Of a stretch of DNA of 49,815 bases, positions 1 to 49,815 are shown piece by piece (the first letter of the stretch is position 1; each line of letters starts with the position of its first letter). The translations under genes and the position numbers were made by a program. Source of the stretch: a virus; IMG/VR virus record IMGVR_UViG_3300032240_001810, positions 1-49,815 of that record; one strand, 5' to 3'. The notes beneath the pieces were generated by a model. It had not been told where the DNA came from. It saw only the letters and a list, made by a program, of their open reading frames with translations, and searched no databases.

Positions 1-192
1 AGGTGTTGCCCCTGCATCAGGTGCAGGTGGAGCAGTAGCCCCCGCATCAGGTGCTGGTGGTAAAGCGGCGTTAGGGTCACCTTCAGGTGCCGGTGGAGCA
101 AATGGGTCAGCACCTGCGTCTTGTTCTAAAATATAATTATTAATTTTATTATATCTTTTTAATTCTTCCAAAATTGTTTCTGAAATTCCCAT
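1..192 (-). CDS. Pro/Ala-rich protein, N-terminal part (runs off the window)
   Basis: This is the first 64 codons of a minus-strand gene whose 3' part lies outside the window. The protein starts with ATG at 192-190. Its first ~25 residues (MGISETILEELKRYNKINNY) are predicted helical. A low-complexity linker follows, with repeats of the type PPAPDAGA. It starts one base after the stop of the gene at 194-418, so the two are probably co-transcribed with the tail genes. I do not recognise the family. A helix followed by a Pro/Ala linker would suit a virion or scaffold-type protein, but this is only a guess. Confidence 0.6.
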   Translation of the reverse strand, partial: MGISETILEELKRYNKINNYILEQDAGADPFAPPAPEGDPNAALPPAPDAGATAPPAPDAGATP

Positions 193-193
193 T

Positions 194-418
194 TTAACCA
201 TTTAATAGTTGTTTGAAACCTTGTGTCGTTTCTACGTTTATTTTTTTATTAGTATGAAGAGTATTATTAACTCTTTCAATTAAACCGTCTTTCATTCTGA
301 TTGTATAACAATCACCTGTATCTAAATCACACACTTCTTTAAAACCGTTACCTTTGTCAGTTTCAGTAATTCTTGTACTTTTTCCCAAGTATCTGTCTAA
401 AATTTCTTTAGTACTCAT
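194..418 (-). CDS. Small hypothetical protein (74 aa)
   Basis: A short soluble protein with no signal peptide or membrane segment. It has a central stretch with two cysteines (EVCDLDTGDCYTIRMKDG) that looks like a small beta hairpin. It lies downstream of the giant hub gene on the same strand. A TATTTAT motif 15 nt before its ATG suggests its own late promoter. The preceding 38-nt gap holds no other gene. I do not recognise the family; the open frame, the promoter motif and the one-base spacing to the next gene support it being real. Confidence 0.6.
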   Translation of the reverse strand: MSTKEILDRYLGKSTRITETDKGNGFKEVCDLDTGDCYTIRMKDGLIERVNNTLHTNKKINVETTQGFKQLLNG

Positions 419-433
419 ATTATTATTTTTATT

Positions 434-440
434 ATAAATA
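434..440 (-). promoter_or_regulatory. Candidate late promoter motif TATTTAT
   Basis: Read on the minus strand this is GAATATTTATAA, 15 nt before the ATG at 418. It matches the motif found before most virion genes in this window. Confidence 0.35.
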
Positions 441-456
441 TTCAGTAATAATGAAA

Positions 457-3400
457 TTACTGAGTAACAAGTATATAACTTTGATAAATATCAAATCCTT
501 TTCTAATTTTATCTTTAAGTGTTTCGTATTCTTGTGGATTATTATTTATGTAATCTTCAAAAATTGTTGGAGTATCAATTACTTTATTATATGGGAAATA
601 TTCAATCCAAAATTTAGAAAATTCAGTCACAAACGTATCTTTAACTGTAATATTATTTACCGTTGTATTAATATTTTTTGTATACACATCAATCATGAAA
701 CCATATAAATCTCTTTCAGTATTAAAAACAGCATATGTTTGAGTAAAATTTGTATTAATTGTATTATTTAAACAAATAAATTTTTCGTTAAAATATTTCT
801 CAATAGTCGCCCCATAATCATAGTTTAATGTTATACCCGCAATATTATGCCCATAATATTGTAAAGTATTTTTATTGCTAATAGATTTTCCTGATTCAAT
901 CCAACAACTAATAAAAATACAAATTCTAACATTATCAGTTACACCACCAGGTAATCCGTCATCTCCACCTACTTTTTTGATTACTGAAAGGATTGTATCT
1001 GTCGTAGTAGCACTTTGTATATTTGTGTAGTCTTTTACATATTTATCATATACCTCAGATTTAACACAATTTGCAGTTGGTGAAACTACTCTATCACCTT
1101 TAATTGCGTAAGTCATACTATTTTTTATTTGAGTAATATTAACTGGTATACCTGTAGTTGATAAACTTTTATTTTTGTTAACATTATATAAATTAGTTAA
1201 TAACTGAGTTTTAATTGTTTGGAACAATGTGTCAACTTTCGGTAAAGTAGCAATTGCTTGTCTTGTACCGGTAAATGATGTTGAAAAATCTTCTAATCCA
1301 ATATTATGGTTTACTTCAGTAATAAAATAAGACCCTGCAAATAATGGTATATTTCTTAAAACAAAATACATTGATGGTTGAATCATAACATTACCCATAG
1401 CTTCAACAGACGCCGCGTAACTTCTAGTTTTATATATGTTGTACAAACTAACGTTTTGGGTCGATGTTTTAGTACCTGAACTTGATTGGGCTAAATTATA
1501 TTCCGCCATCAAAGATTCGCTGGTGGCTTTACCTAAATCCTGACTTACATTTATTTTTTTGAAAACCCCTTGATTTTGTAATTCAAAATCAACCGCAAAT
1601 CCAACTATTCTATTTTCTAATGAAAAGTTTCTTGGTTGAGATGCACTAACTCCTACAGAATTTTCGGCACATATTGTTATATCTAAACCATCATCTTTAT
1701 ATCCATTAAGTTTGTTTTTGTTATCCATTTGTTGTGAAGGTTTATCAACAAATATATTTAACATTTTTGGTTTTGAACTTTGGTAATCTACAGTGTCAAA
1801 TGTCCCAAACAAGTTATTTGCAAATTCATTTTGTCCTGTACTTATTTCAGTATTATCATTACCTGTCGGTGTTTGTCTTCCGTAAAAATTAATATATGAT
1901 GGCATCAAGAAGGTAACAAAATTATGGTCTTTTATTATTGAACCGACAATTGTAAAAACATTTGACTTCATGTTAGCCCCTTTTAGGTAAGAGTTGACTT
2001 TAATAATATCTACAAATATTTCACCTACATTTCTATTTGCCCTATCAAGAAATAAATAATCTTTAAATAATGGCATATCACTATCTTCAGCAGATGATTT
2101 ATAATCATTCCCAGCAATCCATTTATCATTAATTGCTTTAAACATATCATATAATTCAACTTTACTTTGAAAACCGTCAATTACTGAATCAATTTTATCA
2201 GTATTTGTAATGTTACCACCTAATTTTTTTTGTAAAGATGTAATAAAATTTGTAAAAGTATCACCCGATAAATTACTTGTAGTATTTAAATACGTATCAA
2301 TTCCGTTTTTAAATTGGTCAACGTTACCAGAGCCACCTCTAATAGAAGATGTTCCATAGATTTTAATTAAGTTTCTAAACAACTTAATATTATCAACTGT
2401 AAATGCAATATTAAACTTTGGGAAAAAATTAGTCAAATAATTTTCATTAGTATTATTTGTATTTGGATTATATGACAATCTATTAATTGTTGAAAAACCA
2501 ACATAAAGTTCCATAGCTTTCCATTCATTTGGATAAGCAGTTTTTGATTCACTATACGTTTTACCACCATTAGTTGGTACTGAATTAGGTGTTGTTGAAT
2601 ACGGTTGAATGTTGTATTGATTTGCAATTTCAGGTGACGGGTTTGATGACAGATAATTAAACAAGTTTTTATCAAATCCGGTAGGATTTCCTCGTTTAAT
2701 TAACACATCATATTGTAATGAATTTAATATTGTTATAGTTAAATCATTACTTTGTGAATTTGCAATAGACTCAACTTGTGTATTAAAATCAGAACCAAAA
2801 GTTATATCATCGTATATCCCGTCATAAAATGTAATTGTTTTAAGGACTGAATCAAAAGAATAAATACCAAAGGTTCCTTGACTAGCAAATTTTATAAATT
2901 CATTTTCAAAATTGTTTAACTCTTCAGTATCAAATACTGAAAACAATTCTTCAATATTTGAATAAACAAACTCAGAAAATAACTCAAAACTTGGTTGTTC
3001 CTTTATGTTAGGATAAATTTGTTTAAAATATTCGTTATATCCAGGTCGTCTAATTGGTGTAGCGTTAAAATAACCATAATTTGGTGCTTTCCAAAATAGT
3101 CTTACAGAACCATTATGAACACTTCGGTTATTTGATAATGATATAACATTAATATTGTCTACAAAACATTCTGTTTTAATTTGATTAATTGTTGTACCAA
3201 AAGAAGGACAAATTGCATAAGCTTCTTTACCTTCTGAGTTACTTGTTTGAATTAATACAGTCCAAGTTGTTAAATTAATCTTTGTCTGTTGTATATCTGA
3301 TTCGTTATTATTAAATACAATAATTTTTTTTCCATCAAGTGCTGTTTGTAAGGCATTTTGTATTTCTAAAGAAGTTGTAACAGAATTTGGTTCATATAAA

Positions 3401-6400
3401 TAAGTACCATTATGGAAATAATAAAAATCATTTATCAGTTTTGGATAAAATCCAATATTGTAACTAATTACTGATGTTTGAGTATTCTCTAATGTTATTG
3501 ACGTTGTGTTAAATGTTTTAGCAGATAAAACATATGTTGTCGACGGAGAATTATTGATTGGGTCAAAATTATTCAAATAATCAAAACTTTTCCATATCGA
3601 TTCAATATAATCAGTATTATTATTTACATAATTTTTATATCTATTCCAAATGGAACCTAATTTTAAAATCCAAAAATACGGTAACCTATGTACCCCACCA
3701 AATTTCTTTAAACTTGCAAAAATATAATCAGAATATGTATTAACATTATTTTCAAATGACAAATATTTTTCTTTTAATGTTGTCAAAGGTAAACTGTTTA
3801 AAAAAAGATATGACGCTTCCAAATAAGCGTTTGCCTCACCATTTGAATACCTATTAATTCCTTTTTGTATTGCGTTAATAAAATAAGGTGTATTTAAAAT
3901 AGAAGTTGTTTGTTTATTGGTTAAGTTTGATTCTACATAATTTATAAACCCTTCTGTTGGTAAAAAATCAGTTGATTTTCTTTTTTCATAAAAATCTTTT
4001 AGATTGGAGTCGGCGGTTAATTCTATTTGATTACTTCTCCAATTATAATCAGTATAAGGTCTCAACTTTGTTTTATCTCCATTATTACCAATAACTGAAG
4101 ATTGTTCAAAATTTGTAATTTTTTTAAAAAATTTGTTATAATAAAGTGACTTTTCTGTTGAGTTAGCATTTTTAAATTTTCTATTGTTTTCGCCAGCCGC
4201 CAAATAAACAAAATTCCAATTTTCATCAGTGTATGGATATGTATCAGTGAAACTTATATCATTATGAACATTAGATGCCAAATAATTTTCCATGTATTTT
4301 TCACTATCATTTTTTATTTGTATAGTTGGTAAATCTTGGAATAAAATCCCATTTGGGTTTATATTGACTTCTCTGTTTAAATAATCGGTTACAAAATAAC
4401 CTTGAGAATAAATTGAATAATTCTGTTGTAAATTTATAAGTTCATTTAAAAAAGTTTGTGTTGTAAAATTTGTAGTTTTAAAAATAGCATTTAATCTTGG
4501 TGAGGTTTGTTTTCCTCCTGAATTTAACGCATTGAAGGCATTCAAACTTTCAGTTTCCGCCAAATAATTTAATATGTTTTGATTAGTAGTACTTGTGTTA
4601 TTTTTTTGAAATCCATTATATTGACAAATTGTCTGAATTCTTTCCCAAATTTCATATAAAAATTTGTCCTCAACTAAATTACTATATGGTTCATTACTTG
4701 GTAAAGTATCAAACCCAGAAATTAAAATTCGATTAATACCTTCATTAGTCGGTATCGGAGATATCGGTGGTGTTTCTCTCTGTAGATAACCTTTTAAAAA
4801 CTCTTCAACAAATTCAACTTCAGGCCAAATGTCATAGTTATTTCCTTTAGTGATAGATATAACTGAGCTATCACCAGGGTACTGTATCTCAAATTTTACT
4901 TGTCCGTCAATATTTTTTTCAACAATAAATTGAGGCCAAGGATAAACAGGAGACAGTTGTGATACAGAATCATTTTTAGTTACTAATTTTTTTATTTCAC
5001 TATTTCTAACATCAAACGCTTTTTTATGTACGTCTTGCATTAATCTTAAAAAAGCTTCTGCAGATGCCATAATAACCGCAATCATATTTCTTATTGTAGG
5101 TGCAAATCCTAAACCACTTGTTGTTTGTATAAAACTAGATAATTCTTTAGTAAGTTTGTCTTCAATTTCTGTTTTGGACTCACTTAATTTTTTGTCTAAC
5201 AAATATGATGCGTCTAAAAATCTTTCAATCCCATCAAATTGAAATAAAAATCCTTCTTTCTTTGAGGTAAATAAATTTTTTAAATTATTAACTTCATCAA
5301 CAATTAATTTTGATTGTTCTGTAGTTACTGTTTGTACAGTAGGATTTCTTTGTCTATATGTTTCAATGTAATCAATATTTAACTCATCTGTTCTAATATT
5401 ATTAATACTTAAAGTATTATTAATAGCATAAGCTCCAGAACCAAAAGTTGGGTTACCTTTTAATTCTTTATCATAAGTTTTTGTTATATTATCTAATTCT
5501 GTATATTGATTTAATTTTTCAGTAAATAAAGGGTCACCTATTTTTGTTATTAAATTATAATTTTTGTAAGTGTAAATTTTATATCTAATGTTATTAATAG
5601 GATTTGTTACAAAAAAATTATCTTGGTCTAAGTACTTATTAAACCAAGAATACGCAAAATTATAAACTTCTCCTCGGTATTGTTTCAGGCTTTCAGAATA
5701 CTTTTCAATATCATCTAAAGGTGTTAAATTTGACTGCCCAAACTTTTCTAAACTAAAATTAATAAAATTATCTAGTTTTGTTGATAATTGTTGTACGGTT
5801 AATTCCGGAAAATCTTGAGGGATTAATTTTAAATTTTTATAATCAGTATAAACCTGTTTTATCATATCATACCCAAGTTGTGTTATTTGTTGGGTATTAG
5901 TTTGTGTTTGATTTCCCGTATTTTCACCTTGTGGTACATTAGTTCTTTTAATATACATTTGAGGAACCGCAAAAAGTTCCGCCATAGTAATATCTGTTAA
6001 AACATTAAATTTATATCCAATCATGGTTAAGGTAATATCAAAGTTACCTGTTGAAGAGTTAAATGATGATGTGAATTTTTGTAAAATTAACGGGTACTGA
6101 ATAGCCTTTCCATAGTAACCCTTAATGGTTAATCTAAATGTTGGGTACGGTAAATTAAAAAATGCTGAGTATGGTGAGTTTTCACCACTTTCAAATAAAG
6201 CCCTACCTTTTACATCTTCTAAATTTATTGTAATTGTTGGGATATAACTTAAACCTACTCGGTATGAAATTGTTTTCATTCCAAGAAGTTGATTAGCAAT
6301 TTGATTTTGATTAGCGTTTCTGTCTTGTATTCCTGTCCATTCAGTAGTTAATTCACCTGTACCTGTTGGATTTAAAAAATTCATAGTGGCCAATGAAACC

Positions 6401-6603
6401 AACTTCACAGTTGTTTTGTCAGCACCTGAAATTAATCGACTTCTAGGTTCAAGTTCACACTCTAAATTGACATAATAAATTAAATTTTCTTGTTTTATAT
6501 TCCTATCTTCCGGATTTCCATATTCATTTTGAATTTGATTTGGATTAATAACAAAAATATTGTTACAAGTACTTGGAAAAACGTATATATTCTCACTGGC
6601 CAT
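457..6603 (-). CDS. Giant baseplate hub protein with C-terminal glucosaminidase-like domain
   Basis: This 2048-residue protein is the best candidate for the central hub of the baseplate (role of T4 gp27 plus gp5 lysozyme). Residues ~100-215 hold a hub-type beta domain (LTIKGYYGKAIQYPL, GNFDITLTMIGYKFNVLTDI). Residues ~1660-1800 resemble the gpD/gp27 tail-hub fold (RSYAASVEAMGNVMIQPSMY, then FAGSYFITEVNHNI). The last 155 residues look like a GH73/FlgJ-type glucosaminidase: the ESG motif with putative catalytic Glu1903, then N-x-A-G-I at 1920-1924. The long middle part is not recognised. It overlaps the gp53-like gene by 11 nt and closes the tail series. The domains are my pattern matches, not search results. 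Hub identity is fairly sure; the enzyme domain is likely but unproven. Confidence 0.75.
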   Translation of the reverse strand: MASENIYVFPSTCNNIFVINPNQIQNEYGNPEDRNIKQENLIYYVNLECELEPRSRLISGADKTTVKLVSLATMNFLNPTGTGELTTEWTGIQDRNANQNQIANQLLGMKTISYRVGLSYIPTITINLEDVKGRALFESGENSPYSAFFNLPYPTFRLTIKGYYGKAIQYPLILQKFTSSFNSSTGNFDITLTMIGYKFNVLTDITMAELFAVPQMYIKRTNVPQGENTGNQTQTNTQQITQLGYDMIKQVYTDYKNLKLIPQDFPELTVQQLSTKLDNFINFSLEKFGQSNLTPLDDIEKYSESLKQYRGEVYNFAYSWFNKYLDQDNFFVTNPINNIRYKIYTYKNYNLITKIGDPLFTEKLNQYTELDNITKTYDKELKGNPTFGSGAYAINNTLSINNIRTDELNIDYIETYRQRNPTVQTVTTEQSKLIVDEVNNLKNLFTSKKEGFLFQFDGIERFLDASYLLDKKLSESKTEIEDKLTKELSSFIQTTSGLGFAPTIRNMIAVIMASAEAFLRLMQDVHKKAFDVRNSEIKKLVTKNDSVSQLSPVYPWPQFIVEKNIDGQVKFEIQYPGDSSVISITKGNNYDIWPEVEFVEEFLKGYLQRETPPISPIPTNEGINRILISGFDTLPSNEPYSNLVEDKFLYEIWERIQTICQYNGFQKNNTSTTNQNILNYLAETESLNAFNALNSGGKQTSPRLNAIFKTTNFTTQTFLNELINLQQNYSIYSQGYFVTDYLNREVNINPNGILFQDLPTIQIKNDSEKYMENYLASNVHNDISFTDTYPYTDENWNFVYLAAGENNRKFKNANSTEKSLYYNKFFKKITNFEQSSVIGNNGDKTKLRPYTDYNWRSNQIELTADSNLKDFYEKRKSTDFLPTEGFINYVESNLTNKQTTSILNTPYFINAIQKGINRYSNGEANAYLEASYLFLNSLPLTTLKEKYLSFENNVNTYSDYIFASLKKFGGVHRLPYFWILKLGSIWNRYKNYVNNNTDYIESIWKSFDYLNNFDPINNSPSTTYVLSAKTFNTTSITLENTQTSVISYNIGFYPKLINDFYYFHNGTYLYEPNSVTTSLEIQNALQTALDGKKIIVFNNNESDIQQTKINLTTWTVLIQTSNSEGKEAYAICPSFGTTINQIKTECFVDNINVISLSNNRSVHNGSVRLFWKAPNYGYFNATPIRRPGYNEYFKQIYPNIKEQPSFELFSEFVYSNIEELFSVFDTEELNNFENEFIKFASQGTFGIYSFDSVLKTITFYDGIYDDITFGSDFNTQVESIANSQSNDLTITILNSLQYDVLIKRGNPTGFDKNLFNYLSSNPSPEIANQYNIQPYSTTPNSVPTNGGKTYSESKTAYPNEWKAMELYVGFSTINRLSYNPNTNNTNENYLTNFFPKFNIAFTVDNIKLFRNLIKIYGTSSIRGGSGNVDQFKNGIDTYLNTTSNLSGDTFTNFITSLQKKLGGNITNTDKIDSVIDGFQSKVELYDMFKAINDKWIAGNDYKSSAEDSDMPLFKDYLFLDRANRNVGEIFVDIIKVNSYLKGANMKSNVFTIVGSIIKDHNFVTFLMPSYINFYGRQTPTGNDNTEISTGQNEFANNLFGTFDTVDYQSSKPKMLNIFVDKPSQQMDNKNKLNGYKDDGLDITICAENSVGVSASQPRNFSLENRIVGFAVDFELQNQGVFKKINVSQDLGKATSESLMAEYNLAQSSSGTKTSTQNVSLYNIYKTRSYAASVEAMGNVMIQPSMYFVLRNIPLFAGSYFITEVNHNIGLEDFSTSFTGTRQAIATLPKVDTLFQTIKTQLLTNLYNVNKNKSLSTTGIPVNITQIKNSMTYAIKGDRVVSPTANCVKSEVYDKYVKDYTNIQSATTTDTILSVIKKVGGDDGLPGGVTDNVRICIFISCWIESGKSISNKNTLQYYGHNIAGITLNYDYGATIEKYFNEKFICLNNTINTNFTQTYAVFNTERDLYGFMIDVYTKNINTTVNNITVKDTFVTEFSKFWIEYFPYNKVIDTPTIFEDYINNNPQEYETLKDKIRKGFDIYQSYILVTQ

Positions 6604-6916
6604 AATAATAGAAATATTCTTTAACTACTGTTTTATAATCTAACAAAGAACCCAATAAAGGGAATGGTATATTCAAAACGGCGTTATCGGGTATATTTAA
6701 TTCTGAACCACTATATTGTGGGTTTGATTGTAATATTAACCAACCATAAAATGGAGAGTTATAATATAACTGGGAAACTTTATCCAATCTTGACACCCCT
6801 AGCTTATAGATGTATTTCTTATCAGTAGTTTTTAATGGAATGTTAACAAAAGGTATATACGTAGTTGTCCCATCAACAGTAAAATTTTGATATCTATTGT
6901 AATATTCGTTTGCCAT
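6593..6916 (-). CDS. Baseplate wedge protein, T4 gp53-like
   Basis: A 107-residue protein with the hallmark of gp53/LysM-like wedge proteins: SRLDKVSQLYYNSPFYGWLI, followed by NPQYSG and a run with IPDNAVLNIPFPL. In T4, gp53 joins wedges around the hub. The small size fits a short gp53 relative or the LysM-only form seen in simpler phages. Its stop overlaps the hub start by 11 nt, and its ATG (6916-6914) shares one base with the stop of the 1594-residue baseplate gene, so the three are translated from one message. The motif is clear, but the name rests on pattern and gene order. Confidence 0.7.
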   Translation of the reverse strand: MANEYYNRYQNFTVDGTTTYIPFVNIPLKTTDKKYIYKLGVSRLDKVSQLYYNSPFYGWLILQSNPQYSGSELNIPDNAVLNIPFPLLGSLLDYKTVVKEYFYYYGQ

Positions 6917-9900
6917 TAGTCAAAAATTATTTTTCCGTTAAAGGTGGTTTTATCTAAATTAACATTCACAGTTGAATATAAATTTTTCAAGTTTTGATTT
7001 TGTGTTGAAGTTGCTCCAGCAGTTGTGTATGAAAAATTTCTTGTTTTACCAACAAGACTTTGGTTTGAGACCTGAGGATTATAATTTTTATAAATTAAAT
7101 AATCAGGTGAATTAAAGAAAGTATCCACTTTATTTGTTTGAGCGGTTTTTTCATTTGTAAAACTTGTAACTAATCCGTTAATCGTATTTTCAACAATACT
7201 TTTTGTTAATTGTGTTGTATCTGAAACTAAATTCAGAGTTAAATTATTAATTAAACTTTGTCTTGAATTATTATCAATTATTTCATTACAGAAAAGAGTG
7301 AAAAATTTATTTAAATTACCAATAATATTTTGACTTGATATTGGTGTAAATGTTGTACTTGGAGTTGTCACGTCAATAATGATATCATTAGAATTTAATA
7401 ATGTATAGTATGATTGAACATCGGATGCTATTTTAATATAATCAGTTCTTATTGATGTTAATGTATTACTTGCACCGTCGGGTAATCCTGTAAGAGTATA
7501 AACATAAGGACTTCCAAGAGATGTGATTTTACCATCAGTTGCTGAACATATTAAATCAAGTTTTCGGTAATTTTGATATATATCAACTTGAGTATTTGAT
7601 ACACTTTGTATTTGACTTGATATTTTAGAAATAATATTGTTTACCTGATTTGATACCTGAGTAGTATAATTTGCTCTTACCGCTCTGATATCCGATGCGG
7701 ATACATTATTAATAATTAAAGCGGAAATTAAAAAATCGGTACCATTAGTAATTTCAGTACTTAGTTCATTTGCAACATTTAAAATATAATTGTTGTAATT
7801 AATCATTTTACCAAGTATCTTAACGTTTGTAACCGGACTGTCTAAACTATTTAATGAACCAGTAACAAATTGTTTTTCAGAACTTATCTGTTTGTAAATA
7901 CCATAGTTTGTTGTCTGAATAATTTTAGACACAAAACTTTCAATATTATTAAAATAGTTTTGAGTGTTTGTAATTGTATTATCAAACAATACATTGTACA
8001 GTAATGTACCTGTTTCAACACCACCTGAAGTTTGTGAAGTAGTAATATTACCTGATTGAGTACCACCATTATTTAATACTTTAGTATTAAGTTGGTTAGT
8101 CATAGAAGGTGTTGAATTAGCCAACGCAGCATTTGCTTGACTATTATTACTTGATTGTTGGTTGCTTAAAATAAAACTTTCAACATTTGTATCATCTGTC
8201 ACATCAGCCCTTTCATCATATACCTCAGTATTTGCATAGAAGTTAAAACTTAAAGCGTTTTGAAGTTTTTCAATTGGTTCTTTTAGTCCATGTCCACCAA
8301 TCATTTTAAAACCAAGTTTAACACTAACAATTGCTGGTTGTACACCAATTCCCTCAGGGTTAAAATCTAATTGCTCATAAGTAAACGATAAAGTATCAGG
8401 TACAATTTTACAGTTGTAAAAATCACCAACTCTTAAAATTAAAATTGGTGGTCTACCAAAATTAGTATTAAACGCATCTTTATTTTTAACACCTCCTTGA
8501 CTATTAGTTGTCGTTGGTATAGTTTTACCAGGTCTAACACATTGATTTAAAAATGTAATTCTTGAGTTAAAACCTTCAGGTGTTATTGAATGGAACAAAG
8601 GATTAAAAAATTTAATTCTTTGTTTAATACCGTCATATAAAAATGGGTCTGAACTTTTTATCGTTTCAAAATAATTTTGTTCATTTAAAAGTTCCCTAAT
8701 AAGTTTTTTTGTAACATTTTTTAATTTACTTTGTAAATCAACAAGCGGCGCAGGTTTTAATCCAATCGTGTTTTTATAACCCTCACTTACTGATTTAGAA
8801 ACCTTTGTACCAAATGGAACATATGGTTCAACAACAATTCTTTTAAATAGTAACGCACTACAACCAACACGAGTTATATCATATTCAAACTCAATATTAT
8901 TACCATTACAATTAAAAGCGGTATTATAATTTTTAGGTGTATAGTTGTTAATTGTTCCCGCATTAACATCAATTTTTAATCTTTTAGCTTCAACATATTT
9001 TTTGATTTCTGTCCCATTATAGTTAAGAGCATTAAAATATTCTAGTATACTTTGTTTTCGTTGTTCACCTAAATTTTGTGAATCAATTCCATTTAGTTTA
9101 CCAACACCATAGTCTGTCGCCTTTAAATCTAATTTTACTTCAAAATCATTTACCAATGCATCTGCAATTTCCTGAGCTAAATCTTGAAAAGATGTATAAC
9201 TTTTGGTTATAATATTATCATAAAAAGATATAGAATCATTTTTTGTTGTGTTATATGGGTTTGAATTATTAATATTAGGCCCAAGTTGATTATATATGTT
9301 TTCATATGATTGGTCATAGTTACTATTAACTTTGGTATCAGCGTTAAAATATATTGCATTACCAACATATGAACTTAAATTAGGTAATTCTTTTGGCCCT
9401 GAATTATCCCCTTGTGGTATTTGTGTTAACGCCTCTACTTTATCATTTTGTGCTGCGTTAACACTTTCCAATACTTGTTGATAAACATCATCAATAGTTC
9501 CTAAGCTTAATGAACTAAATTTTTGAGCTAATTCATATATATCATACCTTTGACATCCCGCAAAAAATGAATCAACAACTGATGTTATTGTTGAATTAGA
9601 TTGATTTTGTAATTCTTTATTAACAATTAAATTTAATACAGACGGGTGGTCAACAATAATTTTAAAATTTAAACTACCCGACCTTTTAGTGTTTTTATAA
9701 GTGTATATTGGTTCGGGTCTACCTATAAAATCTGTTTCATTAAATGATGGTGTAGAACTATCATCAAAAGTTAAATCATATGGTGGAAACCACATAATTC
9801 TACCACCATTAGGCCCTTTTTCAGCTGATGGAAGTTGATTATATTCAGATGTGTCTTTCCAAGCTAAGTTTTCTAAAGACAACATGTATTTTTTTACCTG

Positions 9901-11700
9901 ACCATTAATAATATTTGTACCACCATTTTTAAACGGTGTGATATTAAGATTGTAAGTACTATCTAAAACAGAATAAGTAAATCTTCTAATATTACCATTA
10001 GTTTCTAAACCTGAATCATTCGCCACTGTTTTTTGTAAGTTTGCGTAAGTATAATACGGCTTATCTTTTGTAAAAATTCTACAATATTCCTGTCCTACCT
10101 CAGTACCTGAATTATTAACATATTTTTTAACCTTTGAACCTTTTGTTAATATTTTATAACCGTCTGAAAACACTTTAGACACTTGATTAATTGCATTACC
10201 AACATGTCCTAATCTATCAGCACCTTGTGCCGGTGTTGAATTAATTAATCGTTGTGTAACATCTAAAATAGAACCAGGTCTAAATGTATAATTTGTTGAT
10301 AACACTTGATTATAAGAAGACGCGAGTGGAGTAAAGTTTGAGTTATTACTCAATAACTGTCCACCTTGTCCAACATTTCTTCCAGCTTCAGGTTTTGTAA
10401 ATTCAGTAATCCAAACAAATCCACCGTCTAACGCCGGTTTTTGTTCGTAGTTAACACCTGCTAAACCAAATTGAAAATTTTGGTCACCCTCATATAGTTT
10501 ACCAACTTTATCCGGCCCGTATACAGGTGATTGTGTCGGTATTCCAAATGCGTCAATAGGAGAAGCATTTGGTGGTGAAACAACAGTTGTTATATCAGTA
10601 TCTTGTCTACCAACATAAAGATTACCTATTGAAGTAAAATTATCAAATAAATTATTGATGAAGTTACCAACTTGGGTTGAAGTTAACGCATAATTTGGTT
10701 TAAATCTATTATAATTAAGAGCGTGAAATAAAACAGATTTAGTTCCGGCTCCTGTGTTTTGTAAAAACTTAACTGAAGGATTTGGTCTACTAGTTATATT
10801 TCCGCCACCTAAATTACCTAAAGCTTGAGCAGGACGTAATCTTAATATTTCAGTATCTGAAAAATAACTTCCCTCAATAGGTGAAGCCGGTAAATAAGTA
10901 CCAGTTAACTTTTGTAAGAAAAACGCAGCGTAATCTAAAAGACCATCAGGTTTTGTAATTGTGTAATCACGATAAATAAAAGGTTCTTGTCCCGTAGCTA
11001 ACAACGTAGCATTAAATGGATTAGTTAAAGTATCAATATTAATTGCTCCAACAGTATTTCTTTCAATCTCTCTAGCAATACGAGCTTGAGTGGCTTCTTT
11101 TAAACTTTGTGCCCCTAATTGTTGTAAGAACGAATCATTTGCTAATGCGGCGTCACCAAATAATATTTCATAATTTGTATAATTACCCTGAACAAATATG
11201 ATTGGAGCCGCTCTGCCATCACCATAAATTTGTGAACCAGCATATAACTTTCCAAGTATTAAATCTGATGTTACAAATAAATCCTCATAACCTTCAGGTG
11301 GTAAGTATCTATTAACAACTTCAACATTATTAATAAACTGTTCATTGTTTGATACTATTTTATCAGATTGTAAACTATATGGTTGTGAAGTACCTAAAGG
11401 ATTATTTTCAATACCTGCTCCACCAGGAAGGACTGTATTATCAACAATCAAAGCCCCGTCAAAAAATTGACCTGCCGGACTATACAAATTCATTCTTGTA
11501 CTATAAGCGGGTTCAATATATAAATTTGAACTTACACTTTCAGAATCTGTAGGTGAATTATCTTGTAATTTAATCGGATAGTTCTGTAACCCTTGAGGTG
11601 CCGTAAAATTACCCTGAATACTATACGGGGCTAAATTCCTTGCAACTAACGCTTTTCTAAATTGTTCCGAATTGTTGAATGATAAGAATTCTACAGCCAT
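6916..11700 (-). CDS. Large baseplate structural protein with OmpA-like segment and tube-type barrel
   Basis: This 1594-residue protein lies between the tape measure and gp53 genes, where phages encode LysM/gpX or gp48/gp54-type proteins that join tube and baseplate. Residues ~655-690 hold a signature (IGRPEPIYTY then KIIVDHPS) typical of such proteins. Residues ~840-900 look like a degenerate OmpA-type peptidoglycan-binding domain (TDYG, then NLGEQRKQSILEYF). Residues ~1080-1165 look like a contractile-injection-system tube-protein barrel (PPILILRVGDFYNCKI, FNPEGIGVQPAIVSVKLGF). The last ~400 residues are Asn/Thr-rich and predicted helical. It is far larger than T4 gp48 or gp54, so it probably fuses several roles. 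A baseplate role is fairly sure; a one-to-one T4 equivalent is not. Confidence 0.65.
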   Translation of the reverse strand: MAVEFLSFNNSEQFRKALVARNLAPYSIQGNFTAPQGLQNYPIKLQDNSPTDSESVSSNLYIEPAYSTRMNLYSPAGQFFDGALIVDNTVLPGGAGIENNPLGTSQPYSLQSDKIVSNNEQFINNVEVVNRYLPPEGYEDLFVTSDLILGKLYAGSQIYGDGRAAPIIFVQGNYTNYEILFGDAALANDSFLQQLGAQSLKEATQARIAREIERNTVGAINIDTLTNPFNATLLATGQEPFIYRDYTITKPDGLLDYAAFFLQKLTGTYLPASPIEGSYFSDTEILRLRPAQALGNLGGGNITSRPNPSVKFLQNTGAGTKSVLFHALNYNRFKPNYALTSTQVGNFINNLFDNFTSIGNLYVGRQDTDITTVVSPPNASPIDAFGIPTQSPVYGPDKVGKLYEGDQNFQFGLAGVNYEQKPALDGGFVWITEFTKPEAGRNVGQGGQLLSNNSNFTPLASSYNQVLSTNYTFRPGSILDVTQRLINSTPAQGADRLGHVGNAINQVSKVFSDGYKILTKGSKVKKYVNNSGTEVGQEYCRIFTKDKPYYTYANLQKTVANDSGLETNGNIRRFTYSVLDSTYNLNITPFKNGGTNIINGQVKKYMLSLENLAWKDTSEYNQLPSAEKGPNGGRIMWFPPYDLTFDDSSTPSFNETDFIGRPEPIYTYKNTKRSGSLNFKIIVDHPSVLNLIVNKELQNQSNSTITSVVDSFFAGCQRYDIYELAQKFSSLSLGTIDDVYQQVLESVNAAQNDKVEALTQIPQGDNSGPKELPNLSSYVGNAIYFNADTKVNSNYDQSYENIYNQLGPNINNSNPYNTTKNDSISFYDNIITKSYTSFQDLAQEIADALVNDFEVKLDLKATDYGVGKLNGIDSQNLGEQRKQSILEYFNALNYNGTEIKKYVEAKRLKIDVNAGTINNYTPKNYNTAFNCNGNNIEFEYDITRVGCSALLFKRIVVEPYVPFGTKVSKSVSEGYKNTIGLKPAPLVDLQSKLKNVTKKLIRELLNEQNYFETIKSSDPFLYDGIKQRIKFFNPLFHSITPEGFNSRITFLNQCVRPGKTIPTTTNSQGGVKNKDAFNTNFGRPPILILRVGDFYNCKIVPDTLSFTYEQLDFNPEGIGVQPAIVSVKLGFKMIGGHGLKEPIEKLQNALSFNFYANTEVYDERADVTDDTNVESFILSNQQSSNNSQANAALANSTPSMTNQLNTKVLNNGGTQSGNITTSQTSGGVETGTLLYNVLFDNTITNTQNYFNNIESFVSKIIQTTNYGIYKQISSEKQFVTGSLNSLDSPVTNVKILGKMINYNNYILNVANELSTEITNGTDFLISALIINNVSASDIRAVRANYTTQVSNQVNNIISKISSQIQSVSNTQVDIYQNYRKLDLICSATDGKITSLGSPYVYTLTGLPDGASNTLTSIRTDYIKIASDVQSYYTLLNSNDIIIDVTTPSTTFTPISSQNIIGNLNKFFTLFCNEIIDNNSRQSLINNLTLNLVSDTTQLTKSIVENTINGLVTSFTNEKTAQTNKVDTFFNSPDYLIYKNYNPQVSNQSLVGKTRNFSYTTAGATSTQNQNLKNLYSTVNVNLDKTTFNGKIIFD

Positions 11701-11714
11701 CTATACTTTTTTCT

Positions 11715-11721
11715 ATAAATA
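11715..11721 (-). promoter_or_regulatory. Candidate late promoter motif TATTTAT
   Basis: Minus-strand CTATTTATAG, 14 nt before the ATG of the large baseplate gene at 11700. It lies in the 38-nt gap after the tape measure stop. Confidence 0.4.
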
Positions 11722-11738
11722 GAATAGAAATAATTTTA

Positions 11739-13712
11739 TTACACGGCTGTTAGACCATAATCCGACGCAACTTTTGCAATATTTTCTCTTAACACCCTTA
11801 AAGTGTCATCGTTATCTAACGCTTTCAATACCGCAGTGTTTACTTCAGGATTATTTGTTTCCGCCTTAACAGTTAATTCAATTGTGTGTTTAATTTCTCT
11901 AACTTGTGATGTATTGTTATTTGCAGGTAAGGGTGTAGGTGGTGGAGTTATATTATTATTATTACTATTACTGTTACTATTTGGAACTCCGCCATTTGTT
12001 GCAGCTTGTGGGTTTACTGTTTGTTCATTTGATTTTTTTTCACCCCCTCCTAACTCAACCTTTAACAAAGACAGTCCAAGAGTTAAAACGTCTAAAGCTT
12101 TTTTTCCACTTGTCGCAACTTCTTCAAGATTAACCCCAAAATTTTTAGCTGTCGATTCTGCAAGGTCTAAACCAAGTAAAAAAGCACTCATTGCAGATTT
12201 CACTGTGTCATTTTTAGCAAGGTTTTCTTGTTGAGTAATAAGTTCTCCAAATGTTCCAAAGGTTCCAGTTAATATATTATTAAGACTTGTTTCAAGAGTT
12301 CCTACATCAGTAATTGTACCATTTATCACTTGTTCAAATAATTTAAATACACTTCCTACTGCGGTATCTAAATTTTTATTTTCAGTTTTTAATGAAAATG
12401 TTTCATTAGCCGGTTTTAAAATCTCAGCTTGTGACTTTACAGCTTCTTTTAAAAAATTATTCCCGTCGTTGGATATTGCAAACTGAGTGGCAATAGTCGC
12501 TTGATATGACGCATTTTGAGCTAATAAAGTATTAGCAGCACCTAATTGCTCTTTAGCAATGTCAACCAATTCTTTTTGAGGTTCAACAAGATTTTGTTGA
12601 TTTTTTAATGCTTCTTTATCTGCCTCAGTAAGGTCACCTAATGTTTTTTCTAACACTTTACCATCAGCACTTGTAAATTTAACAGTATAATCTCCTTTTG
12701 CTTTATTAAATTCCGCTAAATTTGCAATCATCATTTTTTCGTCTTCAGAAATATTACCAAGTGGTCTAAAATTAATTTCACCCAATTTTTTTTCCATCTT
12801 AGCGGATTCCAAAGCCATTTTTTCAAATTCACTTCTATCAATACCTAAGGCACTTGCAACTTCTCCAAGTTGTCTTCTTGCCTCAGGCATAATTTGGAAC
12901 TTACCTGTTTTTTCATCAAATTTTGTAAACGTTTTGGATAATTCAGATAATTGGTTTTGTAACTCAGGTACATTATTTTGAGCCAAATCCATTAATTTTA
13001 ATGGGTCAAGTAAAGCCCCTGAAGTCGCTCCCAACCTTTGTAAAGTTGCTGCAACATCCATAGCAGCCTCAGGTGAAAATAACTTGTCCGCAAGATTAAG
13101 AGTTTGATTCATATCAACTCTCATAGACGCAGCTTTTGCTGCCATTTTTGCCATTCCTTCAATACCATTACCAAAACCAAATCGGTTCATCTTATCTAAG
13201 TTGGCAACAACCATTGATGAAACCGCTTGAGCATTAACTCCTAAACTATTGGCAGTATGATAAACAGTTTTCATTTCTTCACTGATATGTGTAGTTTCCA
13301 TACCAGCATTTCTAAAAGCCGTTTCTAAAGTTTTTACCGCAACACCTGATACTTGCGAAACGGCATATAAATTTTCAATATTTTCAGTACTAAGAACTAT
13401 TGTTCTATTTGTTGATTCAAGAAATTCTTTTTGTAACACATTAATATCACTTTGTTTACCACCCATTAACGCGACCTCAGTAACCGCTCTACCTAAATCC
13501 TGTTTTAAAAGTTGTGAGTATTGTGAAGTAACACCCATACTTTTAACAAGTGTGGACATTTCTCTGTCCATTTTTGTTAAATTTTCAGCAGAACTAGTTA
13601 CCGCGGATTTTATACCATCGTTTACTTGAAGTAAATTTAACGCCGATTTTAAAACATCTCTATAACCTTGTCCAGTTTGTTCTTGACTAGGGTCTGTGTT
13701 ATTTTGAAACAT
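11739..13712 (-). CDS. Probable tail tape measure protein
   Basis: A 657-residue, mostly helical protein in the canonical tape measure position: after the tube and assembly chaperone genes and before the baseplate and hub genes. The N-terminal ~350 residues are long amphipathic helices with tape-measure-like phrases (ENLYAVSQVSGVAV, NSLGVNAQAVSSMVVANLDK, EGMAKMAAKAA). Residues ~550-610 are a Pro/Asn/Ser linker (GGVPNSNSNSNNNNITPPP). A small C-terminal domain follows. At about 1.5 Angstrom per helical residue it would give a tail near 0.1 micrometre, similar to T4. An antisense open frame at 11803-12234 is a by-product of the repetitive linker. Position and helical content support the call; there is no unique motif. 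Confidence 0.65.
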   Translation of the reverse strand: MFQNNTDPSQEQTGQGYRDVLKSALNLLQVNDGIKSAVTSSAENLTKMDREMSTLVKSMGVTSQYSQLLKQDLGRAVTEVALMGGKQSDINVLQKEFLESTNRTIVLSTENIENLYAVSQVSGVAVKTLETAFRNAGMETTHISEEMKTVYHTANSLGVNAQAVSSMVVANLDKMNRFGFGNGIEGMAKMAAKAASMRVDMNQTLNLADKLFSPEAAMDVAATLQRLGATSGALLDPLKLMDLAQNNVPELQNQLSELSKTFTKFDEKTGKFQIMPEARRQLGEVASALGIDRSEFEKMALESAKMEKKLGEINFRPLGNISEDEKMMIANLAEFNKAKGDYTVKFTSADGKVLEKTLGDLTEADKEALKNQQNLVEPQKELVDIAKEQLGAANTLLAQNASYQATIATQFAISNDGNNFLKEAVKSQAEILKPANETFSLKTENKNLDTAVGSVFKLFEQVINGTITDVGTLETSLNNILTGTFGTFGELITQQENLAKNDTVKSAMSAFLLGLDLAESTAKNFGVNLEEVATSGKKALDVLTLGLSLLKVELGGGEKKSNEQTVNPQAATNGGVPNSNSNSNNNNITPPPTPLPANNNTSQVREIKHTIELTVKAETNNPEVNTAVLKALDNDDTLRVLRENIAKVASDYGLTAV

Positions 13713-13725
13713 AATTCTTTTTTAA

Positions 13726-13732
13726 ATAAATA
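13726..13732 (-). promoter_or_regulatory. Candidate late promoter motif TATTTAT
   Basis: Minus-strand GTTATTTATTT, 13 nt before the tape measure ATG at 13712. It overlaps the end of the small chaperone-extension frame. Confidence 0.4.
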
Positions 13733-13734
13733 AC

Positions 13735-13899
13735 TTAACTTTGATTTTTATTATTTAAATCAATAAGTTTGTTTATTAAAAACTTCCTCTGAAACGTAGG
13801 CATTTTTAAAAAGTCCGAATACGACATTGTTAATTGTCGTGACAGATAAATGTATTCCTCTAAAAGATATTCTAAATAATCAGAAGAAAGGACGAAAAA
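13735..13899 (-). CDS. Tail chaperone extension, gp51/T-like, probably made by frameshift
   Basis: This frame has no ATG at its 5' end. It opens inside the last codons of the upstream gp26-like gene in the +1 (or -2) frame, and its first possible start is a TTG at 13926 buried in that gene. The sequence after the overlap (DYLEYLLEEYIYLSRQL, then MSYSDFLKMPTFQRKFLI) has the typical look of the T4 gp51 / lambda T-type chaperone extension: short helices with a central 'sYsDflkMP' segment. It sits exactly between the chaperone and the tape measure, where many phages make G and GT products by programmed frameshifting. The minus-strand slip site TTTTTTC at 900-894 (in 138xx) is a candidate. Alternatives are an internal ATG start at the MSYSD methionine, or a homopolymer sequencing error. 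Confidence 0.55.
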   Translation of the reverse strand, partial: FFVLSSDYLEYLLEEYIYLSRQLTMSYSDFLKMPTFQRKFLINKLIDLNNKNQS

Positions 13900-14632
13900 A
13901 CTCCGCCCCAAAGGTAATACGTGCAAGTACCTTTTTTCCAGATGGGGCTGTAATTTCTTGTGTTAAATTTAATCCAGGTGAATTGTCTTGCAAAAATTTT
14001 GTAATATATTTTGAATCCATTATAGGCATTCTTTCTATAAACTTAACAATTTCTCCTTTATCAGTGTTCCCGTCTATTGATACTATTTGTTTTTGTAGTC
14101 TCCAAGTCACAACTGGAATAGTCATGTTTTTTGGATAAGATGATTCTCTTTCATTTAATTCTTTAATTTCACCAAAATTAAGAATTTTTAATTTAACAGT
14201 TACGTTAGATTTTGGAAGAACCGTTTCAAAGTGACCATTTTCGTCAGGGTCAACTAAAGGTTTAATAAAATTAATTTCATCTAATACAACCGAAACTTCA
14301 AAAGATTTTTGTGTTTCAGGGTCAGTTAAACTTAACTTATACTCAGGTGTAAATGAAGTATTTCTTAAAAAAACTAAAATTGCTTGAACGTCTCCATCCA
14401 ACATTTCTTCAATCTTCAAATCAGGTTCGTAAACTTTATTTCTGATTAAATTATAAATTATTTGGTCACCACCAATGTTACTAACACTTGCTAAAATATT
14501 TTCATCAGCAGCAGTTAAAAAACCAACTTTAACCGACTTTTTTTTATTTTTATAAAATTTTCCCTGACTCGGTAATTGAATTACGTCATGAGGTAAATTG
14601 AAATTCATTTGATTTGCACTATTGTCTTCCAT
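13880..14632 (-). CDS. Tail/baseplate assembly chaperone, T4 gp26-like (PF12322-type)
   Basis: A 250-residue protein with the signature of the T4 gp26 family. It has an N-terminal LPSQGKFY motif, then VGFLTAADENILAS (the 'lTa.dE..l' segment), then DGDVQAILVFLRNTSFTPEY and a beta-rich middle. In T4, gp26 helps to assemble the hub; the family is thought to be analogous to the G-type tail assembly chaperones. It lies between tube and tape measure genes, which supports that role. Its 3' end (stop TGA at 13882-13880) overlaps the gp51-like frame. The start ATG at 14632 follows a weak TATTTTTAA version of the late motif. The family match is clear, while the chaperone function is inferred from position. 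Confidence 0.75.
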   Translation of the reverse strand: MEDNSANQMNFNLPHDVIQLPSQGKFYKNKKKSVKVGFLTAADENILASVSNIGGDQIIYNLIRNKVYEPDLKIEEMLDGDVQAILVFLRNTSFTPEYKLSLTDPETQKSFEVSVVLDEINFIKPLVDPDENGHFETVLPKSNVTVKLKILNFGEIKELNERESSYPKNMTIPVVTWRLQKQIVSIDGNTDKGEIVKFIERMPIMDSKYITKFLQDNSPGLNLTQEITAPSGKKVLARITFGAEFFRPFF

Positions 14633-14671
14633 AGTTTTTATTTAAAAATAGTTTGAAATTATGTTTATGTA

Positions 14672-14698
14672 AATAAAAAACCCACATTTCTGTGGGTC
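14672..14698 (-). terminator. Rho-independent terminator after the tail tube gene
   Basis: On the minus strand this reads gacccacagaaatgtgggtt followed by TTTTATTT. It is a 7-bp GC-rich stem with a GAAA-type loop and a U tract. It lies 24 nt past the tube stop at 14722, which fits the need for very high tube expression independent of downstream genes. Confidence 0.8.
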
Positions 14699-14721
14699 TT
14701 AATATAATATTTGTAATGGTA

Positions 14722-15210
14722 TTAATAAAGTAATACACAATAGTCAGGACGAAGAGTCAAAGTAATATCCGCTAATCCATCTTCAGAATAAGATACACTA
14801 CCATAATCAACCTCAGTTAAGAAACATTGGATTAAAGACCACTTTTCAATAACAACTCCAGTTGGGTCTAACATTTCAAGTTCCACGTCTTTTTTGTAAC
14901 CCGCAGCATATCCCATACGACCTGTAACTTCTTCAGCGTGTAATCTTACCCATTCCATCATAGCTTGAGCTGCAGACGGCCCGATTGGGTCAAGAAGTTT
15001 AACTTGTATAGTATTCCACTCGTACATACCCGCAACATATCTTTTGGTATTCAAAAATGGAATATCATTTGGTTTGATAGTAATTTTAGGTCGAGAAGCA
15101 GATTGAACAAACCACTCGTTTATTCCCAATGAATCAGGAAATCTTAAAATGAACCTGTTTTTCTTTTTGGGTTCATATGGAAAGGGCATTTTGGTTAACA
15201 AATCAGCCAT
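14722..15210 (-). CDS. Tail tube protein, T4 gp19-like
   Basis: A 162-residue protein with the length and pattern of T4 gp19. It begins MPFPYEPKKKNRFILRFPD, continues with NEWFVQSASRPKITI and ends with a beta-strand pattern (TEVDYGSVSYSEDGLADITL). Stacked hexamers of this protein form the inner tail tube. It is the second gene after the sheath, with only the HAD-like gene between them, and is followed by a strong terminator. A TATTTAT motif lies 34 nt upstream. This is one of the safest calls in the window. Confidence 0.92.
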   Translation of the reverse strand: MADLLTKMPFPYEPKKKNRFILRFPDSLGINEWFVQSASRPKITIKPNDIPFLNTKRYVAGMYEWNTIQVKLLDPIGPSAAQAMMEWVRLHAEEVTGRMGYAAGYKKDVELEMLDPTGVVIEKWSLIQCFLTEVDYGSVSYSEDGLADITLTLRPDYCVLLY

Positions 15211-15244
15211 ATTATTTTGTTTTTAAATTTTCTTTTATTTTATT

Positions 15245-15251
15245 ATAAATA
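15245..15251 (-). promoter_or_regulatory. Candidate late promoter motif TATTTAT before the tube gene
   Basis: Minus-strand CTATTTATAATAAAAT, 34 nt before the tube ATG. It lies in the 116-nt gap between the HAD-like gene and the tube gene, which is otherwise empty. Confidence 0.4.
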
Positions 15252-15326
15252 GTGTCAATTAAATATTTTTCTATTTACTTTGAACTTTTTTTCAGTCAAA
15301 CTTGCTATAAGTCCAGTTTATAAATA

Positions 15327-16142
15327 TTAGTATAATTTCTTTTCTCCTCCATGTGTTGATATTGTTTGAATAATATTTTCTGGGTCTTTTGATAATTCAT
15401 CTTTAACTTTTTCCAAATTTCTTAAATCATCATCTGAAAAACCTATTTTAGGTATGAATCTATTACTAATATCATCTTTGAACATTACAGGTTTCTTTAA
15501 TAAATTTGCCAGATATTTTACATACTGTTGGAATTCTCTTAAAGCGTCTACCTTTCCTTTTTCAGGACTTTGGGCTGAGCCGGCTCCAAATGTCACTGGA
15601 TAATACTTATTCATATCCATATAAGCATTTATAAGTTCTTTATCCTTCATATCCTCCTCACCTGCAAATTTTCTAAACTTCTTTAAATTTTTAACCAATT
15701 CTTTTTTGGAAATACCTTTAAAGTTAGTTTCAATCATATTTTCAATTGCCCTACGTAACGCCAATGGTGAATGTCCTCGGGCTGTAACTATTGAAAAAAT
15801 AGACCCCCCATTAATCGCTTCAACAAAGTCATCCCATGCTGGACCTTCTTTTGCCATCATTGAGTCAATAATGAACCTCTTATCCCCTTTGGTTCCAAAA
15901 TTTCTGAACGGGTCGTCAGCAAAACCAACAATAGTTTTTTTCTTATATTCAAAAGGTTCAACTCCAACCTTTACACGATATTCCGCAAAGTCTTCAGTTG
16001 ACATACCAACTTCTTCACCGTCTTCTGTCCGAAGTATTATTTGCGTTGGCATTGTAAGAATATTATCATCCCAATCAAACGCATAATATTTTAAATCAGG
16101 TGTAATTTCTTCATCAAATTCTTCTACTAAAAATATTTTCAT
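15327..16142 (-). CDS. HAD-superfamily phosphohydrolase-like protein
   Basis: A 271-residue protein with all four HAD motifs. Motif I is AFDWDDNI (Asp23, Asp25), motif II is SIVTARG (Thr120), motif III is probably Lys197 in EKGKVDA, and motif IV is GFSDDD (Asp237, Asp238). It should hydrolyse a phosphate ester or act as a small phosphatase; the substrate cannot be read from sequence. It is set between the sheath and tube genes with a terminator on each side, so it has its own message. The N-terminus (MKIFLVEEFDEEITP) resembles the capsid-targeting leader of T4 Alt (FDE motif), so packaging is possible. The ATG lies only 4 nt after a TATTTAT motif, so a leaderless or very short leader message is likely. 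Confidence 0.75.
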   Translation of the reverse strand: MKIFLVEEFDEEITPDLKYYAFDWDDNILTMPTQIILRTEDGEEVGMSTEDFAEYRVKVGVEPFEYKKKTIVGFADDPFRNFGTKGDKRFIIDSMMAKEGPAWDDFVEAINGGSIFSIVTARGHSPLALRRAIENMIETNFKGISKKELVKNLKKFRKFAGEEDMKDKELINAYMDMNKYYPVTFGAGSAQSPEKGKVDALREFQQYVKYLANLLKKPVMFKDDISNRFIPKIGFSDDDLRNLEKVKDELSKDPENIIQTISTHGGEKKLY

Positions 16143-16146
16143 ATCT

Positions 16147-16153
16147 ATAAATA
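16147..16153 (-). promoter_or_regulatory. Candidate late promoter motif TATTTAT before the HAD-like gene
   Basis: Minus-strand AATATTTATAGAT, only 4 nt from the ATG at 16142. It lies directly downstream of the sheath terminator, so transcription must restart here. Confidence 0.35.
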
Positions 16154-16163
16154 TTATGTAAAA

Positions 16164-16193
16164 TAAAAACCCCCACTTTCGTGAGGGTTTTCA
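16164..16193 (-). terminator. Rho-independent terminator after the sheath gene
   Basis: On the minus strand: aaaaccctcac-gaaa-gtgggggtttt followed by TATTTT. It has a long stem with GC core and A/U flanks, 16 nt past the sheath stop. With the tube terminator it isolates the two most abundant tail proteins on separate messages. Confidence 0.8.
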
Positions 16194-16209
16194 ATTATTT
16201 TATCGTTGA

Positions 16210-19200
16210 TTAGATATTTTCAAACGATGCTCCTGTTGGAGTAATTAAGAACTCAATGTCAATGAACTCAAGAGCTTTAGTTGGTTTGATGTAAATCTTA
16301 CCTACTAATTGGTTAGCGTCTAAGTCTTCAGGTGTGTTTTGAACTGTAACTCTAAAGTCGTACAAACCTCTGTCTCTTCTAATCGAATCTAAGATTGGAT
16401 TAACTGAATCTAAGAATTGTTGTCTTACCAAGTTGTCGTTTTGTTCAAATAACAATCTTACTGCTACTGCTGAAATTAACTTACGAGCTTGTAACAATAA
16501 TCTTCTTACATTTATTCTATCAAGAGCAGATTGTCTAATTTGAAGAGTTTTATTACCCCAAATTACAGTTCCAACATCGTTGAAAGTTGCGATTGGGTTA
16601 ATTCTTCCTTTGTAAAGAGTGTCTCTATCTTCTTGAGTTAATCTCTTTCTTGCTCTAATTGCATTTACAACACCTCTTGTGTAACCCGCAGTTGCGAACC
16701 AAGGAAACGCTATATTATCTGTTAACGCTAAGTTACGAGTAACTTCAGCAGTTGATGGAATATAGATTTGTGTATTGTTTACTGTATCACGAGTAAGAAC
16801 CCATGGATAGTAAGTTGCCGTGTAGTTAGAGTCAATTCCCGTATTTTCTAGGTTATCAACCGCCTCTTGTGGGTAAATTAAATTATCCATTGAAGTTGAT
16901 GGCTGGTACAAGTTAAAATCAGGAGTCGTGCAAATATAAATTGAATCAGCTCTACTGTTTTCAACAATGTCAATTGTTGCAGAAACTAAATCACCATTGT
17001 TAACATAATCAACACCAGGAGTTACAAGAACATTGATGTTAGTTATTTCAGGATTTGCAAATGACTGTACACCTAACAAGTATGCGTAATAGTCAGTATT
17101 AGCGTAATCAACTGTGTTATCACCAACTGTGATTTGTTTAAACGCTCCCCATCCTGTTGAGTCTGTGTAAGGTGCACAAGACGAAGCTCCTTGTTTATAA
17201 CCTGAGTTACCTAATTGGAATCTATCGGCATTTGTTCTATATTCTCTATAAATGTCCCATCCGTCAAAACCACCTTGTACCAAGAAAGTAAACTTACGAG
17301 AGTATAAGAAGTAATATGGATTTGTTTGTGATGTAGGTTCAGAACTAAATGCTCCCGTTCCAACATCAAATGCCGTTTGACCACTGTTTTGATAAACATT
17401 TGCAATTGTAACTGCAGTTGCCCCTGAATCCATGTGGAAACCTTTTGTAACATTTGGCCAATAAACATGTGATGGTTCAGTACAAGTTGTTGTTAATGGA
17501 TTTGGCATTCCTTTGTATTGGAAGAAGTCAGGGTCATATCCTGGTGAATCAGATGAAAATGCAACTGATGATGAAATACCCAAATAAGTTTTTCTAATAT
17601 TGTCACCAGAACTTGACACGCTATTAGAACCACCTGCGGTTGTTCCAAATGGTGGGTTATAAATTACCTCTCCAGGGTAGTCATATTTTGTTTTGAATAT
17701 TTGGAATGGTGATTTAGACCCTGAATAAGTTCTTGTTACAAAACCTTCAAATCCACACGGTAACGCATCTATTGGAGCTTCTTGGTTAACTTCTACAAAA
17801 ATGTACTTTGACATCACTGCGTATTCACCATCAGATGAACCAACTTTTTTAGCAATATAGTTGTTTTCTGCTGGGTCTAAACTACAATTAGTAAATTTTT
17901 CTAAAACCACAGGATTCGCATCCGTGTCAAAGAAATTTCTTACAATTAAATCAAATGTACCATTGTTAAATGAAATGTTCGCAATTGAAACTTTAATTTC
18001 AGTATTTGATGAATTACCATCTGCAATTGTATAAACTTTGAATAATCTATAAACTAAATTACCTCTTAATTCTGATACAACCCAAGGAGATTCAGCGGTT
18101 TGATATTTTTCAAGGTAAAAACCAATAGATGATATACTATTATTTCTAGCTTCAGCTAATGATAATAATGTACAATTTAATCCTCTAATAAATCCTTTAT
18201 TATATCCGTAACTTAATAATGTCGGATATCTTTCTTCAACAAACAAAGGAACTTCCTCTTTATCTTTAGCAAAGTTTTCAACACCAAATACTTTTGATAC
18301 ATAATTAGCGTTTGCCGGTGTAAATGAAGTTTCAAATTGGAAATTTGAATTCTCATAAGTTGTACCTGAAATTAAAAATGTACTAAATGGATTTTTAGTA
18401 ACACCCGAATAAGCTCCTGTACAAATCATTTGAACTTTTGAAGTACCTGTTACTTGGTAATTAGGTCCGTGTTGAGTTGATGAATAGTTTGAAATACCTC
18501 TTGAACGTAATGTTGCAACAATTAAATTATTATATCCTGAATAAGTTAAACCTGAAAAGTTATAAATATTACCAGTTATAGTACCACTATAAGCCCCTGT
18601 AATTGGGTTACCTGACATCGCCCCAATTCTACTGTAAAAAGAATATCCATTATAATTTTCACCTGAAGTTGGAGGTGTAAATGTCGCGTAATACCAAGAA
18701 TCATTAGTTTCAGCACAGTAATTAATACTTGATGCACTTATTGAGTCAACACCAAATACATTAGTTGATGCTGAATAACCCGCAATAATATTAGAGTTTA
18801 CTTGAGACCCTGATACCGCCCCAAAATAGTATATTGAACTTGCCGATGTTGACGGAGTTGTCACAATACTATAAATTTGACTTTGTAAGTCAGAATAAAT
18901 TGTTGATGTACCACCATTATAAGTTGTATAAGGTGTTGTAGAATTTGTAATTCCTGCAGGTAATCCTGTAATGGTTACTGTCGCAGTTGATGCGGTTGTT
19001 CCTGTAAATGTTGCGGTAAATGATGTAGGGGTTCCCGTTAACGCAACTGTATTACAATTAACATTTGCAACTGTTTTAATTGACCATGATGGTCCTGCGT
19101 CATAACCCGATAATCCTAATACTCTTGTCACAAACAATTGGTTAGATTGTTGTAAATATGATTTAGCGATGTACGCAGCTTCATACTTTGGTATCTGTGT

Positions 19201-19407
19201 GTTCACAAATTTTTCAGGGGTTGTTCCACCGAAATAGGTTTCAAATTCTCCATAGCTTGAAATGAAGATTGGTTCAAATGCTGGACCTTTTAAGGTTTCT
19301 CCAGCAATACCCAAGGTAGTAATCCCGACACTTTGTGAAACAAAAGATAAATCTCTTTCTGATGTATATACACCAGGTGAGACGAAAACTTTGTTTGATG
19401 TTGCCAT
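16210..19407 (-). CDS. Tail sheath protein, T4 gp18-like, enlarged
   Basis: A 1065-residue sheath subunit. The N-terminus (VSPGVYTSERDLSFVSQSVG, then GPAFEPIFISSYGEFETYFG) and C-terminus (PWFATAGYTRGVVNAIRAR, INPIATFNDVGTVIWGNKTL, RGLYDFRVTVQNTPEDLD) are textbook sheath. The protein contracts around the tube to drive injection. It is about 400 residues longer than T4 gp18 (659). The extra length lies in residues ~100-680 and is Gly/Ser/Thr/Tyr-rich, probably surface-exposed inserted domains. The gene has its own motif upstream (19444-19450) and its own terminator. The identity is certain; the role of the insert is unknown. Confidence 0.95.
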   Translation of the reverse strand: MATSNKVFVSPGVYTSERDLSFVSQSVGITTLGIAGETLKGPAFEPIFISSYGEFETYFGGTTPEKFVNTQIPKYEAAYIAKSYLQQSNQLFVTRVLGLSGYDAGPSWSIKTVANVNCNTVALTGTPTSFTATFTGTTASTATVTITGLPAGITNSTTPYTTYNGGTSTIYSDLQSQIYSIVTTPSTSASSIYYFGAVSGSQVNSNIIAGYSASTNVFGVDSISASSINYCAETNDSWYYATFTPPTSGENYNGYSFYSRIGAMSGNPITGAYSGTITGNIYNFSGLTYSGYNNLIVATLRSRGISNYSSTQHGPNYQVTGTSKVQMICTGAYSGVTKNPFSTFLISGTTYENSNFQFETSFTPANANYVSKVFGVENFAKDKEEVPLFVEERYPTLLSYGYNKGFIRGLNCTLLSLAEARNNSISSIGFYLEKYQTAESPWVVSELRGNLVYRLFKVYTIADGNSSNTEIKVSIANISFNNGTFDLIVRNFFDTDANPVVLEKFTNCSLDPAENNYIAKKVGSSDGEYAVMSKYIFVEVNQEAPIDALPCGFEGFVTRTYSGSKSPFQIFKTKYDYPGEVIYNPPFGTTAGGSNSVSSSGDNIRKTYLGISSSVAFSSDSPGYDPDFFQYKGMPNPLTTTCTEPSHVYWPNVTKGFHMDSGATAVTIANVYQNSGQTAFDVGTGAFSSEPTSQTNPYYFLYSRKFTFLVQGGFDGWDIYREYRTNADRFQLGNSGYKQGASSCAPYTDSTGWGAFKQITVGDNTVDYANTDYYAYLLGVQSFANPEITNINVLVTPGVDYVNNGDLVSATIDIVENSRADSIYICTTPDFNLYQPSTSMDNLIYPQEAVDNLENTGIDSNYTATYYPWVLTRDTVNNTQIYIPSTAEVTRNLALTDNIAFPWFATAGYTRGVVNAIRARKRLTQEDRDTLYKGRINPIATFNDVGTVIWGNKTLQIRQSALDRINVRRLLLQARKLISAVAVRLLFEQNDNLVRQQFLDSVNPILDSIRRDRGLYDFRVTVQNTPEDLDANQLVGKIYIKPTKALEFIDIEFLITPTGASFENI

Positions 19408-19443
19408 TTTTATTTTAAATGTTTTTAAAAATTTATTTTATTG

Positions 19444-19450
19444 ATAAATA
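19444..19450 (-). promoter_or_regulatory. Candidate late promoter motif TATTTAT before the sheath gene
   Basis: Minus-strand CAATATTTATCAATAAAAT, 36 nt before the sheath ATG. A plus-strand copy at 19487-19493 makes this a divergent promoter region. Apart from the small gene at 19529, the 267-nt gap from 19408 to 19674 holds nothing else. Confidence 0.4.
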
Positions 19451-19486
19451 TTGTGTTTTTAACCAAAAACTAATAGGTTTAACAAC

Positions 19487-19493
19487 TATTTAT
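19487..19493 (+). promoter_or_regulatory. Candidate late promoter motif TATTTAT before a small plus-strand gene
   Basis: Plus-strand CTATTTATC, 35 nt before the TTG start of the 49-residue protein at 19529. It is back to back with the sheath promoter motif. Confidence 0.3.
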
Positions 19494-19528
19494 CTATTGG
19501 TAGGAATAAATTCTACTTTTTTTCTACC

Positions 19529-19678
19529 TTGAAAATTAAGAATATTAAAATATCTCCTGAGAGCCACGAAATCTTAAAAACCTATTGTAATAAACATGGT
19601 TATAAAATTCATAAGTTTTTAGAAAAACTAATTAAAGAAAATTGTGAAGAAAAAAAGGATATATATGGAGAACATTAA
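19529..19678 (+). CDS. Small ribbon-helix-helix-like protein (49 aa, TTG start)
   Basis: A short plus-strand frame starting at TTG 19529 and ending at TAA 19676-19678. It encodes KNIKISPESHEILKTYC followed by GYKIHKFLEKLIKENCEEKK. The pattern (a short beta strand, then 'pEsHeiLKtyc.khGykihkFleKLIkE') is that of small phage proteins with a ribbon-helix-helix fold, often DNA-binding. There is no in-frame ATG, and the frame is closed upstream at 19460-19462, so TTG (or an ATT at 19496) must be the start. The 3' end overlaps the convergent sheath-terminator gene by 4 nt. The charged, well-patterned sequence in an otherwise empty gap argues that it is real. The DNA-binding role is a guess. Confidence 0.55.
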   Translation: MKIKNIKISPESHEILKTYCNKHGYKIHKFLEKLIKENCEEKKDIYGEH

Positions 19679-20727
19679 AGGATTATTGAAACAAGATTAA
19701 TAGTACTAATAATACTACCATTTGTTTTAACAATATTTAATGTTAACTCATCTCCACTATTAATTTGAATATATCCTGTTGATAATGGTATTGTACTATT
19801 CCCATAATATAATCCATTAATGTATATTTGATAAGATGTAACATTTTCACTACCGTCAATTTTTATATTTGCGGTGTAATCAAAAGTTTGAGTATATGCG
19901 GTAGTTCCAATAGGGTAAATAGCGTTAAAAACATATTGGTCAGGGTTTGGTGGGTTAACGTTTTTTCTTACTTTTTTCTTTCTGTTATCCATTTCAATTA
20001 AAAGTAAACTTCTACTAATTGCAGGTTTAACTTGGTATTCTTCTTCATCACTTAAAAACCCTTGTAATGTAAAACCATAAGATTGAATATAATACCTTCT
20101 TTTTTCAACATCCATAACTGACTCATCTGAAATATCATCTAAAGTAATTGGAATGTAATGTCCTTTTATTTTAGTATATGCCTGACGAGATGAAAATTTT
20201 TCAATAACAATTTGATTGAATTTGTTTAATTCCCTCATTCTATTACAAATAATTTTAACAGAATATTTTATATCAACAGGAACAGGTTGTGGAATAGTAT
20301 AGATATCCATACCTTTTCTTTGACCGTCCCAAGTTGGTACCGCAGCATAATAAAATTGTTTTCTATTAGGTATGGTATATTTTAAAGATGGTAATGTACC
20401 AAATTTAACTTCAGGTGTCCTGACTGTCGTAATAATTGGGGGTTGGACATTCTTATCAATGTTACTAAAATCCCATGTTTGAGTAAATTGAGCCCAATTC
20501 TGAGTTGTCATCAAAATATCAACTACTTTAACAACTTTACCTGAAACCACAGTTTTTAAATCATTTTTTATAAAATCTAAAAACCCCCTGTCTAAATCTT
20601 CATGTAAAATAGATTTAGGTAAGTAAGTACCATCCTTGTTGATATCCTCAAGAAGTTCTAACCTTCGTTCATAACCAACAGGTGGGTATGTAAGGGGTAA
20701 AGTTTTTTTAATTTTTGGTAATCCCAT
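19675..20727 (-). CDS. Tail sheath terminator/completion protein, T4 gp15-like
   Basis: A 350-residue protein just upstream of the sheath in the minus-strand series. Residues ~150-240 follow the pattern of T4 gp15: VDIKYSVKIICNRMRELNKF, a stretch ending in IPITLDDISDES, then EKRRYYIQSYGFTLQGFL (in gp15 the matching 'RRRI..SLTFEVNGW' strand). Residues ~260-350 look like a C-terminal Ig-like beta domain (NIKIDGSENVTSYQIYINGL) absent from T4 gp15, possibly for surface decoration. It overlaps the gp14-like gene by one base. gp15 caps the sheath and tube before the head joins. The assignment rests on a weak pattern plus gene order. Confidence 0.55.
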   Translation of the reverse strand: MGLPKIKKTLPLTYPPVGYERRLELLEDINKDGTYLPKSILHEDLDRGFLDFIKNDLKTVVSGKVVKVVDILMTTQNWAQFTQTWDFSNIDKNVQPPIITTVRTPEVKFGTLPSLKYTIPNRKQFYYAAVPTWDGQRKGMDIYTIPQPVPVDIKYSVKIICNRMRELNKFNQIVIEKFSSRQAYTKIKGHYIPITLDDISDESVMDVEKRRYYIQSYGFTLQGFLSDEEEYQVKPAISRSLLLIEMDNRKKKVRKNVNPPNPDQYVFNAIYPIGTTAYTQTFDYTANIKIDGSENVTSYQIYINGLYYGNSTIPLSTGYIQINSGDELTLNIVKTNGSIISTINLVSIIL

Positions 20728-21239
20728 TATAATCCTCTAAATTCATTTTCCATCACAGGTGATGCGTTTATTGTTCTATAAAACGGCTTATATCCTGCGT
20801 ATGTGTGTTTGTTATCTGAAACAACACGTCCATCATTATTAACTACATAATACCTAACTCTACTTTCAGTTTCGTAATATGCAATATAATCACCATATTC
20901 AATATCAATATCTAATTCATCTAAATGTTTTTGATAAACTGAAATTCTGGCATTACCTGGTTCAAGTTGATTAATTTTACTTGTACCAAGAAATTTATTT
21001 TCAGGTGCAACAATTTGTAGATAAGCCTTGAACTCAACAGGAGGTAAAAATTTGATTCCATCCACTTGAGCTTCACCGTAGACATCATCAACATTTGTTT
21101 TCTTTTTATCCACTTTATACAATATAAGAGTAAAGTTCATATCACCATTTAACCATTCCATGCCCATTGAAACATCCAAATTATAGTCTTCTTCTCCAAA
21201 AAATTTACCTAATCTTGTTATCGGAACTATTCTATTCAT
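20727..21239 (-). CDS. Neck/head-closure protein, probably T4 gp14-like
   Basis: A 170-residue beta-rich protein beginning MNRIVPITRLGKFFGEEDYN. It has VDDVYGEAQ, then a PPVEFKAYLQIVAPE strand and DIEYGDYIAYYETESRVRYY, the layout of head-closure proteins that join connector to tail. It is co-transcribed with the gp15-like gene (one-base overlap), and its ATG overlaps the stop of the HNH gene. With gp13 encoded nearby on the other strand, the set gp13-gp14-gp15 is complete. It is shorter than T4 gp14 (256). The fold class is likely; the exact T4 name is inferred. Confidence 0.55.
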   Translation of the reverse strand: MNRIVPITRLGKFFGEEDYNLDVSMGMEWLNGDMNFTLILYKVDKKKTNVDDVYGEAQVDGIKFLPPVEFKAYLQIVAPENKFLGTSKINQLEPGNARISVYQKHLDELDIDIEYGDYIAYYETESRVRYYVVNNDGRVVSDNKHTYAGYKPFYRTINASPVMENEFRGL

Positions 21240-21874
21240 ATTATTTTGTTACCTTTTTTCATATTATCTCTCCACGATAAGGGTTGTAAATTTGAATAAT
21301 GACATAAATTGTATAACTCATCTTTATTTTTGGCATATGATAATGGGATAATGTGGTCAATTACCCACTTACTTTCACCATACCCATAATTATCCCAACC
21401 CATCCATGTGTCAAATTTTTTTTCAATATACTCTTTCAAGTAAGTAGGGGTGCAACCAACAATTTCAAAAGTTTTTTTACTTTTTTCTGTTTGGTTAAAA
21501 TATCTTCTTACAGATTTTCTTAGTTGATTTGTTAATTTAAAATGTCCATCATTGTCAAGTTTTTTTTTGGTTGACCTTTTTTTACTAATTCTAACTTTTT
21601 CTTTATTTTGTTCTCTGTATTTTTTAGCACTTTCTAAAACTTTTTCTTTATTTTTTTCTTTATACTCTTTAGCCTTTTCTAAAACTTTTTCTTTATTTTT
21701 TTCGTAATATTTTTTTTTAGTAACTTTAATCAAATCTTGTTTTTCAATCCTTTCATTTTTTCTGCAAAATTTACAAACTGACCTATGTCCACATTTTGTT
21801 TTTGAACATTTATCAAACTCACACAATAATTTTTTCATGTGGCATTTTGAACATTTTTTTATGTTAGTCATCAT
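21236..21874 (-). CDS. HNH endonuclease with zinc-finger N-terminus (homing-type)
   Basis: I start this gene at the ATG at 21874 (MMTNIKKCSKC), not at the upstream ATG at 21952, because the first 26 residues of the longer frame are low-complexity. An N-terminal zinc ribbon (CSKC...CKFC) is followed by a Lys/Glu repeat (KEKVLEKAKEYKEKN repeated) and a C-terminal HNH motif (WVIDHIIPLSYAK, then NLQPLSWRDNMKKG with the H-N-N ligand pattern). Such free-standing endonucleases spread between phages by cutting cognate loci. It sits between neck genes and the helicase, with a stop-start overlap with the gp14-like gene. A late motif lies 4 nt upstream of the start. Confidence 0.85.
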   Translation of the reverse strand: MMTNIKKCSKCHMKKLLCEFDKCSKTKCGHRSVCKFCRKNERIEKQDLIKVTKKKYYEKNKEKVLEKAKEYKEKNKEKVLESAKKYREQNKEKVRISKKRSTKKKLDNDGHFKLTNQLRKSVRRYFNQTEKSKKTFEIVGCTPTYLKEYIEKKFDTWMGWDNYGYGESKWVIDHIIPLSYAKNKDELYNLCHYSNLQPLSWRDNMKKGNKII

Positions 21875-21878
21875 ATTG

Positions 21879-21885
21879 ATAAATA
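21879..21885 (-). promoter_or_regulatory. Candidate late promoter motif TATTTAT before the HNH gene
   Basis: Minus-strand AAATATTTATCAATATG, 4 nt before the ATG at 21874 (7 nt before the second ATG). Transcription from here would also cover the gp14- and gp15-like neck genes. Confidence 0.35.
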
Positions 21886-21931
21886 TTTCTTTTTTGATTA
21901 TTATTATAGTTGTATAGTTAATTAAAATAAT

Positions 21932-23692
21932 TTGACAACTTCTACAGGACATTTAAGTGTTGAACAGCAAGCAATATCTATTCTTGAAAATTATCAGGGG
22001 TCAAATAACTATATCCTTAAATTAAAAAAACAGATTGAGTCAAACAAGAAGTATCTTCCAACAAGAGCTCAATGTGATTACGTTATTGACTACAATTCAG
22101 TAGTTCCAAAAGTTGCCAAGAAATGGGTCGAAATTGACTCATACTTTTCTCAAAAACTTGTTGAGGATAATCCATTCATTAAGGAACCTGATAAAATCTA
22201 TGTTGAAAAGATTTTAATTGAAAAAGATAAGTCGTATCACATTTGGGGTAAGATTTTTAGTGCCGAGACCATTCACGATTTTTGGATACCAAAAGCTGCT
22301 GTAATTAAACAATATACTGAAAACTTGGTTGATGTTGATTACACTAAATATGAAAACCGTCCGCCACTTGCTCACCAAAAAGAAGCTATAGAAAAATTAT
22401 TAAAGAACGATAAGTTCATTTTAGCCGACGATATGGGTTTAGGGAAAACGACTTCGGCGGTGATTGCATCATTAGAAAGTGGTTCAAATAAAATTTTAAT
22501 TATTTGTCCGGCATCTCTTAAAATAAATTGGGAAAGAGAAATTAAAAACTATACTGACAAATCGGTTTATATCTGTGAGGGTAAGAAGTTTGAATTGGCA
22601 GATTACGTAATTGTAAACTACGATATCCTTAAAAACTTTCACGACCCAAAAGATAAAGAAAACTCAATAATCCTTAATTCAAAATTTGATTTGGTCATTA
22701 TTGATGAAGCACATTATGTTTCAAACGCTCAGGCTCAAAGAACAAAGATTATAATGGATGTTACCAAAAACATTAAAAAACTTTGGTTATTAACGGGAAC
22801 ACCGATGACTTCTCGTCCAATGAATTATTATAATATCTTAAAACTTATTGATAGTCCTGTGAGTCAAAATTGGCAAGCATACGCAATTAGATATTGTGGT
22901 GGGTATCAGTTTAGAGTGGGTGGTAAAAAGATTTGGAATGTTACAGGAGCATCTAATTTAGAAGAATTAAGAGAAAGAACTTCACGTCAAATCTTAAGAA
23001 GATTAAAGACTGAAGTTTTAGATTTACCTGAAAAAATTATTACTCCTGTTTATCTTCGTTTAAAATCGAGATTGTATGAAGGATTGATGGGTGAGTATTA
23101 TGATTGGTATAATAATAGACAAGATGAGTCAAGGTCTTTATCAGTTCAGTTTTCAAAACTTATGAAAGTAAGACAGGTTATTGCTGAAGAAAAAATATCT
23201 ATCACAATTGAACTTGCTGAGAACATTATTGAACAAGGTAAAAAAGTTATTATTTTTAGTAACTTTACCGAACCTTTAAAAAAGATACACGAACATTTTG
23301 GGAAGAAATCTGTTTATTTAGACGGGTCAACATCAAAACCTGCGAGACAAGATGCGGTTGACAAGTTCCAAGAGAGTGATAAAATACAAGTTTTTTGTGG
23401 TAACATGAAAGCAGCAGGGGTTGGATTGACACTTACCGCTGGTGAGGCCGTTATTATGAATGACTTATCGTTTGTACCTGCTGAACATGCGCAGGCAGAA
23501 GACCGCTCATATAGATATGGACAAAAAAATTCAGTTTCAATATACTACCCATTATTTGATAACTCTATTGAAGGAGTTATTTATGACATTCTTACAAGGA
23601 AGAAACAGATAATTGGTACAGTTATGGGAGATATAGACGAAAGTTCTGTAGATATTGTTGAACAAATACTTAACGAAATCAATAGTAAGTAA
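21932..23692 (+). CDS. SNF2-family DNA helicase/annealing helicase (SMARCAL1-like)
   Basis: A 586-residue superfamily 2 ATPase. Residues ~150-340 hold RecA domain 1: LADDMGLGKT (Walker A), IICPASLKINWERE (Ia), DEAH at 'VIIDEAHYVSNA' (II) and LLTGTPMTSRP (III). Residues ~430-560 hold domain 2: VIIFSNFTEPLKKI, GLTLTAGEAVIMNDL and the arginine-finger motif AHAQAEDRSYRYGQ. This set is characteristic of SNF2/HARP-type annealing helicases, which remodel forks and may replace T4 UvsW. The start is TTG at 21932, since the frame closes at 21923. It has no late motif, so early expression is likely. It ends 13 nt before the SOD fusion gene. Confidence 0.9.
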   Translation: MTTSTGHLSVEQQAISILENYQGSNNYILKLKKQIESNKKYLPTRAQCDYVIDYNSVVPKVAKKWVEIDSYFSQKLVEDNPFIKEPDKIYVEKILIEKDKSYHIWGKIFSAETIHDFWIPKAAVIKQYTENLVDVDYTKYENRPPLAHQKEAIEKLLKNDKFILADDMGLGKTTSAVIASLESGSNKILIICPASLKINWEREIKNYTDKSVYICEGKKFELADYVIVNYDILKNFHDPKDKENSIILNSKFDLVIIDEAHYVSNAQAQRTKIIMDVTKNIKKLWLLTGTPMTSRPMNYYNILKLIDSPVSQNWQAYAIRYCGGYQFRVGGKKIWNVTGASNLEELRERTSRQILRRLKTEVLDLPEKIITPVYLRLKSRLYEGLMGEYYDWYNNRQDESRSLSVQFSKLMKVRQVIAEEKISITIELAENIIEQGKKVIIFSNFTEPLKKIHEHFGKKSVYLDGSTSKPARQDAVDKFQESDKIQVFCGNMKAAGVGLTLTAGEAVIMNDLSFVPAEHAQAEDRSYRYGQKNSVSIYYPLFDNSIEGVIYDILTRKKQIIGTVMGDIDESSVDIVEQILNEINSK

Positions 23693-23693
23693 G

Positions 23694-23700
23694 TATTTAT
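23694..23700 (+). promoter_or_regulatory. Candidate late promoter motif TATTTAT before the SOD fusion gene
   Basis: Plus-strand AAGTATTTATAATTAATG, 5 nt before the ATG at 23706. It gives the SOD fusion late expression separate from the helicase. Confidence 0.35.
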
Positions 23701-23705
23701 AATTA

Positions 23706-25211
23706 ATGAAATCGTTAAATATAGTATCAGAGTCATTAGTTAGTCGTTTGTTAGGTGAGGAAACTCAACCTGAAACCAAATTTTTTATTAACGAAATGAA
23801 AACCATTGGTATTGATAAACTACCGTATGGATATGCATCATTAAGAAGATTTATTGACCCTGAGACAATGAAGTTTCATTATCAAAAACATTACAAAGGG
23901 TATGTTAAAAAATTAAATTCAGCTCTTCGTAAAAAAGATTATGGTGATGTTGAATTGGAAAATATTGTTAAACAGATATCAAAGTATAATACAACAATAA
24001 GAAATAACGCAGGTGGAGCATTTAACCACGCATTGTTTTGGAAAATGTTATCACCTACTCCACAAAAACCAAGTGGAGAAGTATTTGAAAAGATTGTTAA
24101 ACAATTTGGAACATATCGTAACTTCAAAACTAAATTTGAAGAAATTTCAAGAAAACGATTTGGTTCAGGATGGTGTTGGTTAGTATTAACTGATACAGGT
24201 AGATTAAAAGTAATGTCCACCTCAAATCAAGATAATCCACTTATGAATATAATAAACAAAGGCGGTTTTCCGTTGTTAGGTTTGGATTTGTGGGAACACG
24301 CTTATTATTTAAAATACCAAAACAAAAGAGATGAATATATTGAAAACTTTTGGGAGGTAATCAATTGGGAATTTGTTAACGAGTTATACAAATCAAAAAC
24401 TGAAAAAAAATTGAACGAATCAATTTCAACAAAAAAACTTTTATACGAAAACGTATCTGATTATTCAGATATTTTTAGTAACAACAAAAATGTTCTTTGG
24501 ACTTATAGAAGATGTATTGACAATACGTTGAAAAGAGTTTTGTCCGATAAATGGAATGAAAACAATCAACACTCTGAAGGTTCATCTTCAGGTATCTACG
24601 ACTTGGAACAACCAGGTCGTTCAGTAATCAATAAATTAAACACAAATTATATTGGGTTTAAAATTTTAGTTGATGATTTAAATCAGGTACTTACAAGGTT
24701 AAATAAACCCACATTAAATTTTATTGGGGTAACGCCTTCACAACAAGTGGAAGAAATAAATAAATTTTGTGAATATTTGAGTTTTTTTGGTGAAAGAATT
24801 TTTAAAGGGTCTAAAACTCTTGATAAAATTATGAAACTTTTGAAAAGAACACATGACAAAGGCGGTCAACTTGAGGAGTATGTAGCAAAAAAAATCAATC
24901 AAGAATTTGGTGAAGGAACTGCAGTTGTTGTGGGTAGTTTAGGTTCAAAAGAAGATTTTGCAGGAACTGATTTGACAGTAAATTTTGATAACAAAATACA
25001 AAACGCTCAAGTTAAACCAATTTTAAATATGGAAATAATTGACGGTTTTTATAATATAAAAATCAAAGGGTTTGTTAAAAAATTTAATACCGACTTATTA
25101 ATTTTCTCAAATATTAACAAAGAAGTTTATATTTTTAAAAACAAAACTGTTGCTTTTAGTTCAAGTATGTTTAAAATCCCAACACAAGATTTAATTTATA
25201 CTGTGAATTGA
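23706..25211 (+). CDS. Fe/Mn superoxide dismutase fused to a PD-(D/E)XK nuclease-like domain
   Basis: This protein has 501 residues, against ~200 for a normal Fe/MnSOD. Residues ~36-235 form a complete SOD: His58 (MKFHYQKHYKGYV), His108 (NAGGAFNHALFW), Asp194 and His198 (GLDLWEHAYYLKY), plus GSGWCWLV and Gln175 in NQDNPL, the manganese-type second-shell glutamine. All four metal ligands are present, so it should be active. Residues ~240-370 are helical and unknown. Residues ~385-500 look like a restriction-endonuclease fold: Glu390 (GQLEEYVAKK), Asp422 (GTDLTV) and the Q-x-K pair at 435-437 (AQVKP), as in Mrr-type enzymes. The N-terminal ~30 residues (MKSLNIVSESLVSRLLGEE) resemble a cleavable capsid-targeting leader. 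The SOD part is certain; the nuclease part is a pattern match. Confidence 0.85.
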   Translation: MKSLNIVSESLVSRLLGEETQPETKFFINEMKTIGIDKLPYGYASLRRFIDPETMKFHYQKHYKGYVKKLNSALRKKDYGDVELENIVKQISKYNTTIRNNAGGAFNHALFWKMLSPTPQKPSGEVFEKIVKQFGTYRNFKTKFEEISRKRFGSGWCWLVLTDTGRLKVMSTSNQDNPLMNIINKGGFPLLGLDLWEHAYYLKYQNKRDEYIENFWEVINWEFVNELYKSKTEKKLNESISTKKLLYENVSDYSDIFSNNKNVLWTYRRCIDNTLKRVLSDKWNENNQHSEGSSSGIYDLEQPGRSVINKLNTNYIGFKILVDDLNQVLTRLNKPTLNFIGVTPSQQVEEINKFCEYLSFFGERIFKGSKTLDKIMKLLKRTHDKGGQLEEYVAKKINQEFGEGTAVVVGSLGSKEDFAGTDLTVNFDNKIQNAQVKPILNMEIIDGFYNIKIKGFVKKFNTDLLIFSNINKEVYIFKNKTVAFSSSMFKIPTQDLIYTVN

Positions 25212-25218
25212 TATTTAT
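25212..25218 (+). promoter_or_regulatory. Candidate late promoter motif TATTTAT before the gp13-like gene
   Basis: Plus-strand GATATTTATATAAAAATATC, 16 nt before the ATG at 25235. It directly follows the stop of the SOD fusion gene. Confidence 0.4.
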
Positions 25219-25234
25219 ATAAAAATATCACTTC

Positions 25235-26365
25235 ATGAATACAATAATAGCAGAACCATACAGAAGTCAACTATATACAAAAGTTAGACACGTACTCGGA
25301 GCACCAATTCGTTCAATTGAATTAGAAGATGAACAAATGGATTCAATCTTGGAATTTTCTATTGGGGATTATTCCCAATATGTTCAAGATTGGTTAATTG
25401 AATCACAATGGACTTCATTATACAATCTAAATTTAGATACTCAGTCTTTATCAAGAGCATTTGTAACTAAAAGTTTAGATTACGAAAATAGATACGCACA
25501 AGCATACTCTAAAATAGTTGGATTACAATCATCACCTCTTGGGGATTGGGAACTTAAAAAAGATTATATCACATTAGTCCCAAACCAACAAATTTATGAA
25601 ATACCCGCAGGTCGTGAAATTAATGAATTATTATGGTTCACACCGGCAACATTAAATAATATTTTGTTTGACCCATGGAGTTTTGGAGCTTTAGGTGGTA
25701 CAGGTATTGGAGGTCCAGGTGGTTTTGGCCAAATGGGCGGTTCTGGTTCATACTTTATGACATCGGCATTTGACATGTTATTAAGAATGCAAGAAATTAA
25801 TATTCAAAGAAGAATTATTGGTGGTGATTTAACTTATCGAATTACAGGTTTACCTAATGGTAAAAAGGCGATTCATTTAATGCAAACGCCTGGTGGTAAG
25901 TTTGACTTTGGTAATTCATCACTACACCATTCACAAGTTTGGTATTGGTATTACGATGTCGGCCCTCAGGATAGAGATGCTTGTTTAGCCGCAAACCCTG
26001 ATATTATTAAACTTCCTTCAGATGTTCCTTTCAACTCAATTGCTTGGTCAGATTTAAATGAACCAGCTCAACAGTGGGTTAGAAGATATTTTGTTGCAAG
26101 TTGTAAAGAAACATTATCAAAAGTTAGAGGAAAATATTCGGGTAACTTAAAGACACCTGACTCTGAGCTAACTATGGATTATGCGACTTTAGCAACTGAA
26201 GGTAAAGATGAAAAATTAAAATTAATTGAAGAATTGATTGGTGCCGATGGTAGATTAACAAGATTAAGACCTGAAAAAGTAATGGAGCGTGAGGCATTAA
26301 TTGCTGAAAATCTTAATAAACAAATGAAGTTTAGAGCGTTCCCAAGAAATATGTATGTAATATAA
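25235..26365 (+). CDS. Neck protein, T4 gp13-like connector
   Basis: A 376-residue protein. The N-terminus (LGAPIRSIELEDEQMDSILE, then FSIGDYSQYVQDWLIE) has the helical 'ieL.deqmd..i..' pattern of head-tail connector proteins of the gp13/gp6-adaptor type. A Gly-rich loop lies at residues ~150-175 (GGTGIGGPGGFGQMGGSG). The C-terminal half has PAQQWVRRYFVASCKETLSK. In T4, gp13 joins the portal after packaging. It is on the opposite strand to gp14/gp15 but within 4 kb. The ATG overlaps nothing, and a late motif lies 16 nt upstream. Confidence 0.65.
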   Translation: MNTIIAEPYRSQLYTKVRHVLGAPIRSIELEDEQMDSILEFSIGDYSQYVQDWLIESQWTSLYNLNLDTQSLSRAFVTKSLDYENRYAQAYSKIVGLQSSPLGDWELKKDYITLVPNQQIYEIPAGREINELLWFTPATLNNILFDPWSFGALGGTGIGGPGGFGQMGGSGSYFMTSAFDMLLRMQEINIQRRIIGGDLTYRITGLPNGKKAIHLMQTPGGKFDFGNSSLHHSQVWYWYYDVGPQDRDACLAANPDIIKLPSDVPFNSIAWSDLNEPAQQWVRRYFVASCKETLSKVRGKYSGNLKTPDSELTMDYATLATEGKDEKLKLIEELIGADGRLTRLRPEKVMEREALIAENLNKQMKFRAFPRNMYVI

Positions 26366-26369
26366 TTTT

Positions 26370-26705
26370 ATGAGTATACAAAAATCAATTCCGATGAAAC
26401 GTGTTATCGGAAACCAAGTATTAACTACTTCTGAAGTATGTATGATTTCAGATGAAAAATATACGACAGAAGGTGAAAGTGTCGTTATTACTAAAGAATT
26501 AGATGAAATTGAAATTATTTTAAATCATAGTAATACTGACCACGTAATAGTTAAGGCACTTACAAATACAAAAATTAAACCCATTGAGGGTTTGATTGAT
26601 GAAGAGTATAGTGAAATTAATATTGAAAAAGGTGCTTGTGTTGAACTATATTACGCATTTGGTTCATGGTTTATAGTTTCCTCAGATGGGTTGAAACAGT
26701 CTTAA
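26370..26705 (+). CDS. Small virion-type protein of unknown function (111 aa)
   Basis: This gene starts 4 nt after the gp13-like gene and must share its message. The sequence is beta-rich and closes with EINIEKGACVELYYAFGSWF then IVSSDGLK, a pattern I associate with small phage surface or decoration domains. There is no signal peptide or membrane segment. Its stop TAA lies at the start of a bidirectional terminator. I cannot assign a function; a head or neck decoration role would suit its partner gene. Confidence 0.6.
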   Translation: MSIQKSIPMKRVIGNQVLTTSEVCMISDEKYTTEGESVVITKELDEIEIILNHSNTDHVIVKALTNTKIKPIEGLIDEEYSEINIEKGACVELYYAFGSWFIVSSDGLKQS

Positions 26706-26739
26706 AAAGAAATATGTATTTTTAACATATTCCTTTTTT
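26704..26739. terminator. Bidirectional terminator between convergent genes
   Basis: The sequence aaaaagaaatatgt-atttttaa-catattcctttttt forms an A/T-rich stem with an A tract on one side and a T tract on the other. It can stop the gp13-unit message on plus and the DNA polymerase message on minus. It fills the 32-nt gap between the two stops. Confidence 0.6.
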
Positions 26740-29665
26740 ACTTAATAAATTTTTCCCACCCTTCTTCCGCAAAGTCGTAGATATGATTTGGGTCACCATT
26801 TATTGATTCCCAAAATTTCATTTCTTCAGGAGATATTGATAAAACATCCTCAACTTTATCTTGGTCACCCTCATTAAATGGAACACCGTTAATTAATTTA
26901 CATTGTTCTTTGGTAAATAAACCTCTGTCTTTAGGGTCAGTAACTATTAAATTATTTCTAATTTCTTCATTGAATACAATCAATAATGGCTCAATACGTT
27001 TGTTGAAAGTGGCAACAGCTCTTGCAATGTTATATTCACCTGTCATAGTAGGATTATTTTCTAAATCTGAAGGTTCAATACGATAACAGTTTAATTGAAC
27101 AACCGAATCCGAACTAGCAGCTTTATAAGCTACATCTGTTGGGATTCCTGTATTTGCCTCCTTGTTTTTAGCATCGCTACGAACCCAGTTATCTTCAGAC
27201 CAAGATTTTTCCCAGCCATTACTTAGTAGGTACTGTTCTTTATTTTTATAATCAGATTTTTCGTTGTTTGAGAAGAATAAACTCATCTGTTCTTCCGACC
27301 AACCTTTTTTTGGTTGGTTTACTTTCTGAACATCTCCGTGTGACGCTTTAAGACCGTTATTAACATAAAATATTACATCACCCAAACTTACCGCGATACC
27401 GTCACGAATTGCAAGTTCCATATGGGCTTGTCTTGACATCATATGACCTGCTTTCGTTTTTTCATTTGAACGTTTGTTGTAATCGTCAATAGATAGTTTT
27501 ACTTTCGCTCTTTGAGCAATCTTCATTAATGGGATTTGTTGGTTAAAGATTACCTCCAAATATTCATAATACCACTCAACAAATGCCTGTCCATTACCCT
27601 CAAGTAACATCTTAATTCCTTTATCCAAAAAGTCCTCAATATAAAGTGGTAGTTTCTTACTTTTAATTGAGTTACCTGTAAGTTTAATCTTACCATTATG
27701 TTCCATCGTTGCGTAGTTCTTACGAGCAATGTTCATACACGATTTCCAAGTTCCATCACAGTCAAGTCCCATTGCCCCTTTCATAAACATATCATTAAAC
27801 TCGGCAACATCTGCGTCGTAACCTTGATATTCTTTACCTTCTTTAACCAACCAGTTATTACCTTTACCGATATATCTTCTATCATCTACACCACCTTCAG
27901 GTAAACTAAAATTGACCCCATCTGTGTCAAGTACCAGTGCAGTATATCCTTTTGATATGAAAAAATTCATCATCTGTCTCAAATACTGTCTTCCGGTGCA
28001 TGTTATCATTTGTCCTTTGTCCATATCACCCCAGTGAAATACTTGAGGTGCCGACAACGCTCCAAATAGTGAGTTAATGAAAATCTTAATCGGTAATTGT
28101 TTTCTGTCGAATGATGTTGCCTGTTTCTTATCTATATCCTGATATTCTTTAGCCAAGTTTTTATACTTAATACGAGTATTACGGAAGTAATTTAACATTC
28201 CCTTCATTGCTCCTGTAATATCACAGGTCGGGAATACATCGTGAACAAGTTGTATTGAAGGGTAAAGTGACGAGAAGTCAAGTTTCAATACATCAGTAGA
28301 AAATCCTACTTTAAGTAAACGTGATAAACCACCAACAAATTCTGTCTTCTCATTCTTTTTAGGAATTGCTAACATGTTCTTATATGACCATGCTCTCATT
28401 TGAATTTCCCATAATGTTGCTGTTCCCATTGTTGAAACTCTTTCATATGTTGTTGGAACTAAAGATGCTAGTAGGAATGAACCTTGGTTAAATTCTTCAT
28501 CAACCGTTAGGGTTTCTTCCAAGTCATCGTCAAGATATCGTTCAACCAAGTCATCACCTGTTGTCTTAATGTAGATACTTGAGTGTTTGGAACAAGCGTC
28601 ATCAATCTTTGGGTCAACACCCACTTTCTTATATTTTCCGTTTTGTATGTTTAACCAAAACTCCTCTTTCTTTGAGTAGAACGGGCCAATGTCTGTGTGG
28701 TCAATGTAAACACGGTCAGGAGCTTCTGCTTTAATGTATTGGGTGATATACTTCAAACTCGCTGATTTGATGGACGAATTGATTGCCTGAGCCCTTCTAA
28801 CGGCATGTAACGTGTCAATAACGTTATAACCCCACATGGACGTTTGATTAAATCTTTCAACTTCGTTTGCAAGTTTTAACATGCTCTCAGATTGTTTAAT
28901 CGGGTTGATTGGATTTAATGTCTTGGCAATTTTCTTAATATCTAATTTTAAAGCTTTTGCTCTCTCAAAAATCCATAACCAGTCGAAGTTAAATCCATTA
29001 TAAGATGCGATGATACTTGGCTTAAGTTCATCTATGGTATTAAAAAATTTAATAATACCTTCTCTTTCTTGGTCTTCATCTGAGCATTCGATTACTTGAC
29101 TAAAACCTTTATTGGTTTTCATTCCTATCATAAAGATACGACCATCTTTTGGTTCTAATGCGGTCGTCTCTAAGTCAAATACAAATCTTGTGATACTGTT
29201 GTAATCATCAAATCCTTTAAATAATCTTTTTTCTTTTGTTACCAAGAATTGTTCAACAGGAGGTAGTATTAAAACTAATCCTTTTGTTGTTTCACCCCAT
29301 GGGTCAACACCACCATCTCTAAAAAATTGTATTAATGAACGATAACCGTTTAATGATTTAACCATAAAGGTTAAACCTTTTTCTAATCTTTCGTTACCGT
29401 CTGTTCTTAATTTCTCAATGACAATTTTATGTTTTGTCATAGCCTCTTTTTGTAATGCTTTTGAGGATTTGTAGAAGTTTAACCCACGTAGGTCACCTAC
29501 CCAAGCAAATGGGATGAAGGTATCTTTTTTAATCTGTTTTCCGTGAGTTGGGTGTTCGATAATTTTCCAAACACAATCTTTGACGTAATCGTATTCTACA
29601 CTGACGATATATTTTTCGTCATCGTTCCCTTGAAGGAAATTTTCAATTTCTTCGTTTGATATCAT
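26738..29665 (-). CDS. DNA polymerase, family B (T4 gp43-like), with 3'-5' exonuclease
   Basis: A 975-residue replicative polymerase. The exonuclease motifs are Exo I FVFDLETTAL (Asp164, Glu166), Exo II SYNGFNFDWLW (~221-231) and Exo III YLDDDLEET (~377). The polymerase motifs are A LKLDFSSLYPSIQ (Asp463), B KQLPIKIFINSLFGA (~522-536) and C LVLDTDGVNF (Asp580, Asp582). The catalytic set is complete, so it should copy phage DNA with proofreading. In motif C a glycine follows DTD where family B usually has serine. The 5' leader lacks the late motif but carries a 6-bp inverted repeat. The ATG at 29665 is the only sensible start. Confidence 0.95.
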   Translation of the reverse strand: MISNEEIENFLQGNDDEKYIVSVEYDYVKDCVWKIIEHPTHGKQIKKDTFIPFAWVGDLRGLNFYKSSKALQKEAMTKHKIVIEKLRTDGNERLEKGLTFMVKSLNGYRSLIQFFRDGGVDPWGETTKGLVLILPPVEQFLVTKEKRLFKGFDDYNSITRFVFDLETTALEPKDGRIFMIGMKTNKGFSQVIECSDEDQEREGIIKFFNTIDELKPSIIASYNGFNFDWLWIFERAKALKLDIKKIAKTLNPINPIKQSESMLKLANEVERFNQTSMWGYNVIDTLHAVRRAQAINSSIKSASLKYITQYIKAEAPDRVYIDHTDIGPFYSKKEEFWLNIQNGKYKKVGVDPKIDDACSKHSSIYIKTTGDDLVERYLDDDLEETLTVDEEFNQGSFLLASLVPTTYERVSTMGTATLWEIQMRAWSYKNMLAIPKKNEKTEFVGGLSRLLKVGFSTDVLKLDFSSLYPSIQLVHDVFPTCDITGAMKGMLNYFRNTRIKYKNLAKEYQDIDKKQATSFDRKQLPIKIFINSLFGALSAPQVFHWGDMDKGQMITCTGRQYLRQMMNFFISKGYTALVLDTDGVNFSLPEGGVDDRRYIGKGNNWLVKEGKEYQGYDADVAEFNDMFMKGAMGLDCDGTWKSCMNIARKNYATMEHNGKIKLTGNSIKSKKLPLYIEDFLDKGIKMLLEGNGQAFVEWYYEYLEVIFNQQIPLMKIAQRAKVKLSIDDYNKRSNEKTKAGHMMSRQAHMELAIRDGIAVSLGDVIFYVNNGLKASHGDVQKVNQPKKGWSEEQMSLFFSNNEKSDYKNKEQYLLSNGWEKSWSEDNWVRSDAKNKEANTGIPTDVAYKAASSDSVVQLNCYRIEPSDLENNPTMTGEYNIARAVATFNKRIEPLLIVFNEEIRNNLIVTDPKDRGLFTKEQCKLINGVPFNEGDQDKVEDVLSISPEEMKFWESINGDPNHIYDFAEEGWEKFIK

Positions 29666-29688
29666 AAAATTTAAAATGGTATATTTGC

Positions 29689-29707
29689 TTCCGAATTAAG
29701 GTCGGAA
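29689..29707 (-). promoter_or_regulatory. Inverted repeat in the DNA polymerase leader (possible operator)
   Basis: TTCCGA-ATTAAGG-TCGGAA is a perfect 6-bp inverted repeat with a 7-nt loop, 23 nt before the polymerase ATG. In the mRNA it would form a hairpin like the one T4 gp43 binds to repress its own translation. An alternative is a DNA operator. The rest of the 92-nt gap from 29666 to 29757 holds no gene. Confidence 0.35.
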
Positions 29708-29757
29708 TTTACCTTGTGGGTATAAGATTAACCAAATAAAAATTATAAGTCAAATAA

Positions 29758-29786
29758 AAAACCCCACTCTTTTGAAGTAGGACTAT
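29758..29786 (-). terminator. Rho-independent terminator after the 109-aa gene
   Basis: On the minus strand: cctact-tcaaaag-agtgggg followed by TTTTTTATTT. The six-pair stem has one G-U pair and a strong U tract. It lies directly past the stop at 29791 and stops the message before the polymerase promoter region. Confidence 0.7.
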
Positions 29787-29790
29787 TGTG

Positions 29791-30120
29791 TTATACTTTT
29801 GGAGGAAGTAATGAAATCACTTCATTTACTAAAGTATCTAAAAGTGTTAAATTGATTTGGTCGTACTTAACTGAAAAAGATGTTTCTTCCTTTCTGTCTT
29901 CAGTTCCAACTCCTAAATATCTAACGTCACTACCTTCAAAAATGTGAATTACGTGGTAGTTTGTTAATGTAACACCTGTCGATGGTAAAAATGTTTTTAC
30001 GTGGTCAACGAAAGCTGTAAGGCTAATTAACTCAGATGATTGAATTTTTTCATTATTATCATTCCCAATAATTTGAGTTTCTCCATAACCAAAAATGTGT
30101 ATTGTTGAAAATTGTTTCAT
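29791..30120 (-). CDS. Hypothetical protein (109 aa)
   Basis: A small soluble alpha/beta protein with SLTAFVDHVKTFLPS in the middle and DTLVNEVISLLPPK at the end. It has no signal peptide, membrane segment or recognised catalytic motif. It stands alone between its own terminator and a 138-nt gap. The gap at 30121-30258 has an imperfect late motif (TATTTTTTATAAATA) and an inverted repeat CTTGTT...AACAAG at 30151-30177, but no gene. The function is unknown. Confidence 0.6.
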   Translation of the reverse strand: MKQFSTIHIFGYGETQIIGNDNNEKIQSSELISLTAFVDHVKTFLPSTGVTLTNYHVIHIFEGSDVRYLGVGTEDRKEETSFSVKYDQINLTLLDTLVNEVISLLPPKV

Positions 30121-30258
30121 AGTTTTTTTATTTATAAAAAATATTGTTATCTTGTTTATTAGTAAATATTGAACAAGTCATATTTGAGGTAATAAAATAA
30201 CCAACAATTATCAAGACATCATTTATGTTAGATAAATTAAAATTTAAAATGAATATTA

Positions 30259-33200
30259 TTATGGTTTTACTGTAATTGTCCAACTATATGGAGAATTTTT
30301 AAGTAATAAATAATATGGGTTAGTTAATCCTCCAGTTGGGGACTCTGGTTGAGTTGCGGAAGTACCGGATAAATAAAGTGTTTTATTATATAAAGTATTT
30401 GCGGTAGCTATAGTGGCAACATCTTGTAAAATGTAATCTACCGCCGCAGTTTTAAGATTGGTATTTCTAAAATCTAAAAGTAACATATTGGTCATTGATG
30501 AGAATGTTTTTGTCCATCCTGTCAATAATGATGACCCCGCAATATTGAATGTTCTTAAAGTTGATGGGAAATTTCCTCCAAATATCTGTGAACTATTTGT
30601 AAAGTTATTACTTCCTATGGTTAAACTAGTTAAAGAAGTATGACCTGATAAATTTGTTGTCCCTGTCAATATATTATTGTATAAACTTATTGATGTGGCA
30701 CCTGATGTATAATTAAAATCAAAATTGTTTAAAAGATTACTCTCAAAACTTATTGTTTTAATAGATGTTGGAAATTGTGTTGTCCATCCTGATAATCCAA
30801 CACTATTCAGTAAAAATGTATTTAATGACGTTGCTCCTGTTAAAGATACTGACCATTGTGGTACAGACTGTAAAGTTGCTGATGAGTCACTCATATCAAA
30901 ATATACACAACTTGTTGGGAAGTTACTTGTGTATCCTGTTATATCATTTGAATCTAATCTTAATGTTTGAATACTATTAGGGAATACCGGAGGTAATGAT
31001 GTCAAATTATTTTTATCTAACCTTAACGTTGTTAACGATGTACACGCAGATATAGTATTTGTAAATGAACTTAAAACTAAATTACTATTTAAATCTAAAT
31101 TAGTTAAATTCGTATTTGTCAATAAATCAATATCAAAATTACGGATTCTATTTGAGCTTAGAAGGGCTTGTTGAGCTGATACTGGTAATGTATAAGTCCA
31201 ACCTGATAATAATGTATTACCATAAACATATATATTTTTAAGACCTGTACAACCTGATAAATAATTGGTTACTGTAAATGTTGGTAATGAAGTATTATTT
31301 ATTACAAAGAAATCTCTAAATGTTGAACCATTTGGAACTGTTACATTTAAATTAGTTAAACTATTATTACCGTATAGATTTAAAGTTCTAAATGAACTAC
31401 TTCCTGAAAAATTATAGGTGAAACCTGACATATCAGAATTATTAATTAATAATTCTCTAAAACTTGGTAATAATGCTAAGTTAGTTGTCGGAGTAAATTC
31501 AAAATTTTGAGAACCAGGTGCGTTTGTACTATAGATATAAAAATCAAGAAGTGAGTTAGGTAAACTAGAACTAAAATTGGTTAAAGTTGTATTTGATAAT
31601 AACACTTTAGTTACTAAGGTAAATGCACTAAACGTGTATGAATTTTCAATAATATCTGAAATATTATATAAATTAATTTCACAAATATTATTTGTAGACG
31701 TTACGGATGAAAGTTGGAAATTTTCAAATGTCGCAGTATATAAGTTAGAATCATACGTATGATTGTACGAATATGCTGAAAATGATGGTGAATATGGTGG
31801 ATTGGTAATATTAACAGGAAGTGTTGATGTATCACCCCAATTAATATTAAAACTACTATTAGGAGCCGTGTTAAAAGATGCAATTAATGGGTTTGTACCA
31901 ACAATATTTTTTACTTGAAAATACGGAGGGATTGGAGGAACTGTTGTTTGAGTTGGAGTAATAGTTGGTGTTGGTGTATTGGTTTTAGTTACGGTATTTG
32001 TTGGTGTTGGTGTATTGGTTTTAGTTACGGTATTTGTTGGTGTTTGAGTATTAGTTGGTGTAGGTGTTGGTGTTGGTGTTGGTGTTGGTATTATTGTTGT
32101 AAAAGATGAAGTTAAACAAGATGGTACTTGTGACGCTCCATATACTGGATGTCCTGTATTACTAACAAATGTAATGTTATAAGGTGAATTAGTATTAACA
32201 GAATACACATCACCTCCCCCTGTCGCCACATAAATATTCCCCGAGTTTTCAAATATTCCCCAAGGGTCAACAACAGTTGGGTTAAGAGTTATAGTTAACT
32301 CTAAATTACCTGTTAAATAATCATACTGTAATAAATATATATTAATACTTTCATTAGTTGTTACTAAAAGTTTATTATTAGTTGTTAACAAAATATCACC
32401 AGAAACAGAGTGTCCTATAGGTAAATCAAATTTATATGTTGAAATAGGTGTGTTTGTTGTAATGTCCATTTCATAAATTGATTGTGGAACATACCCGTTT
32501 GTAACAATAAGTGTTGTATCATTTATTACTCCTAATCCAGCACCTATTGAAAATGGGAAATTTAAATCTCTACTATAAGTTGCTGTAAATGGATTTAAAG
32601 TAATATTCCATTCTCTAACAGAGGTATAACTTGTTGTCCATAATTTATTTTGAGTGTGACCAATATCAATATTATAAATTGTATAAGGTACTGGTAATAA
32701 CGTACTAGTATTTGTACTAAAGTTATAACTATAGATGTCATAAATATTGTCAACATAAATTACTGAACATAAAGGAACAACTAACGCTCCTGAGCTTTGA
32801 GTAACTGTAGGGGTTGGAGTTTTTGTTGGTGTTATTGAAATTGTCGGAGTTTGAGTTGGAGTTTTAGTTGGGGTTGGGGTTTGAGTTGGAGTTTTAGTCG
32901 GAGTTGGAGTTTTAGTTGGGGTTTGAGTTGGAGTTTTAGTCGGAGTTGGAGTAACTGTAGGTGTGATAGTTGGGGTTGGGGTTTTAGTTGGTGTTTGAGT
33001 ATTAGTTGGTGTAAGTGAAGGTGTTAGTGAAGGTGTTGGTGTTGGAGTTTTAGTTGGTGTGATAGCAGGTGCTTTACAACATGGTCTATCAATAATATAA
33101 GGGTCATTAGACGGATAAGAGTAAGAATTTAAACTAAAACTACTAAGAACACTTACATAAATTTTTTCAGGTAATGGTATAATAACAATACCCTGAGATG

Positions 33201-33489
33201 ATTGTTTTAAAAACTGAACTAAAAACTTACCTTCATTTTTTGTTTCTTTACTTGTAAATTGGTAATTCACATAATAAGTAATATCTAAAGGGTTAACAGT
33301 AGATGCGCTTGTTGTAATATAACATTCTTTAGACGCTACAATATATTTATTTTTAATCTCATCATATACTGAAATTAAAATTGTATTACCCGAAATATTT
33401 TCATTTAAACCAAAATCACTTCTTCCATTTTTTGATATCTCAATTTGGAAAATTGGTAACGTTGAATTTTTCTTAATAAACCATTCCAT
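30259..33489 (-). CDS. Multidomain adhesin: paralogous N-domain, Thr-Pro linkers, beta-propeller, PKD-like and LRR domains
   Basis: I start at the ATG at 33489 (MEWFIKKNSTLP), which aligns with the start of the next gene; the longer frame begins at TTG. The 1076 residues divide as follows. Residues 1-~130 are an N-domain shared with the 122-aa neighbour. A Thr-Pro linker (PTPTKTPTQTP repeats) covers ~141-228. A beta-propeller-like region covers ~235-455 (WGIFENSGNIYVATGGGDVY). A second linker covers ~461-516. A PKD-like domain covers ~525-610 (FNINWGDTS). About 18 leucine-rich repeats run to ~1040 (TSLTTLRLDKNNLTSLPPVF). The C-terminus is YYLLLKNSPYSWTI. It looks like a virion fibre that binds the host, with the N-domain fixing it to the particle. 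The receptor is unknown. Confidence 0.7.
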   Translation of the reverse strand: MEWFIKKNSTLPIFQIEISKNGRSDFGLNENISGNTILISVYDEIKNKYIVASKECYITTSASTVNPLDITYYVNYQFTSKETKNEGKFLVQFLKQSSQGIVIIPLPEKIYVSVLSSFSLNSYSYPSNDPYIIDRPCCKAPAITPTKTPTPTPSLTPSLTPTNTQTPTKTPTPTITPTVTPTPTKTPTQTPTKTPTPTKTPTQTPTPTKTPTQTPTISITPTKTPTPTVTQSSGALVVPLCSVIYVDNIYDIYSYNFSTNTSTLLPVPYTIYNIDIGHTQNKLWTTSYTSVREWNITLNPFTATYSRDLNFPFSIGAGLGVINDTTLIVTNGYVPQSIYEMDITTNTPISTYKFDLPIGHSVSGDILLTTNNKLLVTTNESINIYLLQYDYLTGNLELTITLNPTVVDPWGIFENSGNIYVATGGGDVYSVNTNSPYNITFVSNTGHPVYGASQVPSCLTSSFTTIIPTPTPTPTPTPTNTQTPTNTVTKTNTPTPTNTVTKTNTPTPTITPTQTTVPPIPPYFQVKNIVGTNPLIASFNTAPNSSFNINWGDTSTLPVNITNPPYSPSFSAYSYNHTYDSNLYTATFENFQLSSVTSTNNICEINLYNISDIIENSYTFSAFTLVTKVLLSNTTLTNFSSSLPNSLLDFYIYSTNAPGSQNFEFTPTTNLALLPSFRELLINNSDMSGFTYNFSGSSSFRTLNLYGNNSLTNLNVTVPNGSTFRDFFVINNTSLPTFTVTNYLSGCTGLKNIYVYGNTLLSGWTYTLPVSAQQALLSSNRIRNFDIDLLTNTNLTNLDLNSNLVLSSFTNTISACTSLTTLRLDKNNLTSLPPVFPNSIQTLRLDSNDITGYTSNFPTSCVYFDMSDSSATLQSVPQWSVSLTGATSLNTFLLNSVGLSGWTTQFPTSIKTISFESNLLNNFDFNYTSGATSISLYNNILTGTTNLSGHTSLTSLTIGSNNFTNSSQIFGGNFPSTLRTFNIAGSSLLTGWTKTFSSMTNMLLLDFRNTNLKTAAVDYILQDVATIATANTLYNKTLYLSGTSATQPESPTGGLTNPYYLLLKNSPYSWTITVKP
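31943..32100 (-). repeat. Thr-Pro linker repeat 2, with a 36-nt tandem duplication
   Basis: Low-complexity DNA encoding Thr/Pro repeats inside the adhesin. It includes two adjacent perfect copies of a 36-nt unit (gttggtgttggtgta...) starting at 31964 and 32000, encoding 12 residues each. Such repeats change length easily by slippage. Confidence 0.75.
32808..33065 (-). repeat. Thr-Pro linker repeat 1
   Basis: About 258 nt of degenerate repeats (agttggagttttagttgg type on plus) encoding PTPTKTPT-type residues of the adhesin. They separate the virion-anchoring N-domain from the propeller. Confidence 0.75.
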
Positions 33490-33490
33490 A

Positions 33491-33859
33491 TTAAATAGAT
33501 ACGTGACTATCACCAATTTTTATTGTAAGTTTTTCTCTGATTGGTAAAATATAAGTTCCTGTATCAGTAATAAAAACAAACTCTCCTTCATAAAGTCCTT
33601 CTCTATTTGTATCTATTGAAGTGAATTTATAATAAACATAGTATTCTGTCTCAGCATTTGGGTCAATAAATGTCTTTTCAACAAACCCCCCTTTCATATT
33701 TAGAATCTTATATCCTCCTGTCTTAACATCTATCATGGAAAAATAAATCAACGAGTTTTCTATCAATGACATAAACTCTGTTATGTCAGCAATACCATCT
33801 TTAACCACTTGCATTTTAAGAACAGGTAGTGTTGCTCCTTTGTTAATAAAAAATTCCAT
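33491..33859 (-). CDS. Small virion protein paralogous to the adhesin N-domain (122 aa)
   Basis: The protein aligns over its length with residues 1-~130 of the adhesin. MEFFINKGATLPVLKMQVVK matches MEWFIKKNSTLPIFQIEISK, and EYYVYYKFTSIDTNREG matches TYYVNYQFTSKETKNEG. It ends PIREKLTIKIGD, like PLPEKIYVSV in the adhesin. The fold looks like a BppU-type beta sandwich that attaches receptor-binding parts to baseplates. It ends one base before the adhesin ATG, so the two are coupled. A late motif lies 13 nt upstream. It may cap the same attachment sites without carrying a fibre. Confidence 0.65.
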   Translation of the reverse strand: MEFFINKGATLPVLKMQVVKDGIADITEFMSLIENSLIYFSMIDVKTGGYKILNMKGGFVEKTFIDPNAETEYYVYYKFTSIDTNREGLYEGEFVFITDTGTYILPIREKLTIKIGDSHVSI

Positions 33860-33872
33860 AGATACTTTTTTT

Positions 33873-33879
33873 ATAAATA
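33873..33879 (-). promoter_or_regulatory. Candidate late promoter motif TATTTAT before the adhesin unit
   Basis: Minus-strand AGATATTTATAAAAAAAGTATC, 13 nt before the ATG at 33859. It separates late adhesin transcription from the glycosyltransferase operon upstream. Confidence 0.4.
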
Positions 33880-33886
33880 TCTAAAA

Positions 33887-35557
33887 TCAGCATTCTTTTC
33901 TTAACTCTGCGGAATAGTGTTCAAATCTATCGTGTTCAGTTGGGGTCATAAGAAGAATACCTGGGTTTAATTTACCCTGAACTGTCTGTTGGAAGTTGTG
34001 AGACATAATTGTTTGCTCAAAAGGTGACTGAAACTTTGTTTCTAAATAACATTTATAACTTCCTTCTTTTGATAATAAAATTGGCCAGTTACATATATAA
34101 ATTTCACCTGACGCATATGGAATACCTTTGTGTGATTTAATTTCTTTAAACTGTGTTCTTGGAGCATTTGGGTCAAACCCCATTTGCGGTAATCTTTTGT
34201 TTTTTGGCCAATGTTGTTCTCTAAAATGTTGTGGAACGTTATACCACGCAAATTGTATATCATTCGACCCGTAAAATTCACTAAAGTTTAATTTTAAAAA
34301 ATCAAATTTTTCTTTTTGAATTATTTCTAACGTTTTGTAATAAAAGTCTTTTGAATATCTTGAAAAACCATTTCTACATACTGATTGTTCCGTTGTATAA
34401 AAAAACATGTCATCTTCAAAAAATAACATATAATCTAAACTTGTTTCTTCAAAATGTTCAGCAATCCATTGTCTACCACCCGTTATACCTAAATTATCTT
34501 TTTTGATATGTTCAAATCCATATTCTTCACAAATTGTAATGTATTCTTCAGTTGTTGATAAATCAGTTGAATTATCTAAAAGATATTTTTGTGTTTTATC
34601 AATATAATTTCTATCAAATTTTAACATTGAATCAATCAGTGTTTTAAATTGTTTTGGTGAATTAAATGTTATGACGTAAAGAGCGACTTTATTAATATCA
34701 GTTTCTTGTTCAACTATTTTATACTCACTCTTTTTAACTAATTCATCATTTTTTAAATCTTCAAAAAACTTTCCAAATAATCCATTTGATTCAATTTCAA
34801 AATAATTTACAAATTCAGTTAACTTATAAATCATAATTGAAAATATTGACTCCTCGGTTCCCATATAACCCTGTGATAAAGTTTCATTCAATAAATTATA
34901 ATACTCACCATTAATGTGTGATATCGTTTCTTTTGGACCTCCAAATAACCCTCCACGAGCAACCTTCTTTACATCGTCGTTAGCCCAATTGTTAATTGAT
35001 GGATATGAAAATCCATGTATTTCATTATTTGCTTCATATGGGAAACAAACAAATGTGAATTTATCAATATGTTTGCTTAAATTATTTAAAACTTTATCGT
35101 GTGTAAAATATCCTGGATGAACCGTGTTTGTTAATCCTGCATCAATCCAAAATAAAAATTGTGAATCAAACTTATCAAAAATCCTTGCATCATTTAATAA
35201 AAACATTTTGGACATAACAAGAGGATTATAGATTTCTAATCTGCCTTGTGTTGACTCCTTTAACCACCCTGATTGATTATACCATTCAGGATTTGTTCTT
35301 ATCTTTTGAATTTTATCATAAAACTCATTCTGTATAAACCAACTCTTATCTCTTAAAATAAATTGAGTATTACTTTGTTCTCTCCTTTCCCAAACAAATT
35401 CTTCCAATTCTTTTTCACCAAAAATTATTAAGTTTTCTTCAACCTTTAGTAGTTGTTCAAATTTTTCTAAATAGTGTGAAAAAGAACGAGACCAACCTTC
35501 TTCAAGATTTTCTCTTCCAATATTCCACAATCCTGTAACTAATGTAATATTACTCAT
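33887..35557 (-). CDS. Two-domain glycosyltransferase: HtrL/YibB-like plus GT-A (GT2-like)
   Basis: A 556-residue fusion. Residues 1-~270 follow the HtrL/YibB family (LVTGLWNIGRENLEEGWSRS, NPLVMSKMFLLNDARI, FLFWIDAGL). Residues ~285-556 form a GT-A domain: VALYVITFNSPKQFKTLIDS, then DNLGITGGRQWIAEHF and the metal-binding FFEDDMFF. Both halves probably transfer sugars from nucleotide donors. It is the last gene of the sugar operon, and its ATG overlaps the stop of the GT2 gene by 4 nt. Acceptor and sugar cannot be deduced. Confidence 0.75.
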   Translation of the reverse strand: MSNITLVTGLWNIGRENLEEGWSRSFSHYLEKFEQLLKVEENLIIFGEKELEEFVWERREQSNTQFILRDKSWFIQNEFYDKIQKIRTNPEWYNQSGWLKESTQGRLEIYNPLVMSKMFLLNDARIFDKFDSQFLFWIDAGLTNTVHPGYFTHDKVLNNLSKHIDKFTFVCFPYEANNEIHGFSYPSINNWANDDVKKVARGGLFGGPKETISHINGEYYNLLNETLSQGYMGTEESIFSIMIYKLTEFVNYFEIESNGLFGKFFEDLKNDELVKKSEYKIVEQETDINKVALYVITFNSPKQFKTLIDSMLKFDRNYIDKTQKYLLDNSTDLSTTEEYITICEEYGFEHIKKDNLGITGGRQWIAEHFEETSLDYMLFFEDDMFFYTTEQSVCRNGFSRYSKDFYYKTLEIIQKEKFDFLKLNFSEFYGSNDIQFAWYNVPQHFREQHWPKNKRLPQMGFDPNAPRTQFKEIKSHKGIPYASGEIYICNWPILLSKEGSYKCYLETKFQSPFEQTIMSHNFQQTVQGKLNPGILLMTPTEHDRFEHYSAELRKEC

Positions 35558-36117
35558 TCTGTATGTCTAACTTTATAGATTATGTAATCAACAAATTCGC
35601 TTTCAAACATTTGGCCTATTTCTTCATAAAAAATAACATCACCAAAAACATCTTCTTGGAACATTGGTAGATTGTGTGTATTTGGAATTACTCCCATACA
35701 TTTACCTACATTACCTCTTGTGAAATCTTTTAATCTCCAATTAACATCCCCTAACCAATTGTGTTTGAATATATATAATTTGTTTTTATCTTTAACAGTT
35801 TCTTTAATTACTTTAAATGCTTCTTCGGTGTATCTATCGTCATCATCGGCAAACATAATAAAATCACCTTCTAATGAGTTAATATTTTCATTAATTAATG
35901 GATGTCCGTATTTCCACTTTTGTTCCCCTTGATTTAATATGTGATTAATTTTGAATTTAAGCTCATATCTTGATAATACTTCTGAGACAAATTCGTGATT
36001 AATATCAGATATTATTGTAAAAATATCTGTTGGGTCTAATTGGTCTTTGAACGACTCAATCAATCTTGGTAGGGTTTCTCTACCAATAGAAGTACAAACA
36101 ATATTGAGACTAAACAT
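35554..36117 (-). CDS. Family 2 (GT-A) glycosyltransferase, short
   Basis: A 187-residue protein: LNIVCTSIGRETLPRLIESF at the N-terminus, then INSLEGDFIMFADDDDRYTE with the DxD metal site, and a C-terminal part with EDVFGDVIFYEEI. This is a compact GT2-like core without a membrane segment. It overlaps its neighbours on both sides (8 nt upstream, 4 nt downstream), so it belongs to the sugar operon. The sugar and acceptor are unknown. Confidence 0.8.
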   Translation of the reverse strand: MFSLNIVCTSIGRETLPRLIESFKDQLDPTDIFTIISDINHEFVSEVLSRYELKFKINHILNQGEQKWKYGHPLINENINSLEGDFIMFADDDDRYTEEAFKVIKETVKDKNKLYIFKHNWLGDVNWRLKDFTRGNVGKCMGVIPNTHNLPMFQEDVFGDVIFYEEIGQMFESEFVDYIIYKVRHTE

Positions 36118-36964
36118 AACACTTCTCCTTTACATATTTTGTCTCGTCATAAATGTCTAAAATGTCTAAAAACGCCTTTTGTAAATCTAACCAATCACCA
36201 AACTCAAATGCGTAACATTCATCTAAATGTCTACCTGTAAGGACTGTAAGAACCTCTTGTTCACTAATAAGTTGATTATGTGTTTCTAAATAACTTGTAA
36301 AAATGTTTAAATATCCGTCTAAAACATGTCTAACTTTTTCTGACGTTCCACCAAATAGACATCCAGGAACAACTTTTAATTCAACACCGAATAGTTGATT
36401 AAACTTGGCAACCGTTTCATAATTCATAACAATTGAGTTACCTTTCAAATGGATAAATCCATGTTGATTTATCTTATCAACCACCTTATCCAAAAAGTTT
36501 TTTGAGTTAATTAACGGAGCCATATAATCTCTCCATCCATCGTGGCATGAAGTTCCAATTAATCCGGCATCAATCCAAAAGATATTATCACAATCATGTG
36601 ACTCATCAATTAAAAATTTAAGTTTGTTTAATACAACTTCTAAATAATTGTTAACACAATAAATTCTATCGTAATTAATACCACCCGATAATTCTTGTGT
36701 TCTAATTCTATCAATCAACTCACAAGCTTCAGATGTATTTAATTCTTTAAACTTGAACTCAACATTTGGAAAATTAAATTCATACTTTAAATTAAACTTA
36801 TCATACGAATTTTGGTCTGTGTAAAATACGTAATGATATTCAGGGTGAATAATATTTTTTATGGTCGCAACCAATAATGGAAAGTTTTTATATCTTTCAC
36901 TGTTAATTCCGTCAACATATTTTAATTCGTAAATTGCTGAGATTACTTTAGTACCATTTGTCAT
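36110..36964 (-). CDS. HtrL/YibB-like glycosyltransferase
   Basis: A 284-residue protein related to the N-terminal half of the 556-residue fusion. Shared features are KVISAIYELKYVDG, HYVFYTDQNSYDKF, NIFWIDAGLIGTSCHDGW and PGCLFGGTSEKVRHVLDGYL (the fusion has GGLFGGPKETISHINGEY). The family is bacterial and linked to surface polysaccharides; its chemistry is not settled. It overlaps the DAD-type transferase gene by 17 nt. Two HtrL-type proteins in one operon suggest two related linkages. Confidence 0.7.
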   Translation of the reverse strand: MTNGTKVISAIYELKYVDGINSERYKNFPLLVATIKNIIHPEYHYVFYTDQNSYDKFNLKYEFNFPNVEFKFKELNTSEACELIDRIRTQELSGGINYDRIYCVNNYLEVVLNKLKFLIDESHDCDNIFWIDAGLIGTSCHDGWRDYMAPLINSKNFLDKVVDKINQHGFIHLKGNSIVMNYETVAKFNQLFGVELKVVPGCLFGGTSEKVRHVLDGYLNIFTSYLETHNQLISEQEVLTVLTGRHLDECYAFEFGDWLDLQKAFLDILDIYDETKYVKEKCYV

Positions 36965-37658
36965 GTTCGGCGTAAATAATGTTTAAAGATTTATTTGAAT
37001 TATTTCCAAGCTCTATCCCATTATAAAGTGATGAAAAACACATTTCGTCAATATTACCTGCGGGTATATTTCGTAACCCGTCATTTTTTTTATGTTCAAT
37101 ACATTTGTCCCATGTATCCAAAAATTGGATGAATTTATCTTTCTCAATATCCAAATACTGAATACAATCTTCAGGCATAATACCCAATTTTTCCTTGTCG
37201 GTTACAAAATCAAAAATACCTTCATAATGTAATAACCTTCTACCCAATTCACTATTAGATTGGATTTGTTCTAAAAAATTATAGGTAACAGGTCCTGAAA
37301 CTGAATTTTCAATAAATGAATTTAATATATTTTCCTCGTTAAATAATGAAGGGTTAACCCTCATATCAGCATCTACCAATATAACTTTGGTAAATCCTAA
37401 ACTAACCGAAGCTCTAACCGCATATCGTTTAACTGAAAAATCAAAATCATAATAGTTTTTTTGATAATCAAGATAATGTGAGTTAAATTCATTAACATTA
37501 AATGTTTTTACAAAATTTTTCTTTGTTATCATCTTCTCATTATCAGTTAAAACAACCAATGAAGGTTGATAAGGTAATAATGATATATCATCAATAAATC
37601 GGTTTACTTGTCCGTAGTAACGTTCACCGAAACAAAATGTTGCAAATGTAAAACTCAT
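36948..37658 (-). CDS. Putative GT-A glycosyltransferase (DAD motif)
   Basis: A 236-residue protein starting FTFATFCFGERYYGQVNRFI, with KRYAVRASVSLGFTKVILVD followed by ADMR (a DxD-type site) and a C-terminal GNIDEMCFSSLYNGIEL helix. The layout is that of small glycosyltransferases of the GT8/capsule type. It ends 17 nt inside the next gene and begins 2 nt after the stop of the GlcNAc-transferase-like gene. The class is likely; donor and acceptor are unknown. Confidence 0.65.
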   Translation of the reverse strand: MSFTFATFCFGERYYGQVNRFIDDISLLPYQPSLVVLTDNEKMITKKNFVKTFNVNEFNSHYLDYQKNYYDFDFSVKRYAVRASVSLGFTKVILVDADMRVNPSLFNEENILNSFIENSVSGPVTYNFLEQIQSNSELGRRLLHYEGIFDFVTDKEKLGIMPEDCIQYLDIEKDKFIQFLDTWDKCIEHKKNDGLRNIPAGNIDEMCFSSLYNGIELGNNSNKSLNIIYAEHDKWY

Positions 37659-37660
37659 AA

Positions 37661-38905
37661 TTATAAATTTCCTGTTATTCTCTCACACCAATCTTTTGAC
37701 TCCGAATGTGGCCAAACCACCCAATATTTTGGTTTTGAATCTGTTAAGAACTCTCTCCAAACTTTACAATATTTATCAGGGTCATTCATCATCATTTGAA
37801 TTTCATTTTTATCAGCATCTTGTCTGTAAATGGTTTCATCTTTTTCATTATGAAACGCAACAACCCAAAAGTCGTAATCTTTTTCAGGAACTTGTGTAAA
37901 ACCAATATCAATACAGTGTTTAAAAACAGATGTAAATGATTTTAACCATTCCTCCTCTGAGTTGAAGTCATATGGATTGGGTGGATAACCTTTATCTAAT
38001 GTATATTGTTGAACGGCTCTCTTAGAAAATAATAACCCTGAATATTTTTCATAATCTCTTAAACTTCTAACCTCACCAAAACCATACTTACCGTGATTCA
38101 TATTTTCCTCATCATCCATACTAAATAAAGAACGATTCTTTTTATGAGCAAAATTATTCTTATCTACCCACTGAGAGTCATCATCCCATTGCTTGACACG
38201 TCCCTTTCTTGTGTATTCATGCCAAATCAAAACTTTATGAGGGTGAAATAAATCATATCCATGAGTGTAAGCTCTTGCAGCAATTGATATTTCCTCACCA
38301 TGAAAATAAAACTCAGGGTCGTGTTGAACTTCTTTAGCAAATTTTCCTAATGTAAAACAAAAGTGCGCGGAATAAAATCTTGCCGTTACAGGTTCAGTTA
38401 AATTCTGCCATCCTGGAATTGTTTCAGGTAAAAAGAAAACAGCCCCTTCGGGAATAAATCTATCAAACGCCATTCTCCATGGCTCCTGTGTTCTACTATT
38501 TGGGTCATTATCAGGGTCAAAAGATGATACATATCCTGTCAATAATGGTTTCTTATAACCCTTATTCTGTAAGTCCTTAACCATTTTAATCATCTCAACA
38601 TCCCAATTGGGGGCAAACCTCATGTGTGAGTCAATTTGAAGGGTATACGATTCTTTGTCGTATACCTGTTGAATTTGATTGCGAGCCCAACAAGCACCTT
38701 TTGACTCATTGTATGGGATATCTAAAACTCTAAATCTTTCATCACCTGAATATTCAGATAAGTCATCAAACTTATCATCAGGGTGATATTGCCGAGCAAT
38801 ACCAAAAACCAAATTGTTTGGTTTTTTAGCATTTTCTAAAGCGGATTTAATTGTTGGAATTAATTGGGGGTCTCTATATGACGCGATTTGAATGAAAATT
38901 TTCAT
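37661..38905 (-). CDS. GlcNAc-transferase-like protein (PF11397-type)
   Basis: I start at the ATG at 38905 (MKIFIQIASYRD), since the six-base-longer frame begins with TTG. The protein has 414 residues with the signature IFIQIASYRDPQLIPTIKSA, ARQYHPDD, ESKGACWARNQIQQVY and QIDSHMRFAPNWD (the metal site). This is the family of the Dictyostelium Skp1 hydroxyproline GlcNAc transferase, which also occurs in bacteria and phages. It may add the first sugar to a protein hydroxyl. The C-terminal ~120 residues (DYDFWVVAFHNEKDETIYRQ) are an added domain. A 34-nt AT-rich gap separates it from the DUF2061 gene. Confidence 0.75.
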   Translation of the reverse strand: MKIFIQIASYRDPQLIPTIKSALENAKKPNNLVFGIARQYHPDDKFDDLSEYSGDERFRVLDIPYNESKGACWARNQIQQVYDKESYTLQIDSHMRFAPNWDVEMIKMVKDLQNKGYKKPLLTGYVSSFDPDNDPNSRTQEPWRMAFDRFIPEGAVFFLPETIPGWQNLTEPVTARFYSAHFCFTLGKFAKEVQHDPEFYFHGEEISIAARAYTHGYDLFHPHKVLIWHEYTRKGRVKQWDDDSQWVDKNNFAHKKNRSLFSMDDEENMNHGKYGFGEVRSLRDYEKYSGLLFSKRAVQQYTLDKGYPPNPYDFNSEEEWLKSFTSVFKHCIDIGFTQVPEKDYDFWVVAFHNEKDETIYRQDADKNEIQMMMNDPDKYCKVWREFLTDSKPKYWVVWPHSESKDWCERITGNL

Positions 38906-38939
38906 AATCAAATCTTAATTAAAAATTAAAAAATATAAA

Positions 38940-39383
38940 TTATTTTTTCTTTATTTTCACGTATTTGTACCACAATCTTTCGTGGACAAAATAAATAACG
39001 GGTTTTAATGTTAACTCACCGATACCTAATAAAGAAGACATTTCTAAAGATACTCCACAAGAGAGGGCAACTAATACTGTAGTTAATGTTCCAAGTAGTC
39101 TATAAGAAACTGTTTTTAAAATATGACGAAGAAGAACTGTTTCTTCTTTTAATGTTGTAACATATGCGATGTTATCAACAACCTTACAATGTCCTTCACA
39201 ACTGATATGCCATTTATATTCACCTAATTCAGGCATCCAATCTTTTGTTGTTGACGTATGACCATCAATAATAATCTCAGACACCAATATTTCATTTCCA
39301 TTTTCAATTAATCTCCATCTGTCTTCATCGGATGTTGATTTTACATTGAATCTAATTTGAAATTTTTTGATTTTATCTTTCAT
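38940..39383 (-). CDS. DUF2061 membrane protein with soluble N-domain
   Basis: A 147-residue protein. Residues ~82-147 carry the DUF2061 pattern RHILKTVSYRLLGTLTTVLV, then GELTLKPVIYFVHERLWYKY, with one or two membrane helices. Residues 1-~80 (FNVKSTSDEDRWRLIENG, TKDWMPELGEYKWHISCEGH) form a small domain that I associate with T4-like phage hypothetical proteins. In bacteria, DUF2061 genes often lie beside cysC/cysD/cysN. Here it overlaps the nucleotidyltransferase gene by 4 nt, one gene away from the APS-kinase-like gene. A role in the same pathway is inferred from context only. Confidence 0.7.
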   Translation of the reverse strand: MKDKIKKFQIRFNVKSTSDEDRWRLIENGNEILVSEIIIDGHTSTTKDWMPELGEYKWHISCEGHCKVVDNIAYVTTLKEETVLLRHILKTVSYRLLGTLTTVLVALSCGVSLEMSSLLGIGELTLKPVIYFVHERLWYKYVKIKKK

Positions 39384-39778
39384 AATTTTCCTTGGGCTCT
39401 TAATTCTTCTCTAATTTTAGTTGCAGAAATATCGTGTATTTCTTGAGGTGGAACTCTTTCAATAATATTATAACCAACACCTCTACCAAATTCAATAGAA
39501 CAGATATCAGGAATTATCATAACTTTAACCTTGTCTCCCATATCAAAATAATGTTCTTCAATATTCTTTTTAACTTCTTCAGCACTATATGGATTTTTCT
39601 CATCGGGTTGAATGTCTCTAATACAAATTAAAACATTTTTACCTTCATCCATTACCTGTTGAAACAACGATTGATGCCCTTTATGTAAAGGTTGCCATCT
39701 TCCCACAAACATAGCGTATTGTCCGTCTTTTGCAGGTAGTGATGACTCTACGTGAATTTTTTTATCCCAAGTATTCAT
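39380..39778 (-). CDS. HxGH nucleotidyltransferase (cytidylyltransferase-like)
   Basis: A 132-residue enzyme with GRWQPLHKGHQSLF (His32, His35) and the C-terminal ISATKIR motif (117-123). These are the two signatures of the nucleotidyltransferase superfamily that also includes NMN adenylyltransferase and ATP sulfurylase. The middle carries ICIRDIQPDEKNPYSAEEV. It overlaps the APS-kinase-like gene by 4 nt. In that context it could activate sulfate or a sugar phosphate, but it is too small and divergent to name the substrate. The superfamily is sure. Confidence 0.8.
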   Translation of the reverse strand: MNTWDKKIHVESSLPAKDGQYAMFVGRWQPLHKGHQSLFQQVMDEGKNVLICIRDIQPDEKNPYSAEEVKKNIEEHYFDMGDKVKVMIIPDICSIEFGRGVGYNIIERVPPQEIHDISATKIREELRAQGKL

Positions 39779-40200
39779 TTGTTAAATGGTATTAAATCAA
39801 GACATTCGTCTATTGTTTTATTTGTTGTATCAATATCAATAAAGTTTTCCGTTGGAACTTCATATTCTTTAACAAAATTTTGTTCTCTACCTCTAATTTC
39901 AGTTGTATGAACGTAAAGTTCAACAACCTCATTAGTTCTTTTTAATGAGTCTCTCATTTCTTTGTATGGAGCAACTACCGAGATAACTACGGTAAATCCT
40001 TTGTGGTCTAAAAAACGAGCTAAATCTATAACAGATTGAATATTTTTAACTCTACCTTCGAATGAATAATCAAAATTTTGGAATAGTTCTCTTAAACCAT
40101 CTCCGTCAACATTAATACAAGTATCCGAGCACTTCTCAATAAGTGCGTTTGCTAATGTTGTTTTTCCAGCCCCTGGCTGACCTGTAAACCAATAAATCAT
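39775..40200 (-). CDS. APS-kinase-like (CysC-type) P-loop kinase
   Basis: A 141-residue kinase beginning MIYWFTGQPGAGKTTLANAL, with Walker A at 7-14. It then has VDGDGLRELF (32-40), the CysC 'DGD' site, Arg50 in GRVKNIQSVIDLARFL, and SVVAPYKEMRD (74-84), like the CysC 'isPyr..R' motif. It ends EVPTENFIDIDT, like the CysC 'YE.P..ldT'. It is shorter than CysC (~200) because the lid loop 'KGLY..A' is cut down. Adenylylsulfate would become PAPS, the sulfate donor; other P-loop kinase substrates remain possible. Its stop lies inside the next gene and its ATG overlaps the sulfotransferase stop by 4 nt, strong hints of joint function. Confidence 0.75.
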   Translation of the reverse strand: MIYWFTGQPGAGKTTLANALIEKCSDTCINVDGDGLRELFQNFDYSFEGRVKNIQSVIDLARFLDHKGFTVVISVVAPYKEMRDSLKRTNEVVELYVHTTEIRGREQNFVKEYEVPTENFIDIDTTNKTIDECLDLIPFNK

Positions 40201-41021
40201 AAGTTTTTTTGATAATTAAAAATTTCGTAAAACCACTGGTAATTATTATAAATCCAATCACTCACATCTTGTCCTAAAACTTTATTTGCTGATGATGGTG
40301 TAAGTTCCAAGCTCTTTCTAATAGTATGGTCACCAAACATACCATAAATCTCGTCATCTTCTTTGGTAACTTGTTCAATATTATCAAAATCGTGTTCAAA
40401 AAAGGGAATTTCTAAATAATTGTAAATCTTTAACATTGTTGCCTCAGGATACAAACATAAATCTTCATATCTAATAAATAATATTTTTTCATTAATACCT
40501 TGTCTGAATATCTCACCTAATCTTTCAATCGCCATTCCAACAGGTTGTGAGTTAGCCCAAACATCAATTCTCTTTGGTGTTGTTGTTCCTTTAAGTTCCG
40601 CATGATTTACAATACCCATATCTTTATACTGACTTTTACGAAAGTTCTTTTCCATAGAACAAAAGATATCACGTAAATCTCTTACCATACAGATAATTTT
40701 TGGTTCAGGGAATACTTCATTTAAAAAACCGTAATGAACCCCCCATCCTCTACTCTTATCAACAACATATTTTTTATCAGTAATTGCAGTAAAGAAACCT
40801 TCAACACCTTTTTTACAAAAAGATAAGTAACCTTGTTTCATTAGTTCGGTGTCCTGCGCTTTAAATTCAGGTGATGACGAATAATTTGCTCTTGCTCCAT
40901 AGATTAATTCTAATACCCCACTTGTTGGTGTTGCGTAGACATCGGGATTTTGAGCTAAAATGTTTTGTAACATTGTGCTACCAGCTCTTGGTAGTGAACT
41001 TTGAAAGAATAATTTTTCCAT
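40197..41021 (-). CDS. Sulfotransferase (PAPS-dependent)
   Basis: A 274-residue protein with the two PAPS sites of the sulfotransferase family. The 5'-phosphosulfate loop SSLPRAGSTMLQNILA is at 8-23. The 3'-phosphate site is KIICMVRDLRDIFCSMEKNF (108-127, Arg114, Ser122). Further marks are DKSRGWGV and FIRYEDLCLYPEATM. It should transfer sulfate from PAPS to a sugar or protein hydroxyl. The start is ATG 41021, sharing one base with the SET gene. No signal peptide or membrane helix is seen, so it acts in the cytoplasm. Its neighbours are the APS-kinase-like gene and seven sugar-transfer genes, so a glycan is the likely acceptor. Confidence 0.88.
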   Translation of the reverse strand: MEKLFFQSSLPRAGSTMLQNILAQNPDVYATPTSGVLELIYGARANYSSSPEFKAQDTELMKQGYLSFCKKGVEGFFTAITDKKYVVDKSRGWGVHYGFLNEVFPEPKIICMVRDLRDIFCSMEKNFRKSQYKDMGIVNHAELKGTTTPKRIDVWANSQPVGMAIERLGEIFRQGINEKILFIRYEDLCLYPEATMLKIYNYLEIPFFEHDFDNIEQVTKEDDEIYGMFGDHTIRKSLELTPSSANKVLGQDVSDWIYNNYQWFYEIFNYQKNL

Positions 41022-41407
41022 TATATAATTGTTTTAATAAATTTCCAATAATCAGGACCTCCGTATGACGTACAGATTTCCTCACCGATTTCAATATCAC
41101 GATTTGACACAAAATAGTAAAGAGCTGAGTTAGAATCACAGGTCCAAAAAGCGTTATTATTTTCACTATGATTGTAGATACAACCATAACCTAAAGGAAT
41201 TGCGAAATGTGTTGGATTTTGACCACAGGGATAAGAAAATCTATATTTTAAAAGAACATCATTTAAATCACCCAAATCTGTCCTGAAAAAAATTGCATAA
41301 CAGGTTTCAATGATTTCGTCTTTATTAATTTTTTCTTTAGCAAAAACACCCAATCCATGAATGTGAGACGCTTTTATTTCTATCTTTTGTGGGATAGGTA
41401 TATTCAT
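41021..41407 (-). CDS. SET-domain protein (putative protein lysine methyltransferase)
   Basis: A 128-residue minimal SET domain. The N-terminal SET-N part is IHGLGVFAKEKINKDEIIE. The SAM/knot motif is GYGCIYNHSENNNAFW (NHS at 79-81). The C-terminal part is RDIEIGEEICTSYGGPDYW, matching the 'GEEI..sYG..YW' motif. It lacks pre- and post-SET domains. The enzyme should methylate a lysine, on phage or host protein. It lies between the GT9-like and sulfotransferase genes with near-zero spacing (stop shares one base with the next start). SET proteins are rare in phages. The fold is sure; the target is unknown. Confidence 0.85.
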   Translation of the reverse strand: MNIPIPQKIEIKASHIHGLGVFAKEKINKDEIIETCYAIFFRTDLGDLNDVLLKYRFSYPCGQNPTHFAIPLGYGCIYNHSENNNAFWTCDSNSALYYFVSNRDIEIGEEICTSYGGPDYWKFIKTII

Positions 41408-41408
41408 A

Positions 41409-42278
41409 TTAATCTTCTAAAGATTGTAATACATCCTCAACACTAAAAATTTCTTCTTCTGAGTTATATGGGAATTCCATTGGTTCCCCTAAAATGTTAA
41501 ACTGATTTAAATAAGATAATTTAAGTTCAGGTTTCTTTGTAAATTTGTTGTGAACAATATTTTTGTTAAGTCCATAACCAAATACTTTTGGTGAGTTTGC
41601 AACCCACAATACTGTTGAGGACATTCCTAATGCTGATGCGGTATGTTGCGCAAAACTGTCCATGAATAATCTTTTTGAACTCATTGTGATAACTATTGAT
41701 ATCGCTCTAAAACTATCTGTCAACTGAACGGTATCTCTTAATGCCGGTTGGTCATCTCTTCTAATATGGAAGATGGTGTAAGCATATTTTAATTTATCAA
41801 CAACTTGTTGTGCGATATTATGAGGAATATCTCTTGCCCAAGAATACTTCATATTTTGTTCAATACCACCATTGGTTTGAATTACCATAATTGGTTTGTC
41901 AGTGGTGTATTTTTTAGAATAAAATTGTTGTTCTCTTTCGGTGATGAAAATGTTTGTTTTTTCACCGTCGTATTCCAAGTCAAACAACTTACACCAAGTT
42001 TGAATTACGTGTTCTTCATTTTTAAGATGTTCTGTATCAAGATACGGGTCGTGAGCAAATATTTTAAAGTCACCATTTTCAATGTAATCTGAGTAGAAAT
42101 ATTTGTGTTCACCAAAAGCATACGCTCTGTCAACAAATGGATTGTTTAAAAATACGTCAGGATAACCTGACACAACGATTAGTTTTGATTCTGGGTATTT
42201 CTTTTTTAGGATTTCACAAATGGCGGTTCCCATTACACATTTACCAATACCACCATTTATTTGAAAAATAATATTCAT
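41409..42278 (-). CDS. Family 9-like (GT-B) glycosyltransferase
   Basis: A 289-residue GT-B protein, similar to heptosyltransferases. The N-terminus is IIFQINGGIGKCVMGTAICE, a GT9-like glycine loop. The C-terminal domain has KRLFMDSFAQHTASALGMSS then VLWVANSPKVFGYG, the usual nucleotide-sugar site. The first gene of the sugar/sulfo operon, it starts after a 49-nt AT-rich leader that lacks the TATTTAT motif. It may add heptose or hexose to a lipid-linked or surface glycan. The donor is unknown. Confidence 0.75.
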   Translation of the reverse strand: MNIIFQINGGIGKCVMGTAICEILKKKYPESKLIVVSGYPDVFLNNPFVDRAYAFGEHKYFYSDYIENGDFKIFAHDPYLDTEHLKNEEHVIQTWCKLFDLEYDGEKTNIFITEREQQFYSKKYTTDKPIMVIQTNGGIEQNMKYSWARDIPHNIAQQVVDKLKYAYTIFHIRRDDQPALRDTVQLTDSFRAISIVITMSSKRLFMDSFAQHTASALGMSSTVLWVANSPKVFGYGLNKNIVHNKFTKKPELKLSYLNQFNILGEPMEFPYNSEEEIFSVEDVLQSLED

Positions 42279-42327
42279 AATTAATTTTTTTTAAAAAAAT
42301 AAAATAAAAATATTATAAGTAAATTAA

Positions 42328-44457
42328 TCAGAGTTGAAATAAAAAAGTTTGGTCTAAACCTGAAAAATAAAAATAAAAATTATTTGAACAACAATTAGTC
42401 AATTGTGATGTTGTTGCGGAATATGGGAATGTTCCACCTGATGTTACATGATATCGTGGGTTCATTGAGTCAACATAATAATATAAATCAAATGTATATG
42501 CCGATAAATTTGTAGATGTAAAAGAAAGAGTTGTACCACTTTGAGTTCCAATAATGTCATCAATAATTACATCACTACAATCAGGACATCCGTAATCAAA
42601 AAGTAAAAACGGATTTTTTAAGATATCAAAATTGTGTATAACTTCAGGATAACTTAATGGTTCAGTATACATTCTAAATTGAGAAATCGCTCCGTCAAAA
42701 GAACCTCCAAATGTTGGTTCAATTAAAATATTTGTCGTTAATTCCGACAGTGATGTCCCCGATAATGTTTGATTTGGCATAACCTCAGGGTCTTGGATAT
42801 AAGTTAAACCTGTTAAAGATGTTGGACATCCTGAAAAAGTTAAACTCTCTCTTAATCCTTGTGTTCCACCACCCCAAGAAATATTAAAAGGAACCCCTAA
42901 TTGTTTTTCTTTTTCGGTATTTAACGCTCTTGGAATAACTTCTTCAAACCCATTAATAACATAAAATAATCTTCCGTTAACATAAATCTTTAAAACACCC
43001 AATCTATCTTCTCTTTCAATTAACCATCTCTCATTAAGATTAACAATTTCCACTTGTTCTGCAGGAGCCGAACCCTCATGTGTAATTGGTGGTTGAATAA
43101 GTAATATACTATTATTTGACAAACTATCAACATACTCAGTATCACTAATCAACCCTAACCCACCTCTGTAATATAAATCACAAGTATCATAATAAGTGTT
43201 TCGTTCCCATACACAGTCAATTAAAAACCAATGTTCTTTATTTAAATAAAGAGGGTTATCCGTTGAACAATAATTAAAAATTGTATTGGATGAACAATAT
43301 TCTGTAATCGTATACCCTGTTTGATACGTAATACCTGTCGTTGCACAAGTACCCGTTGTTACACAACCTCCAGTAAAAGTTAAAACTTTAACACAAACTT
43401 TTGGATTGGCAGGGTCACCAGATAGTCTTAAAGAAAACGAATTAGACATTGAGTCGTATAACGGGTCTTTATCATTATTTGGGACTTGTGTGGTTGCATT
43501 ACACCCACAATCACAAGTAGTGTTGTGTTGTGCAGTATAAACTAAAGGTTCATAAACTTCAACACATCTTGAATTTGTAACACCTGTATTTGAACACTCA
43601 CAAGTTTTTAAACACCCTTCTAAAACACCAGTAACTCTTGTGTATCCACTATCAGAGGCAGGTGAACCTGAGGCATGATGATAAAATTTATTTTCAGCTC
43701 TTGTCCCAAAGTAAAAAAAAGTATTTTTATTTTCAGGGTATGTTAAATTTAAAGTTGTTTGAGCGGATGTTGGGGTAAATTGGTCTTCCTGTCTTGCTCT
43801 TAATAACATTTCAACAGTCCATCCTTCGTTTGTTCTATTTGGAAATGTTTCATAGTCATAACCAAATAACTTAAAAAACCCCTGATAAAACCCACCATAG
43901 AGTTGATTATATACACCAATAGTATTACCTGTTTTGGTTACAATATTATAAACCGTTTCTTTTGTATTTCCTGAAAATCTTTGATTAGGTGGATTGGTAT
44001 ATCCTGTAATACTAATTAATTTTTGTCTCCTATCGTAATAATACCTATTCCATTTACTACTACCCGTAAACAACCCCATAGTATAATTAATTGTCTCACC
44101 AGTCATTTGAGGAACCAACCCATTATCAATACCTGTCAATCCAATATCACATAAAGTTGATGCGGTTAAGCAATTCAAATTTACATTTTCAGGATTATAA
44201 TAATTTAAAGAAACTAATGTATTGGCAGATAAAAATTGACCATATGTTATTGTAAATTGTTGTGATGAACCACTATTATTTAAATCAAAATAAATTGGTA
44301 ATCTATTACCATCATTTTGAGCAATTAAGTCGGTTGAAAATATCACCTCTTCATTATAATCCCTTTCGTCAGACGCAAGACAAATATCAAAAATCTTACG
44401 AACAGGTTTAATGTACCACTTATTAAAATTGTATTGATTTATATTCTGTTGAGCCAT
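42328..44457 (-). CDS. Cys-rich virion protein with LamG-like C-terminal domain
   Basis: A 709-residue protein starting MAQQNINQYNFNKWYIKPVR. The central region (~285-430) is unusually rich in cysteine (LKTCECSNTGVTNSRCVEVY, TCDCGCNATT). Residues ~440-640 look like a concanavalin/LamG-type beta sandwich (LGVLKIYVNGRLFYVINGFE, then GGSFDGAISQFRMYTEPLSY). This type of large protein is common among tail fibre or capsid fibre proteins of aquatic myoviruses. A late motif lies 7 nt upstream, on the divergent promoter region 44458-44504. Virion location is likely; the attachment point is unknown. Confidence 0.6.
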   Translation of the reverse strand: MAQQNINQYNFNKWYIKPVRKIFDICLASDERDYNEEVIFSTDLIAQNDGNRLPIYFDLNNSGSSQQFTITYGQFLSANTLVSLNYYNPENVNLNCLTASTLCDIGLTGIDNGLVPQMTGETINYTMGLFTGSSKWNRYYYDRRQKLISITGYTNPPNQRFSGNTKETVYNIVTKTGNTIGVYNQLYGGFYQGFFKLFGYDYETFPNRTNEGWTVEMLLRARQEDQFTPTSAQTTLNLTYPENKNTFFYFGTRAENKFYHHASGSPASDSGYTRVTGVLEGCLKTCECSNTGVTNSRCVEVYEPLVYTAQHNTTCDCGCNATTQVPNNDKDPLYDSMSNSFSLRLSGDPANPKVCVKVLTFTGGCVTTGTCATTGITYQTGYTITEYCSSNTIFNYCSTDNPLYLNKEHWFLIDCVWERNTYYDTCDLYYRGGLGLISDTEYVDSLSNNSILLIQPPITHEGSAPAEQVEIVNLNERWLIEREDRLGVLKIYVNGRLFYVINGFEEVIPRALNTEKEKQLGVPFNISWGGGTQGLRESLTFSGCPTSLTGLTYIQDPEVMPNQTLSGTSLSELTTNILIEPTFGGSFDGAISQFRMYTEPLSYPEVIHNFDILKNPFLLFDYGCPDCSDVIIDDIIGTQSGTTLSFTSTNLSAYTFDLYYYVDSMNPRYHVTSGGTFPYSATTSQLTNCCSNNFYFYFSGLDQTFLFQL

Positions 44458-44464
44458 TGTATTG

Positions 44465-44471
44465 ATAAATA
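44465..44471 (-). promoter_or_regulatory. Candidate late promoter motif TATTTAT before the Cys-rich protein
   Basis: Minus-strand AACTATTTATCAATACA, 7 nt before the ATG at 44457. A second copy on plus at 44484 makes the 47-nt gap a divergent promoter. Confidence 0.4.
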
Positions 44472-44483
44472 GTTAAATCAAAG

Positions 44484-44490
44484 TATTTAT
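44484..44490 (+). promoter_or_regulatory. Candidate late promoter motif TATTTAT before the 44505 unit
   Basis: Plus-strand AAGTATTTATATGTAAAATACC, 14 nt before the ATG at 44505. It would drive the whole five-gene unit to the terminator at 47060. Confidence 0.4.
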
Positions 44491-44504
44491 ATGTAAAATA
44501 CCAA

Positions 44505-45374
44505 ATGGAATTTAATAAAGAATACTTTAGTTCACCATATTACTTCTATATCAAAGAGGGTAAAGATAGTATTTCCGTTTATTTTAGTGTTTCAAATACT
44601 TTAACTGAAGCTAGAAAAAAAGACGAAATTGTAAAATTTAATAAAAAAGACAAAGAAGAAGTTAAAAAAACAATTTCAAAAATTCAAAAAGAAAAAAAGT
44701 TAAAAAATAATTCCGACGTTAAAAAAACTTTAAATAAGAAAAAAGATGAGTTAGAAGAACTAGTTGACTATGATGGCTCTTTTTTAAGTTCCAAAATTCC
44801 AATTTATAATCCATACCTTTCGCCAAAAGGCACAATGGACCAAGAGGTTGTTGCAACAAGACAAACAAACAATCCTATAACTCGTGGATATCGTGTATAT
44901 TGGGGTGAGGGTGAAGAAGAAACAGACGAGGTAATTAATGAAACTGATTTTTCAGATGCATTTGGTTATGAAGAAACAAAAGACAAAAATGGGCCTGAAA
45001 CATTTAAAACATTTGTAAAAGAATTAGGTTTAGATAAAGAGGAAGCCGCCGATAGAACAAGACAACAAGGTAAAGAACCTGACGCTAAAAAACATAGAAG
45101 AAAATTAGAACAGGTACCTAAAAAAATTAAAAAACAAAAAGGTTTTATTGATAGAATGACCATTTCTGAAAAAGAAAATTTAGAAGAAGAAAAGAAAGCC
45201 ATGATGAAAAAAATGGTTGAGGATATTGTTCTTAAGAAAAAATCAGGTGATAAAGAAGTGTCAAAAAAAACAGGTTTAAGTAAAATTCTAATGAAAAATT
45301 TAGAAAACATAAAAAAATTGGCAGACAAAGAAGGTATTGAAATAAATGACTTGGTTAAAATATTAAAAAAATGA
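44505..45374 (+). CDS. Lys/Glu-rich protein of unknown function (289 aa)
   Basis: A highly charged protein. Residues ~40-85 and ~190-285 are Lys/Glu helices (KKTLNKKKDELEELVDY, KAMMKKMVEDIVLKKKS). Between them is a more ordered part (KIPIYNPYLSPKGTMDQEVV, TRGYRVYWGEGEEE). Such composition is seen in prohead core and scaffold proteins, but I do not recognise a family. It is the first gene of a five-gene plus unit with ATGA overlaps, ending at a terminator. The hydrophobic frame on the opposite strand is an antisense artefact. Confidence 0.65.
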   Translation: MEFNKEYFSSPYYFYIKEGKDSISVYFSVSNTLTEARKKDEIVKFNKKDKEEVKKTISKIQKEKKLKNNSDVKKTLNKKKDELEELVDYDGSFLSSKIPIYNPYLSPKGTMDQEVVATRQTNNPITRGYRVYWGEGEEETDEVINETDFSDAFGYEETKDKNGPETFKTFVKELGLDKEEAADRTRQQGKEPDAKKHRRKLEQVPKKIKKQKGFIDRMTISEKENLEEEKKAMMKKMVEDIVLKKKSGDKEVSKKTGLSKILMKNLENIKKLADKEGIEINDLVKILKK

Positions 45375-45781
45375 ATAGTGAAATATACGGAAACCAATAC
45401 CAAGTCCCACAAGATGTTTTGAATTCGTTAGAAAACCATAAAGACGAAACTACAATAAATAATATTTTCACCAAAGGTTATTTAACATATCAAAATATGA
45501 AAAAAATACTTCATGATATTGATAATGGTAAATTTGGTGATAAAGATTTAAGTACTTTAAAATCATTTATAACACAAAATTTAGGTTCAGATAGAGGAAG
45601 TGTTCATAGACAAAAAAGAGACGCAAGTGATTCAGGTATGCAAAATCAATTTTTGTCGGCGCACTCAAAAAATGACCCAAGAAATATAACTGATAAACCT
45701 CATTCAAAATTATACGAAAACTATAATAAAGAAGTTGTTGACAGTTTGAAAAGAATAAACGAAATAATGAAAAAATTATAA
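45371..45781 (+). CDS. Hypothetical protein (136 aa)
   Basis: It starts with an ATGA overlap with the Lys/Glu-rich gene. The sequence is soluble and helical (NIFTKGYLTYQNMKKILHDI, then KEVVDSLKRINEIMKKL) with a polar middle (GSVHRQKRDASDSGMQNQFL). No motif is recognised. It belongs to the five-gene unit, so a head or virion role is possible but not shown. Confidence 0.65.
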   Translation: MNSEIYGNQYQVPQDVLNSLENHKDETTINNIFTKGYLTYQNMKKILHDIDNGKFGDKDLSTLKSFITQNLGSDRGSVHRQKRDASDSGMQNQFLSAHSKNDPRNITDKPHSKLYENYNKEVVDSLKRINEIMKKL

Positions 45782-45785
45782 AATT

Positions 45786-46079
45786 ATGGCTTCAAAAATT
45801 CCAATTGATTTAAATCAACCGGCAAATACTTTAAGCTCAATTGCCGATAAAGTAAGAAAAGATTTGGTAGTTAAAAATGATTATCAATTATCTAAAAATG
45901 AATATGGTGTAACTAACCCTGACGCAATTTCTGATGGAGATGGTAAAGGAAGAGGAACAGGAGTATTTTTAGATATCTTCAATGGTGGTACATCAACCGA
46001 CCAAGTCGCAAAAGTTGATAACATAAAGTTAAATAAATATAGCTCAAAAAATCCTTACAACACGCCTTCGACACAATGA
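45786..46079 (+). CDS. Hypothetical protein (97 aa)
   Basis: It starts 4 nt after the previous gene. The protein begins ASKIPIDLNQPANTLSSIAD and has a Gly/Asp-rich middle (DAISDGDGKGRGTGVFLDIF) and a disordered Ser/Asn C-terminus. No family is recognised. Its stop overlaps the ATG of the WYL gene (ATGA), showing translational coupling. Confidence 0.6.
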   Translation: MASKIPIDLNQPANTLSSIADKVRKDLVVKNDYQLSKNEYGVTNPDAISDGDGKGRGTGVFLDIFNGGTSTDQVAKVDNIKLNKYSSKNPYNTPSTQ

Positions 46080-46468
46080 AGCTTTACAACGTAATAAAAC
46101 AACTTATTTTTGAAGCAAGTAGCGATGAAATAACTAATGCAATTAAAAATAAACATTTAGTTACAATTTACTACAATGGTAAAGATAATGGGGGTAAAGG
46201 ACTTCGTGTTATTGAACCTTTTTGTTACGGAACCTCAAAAAGAGGAAATAAAGTAATAAGAGCTTGGGAAAGAGAAGGTGCGTCACATACTGCAACCATA
46301 GGAGACCAACCATTACCAGGTTGGAGATTATTTAGGGTTGATAGAATTGGTAATTTTTCAGTTGACCCAAGAGATAAATTTGATATAGTTCGACCAAATT
46401 ATAATCCTGATGATAAAGGAATGGTAGGACTAAAAGTTTGTACAAAATTTGAATTAGAAAATGAATGA
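46076..46468 (+). CDS. WYL-domain protein with a capsid-targeting-like N-terminus
   Basis: A 130-residue protein. Residues ~25-110 match the WYL fold: HLVTIYYNG, LRVIEPFCYGTSKRGNKVIR (the 'R.ieP..lg' motif), then PGWRLFRVDRIGNFSV ('FrldRI'). WYL domains bind nucleic acid or nucleotide ligands and usually control transcription or defence, but here there is no helix-turn-helix. The first 14 residues, MKLYNVIKQLIFEA, closely follow the T4 internal-protein leader pattern (MKTYQEFIAEA), which the prohead protease cuts after Glu. It may be packaged. It overlaps both neighbours. Confidence 0.7.
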   Translation: MKLYNVIKQLIFEASSDEITNAIKNKHLVTIYYNGKDNGGKGLRVIEPFCYGTSKRGNKVIRAWEREGASHTATIGDQPLPGWRLFRVDRIGNFSVDPRDKFDIVRPNYNPDDKGMVGLKVCTKFELENE

Positions 46469-47036
46469 TTTAATGCAAAAATTAATGGTGTCTAAACAGA
46501 TAATGGATAGACATAATGAAATGGATAATGGAATTAGTCCAAAAAAGTCAACTCAACAACAATTAGTTAGAGAGTATGATGAAACTCCATTATCAGCGTC
46601 TTATAACATACCTGAAGAATTTTTATCTTCATCACCTCAAACACCAAAAGCACAGCCTGCAGTAATGACTGAAGATAGAATTAAAAATTCTAAACTTCCT
46701 GACTCAATTAAGAGACTTATGATGGAACACCCAATTCAACAAGCTCAACAATATCAGACAACAATACCTGATGATATTATTGAAAAGGCATCAAGATTAA
46801 TGGGTAATAAAAAAGAAATTGTTGTTGAAAATAACACCCAATCTAAAACTCAACAATCTTCGTATGGTTTAAGTGCTTCTGACATTAAAAAAATTGTTAG
46901 AGAAACTGTTGAAGAAGTATTAAGTGAAAATGGATTAATGGTTGAGTCAACTCAAAAATCTAATGAAGTCATGACTATTAAAGTTGGTAAACACATTTTT
47001 GAAGGTAAAATTTTAAAAATTAAAAAAGTTCAGTAA
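46461..47036 (+). CDS. Hypothetical protein, possible prohead core or virion component (191 aa)
   Basis: A Gln/Lys-rich protein: disordered N-terminal half (LMQKLMVSKQIMDRHNEMDN), a middle with PDSIKRLMMEHPIQQAQQYQ, and a C-terminal helix plus strand (ASDIKKIVRETVEEVLSENG, then TIKVGKHIFEGKILKIKK). This C-terminal arrangement recurs in large aquatic phages, but I cannot name its function. It is the last gene of the unit, 24 nt before a strong terminator. Confidence 0.6.
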   Translation: MNDLMQKLMVSKQIMDRHNEMDNGISPKKSTQQQLVREYDETPLSASYNIPEEFLSSSPQTPKAQPAVMTEDRIKNSKLPDSIKRLMMEHPIQQAQQYQTTIPDDIIEKASRLMGNKKEIVVENNTQSKTQQSSYGLSASDIKKIVRETVEEVLSENGLMVESTQKSNEVMTIKVGKHIFEGKILKIKKVQ

Positions 47037-47059
47037 CATATTTTATATATCAAATTATT

Positions 47060-47085
47060 GTCCCCTTTATGGGGACTTTTTTTTT
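47060..47085 (+). terminator. Strong rho-independent terminator
   Basis: gtcccc-tttat-ggggac followed by TTTTTTTTT. It is a perfect 6-bp GC-rich stem with a long U tract, 24 nt past the stop at 47036. The U tract runs straight into an endonuclease remnant, which suggests a deletion joined the two. Confidence 0.9.
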
Positions 47086-47091
47086 ATTATA

Positions 47092-47286
47092 GTCATTCCA
47101 TTTGATACAACAGGACTATTATGGGAATATGATGAAAAAAAACTTGAATTAATAAGAAATTTTGGTTATAATTTAAAAGTTGTTTGGGAAGATGATTATA
47201 AATCGGATAAAACAATTATAAATAATATTATCAATAGATATGACACAAAATTCAAGTATGCCCCCAAGCCGTCGCGAAAAGATTAG
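47092..47286 (+). pseudogene. Homing endonuclease C-terminal remnant
   Basis: An open frame without any start codon, ending at TAG 47284-47286. It encodes VIPFDTTGLLWEYDEKKLEL, then IRNFGYNLKVVWEDDYKSDK. The 'GYNLKVVWEDDYK' pattern matches the last strand of VSR-like or EDxHD homing endonucleases ('GY.v.viWE.dyk'). The N-terminal catalytic part is missing, and the terminator stands in its place. The first eight residues, VIPFDTTG, resemble the start of the downstream glycosyltransferase (VIPSDGTG), as if the endonuclease had been inserted in that gene. Confidence 0.5.
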
Positions 47287-48489
47287 GATATTAGTTATCC
47301 CATCTGATGGTACGGGGGTTGGTTAGGTAGATTTCGTTCAATAACCCCCCACACTCATTTACAATCCAAATATGGTGATGATTTCCATGTAGATATTGAG
47401 TTTAATCCTGATTTAAACGATTTAAATTATTTTAAACAATATCAAATTGTTCATTTCCACCGTTCATTAGGACAAGACATGGATTTATCCATTCAAGTAA
47501 TCCCAATTTTAAATGCCATGGGTATTATAACAATTGCCGATATTGATGATTATTGGTTACCAGGAAAAGAACATCCACTTCACCAATTAATTGTTCAAGA
47601 AAAAATACATGAAAAAATTGTTAATAATTTAAAACTTGCTAAATATGTTACGACAACAACTGAAATATTTGCAGATGAAATTCGTAAGTTTAACAAGAAT
47701 GTTGTAATTTTCCCTAACGCGATTGACCCAAAAGAAGGACAATTTAATGAGCCAACAGAAGAATCTGATTTAGTTAGAGTTGGTTGGTTAGGTGGCTCAT
47801 CTCACTTACATGATTTAATGTTACTTGATGGTATGGTTTCAAAACTATCCGATATTAAAGATAAATTACAATATGTAGTTTGTGGTTTTGACACTCGTGG
47901 AATGATGACTGAAATTAATCAACAAACAGGCGAACAAACAAGAAGACCAATCAAACCTCACGAAACAGTATGGTATGACTATGAGAAGATTTTTACAAAT
48001 AACTATTCTATTATTTCACCTGAATATAAAAATCATTTGGAATTATTTGTGGAATCACCATTTGAAAATGAAAAGAATTTACCATATAGAAGGGTATGGA
48101 CTAAACCTGTCACATCTTATGCACGTAACTACTCAAAATTTGATATATCTTTGGCTCCAATTAAACAACATATGTTTAACAAGGTAAAATCACAACTTAA
48201 AGTTATTGAGGCAGGTTTCTATAAAAAAGCATTAATTGCAACCAATTATGGACCTTATACAATTGATTTGAAACACTCAATGAAAAATGGAGAGTTTACT
48301 GATGGAAATGCTTTATTAGTAGATGACGCAAGAAACCATAGTGATTGGGCGAAATACATTAAGAAATTAGTTCAAAACCCAAACATGAGAATTGACATGG
48401 GTGAAAGATTATATGAACACGTTTCACAACGATACAGTTTAGATGTAGTAACAAAAACAAGAGCAGAATTTTATTTAAGTATTGTTTAA
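47258..48489 (+). CDS. GT4-type glycosyltransferase with a frameshifted 5' end
   Basis: The intact frame gives 336 residues from ATG 47479, but coding signal runs further upstream. From ATG 47258 a first frame reads REKIRILVIPSDGTGVG and stops at TAG 47324-47326. A second frame, open from 47308, continues GRFRSITPHTHLQSKYGDDF, IVHFHRSLGQD and then the annotated part. Removing five bases near 47322-47328 would join them to GTGVG-RFRSI, the usual start of such phage transferases. The C-terminal half has VRVGWLGGSSHLHD, then KFDISLAPIKQHMFNKVKS and KVIEAGFYKKALIATNYG, the GT-B donor site. It is either a natural 5-bp insertion, a sequencing error, or a 5'-truncated enzyme starting at 47479. Confidence 0.65.
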
Positions 48490-48509
48490 CCATAAATTAT
48501 TAAAACAAA

Positions 48510-49208
48510 ATGATAAAACACCCATTACACAAAATTTTATTTATTGACATTGAAACTGTTGGAGTTTCAAGTAATTATGAAAATTTCAAAAAAGATTACC
48601 CTGAACTTCATTTCCAATTTATTAATTATTTAGATTGGTTTAAAAAAAGGTTTCCTGAAGATAGTGAATTAAGTTTAGACGAAATATTTGTTAATCGTGC
48701 AGCTTTAGTTCCTGAGTTTTCAAAGATTGTTTGTGTTTCAGTAGGATTCGTTGACCCAAAGGGTGATATTAAAAAACAAAGTTTTTTTAACTCAGATGAA
48801 AAAGCATTACTTAAAGACGCTAACACATTATTAAATCGTGTGGATAAGTTAGGGTTTATTCTTTGTGGACATAATCTTAAAAACTTTGATATTCCTGTAT
48901 TGGCGAAAAGAATGTTAATTAATGGTATTTTACCATCATCAATACTTCCGTCTTATGATACCAAACCGTGGGAGATTAAAGCAATTGATACCAAAGAAAT
49001 TTGGCAGTATGGACAATTTGGAGCTATTAGTTCATTAGAATTAATGTGTGTATCATTAGGTATTGAAAGTCCTAAAAACATGGAAGTGACAGGTAATAAA
49101 GTTCATAACGCATTTTGGAATGAAAACAAATACCAAGAAATACAAGAGTATTGTGAAAAAGACGTTGAAGTATTAATAAAAGTTTTAATTAAATTAACTA
49201 ATTTATGA
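48510..49208 (+). CDS. DnaQ-like 3'-5' exonuclease (PolB-exo type, PF10108-like)
   Basis: A 232-residue DEDDy exonuclease: LFIDIETVG (Exo I), CGHNLKNFDIPVLAKRM (Exo II) and EYCEKDVEVL (Exo III, Tyr and Asp). A stretch AIDTKEIWQYGQFGAISSLE lies between. The family is that of stand-alone relatives of the proofreading domain of DNA polymerase B. It could serve in proofreading, repair or degradation of host DNA; the phage polymerase already has its own domain. The stop overlaps the dUTPase ATG (ATGA). Confidence 0.88.
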   Translation: MIKHPLHKILFIDIETVGVSSNYENFKKDYPELHFQFINYLDWFKKRFPEDSELSLDEIFVNRAALVPEFSKIVCVSVGFVDPKGDIKKQSFFNSDEKALLKDANTLLNRVDKLGFILCGHNLKNFDIPVLAKRMLINGILPSSILPSYDTKPWEIKAIDTKEIWQYGQFGAISSLELMCVSLGIESPKNMEVTGNKVHNAFWNENKYQEIQEYCEKDVEVLIKVLIKLTNL

Positions 49209-49789
49209 GTGAAAAATTTGATTTATTAAAAGAACTAAATGAATTACGAGAGATTGTTGACAAAGCTTACTCTGACCAAGAACAAGAATTAAGTGATGAA
49301 TTAGGATTTGACTTATCGGAATTTGAAGATACAAATCAATTTGTTGGTGATGGGAAAATTACAATAGATTTTGTATCTACAAATGAAAAAGAATTAAGTT
49401 ACGCATACGAGTCAGATAGTGGATTTGATTTATACTCTAATGAAGAAGTTAAAATACCTGCGTTTGGTAGAGCCCTAATTCCAACAGGTATTTCAGTTGA
49501 TTTACCTCAAGATTATGAAATACAAGTTAGGTCAAAAAGTGGTTTAGCCATCAATCAAGGATTAATGGTTTTAAACTCACCAGGTACTGTAGATGAGGGA
49601 TACACAGGTGAAATTAAAGCAATTATTTTTAATACAAATAAACATGAATTTGTAATAACAAAAGGTATGAAAGTTGCTCAAGCAGTAGTTGCAAGATGTA
49701 TTACAGGTAGATGGGTTAGATTAAACAAAGTGAATAAAATAGAAGATAAAGATAGAGGTAGTAAAGGTTTTGGGAGTACAGGAATATGA
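49205..49789 (+). CDS. dut: dUTPase with N-terminal extension
   Basis: A 194-residue dUTP pyrophosphatase with all five motifs: SDSGFDLYS (I), RSKSGLA (II), GTVDEGYTGEI (III), GMKVAQAVVAR (IV) and RGSKGFGSTGI (V). It removes dUTP and makes dUMP for thymidylate synthesis. The core begins at residue ~50. The first ~45 residues (LLKELNELREIVDKAYSDQE) form an acidic helix not found in the usual ~150-residue enzyme. It is coupled to both neighbours by ATGA overlaps. Confidence 0.93.
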   Translation: MSEKFDLLKELNELREIVDKAYSDQEQELSDELGFDLSEFEDTNQFVGDGKITIDFVSTNEKELSYAYESDSGFDLYSNEEVKIPAFGRALIPTGISVDLPQDYEIQVRSKSGLAINQGLMVLNSPGTVDEGYTGEIKAIIFNTNKHEFVITKGMKVAQAVVARCITGRWVRLNKVNKIEDKDRGSKGFGSTGI

Positions 49790-49815
49790 TAACAATTGGT
49801 TATAGTACAAGAAAT
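49786..49815 (+). CDS. Start of a further gene (10 codons, runs off the window)
   Basis: ATG at 49786 overlaps the dUTPase stop (ATGA) and encodes MITIGYSTRN before the window ends. This beginning is reminiscent of GT-A-type glycosyltransferases in aquatic phages, where the family starts with a similar 'iTIGYSTR' strand. Ten residues are not enough to name it. Confidence 0.4.
   Translation, partial: MITIGYSTRN

Follow-up and report, generated by a model that had tools for sequence, protein, structure and literature searches.

In phage T4, the internal head proteins carry N-terminal targeting propeptides that are taken off by the prohead protease gp21, which cuts after the motif (L/I)-x-E during head maturation (PMC9026906), and comparable motifs ending in Glu are used by other large phages (PMC5694885). 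Fusion to an internal protein has been used to package foreign proteins into T4 heads, and nucleases were among them (PMC9026906). A virion-borne superoxide dismutase (SOD) has also been described, since the A245R protein of chlorovirus PBCV-1 is the product of a late gene and is packaged in the virion, and less superoxide accumulates during PBCV-1 infection than with a virus without a SOD gene (PMC7019647). Stand-alone Fe/Mn SODs are further encoded by Vibrio phage 2.275.O and by the Pseudomonas phage MIJ3/PA5oct group.

The open reading frame (ORF) described here lies in a 49,815-nucleotide stretch of viral DNA (the whole stretch analysed, hereafter the window) and can be compared with each of these systems. 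Like T4 IPI, IPII, IPIII and Alt, it begins with an N-terminal leader ending in (L/I)-x-E and belongs to phages with a gp21-type protease and a gp23-type capsid protein. Unlike them, it has a longer leader (~30 versus 10-19 residues) and carries two enzyme domains with putative cut sites between them. With A245R it shares the property of being a viral SOD, but A245R is a Cu/Zn enzyme of unrelated fold from an algal virus and has no nuclease fusion. The stand-alone phage enzymes are members of the same Fe/Mn superfamily, but they are short and consist of one domain, their genes have different neighbours, and identities are 22-30%. No description of a SOD-nuclease fusion or of a phage-head SOD was found in the open-access literature, in agreement with the earlier note on this DNA, which had regarded the fusion as undescribed. 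We consider it rather probable that the ORF encodes a T4-type internal head (ejection-type) polyprotein, which the leader would direct into the head and gp21 would split into a SOD and a nuclease, both to be ejected with the DNA. Provided packaging is confirmed, it would represent a T4-type internal head protein with a new, multi-enzyme cargo.

Table 1. Layout of the SOD-nuclease ORF and its two flanking genes (positions in the window; res, residues of the ORF product; the vertical bar marks a putative cut)
Feature	Position	Strand	Basis
Whole ORF: leader, SOD, linker, helical domain and PD-(D/E)XK-like domain, 501 aa	23706..25211	+	
Leader, res 1-30, predicted disordered, ends FINE|M; putative capsid-targeting propeptide	23706..23795	+	
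Putative site 1, I-N-E, res 28-30, gp21-type (L/I)-x-E motif	23787..23795	+	Alignment columns
Fe/Mn superoxide dismutase, Mn-type, res 36-226, ligands H58/H108/D194/H198	23811..24383	+	Pfam, PDB sequences, invariance
Interdomain linker, res 234-250, predicted disordered	24405..24455	+	pLDDT <50
Putative site 2, L-N-E, res 236-238, gp21-type motif	24411..24419	+	Alignment columns
Putative site 3, L-Y-E, res 246-248, gp21-type motif	24441..24449	+	Alignment columns
Helical domain, res 249-377, invariant GRS (304-306) and RIF (364-366)	24450..24836	+	Model, conservation
PD-(D/E)XK-like nuclease domain, res 378-501, E390/D422/Q435/K437	24837..25208	+	Structure matches, invariance
Upstream neighbour, SNF2/UvsW-like helicase (phrog_62)	21932..23692	+	13 bases ahead of ORF
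Downstream neighbour, head-tail adaptor / T4 gp13-like neck protein (phrog_211)	25235..26365	+	

The ORF, which the earlier note had described as a SOD joined to an extra C-terminal half, was found exactly at that place and length. A scan of IMG/VR yielded at least 596 confirmed relatives, of which 80 were fetched; nearly all of these align with it from end to end, at identities from 97% down to 48%. An assembly artefact can be dismissed as the source of the fusion, since dozens of contigs carry such end-to-end relatives over this identity range. The gene belongs to large T4-like phages, very common and uncultured, with probable hosts in the Bacteroidota. Judged by sequence, the entry A0A6J5L953 ('superoxide dismutase', uncultured Caudovirales phage), which is 501 aa long and 93% identical over 253 columns of the C-terminal part, is a member of the same SOD-nuclease family; its name mentions the SOD alone, and neither the nuclease half nor the cut sites.

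The N-terminal half is matched by Pfam Sod_Fe_N over residues 36-116 (1.2e-21) and by Sod_Fe_C over residues 122-226 (8.8e-41), both domains exceeding their curated cut-offs (138.5 and 77.4 bits against 20.9 and 27). MnSODs of known structure also match this half (best 1.7e-59, PDB sequences). The four metal ligands, namely His58, His108, His198 and Asp194, are invariant in all 86 SOD-bearing ORFs (the protein of the window included), as are His62, Tyr66 and Gln175, and the last of these lies within NQDNPL, at the Mn-type position. The Mn-type SOD with intact ligands that had been recognized before is thus confirmed, and the enzyme is predicted to be active. Because the closest cellular SODs are mostly from Bacteroidota (~46-57% identity), a Bacteroidota host or SOD donor is suggested.

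For the C-terminal half, nothing convincing was obtained from Pfam, PHROGs, PDB sequences or GenBank phages, and no cellular homologue was found in a genome-collection scan using one peptide pattern. An AlphaFold2 model of residues 249-501, built with 27 relatives, reached a pLDDT of 92 and a pTM of 0.83, with pLDDT ~90 for the helical domain. The best structural match of the last ~125 residues is Archaeoglobus Hjc, with a Z of 8.3 over 105 residues (3.7 A), a value that can reflect merely a common arrangement and is suggestive of, not final for, a PD-(D/E)XK fold. NhoI, I-Ssp6803I and DpnI follow, so that nucleases occupy the top of the list. No substitution of E390, D417, D422, Q435 or K437 occurs in any of the 113 ORFs examined (86 SOD-bearing and 27 SOD-less); in the predicted structure E390 is located in a helix, D422 just ahead of a strand and Q435-x-K437 on the following strand. 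Q435 stands where an acidic residue before xK is usual, and Gln at this position is found in some families of the PD-(D/E)XK superfamily.

With nucleases heading the list and invariant motif residues on the expected elements, we consider a PD-(D/E)XK fold of residues 378-501 very likely, and nuclease activity likely. The domain resembles Hjc, I-Ssp6803I, NhoI and DpnI in its predicted fold and in its E...D...QxK residues, but it differs from them in identity (9-14%) and in the additional ~130-residue helical domain, and its activity is a prediction. The earlier note had seen in this end the pattern of Mrr/PD-(D/E)XK nucleases; the superfamily is supported by the predicted fold and by the conservation of Glu390, Asp422, Gln435 and Lys437, whose spacing and places on the secondary-structure elements indicate only indirectly that they may cluster in space. 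The Mrr assignment is not supported, since among the families listed the Mrr model matched neither the window protein nor the C-terminal parts of 27 relatives. A domain with a predicted fold like that of residues 249-501 (TM 0.85, 19% identity) is also present in a 1113-aa uncultured marine phage protein (BFVD A0A8D9CCA0), which raises the possibility of other fusion partners.

In the full-length model, the lowest confidence is confined to residues 1-44 and the linker 234-250 (pLDDT <50 in both), and to a three-residue loop. We have scanned an alignment of 25 sequences of <80% identity for (L/I)-x-E, and the motif is conserved at four places only, namely residues 28-30 at the leader/SOD joint, residues 236-238 and 246-248 in the linker, and the catalytic LWE of the SOD (195-197, in LWEH). 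Site 1 is present in 25/25 sequences with seven kinds of middle residue, site 2 in 21/22, and site 3 in 24/25 with eight kinds of middle residue. Over the SOD-bearing set, E30 is kept in 86/86 and E248 in 85/86; in the 25-sequence alignment every letter in the E248 column is E while its neighbours vary, with L/I two positions before. Prediction of a site from the motif alone is weak, since it consists of two residues and a spacer. The leader and the protease-type sites at both junctions, which the earlier note does not mention, suggest that the SOD and the nuclease are freed separately in the phage head and do not act as a single fusion protein.

The SOD has been removed naturally in part of the family. 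Among 113 unique ORFs with the C-terminal domain, 27 are SOD-less, the SOD having gone in frame about three times. Well-supported branches in a tree built from the C-terminal domain force three switches between presence and absence of the SOD, and loss is the simpler reading because SOD-bearing members are found on both sides of the midpoint root. The leader, the linker cut site and the nuclease persist in 22 of these 27 ORFs, in which the (L/I)-x-E just ahead of the nuclease domain is kept (counted by eye). Two of the SOD-less ORFs (L175 and L177) have kept both junction sites, as SINE|MKKIEIEKLKSIISE|G, and L174 and most members of the large SOD-less clade have the leader followed directly by ILSE|S or VLSE|S and then the nuclease. 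Five have no site before the nuclease (L377, L410, L443, L444 and L448); those of them that the tree includes lie in one subclade, whose leaders are short or degenerate, as expected if the site serves leader removal. No other SOD was found in the four SOD-less records searched.

The order of UvsW-like helicase, ORF and gp13-like neck gene is kept wherever the fetched stretch spans both neighbours, with an additional endonuclease match between helicase and ORF at two SOD-less loci. The window is a 49.8-kb fragment without protease or capsid genes, both of which are seen in close relatives. A gp21-type protease (PF03420, Peptidase_S77) was detected in 4/7 and 7/8 of the relatives' records searched, and the others may be fragments. 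In two relatives' genomes, the propeptide of the gp23-type major capsid protein ends in SFLINE|A, the same motif that precedes the SOD as FINE|M or FINE|A, with cleavage predicted at both. The late-promoter motif TATAAATA was uninformative (13 matches versus 12 expected).

Several of these observations favour the head polyprotein. The (L/I)-x-E motif is conserved only at the disordered joints (apart from the SOD's own LWEH), relatives possess both a gp21-type protease and a capsid protein with the same motif, the SOD-less variants mostly keep the leader, the linker cut site and the nuclease, and the ORF adjoins a neck gene in conserved order. The N-terminal leader would direct the polyprotein into the prohead core, where cuts by gp21 behind the (L/I)-x-E motifs of the leader/SOD joint and of the linker between the two enzymes would set free a ~208-aa Mn-type SOD and a ~253-aa PD-(D/E)XK nuclease within the mature head. 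Both would then enter the host along with the phage DNA, where the SOD would clear superoxide otherwise harmful to the incoming genome or to phage enzymes, and the nuclease would attack DNA in the newly infected cell, our preferred guess being host, rival or defence DNA. In this model, we infer that the protein is packaged, cut and ejected and that its two enzymes are active, and likewise which DNA is the target. A role in guarding DNA or in acting against the host, as the earlier note had proposed, is plausible. The fuller picture, in which the head polyprotein of widespread aquatic phages with probable Bacteroidota hosts releases an injected oxidative-stress shield and a DNA attacker, has in our judgement about an even chance of being right. 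Other points speak against the head polyprotein: the gene ahead of the ORF is a replication/repair-type helicase, as would suit a protein of the cytoplasm; searched against the other genes of two genomes, the family's leader gave good matches only within the family itself; and a nuclease within the head would have to spare the phage's own DNA.

The helicase could instead point to a bifunctional fusion protein working in the cytoplasm, in which the nuclease would act with the UvsW-like helicase in recombination or repair, through Hjc-like cleavage of junctions, and the SOD would guard the DNA against oxidative damage, with nothing packaged or cut. The constant adjacency of the helicase gene, the joining of SOD and nuclease in most lineages, and the presence of a Holliday junction resolvase such as Hjc (Z 8.3) among the best structural matches would all suit such a protein. 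However, it leaves unexplained both why (L/I)-x-E sites are conserved only at the joints and why the leader and linker site survive the loss of the SOD, and a resolvase is probably already present, given endonuclease VII-like matches in 8/8 relatives' records checked. We regard it as unlikely. The same matches weaken a role of the nuclease as the phage's sole junction resolvase.

Less probable still is a protein that is packaged and perhaps cut, but whose nuclease works while the head is being filled, or on branched DNA packaged in it (gp49-like trimming), and not after ejection, the accessory SOD protecting the packaged genome in sunlit water. The adjoining neck gene and the Hjc-like fold are consistent with this proposal, as is an origin from aquatic metagenomes, to which the set of contigs points, whereas the endonuclease VII-like genes of the relatives argue against it, and so does the fact that T4 internal proteins of the leader type are mostly ejected (PMC9026906). 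An ordinary auxiliary metabolic SOD with an inactive nuclease-like tail gained by chance, for which the stand-alone SOD genes of other phages (about 180-200 aa) might be cited, is very improbable, since the fusion extends across the whole sampled tree, every sequence keeps the nuclease residues and the dispensable part is the SOD, not the nuclease.

If the head polyprotein is real, T4 capsid targeting would widen from single host-takeover proteins to a protease-released enzyme pair, and phages would have a counterpart of the virion-packaged SOD of chloroviruses, which would suggest superoxide as a barrier at the moment of infection. A natural leader peptide would also become available for loading enzymes into phage heads. 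The present analysis gives a name to an under-annotated protein family found in hundreds of environmental virus contigs, and its natural SOD-plus and SOD-minus relatives make the role of the protein directly testable.

Some further observations concern DNA outside the window. In G001 (222628-241540, for example the L288/L289 region) and G004 (11489-12175 and 17438-17911), about a dozen otherwise dissimilar ORFs begin with a common N-terminal tag, approximately MKK(I/V)IRLTESDLxxIVKRVIxE and ending in (I/V/L)-x-E. The tag pattern was matched by 17 ORFs, compared with a mean of 4 and a maximum of 10 after shuffling, and may represent a portable signal for capsid targeting; a loose resemblance to it is seen in the linker between SOD and nuclease (LNESxxLKxVLSE). 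Separately, a 454-aa ORF in L124 (180-1544, +) combines a nucleotidyltransferase-like and an M23-peptidase-like domain through a linker with LKE|S, as judged by eye, and is a possible second head polyprotein.

Within the window, an HNH/endonuclease VII-like gene (21236-21952, -) adjoins the helicase and is matched in some relatives' loci only; it is perhaps a mobile endonuclease. A run of glycosyltransferase-like and small-molecule enzyme-like genes occupies 33887-42278 (-), with 37661-38911 matching the phrog_24687 glycosyltransferase (8.8e-168). Finally, 30259-33516 (-) encodes a protein of 1085 aa that contains leucine-rich-like stretches as well as long repeats of the PTPTPTKTPT type and presumably serves in the virion or in adhesion.
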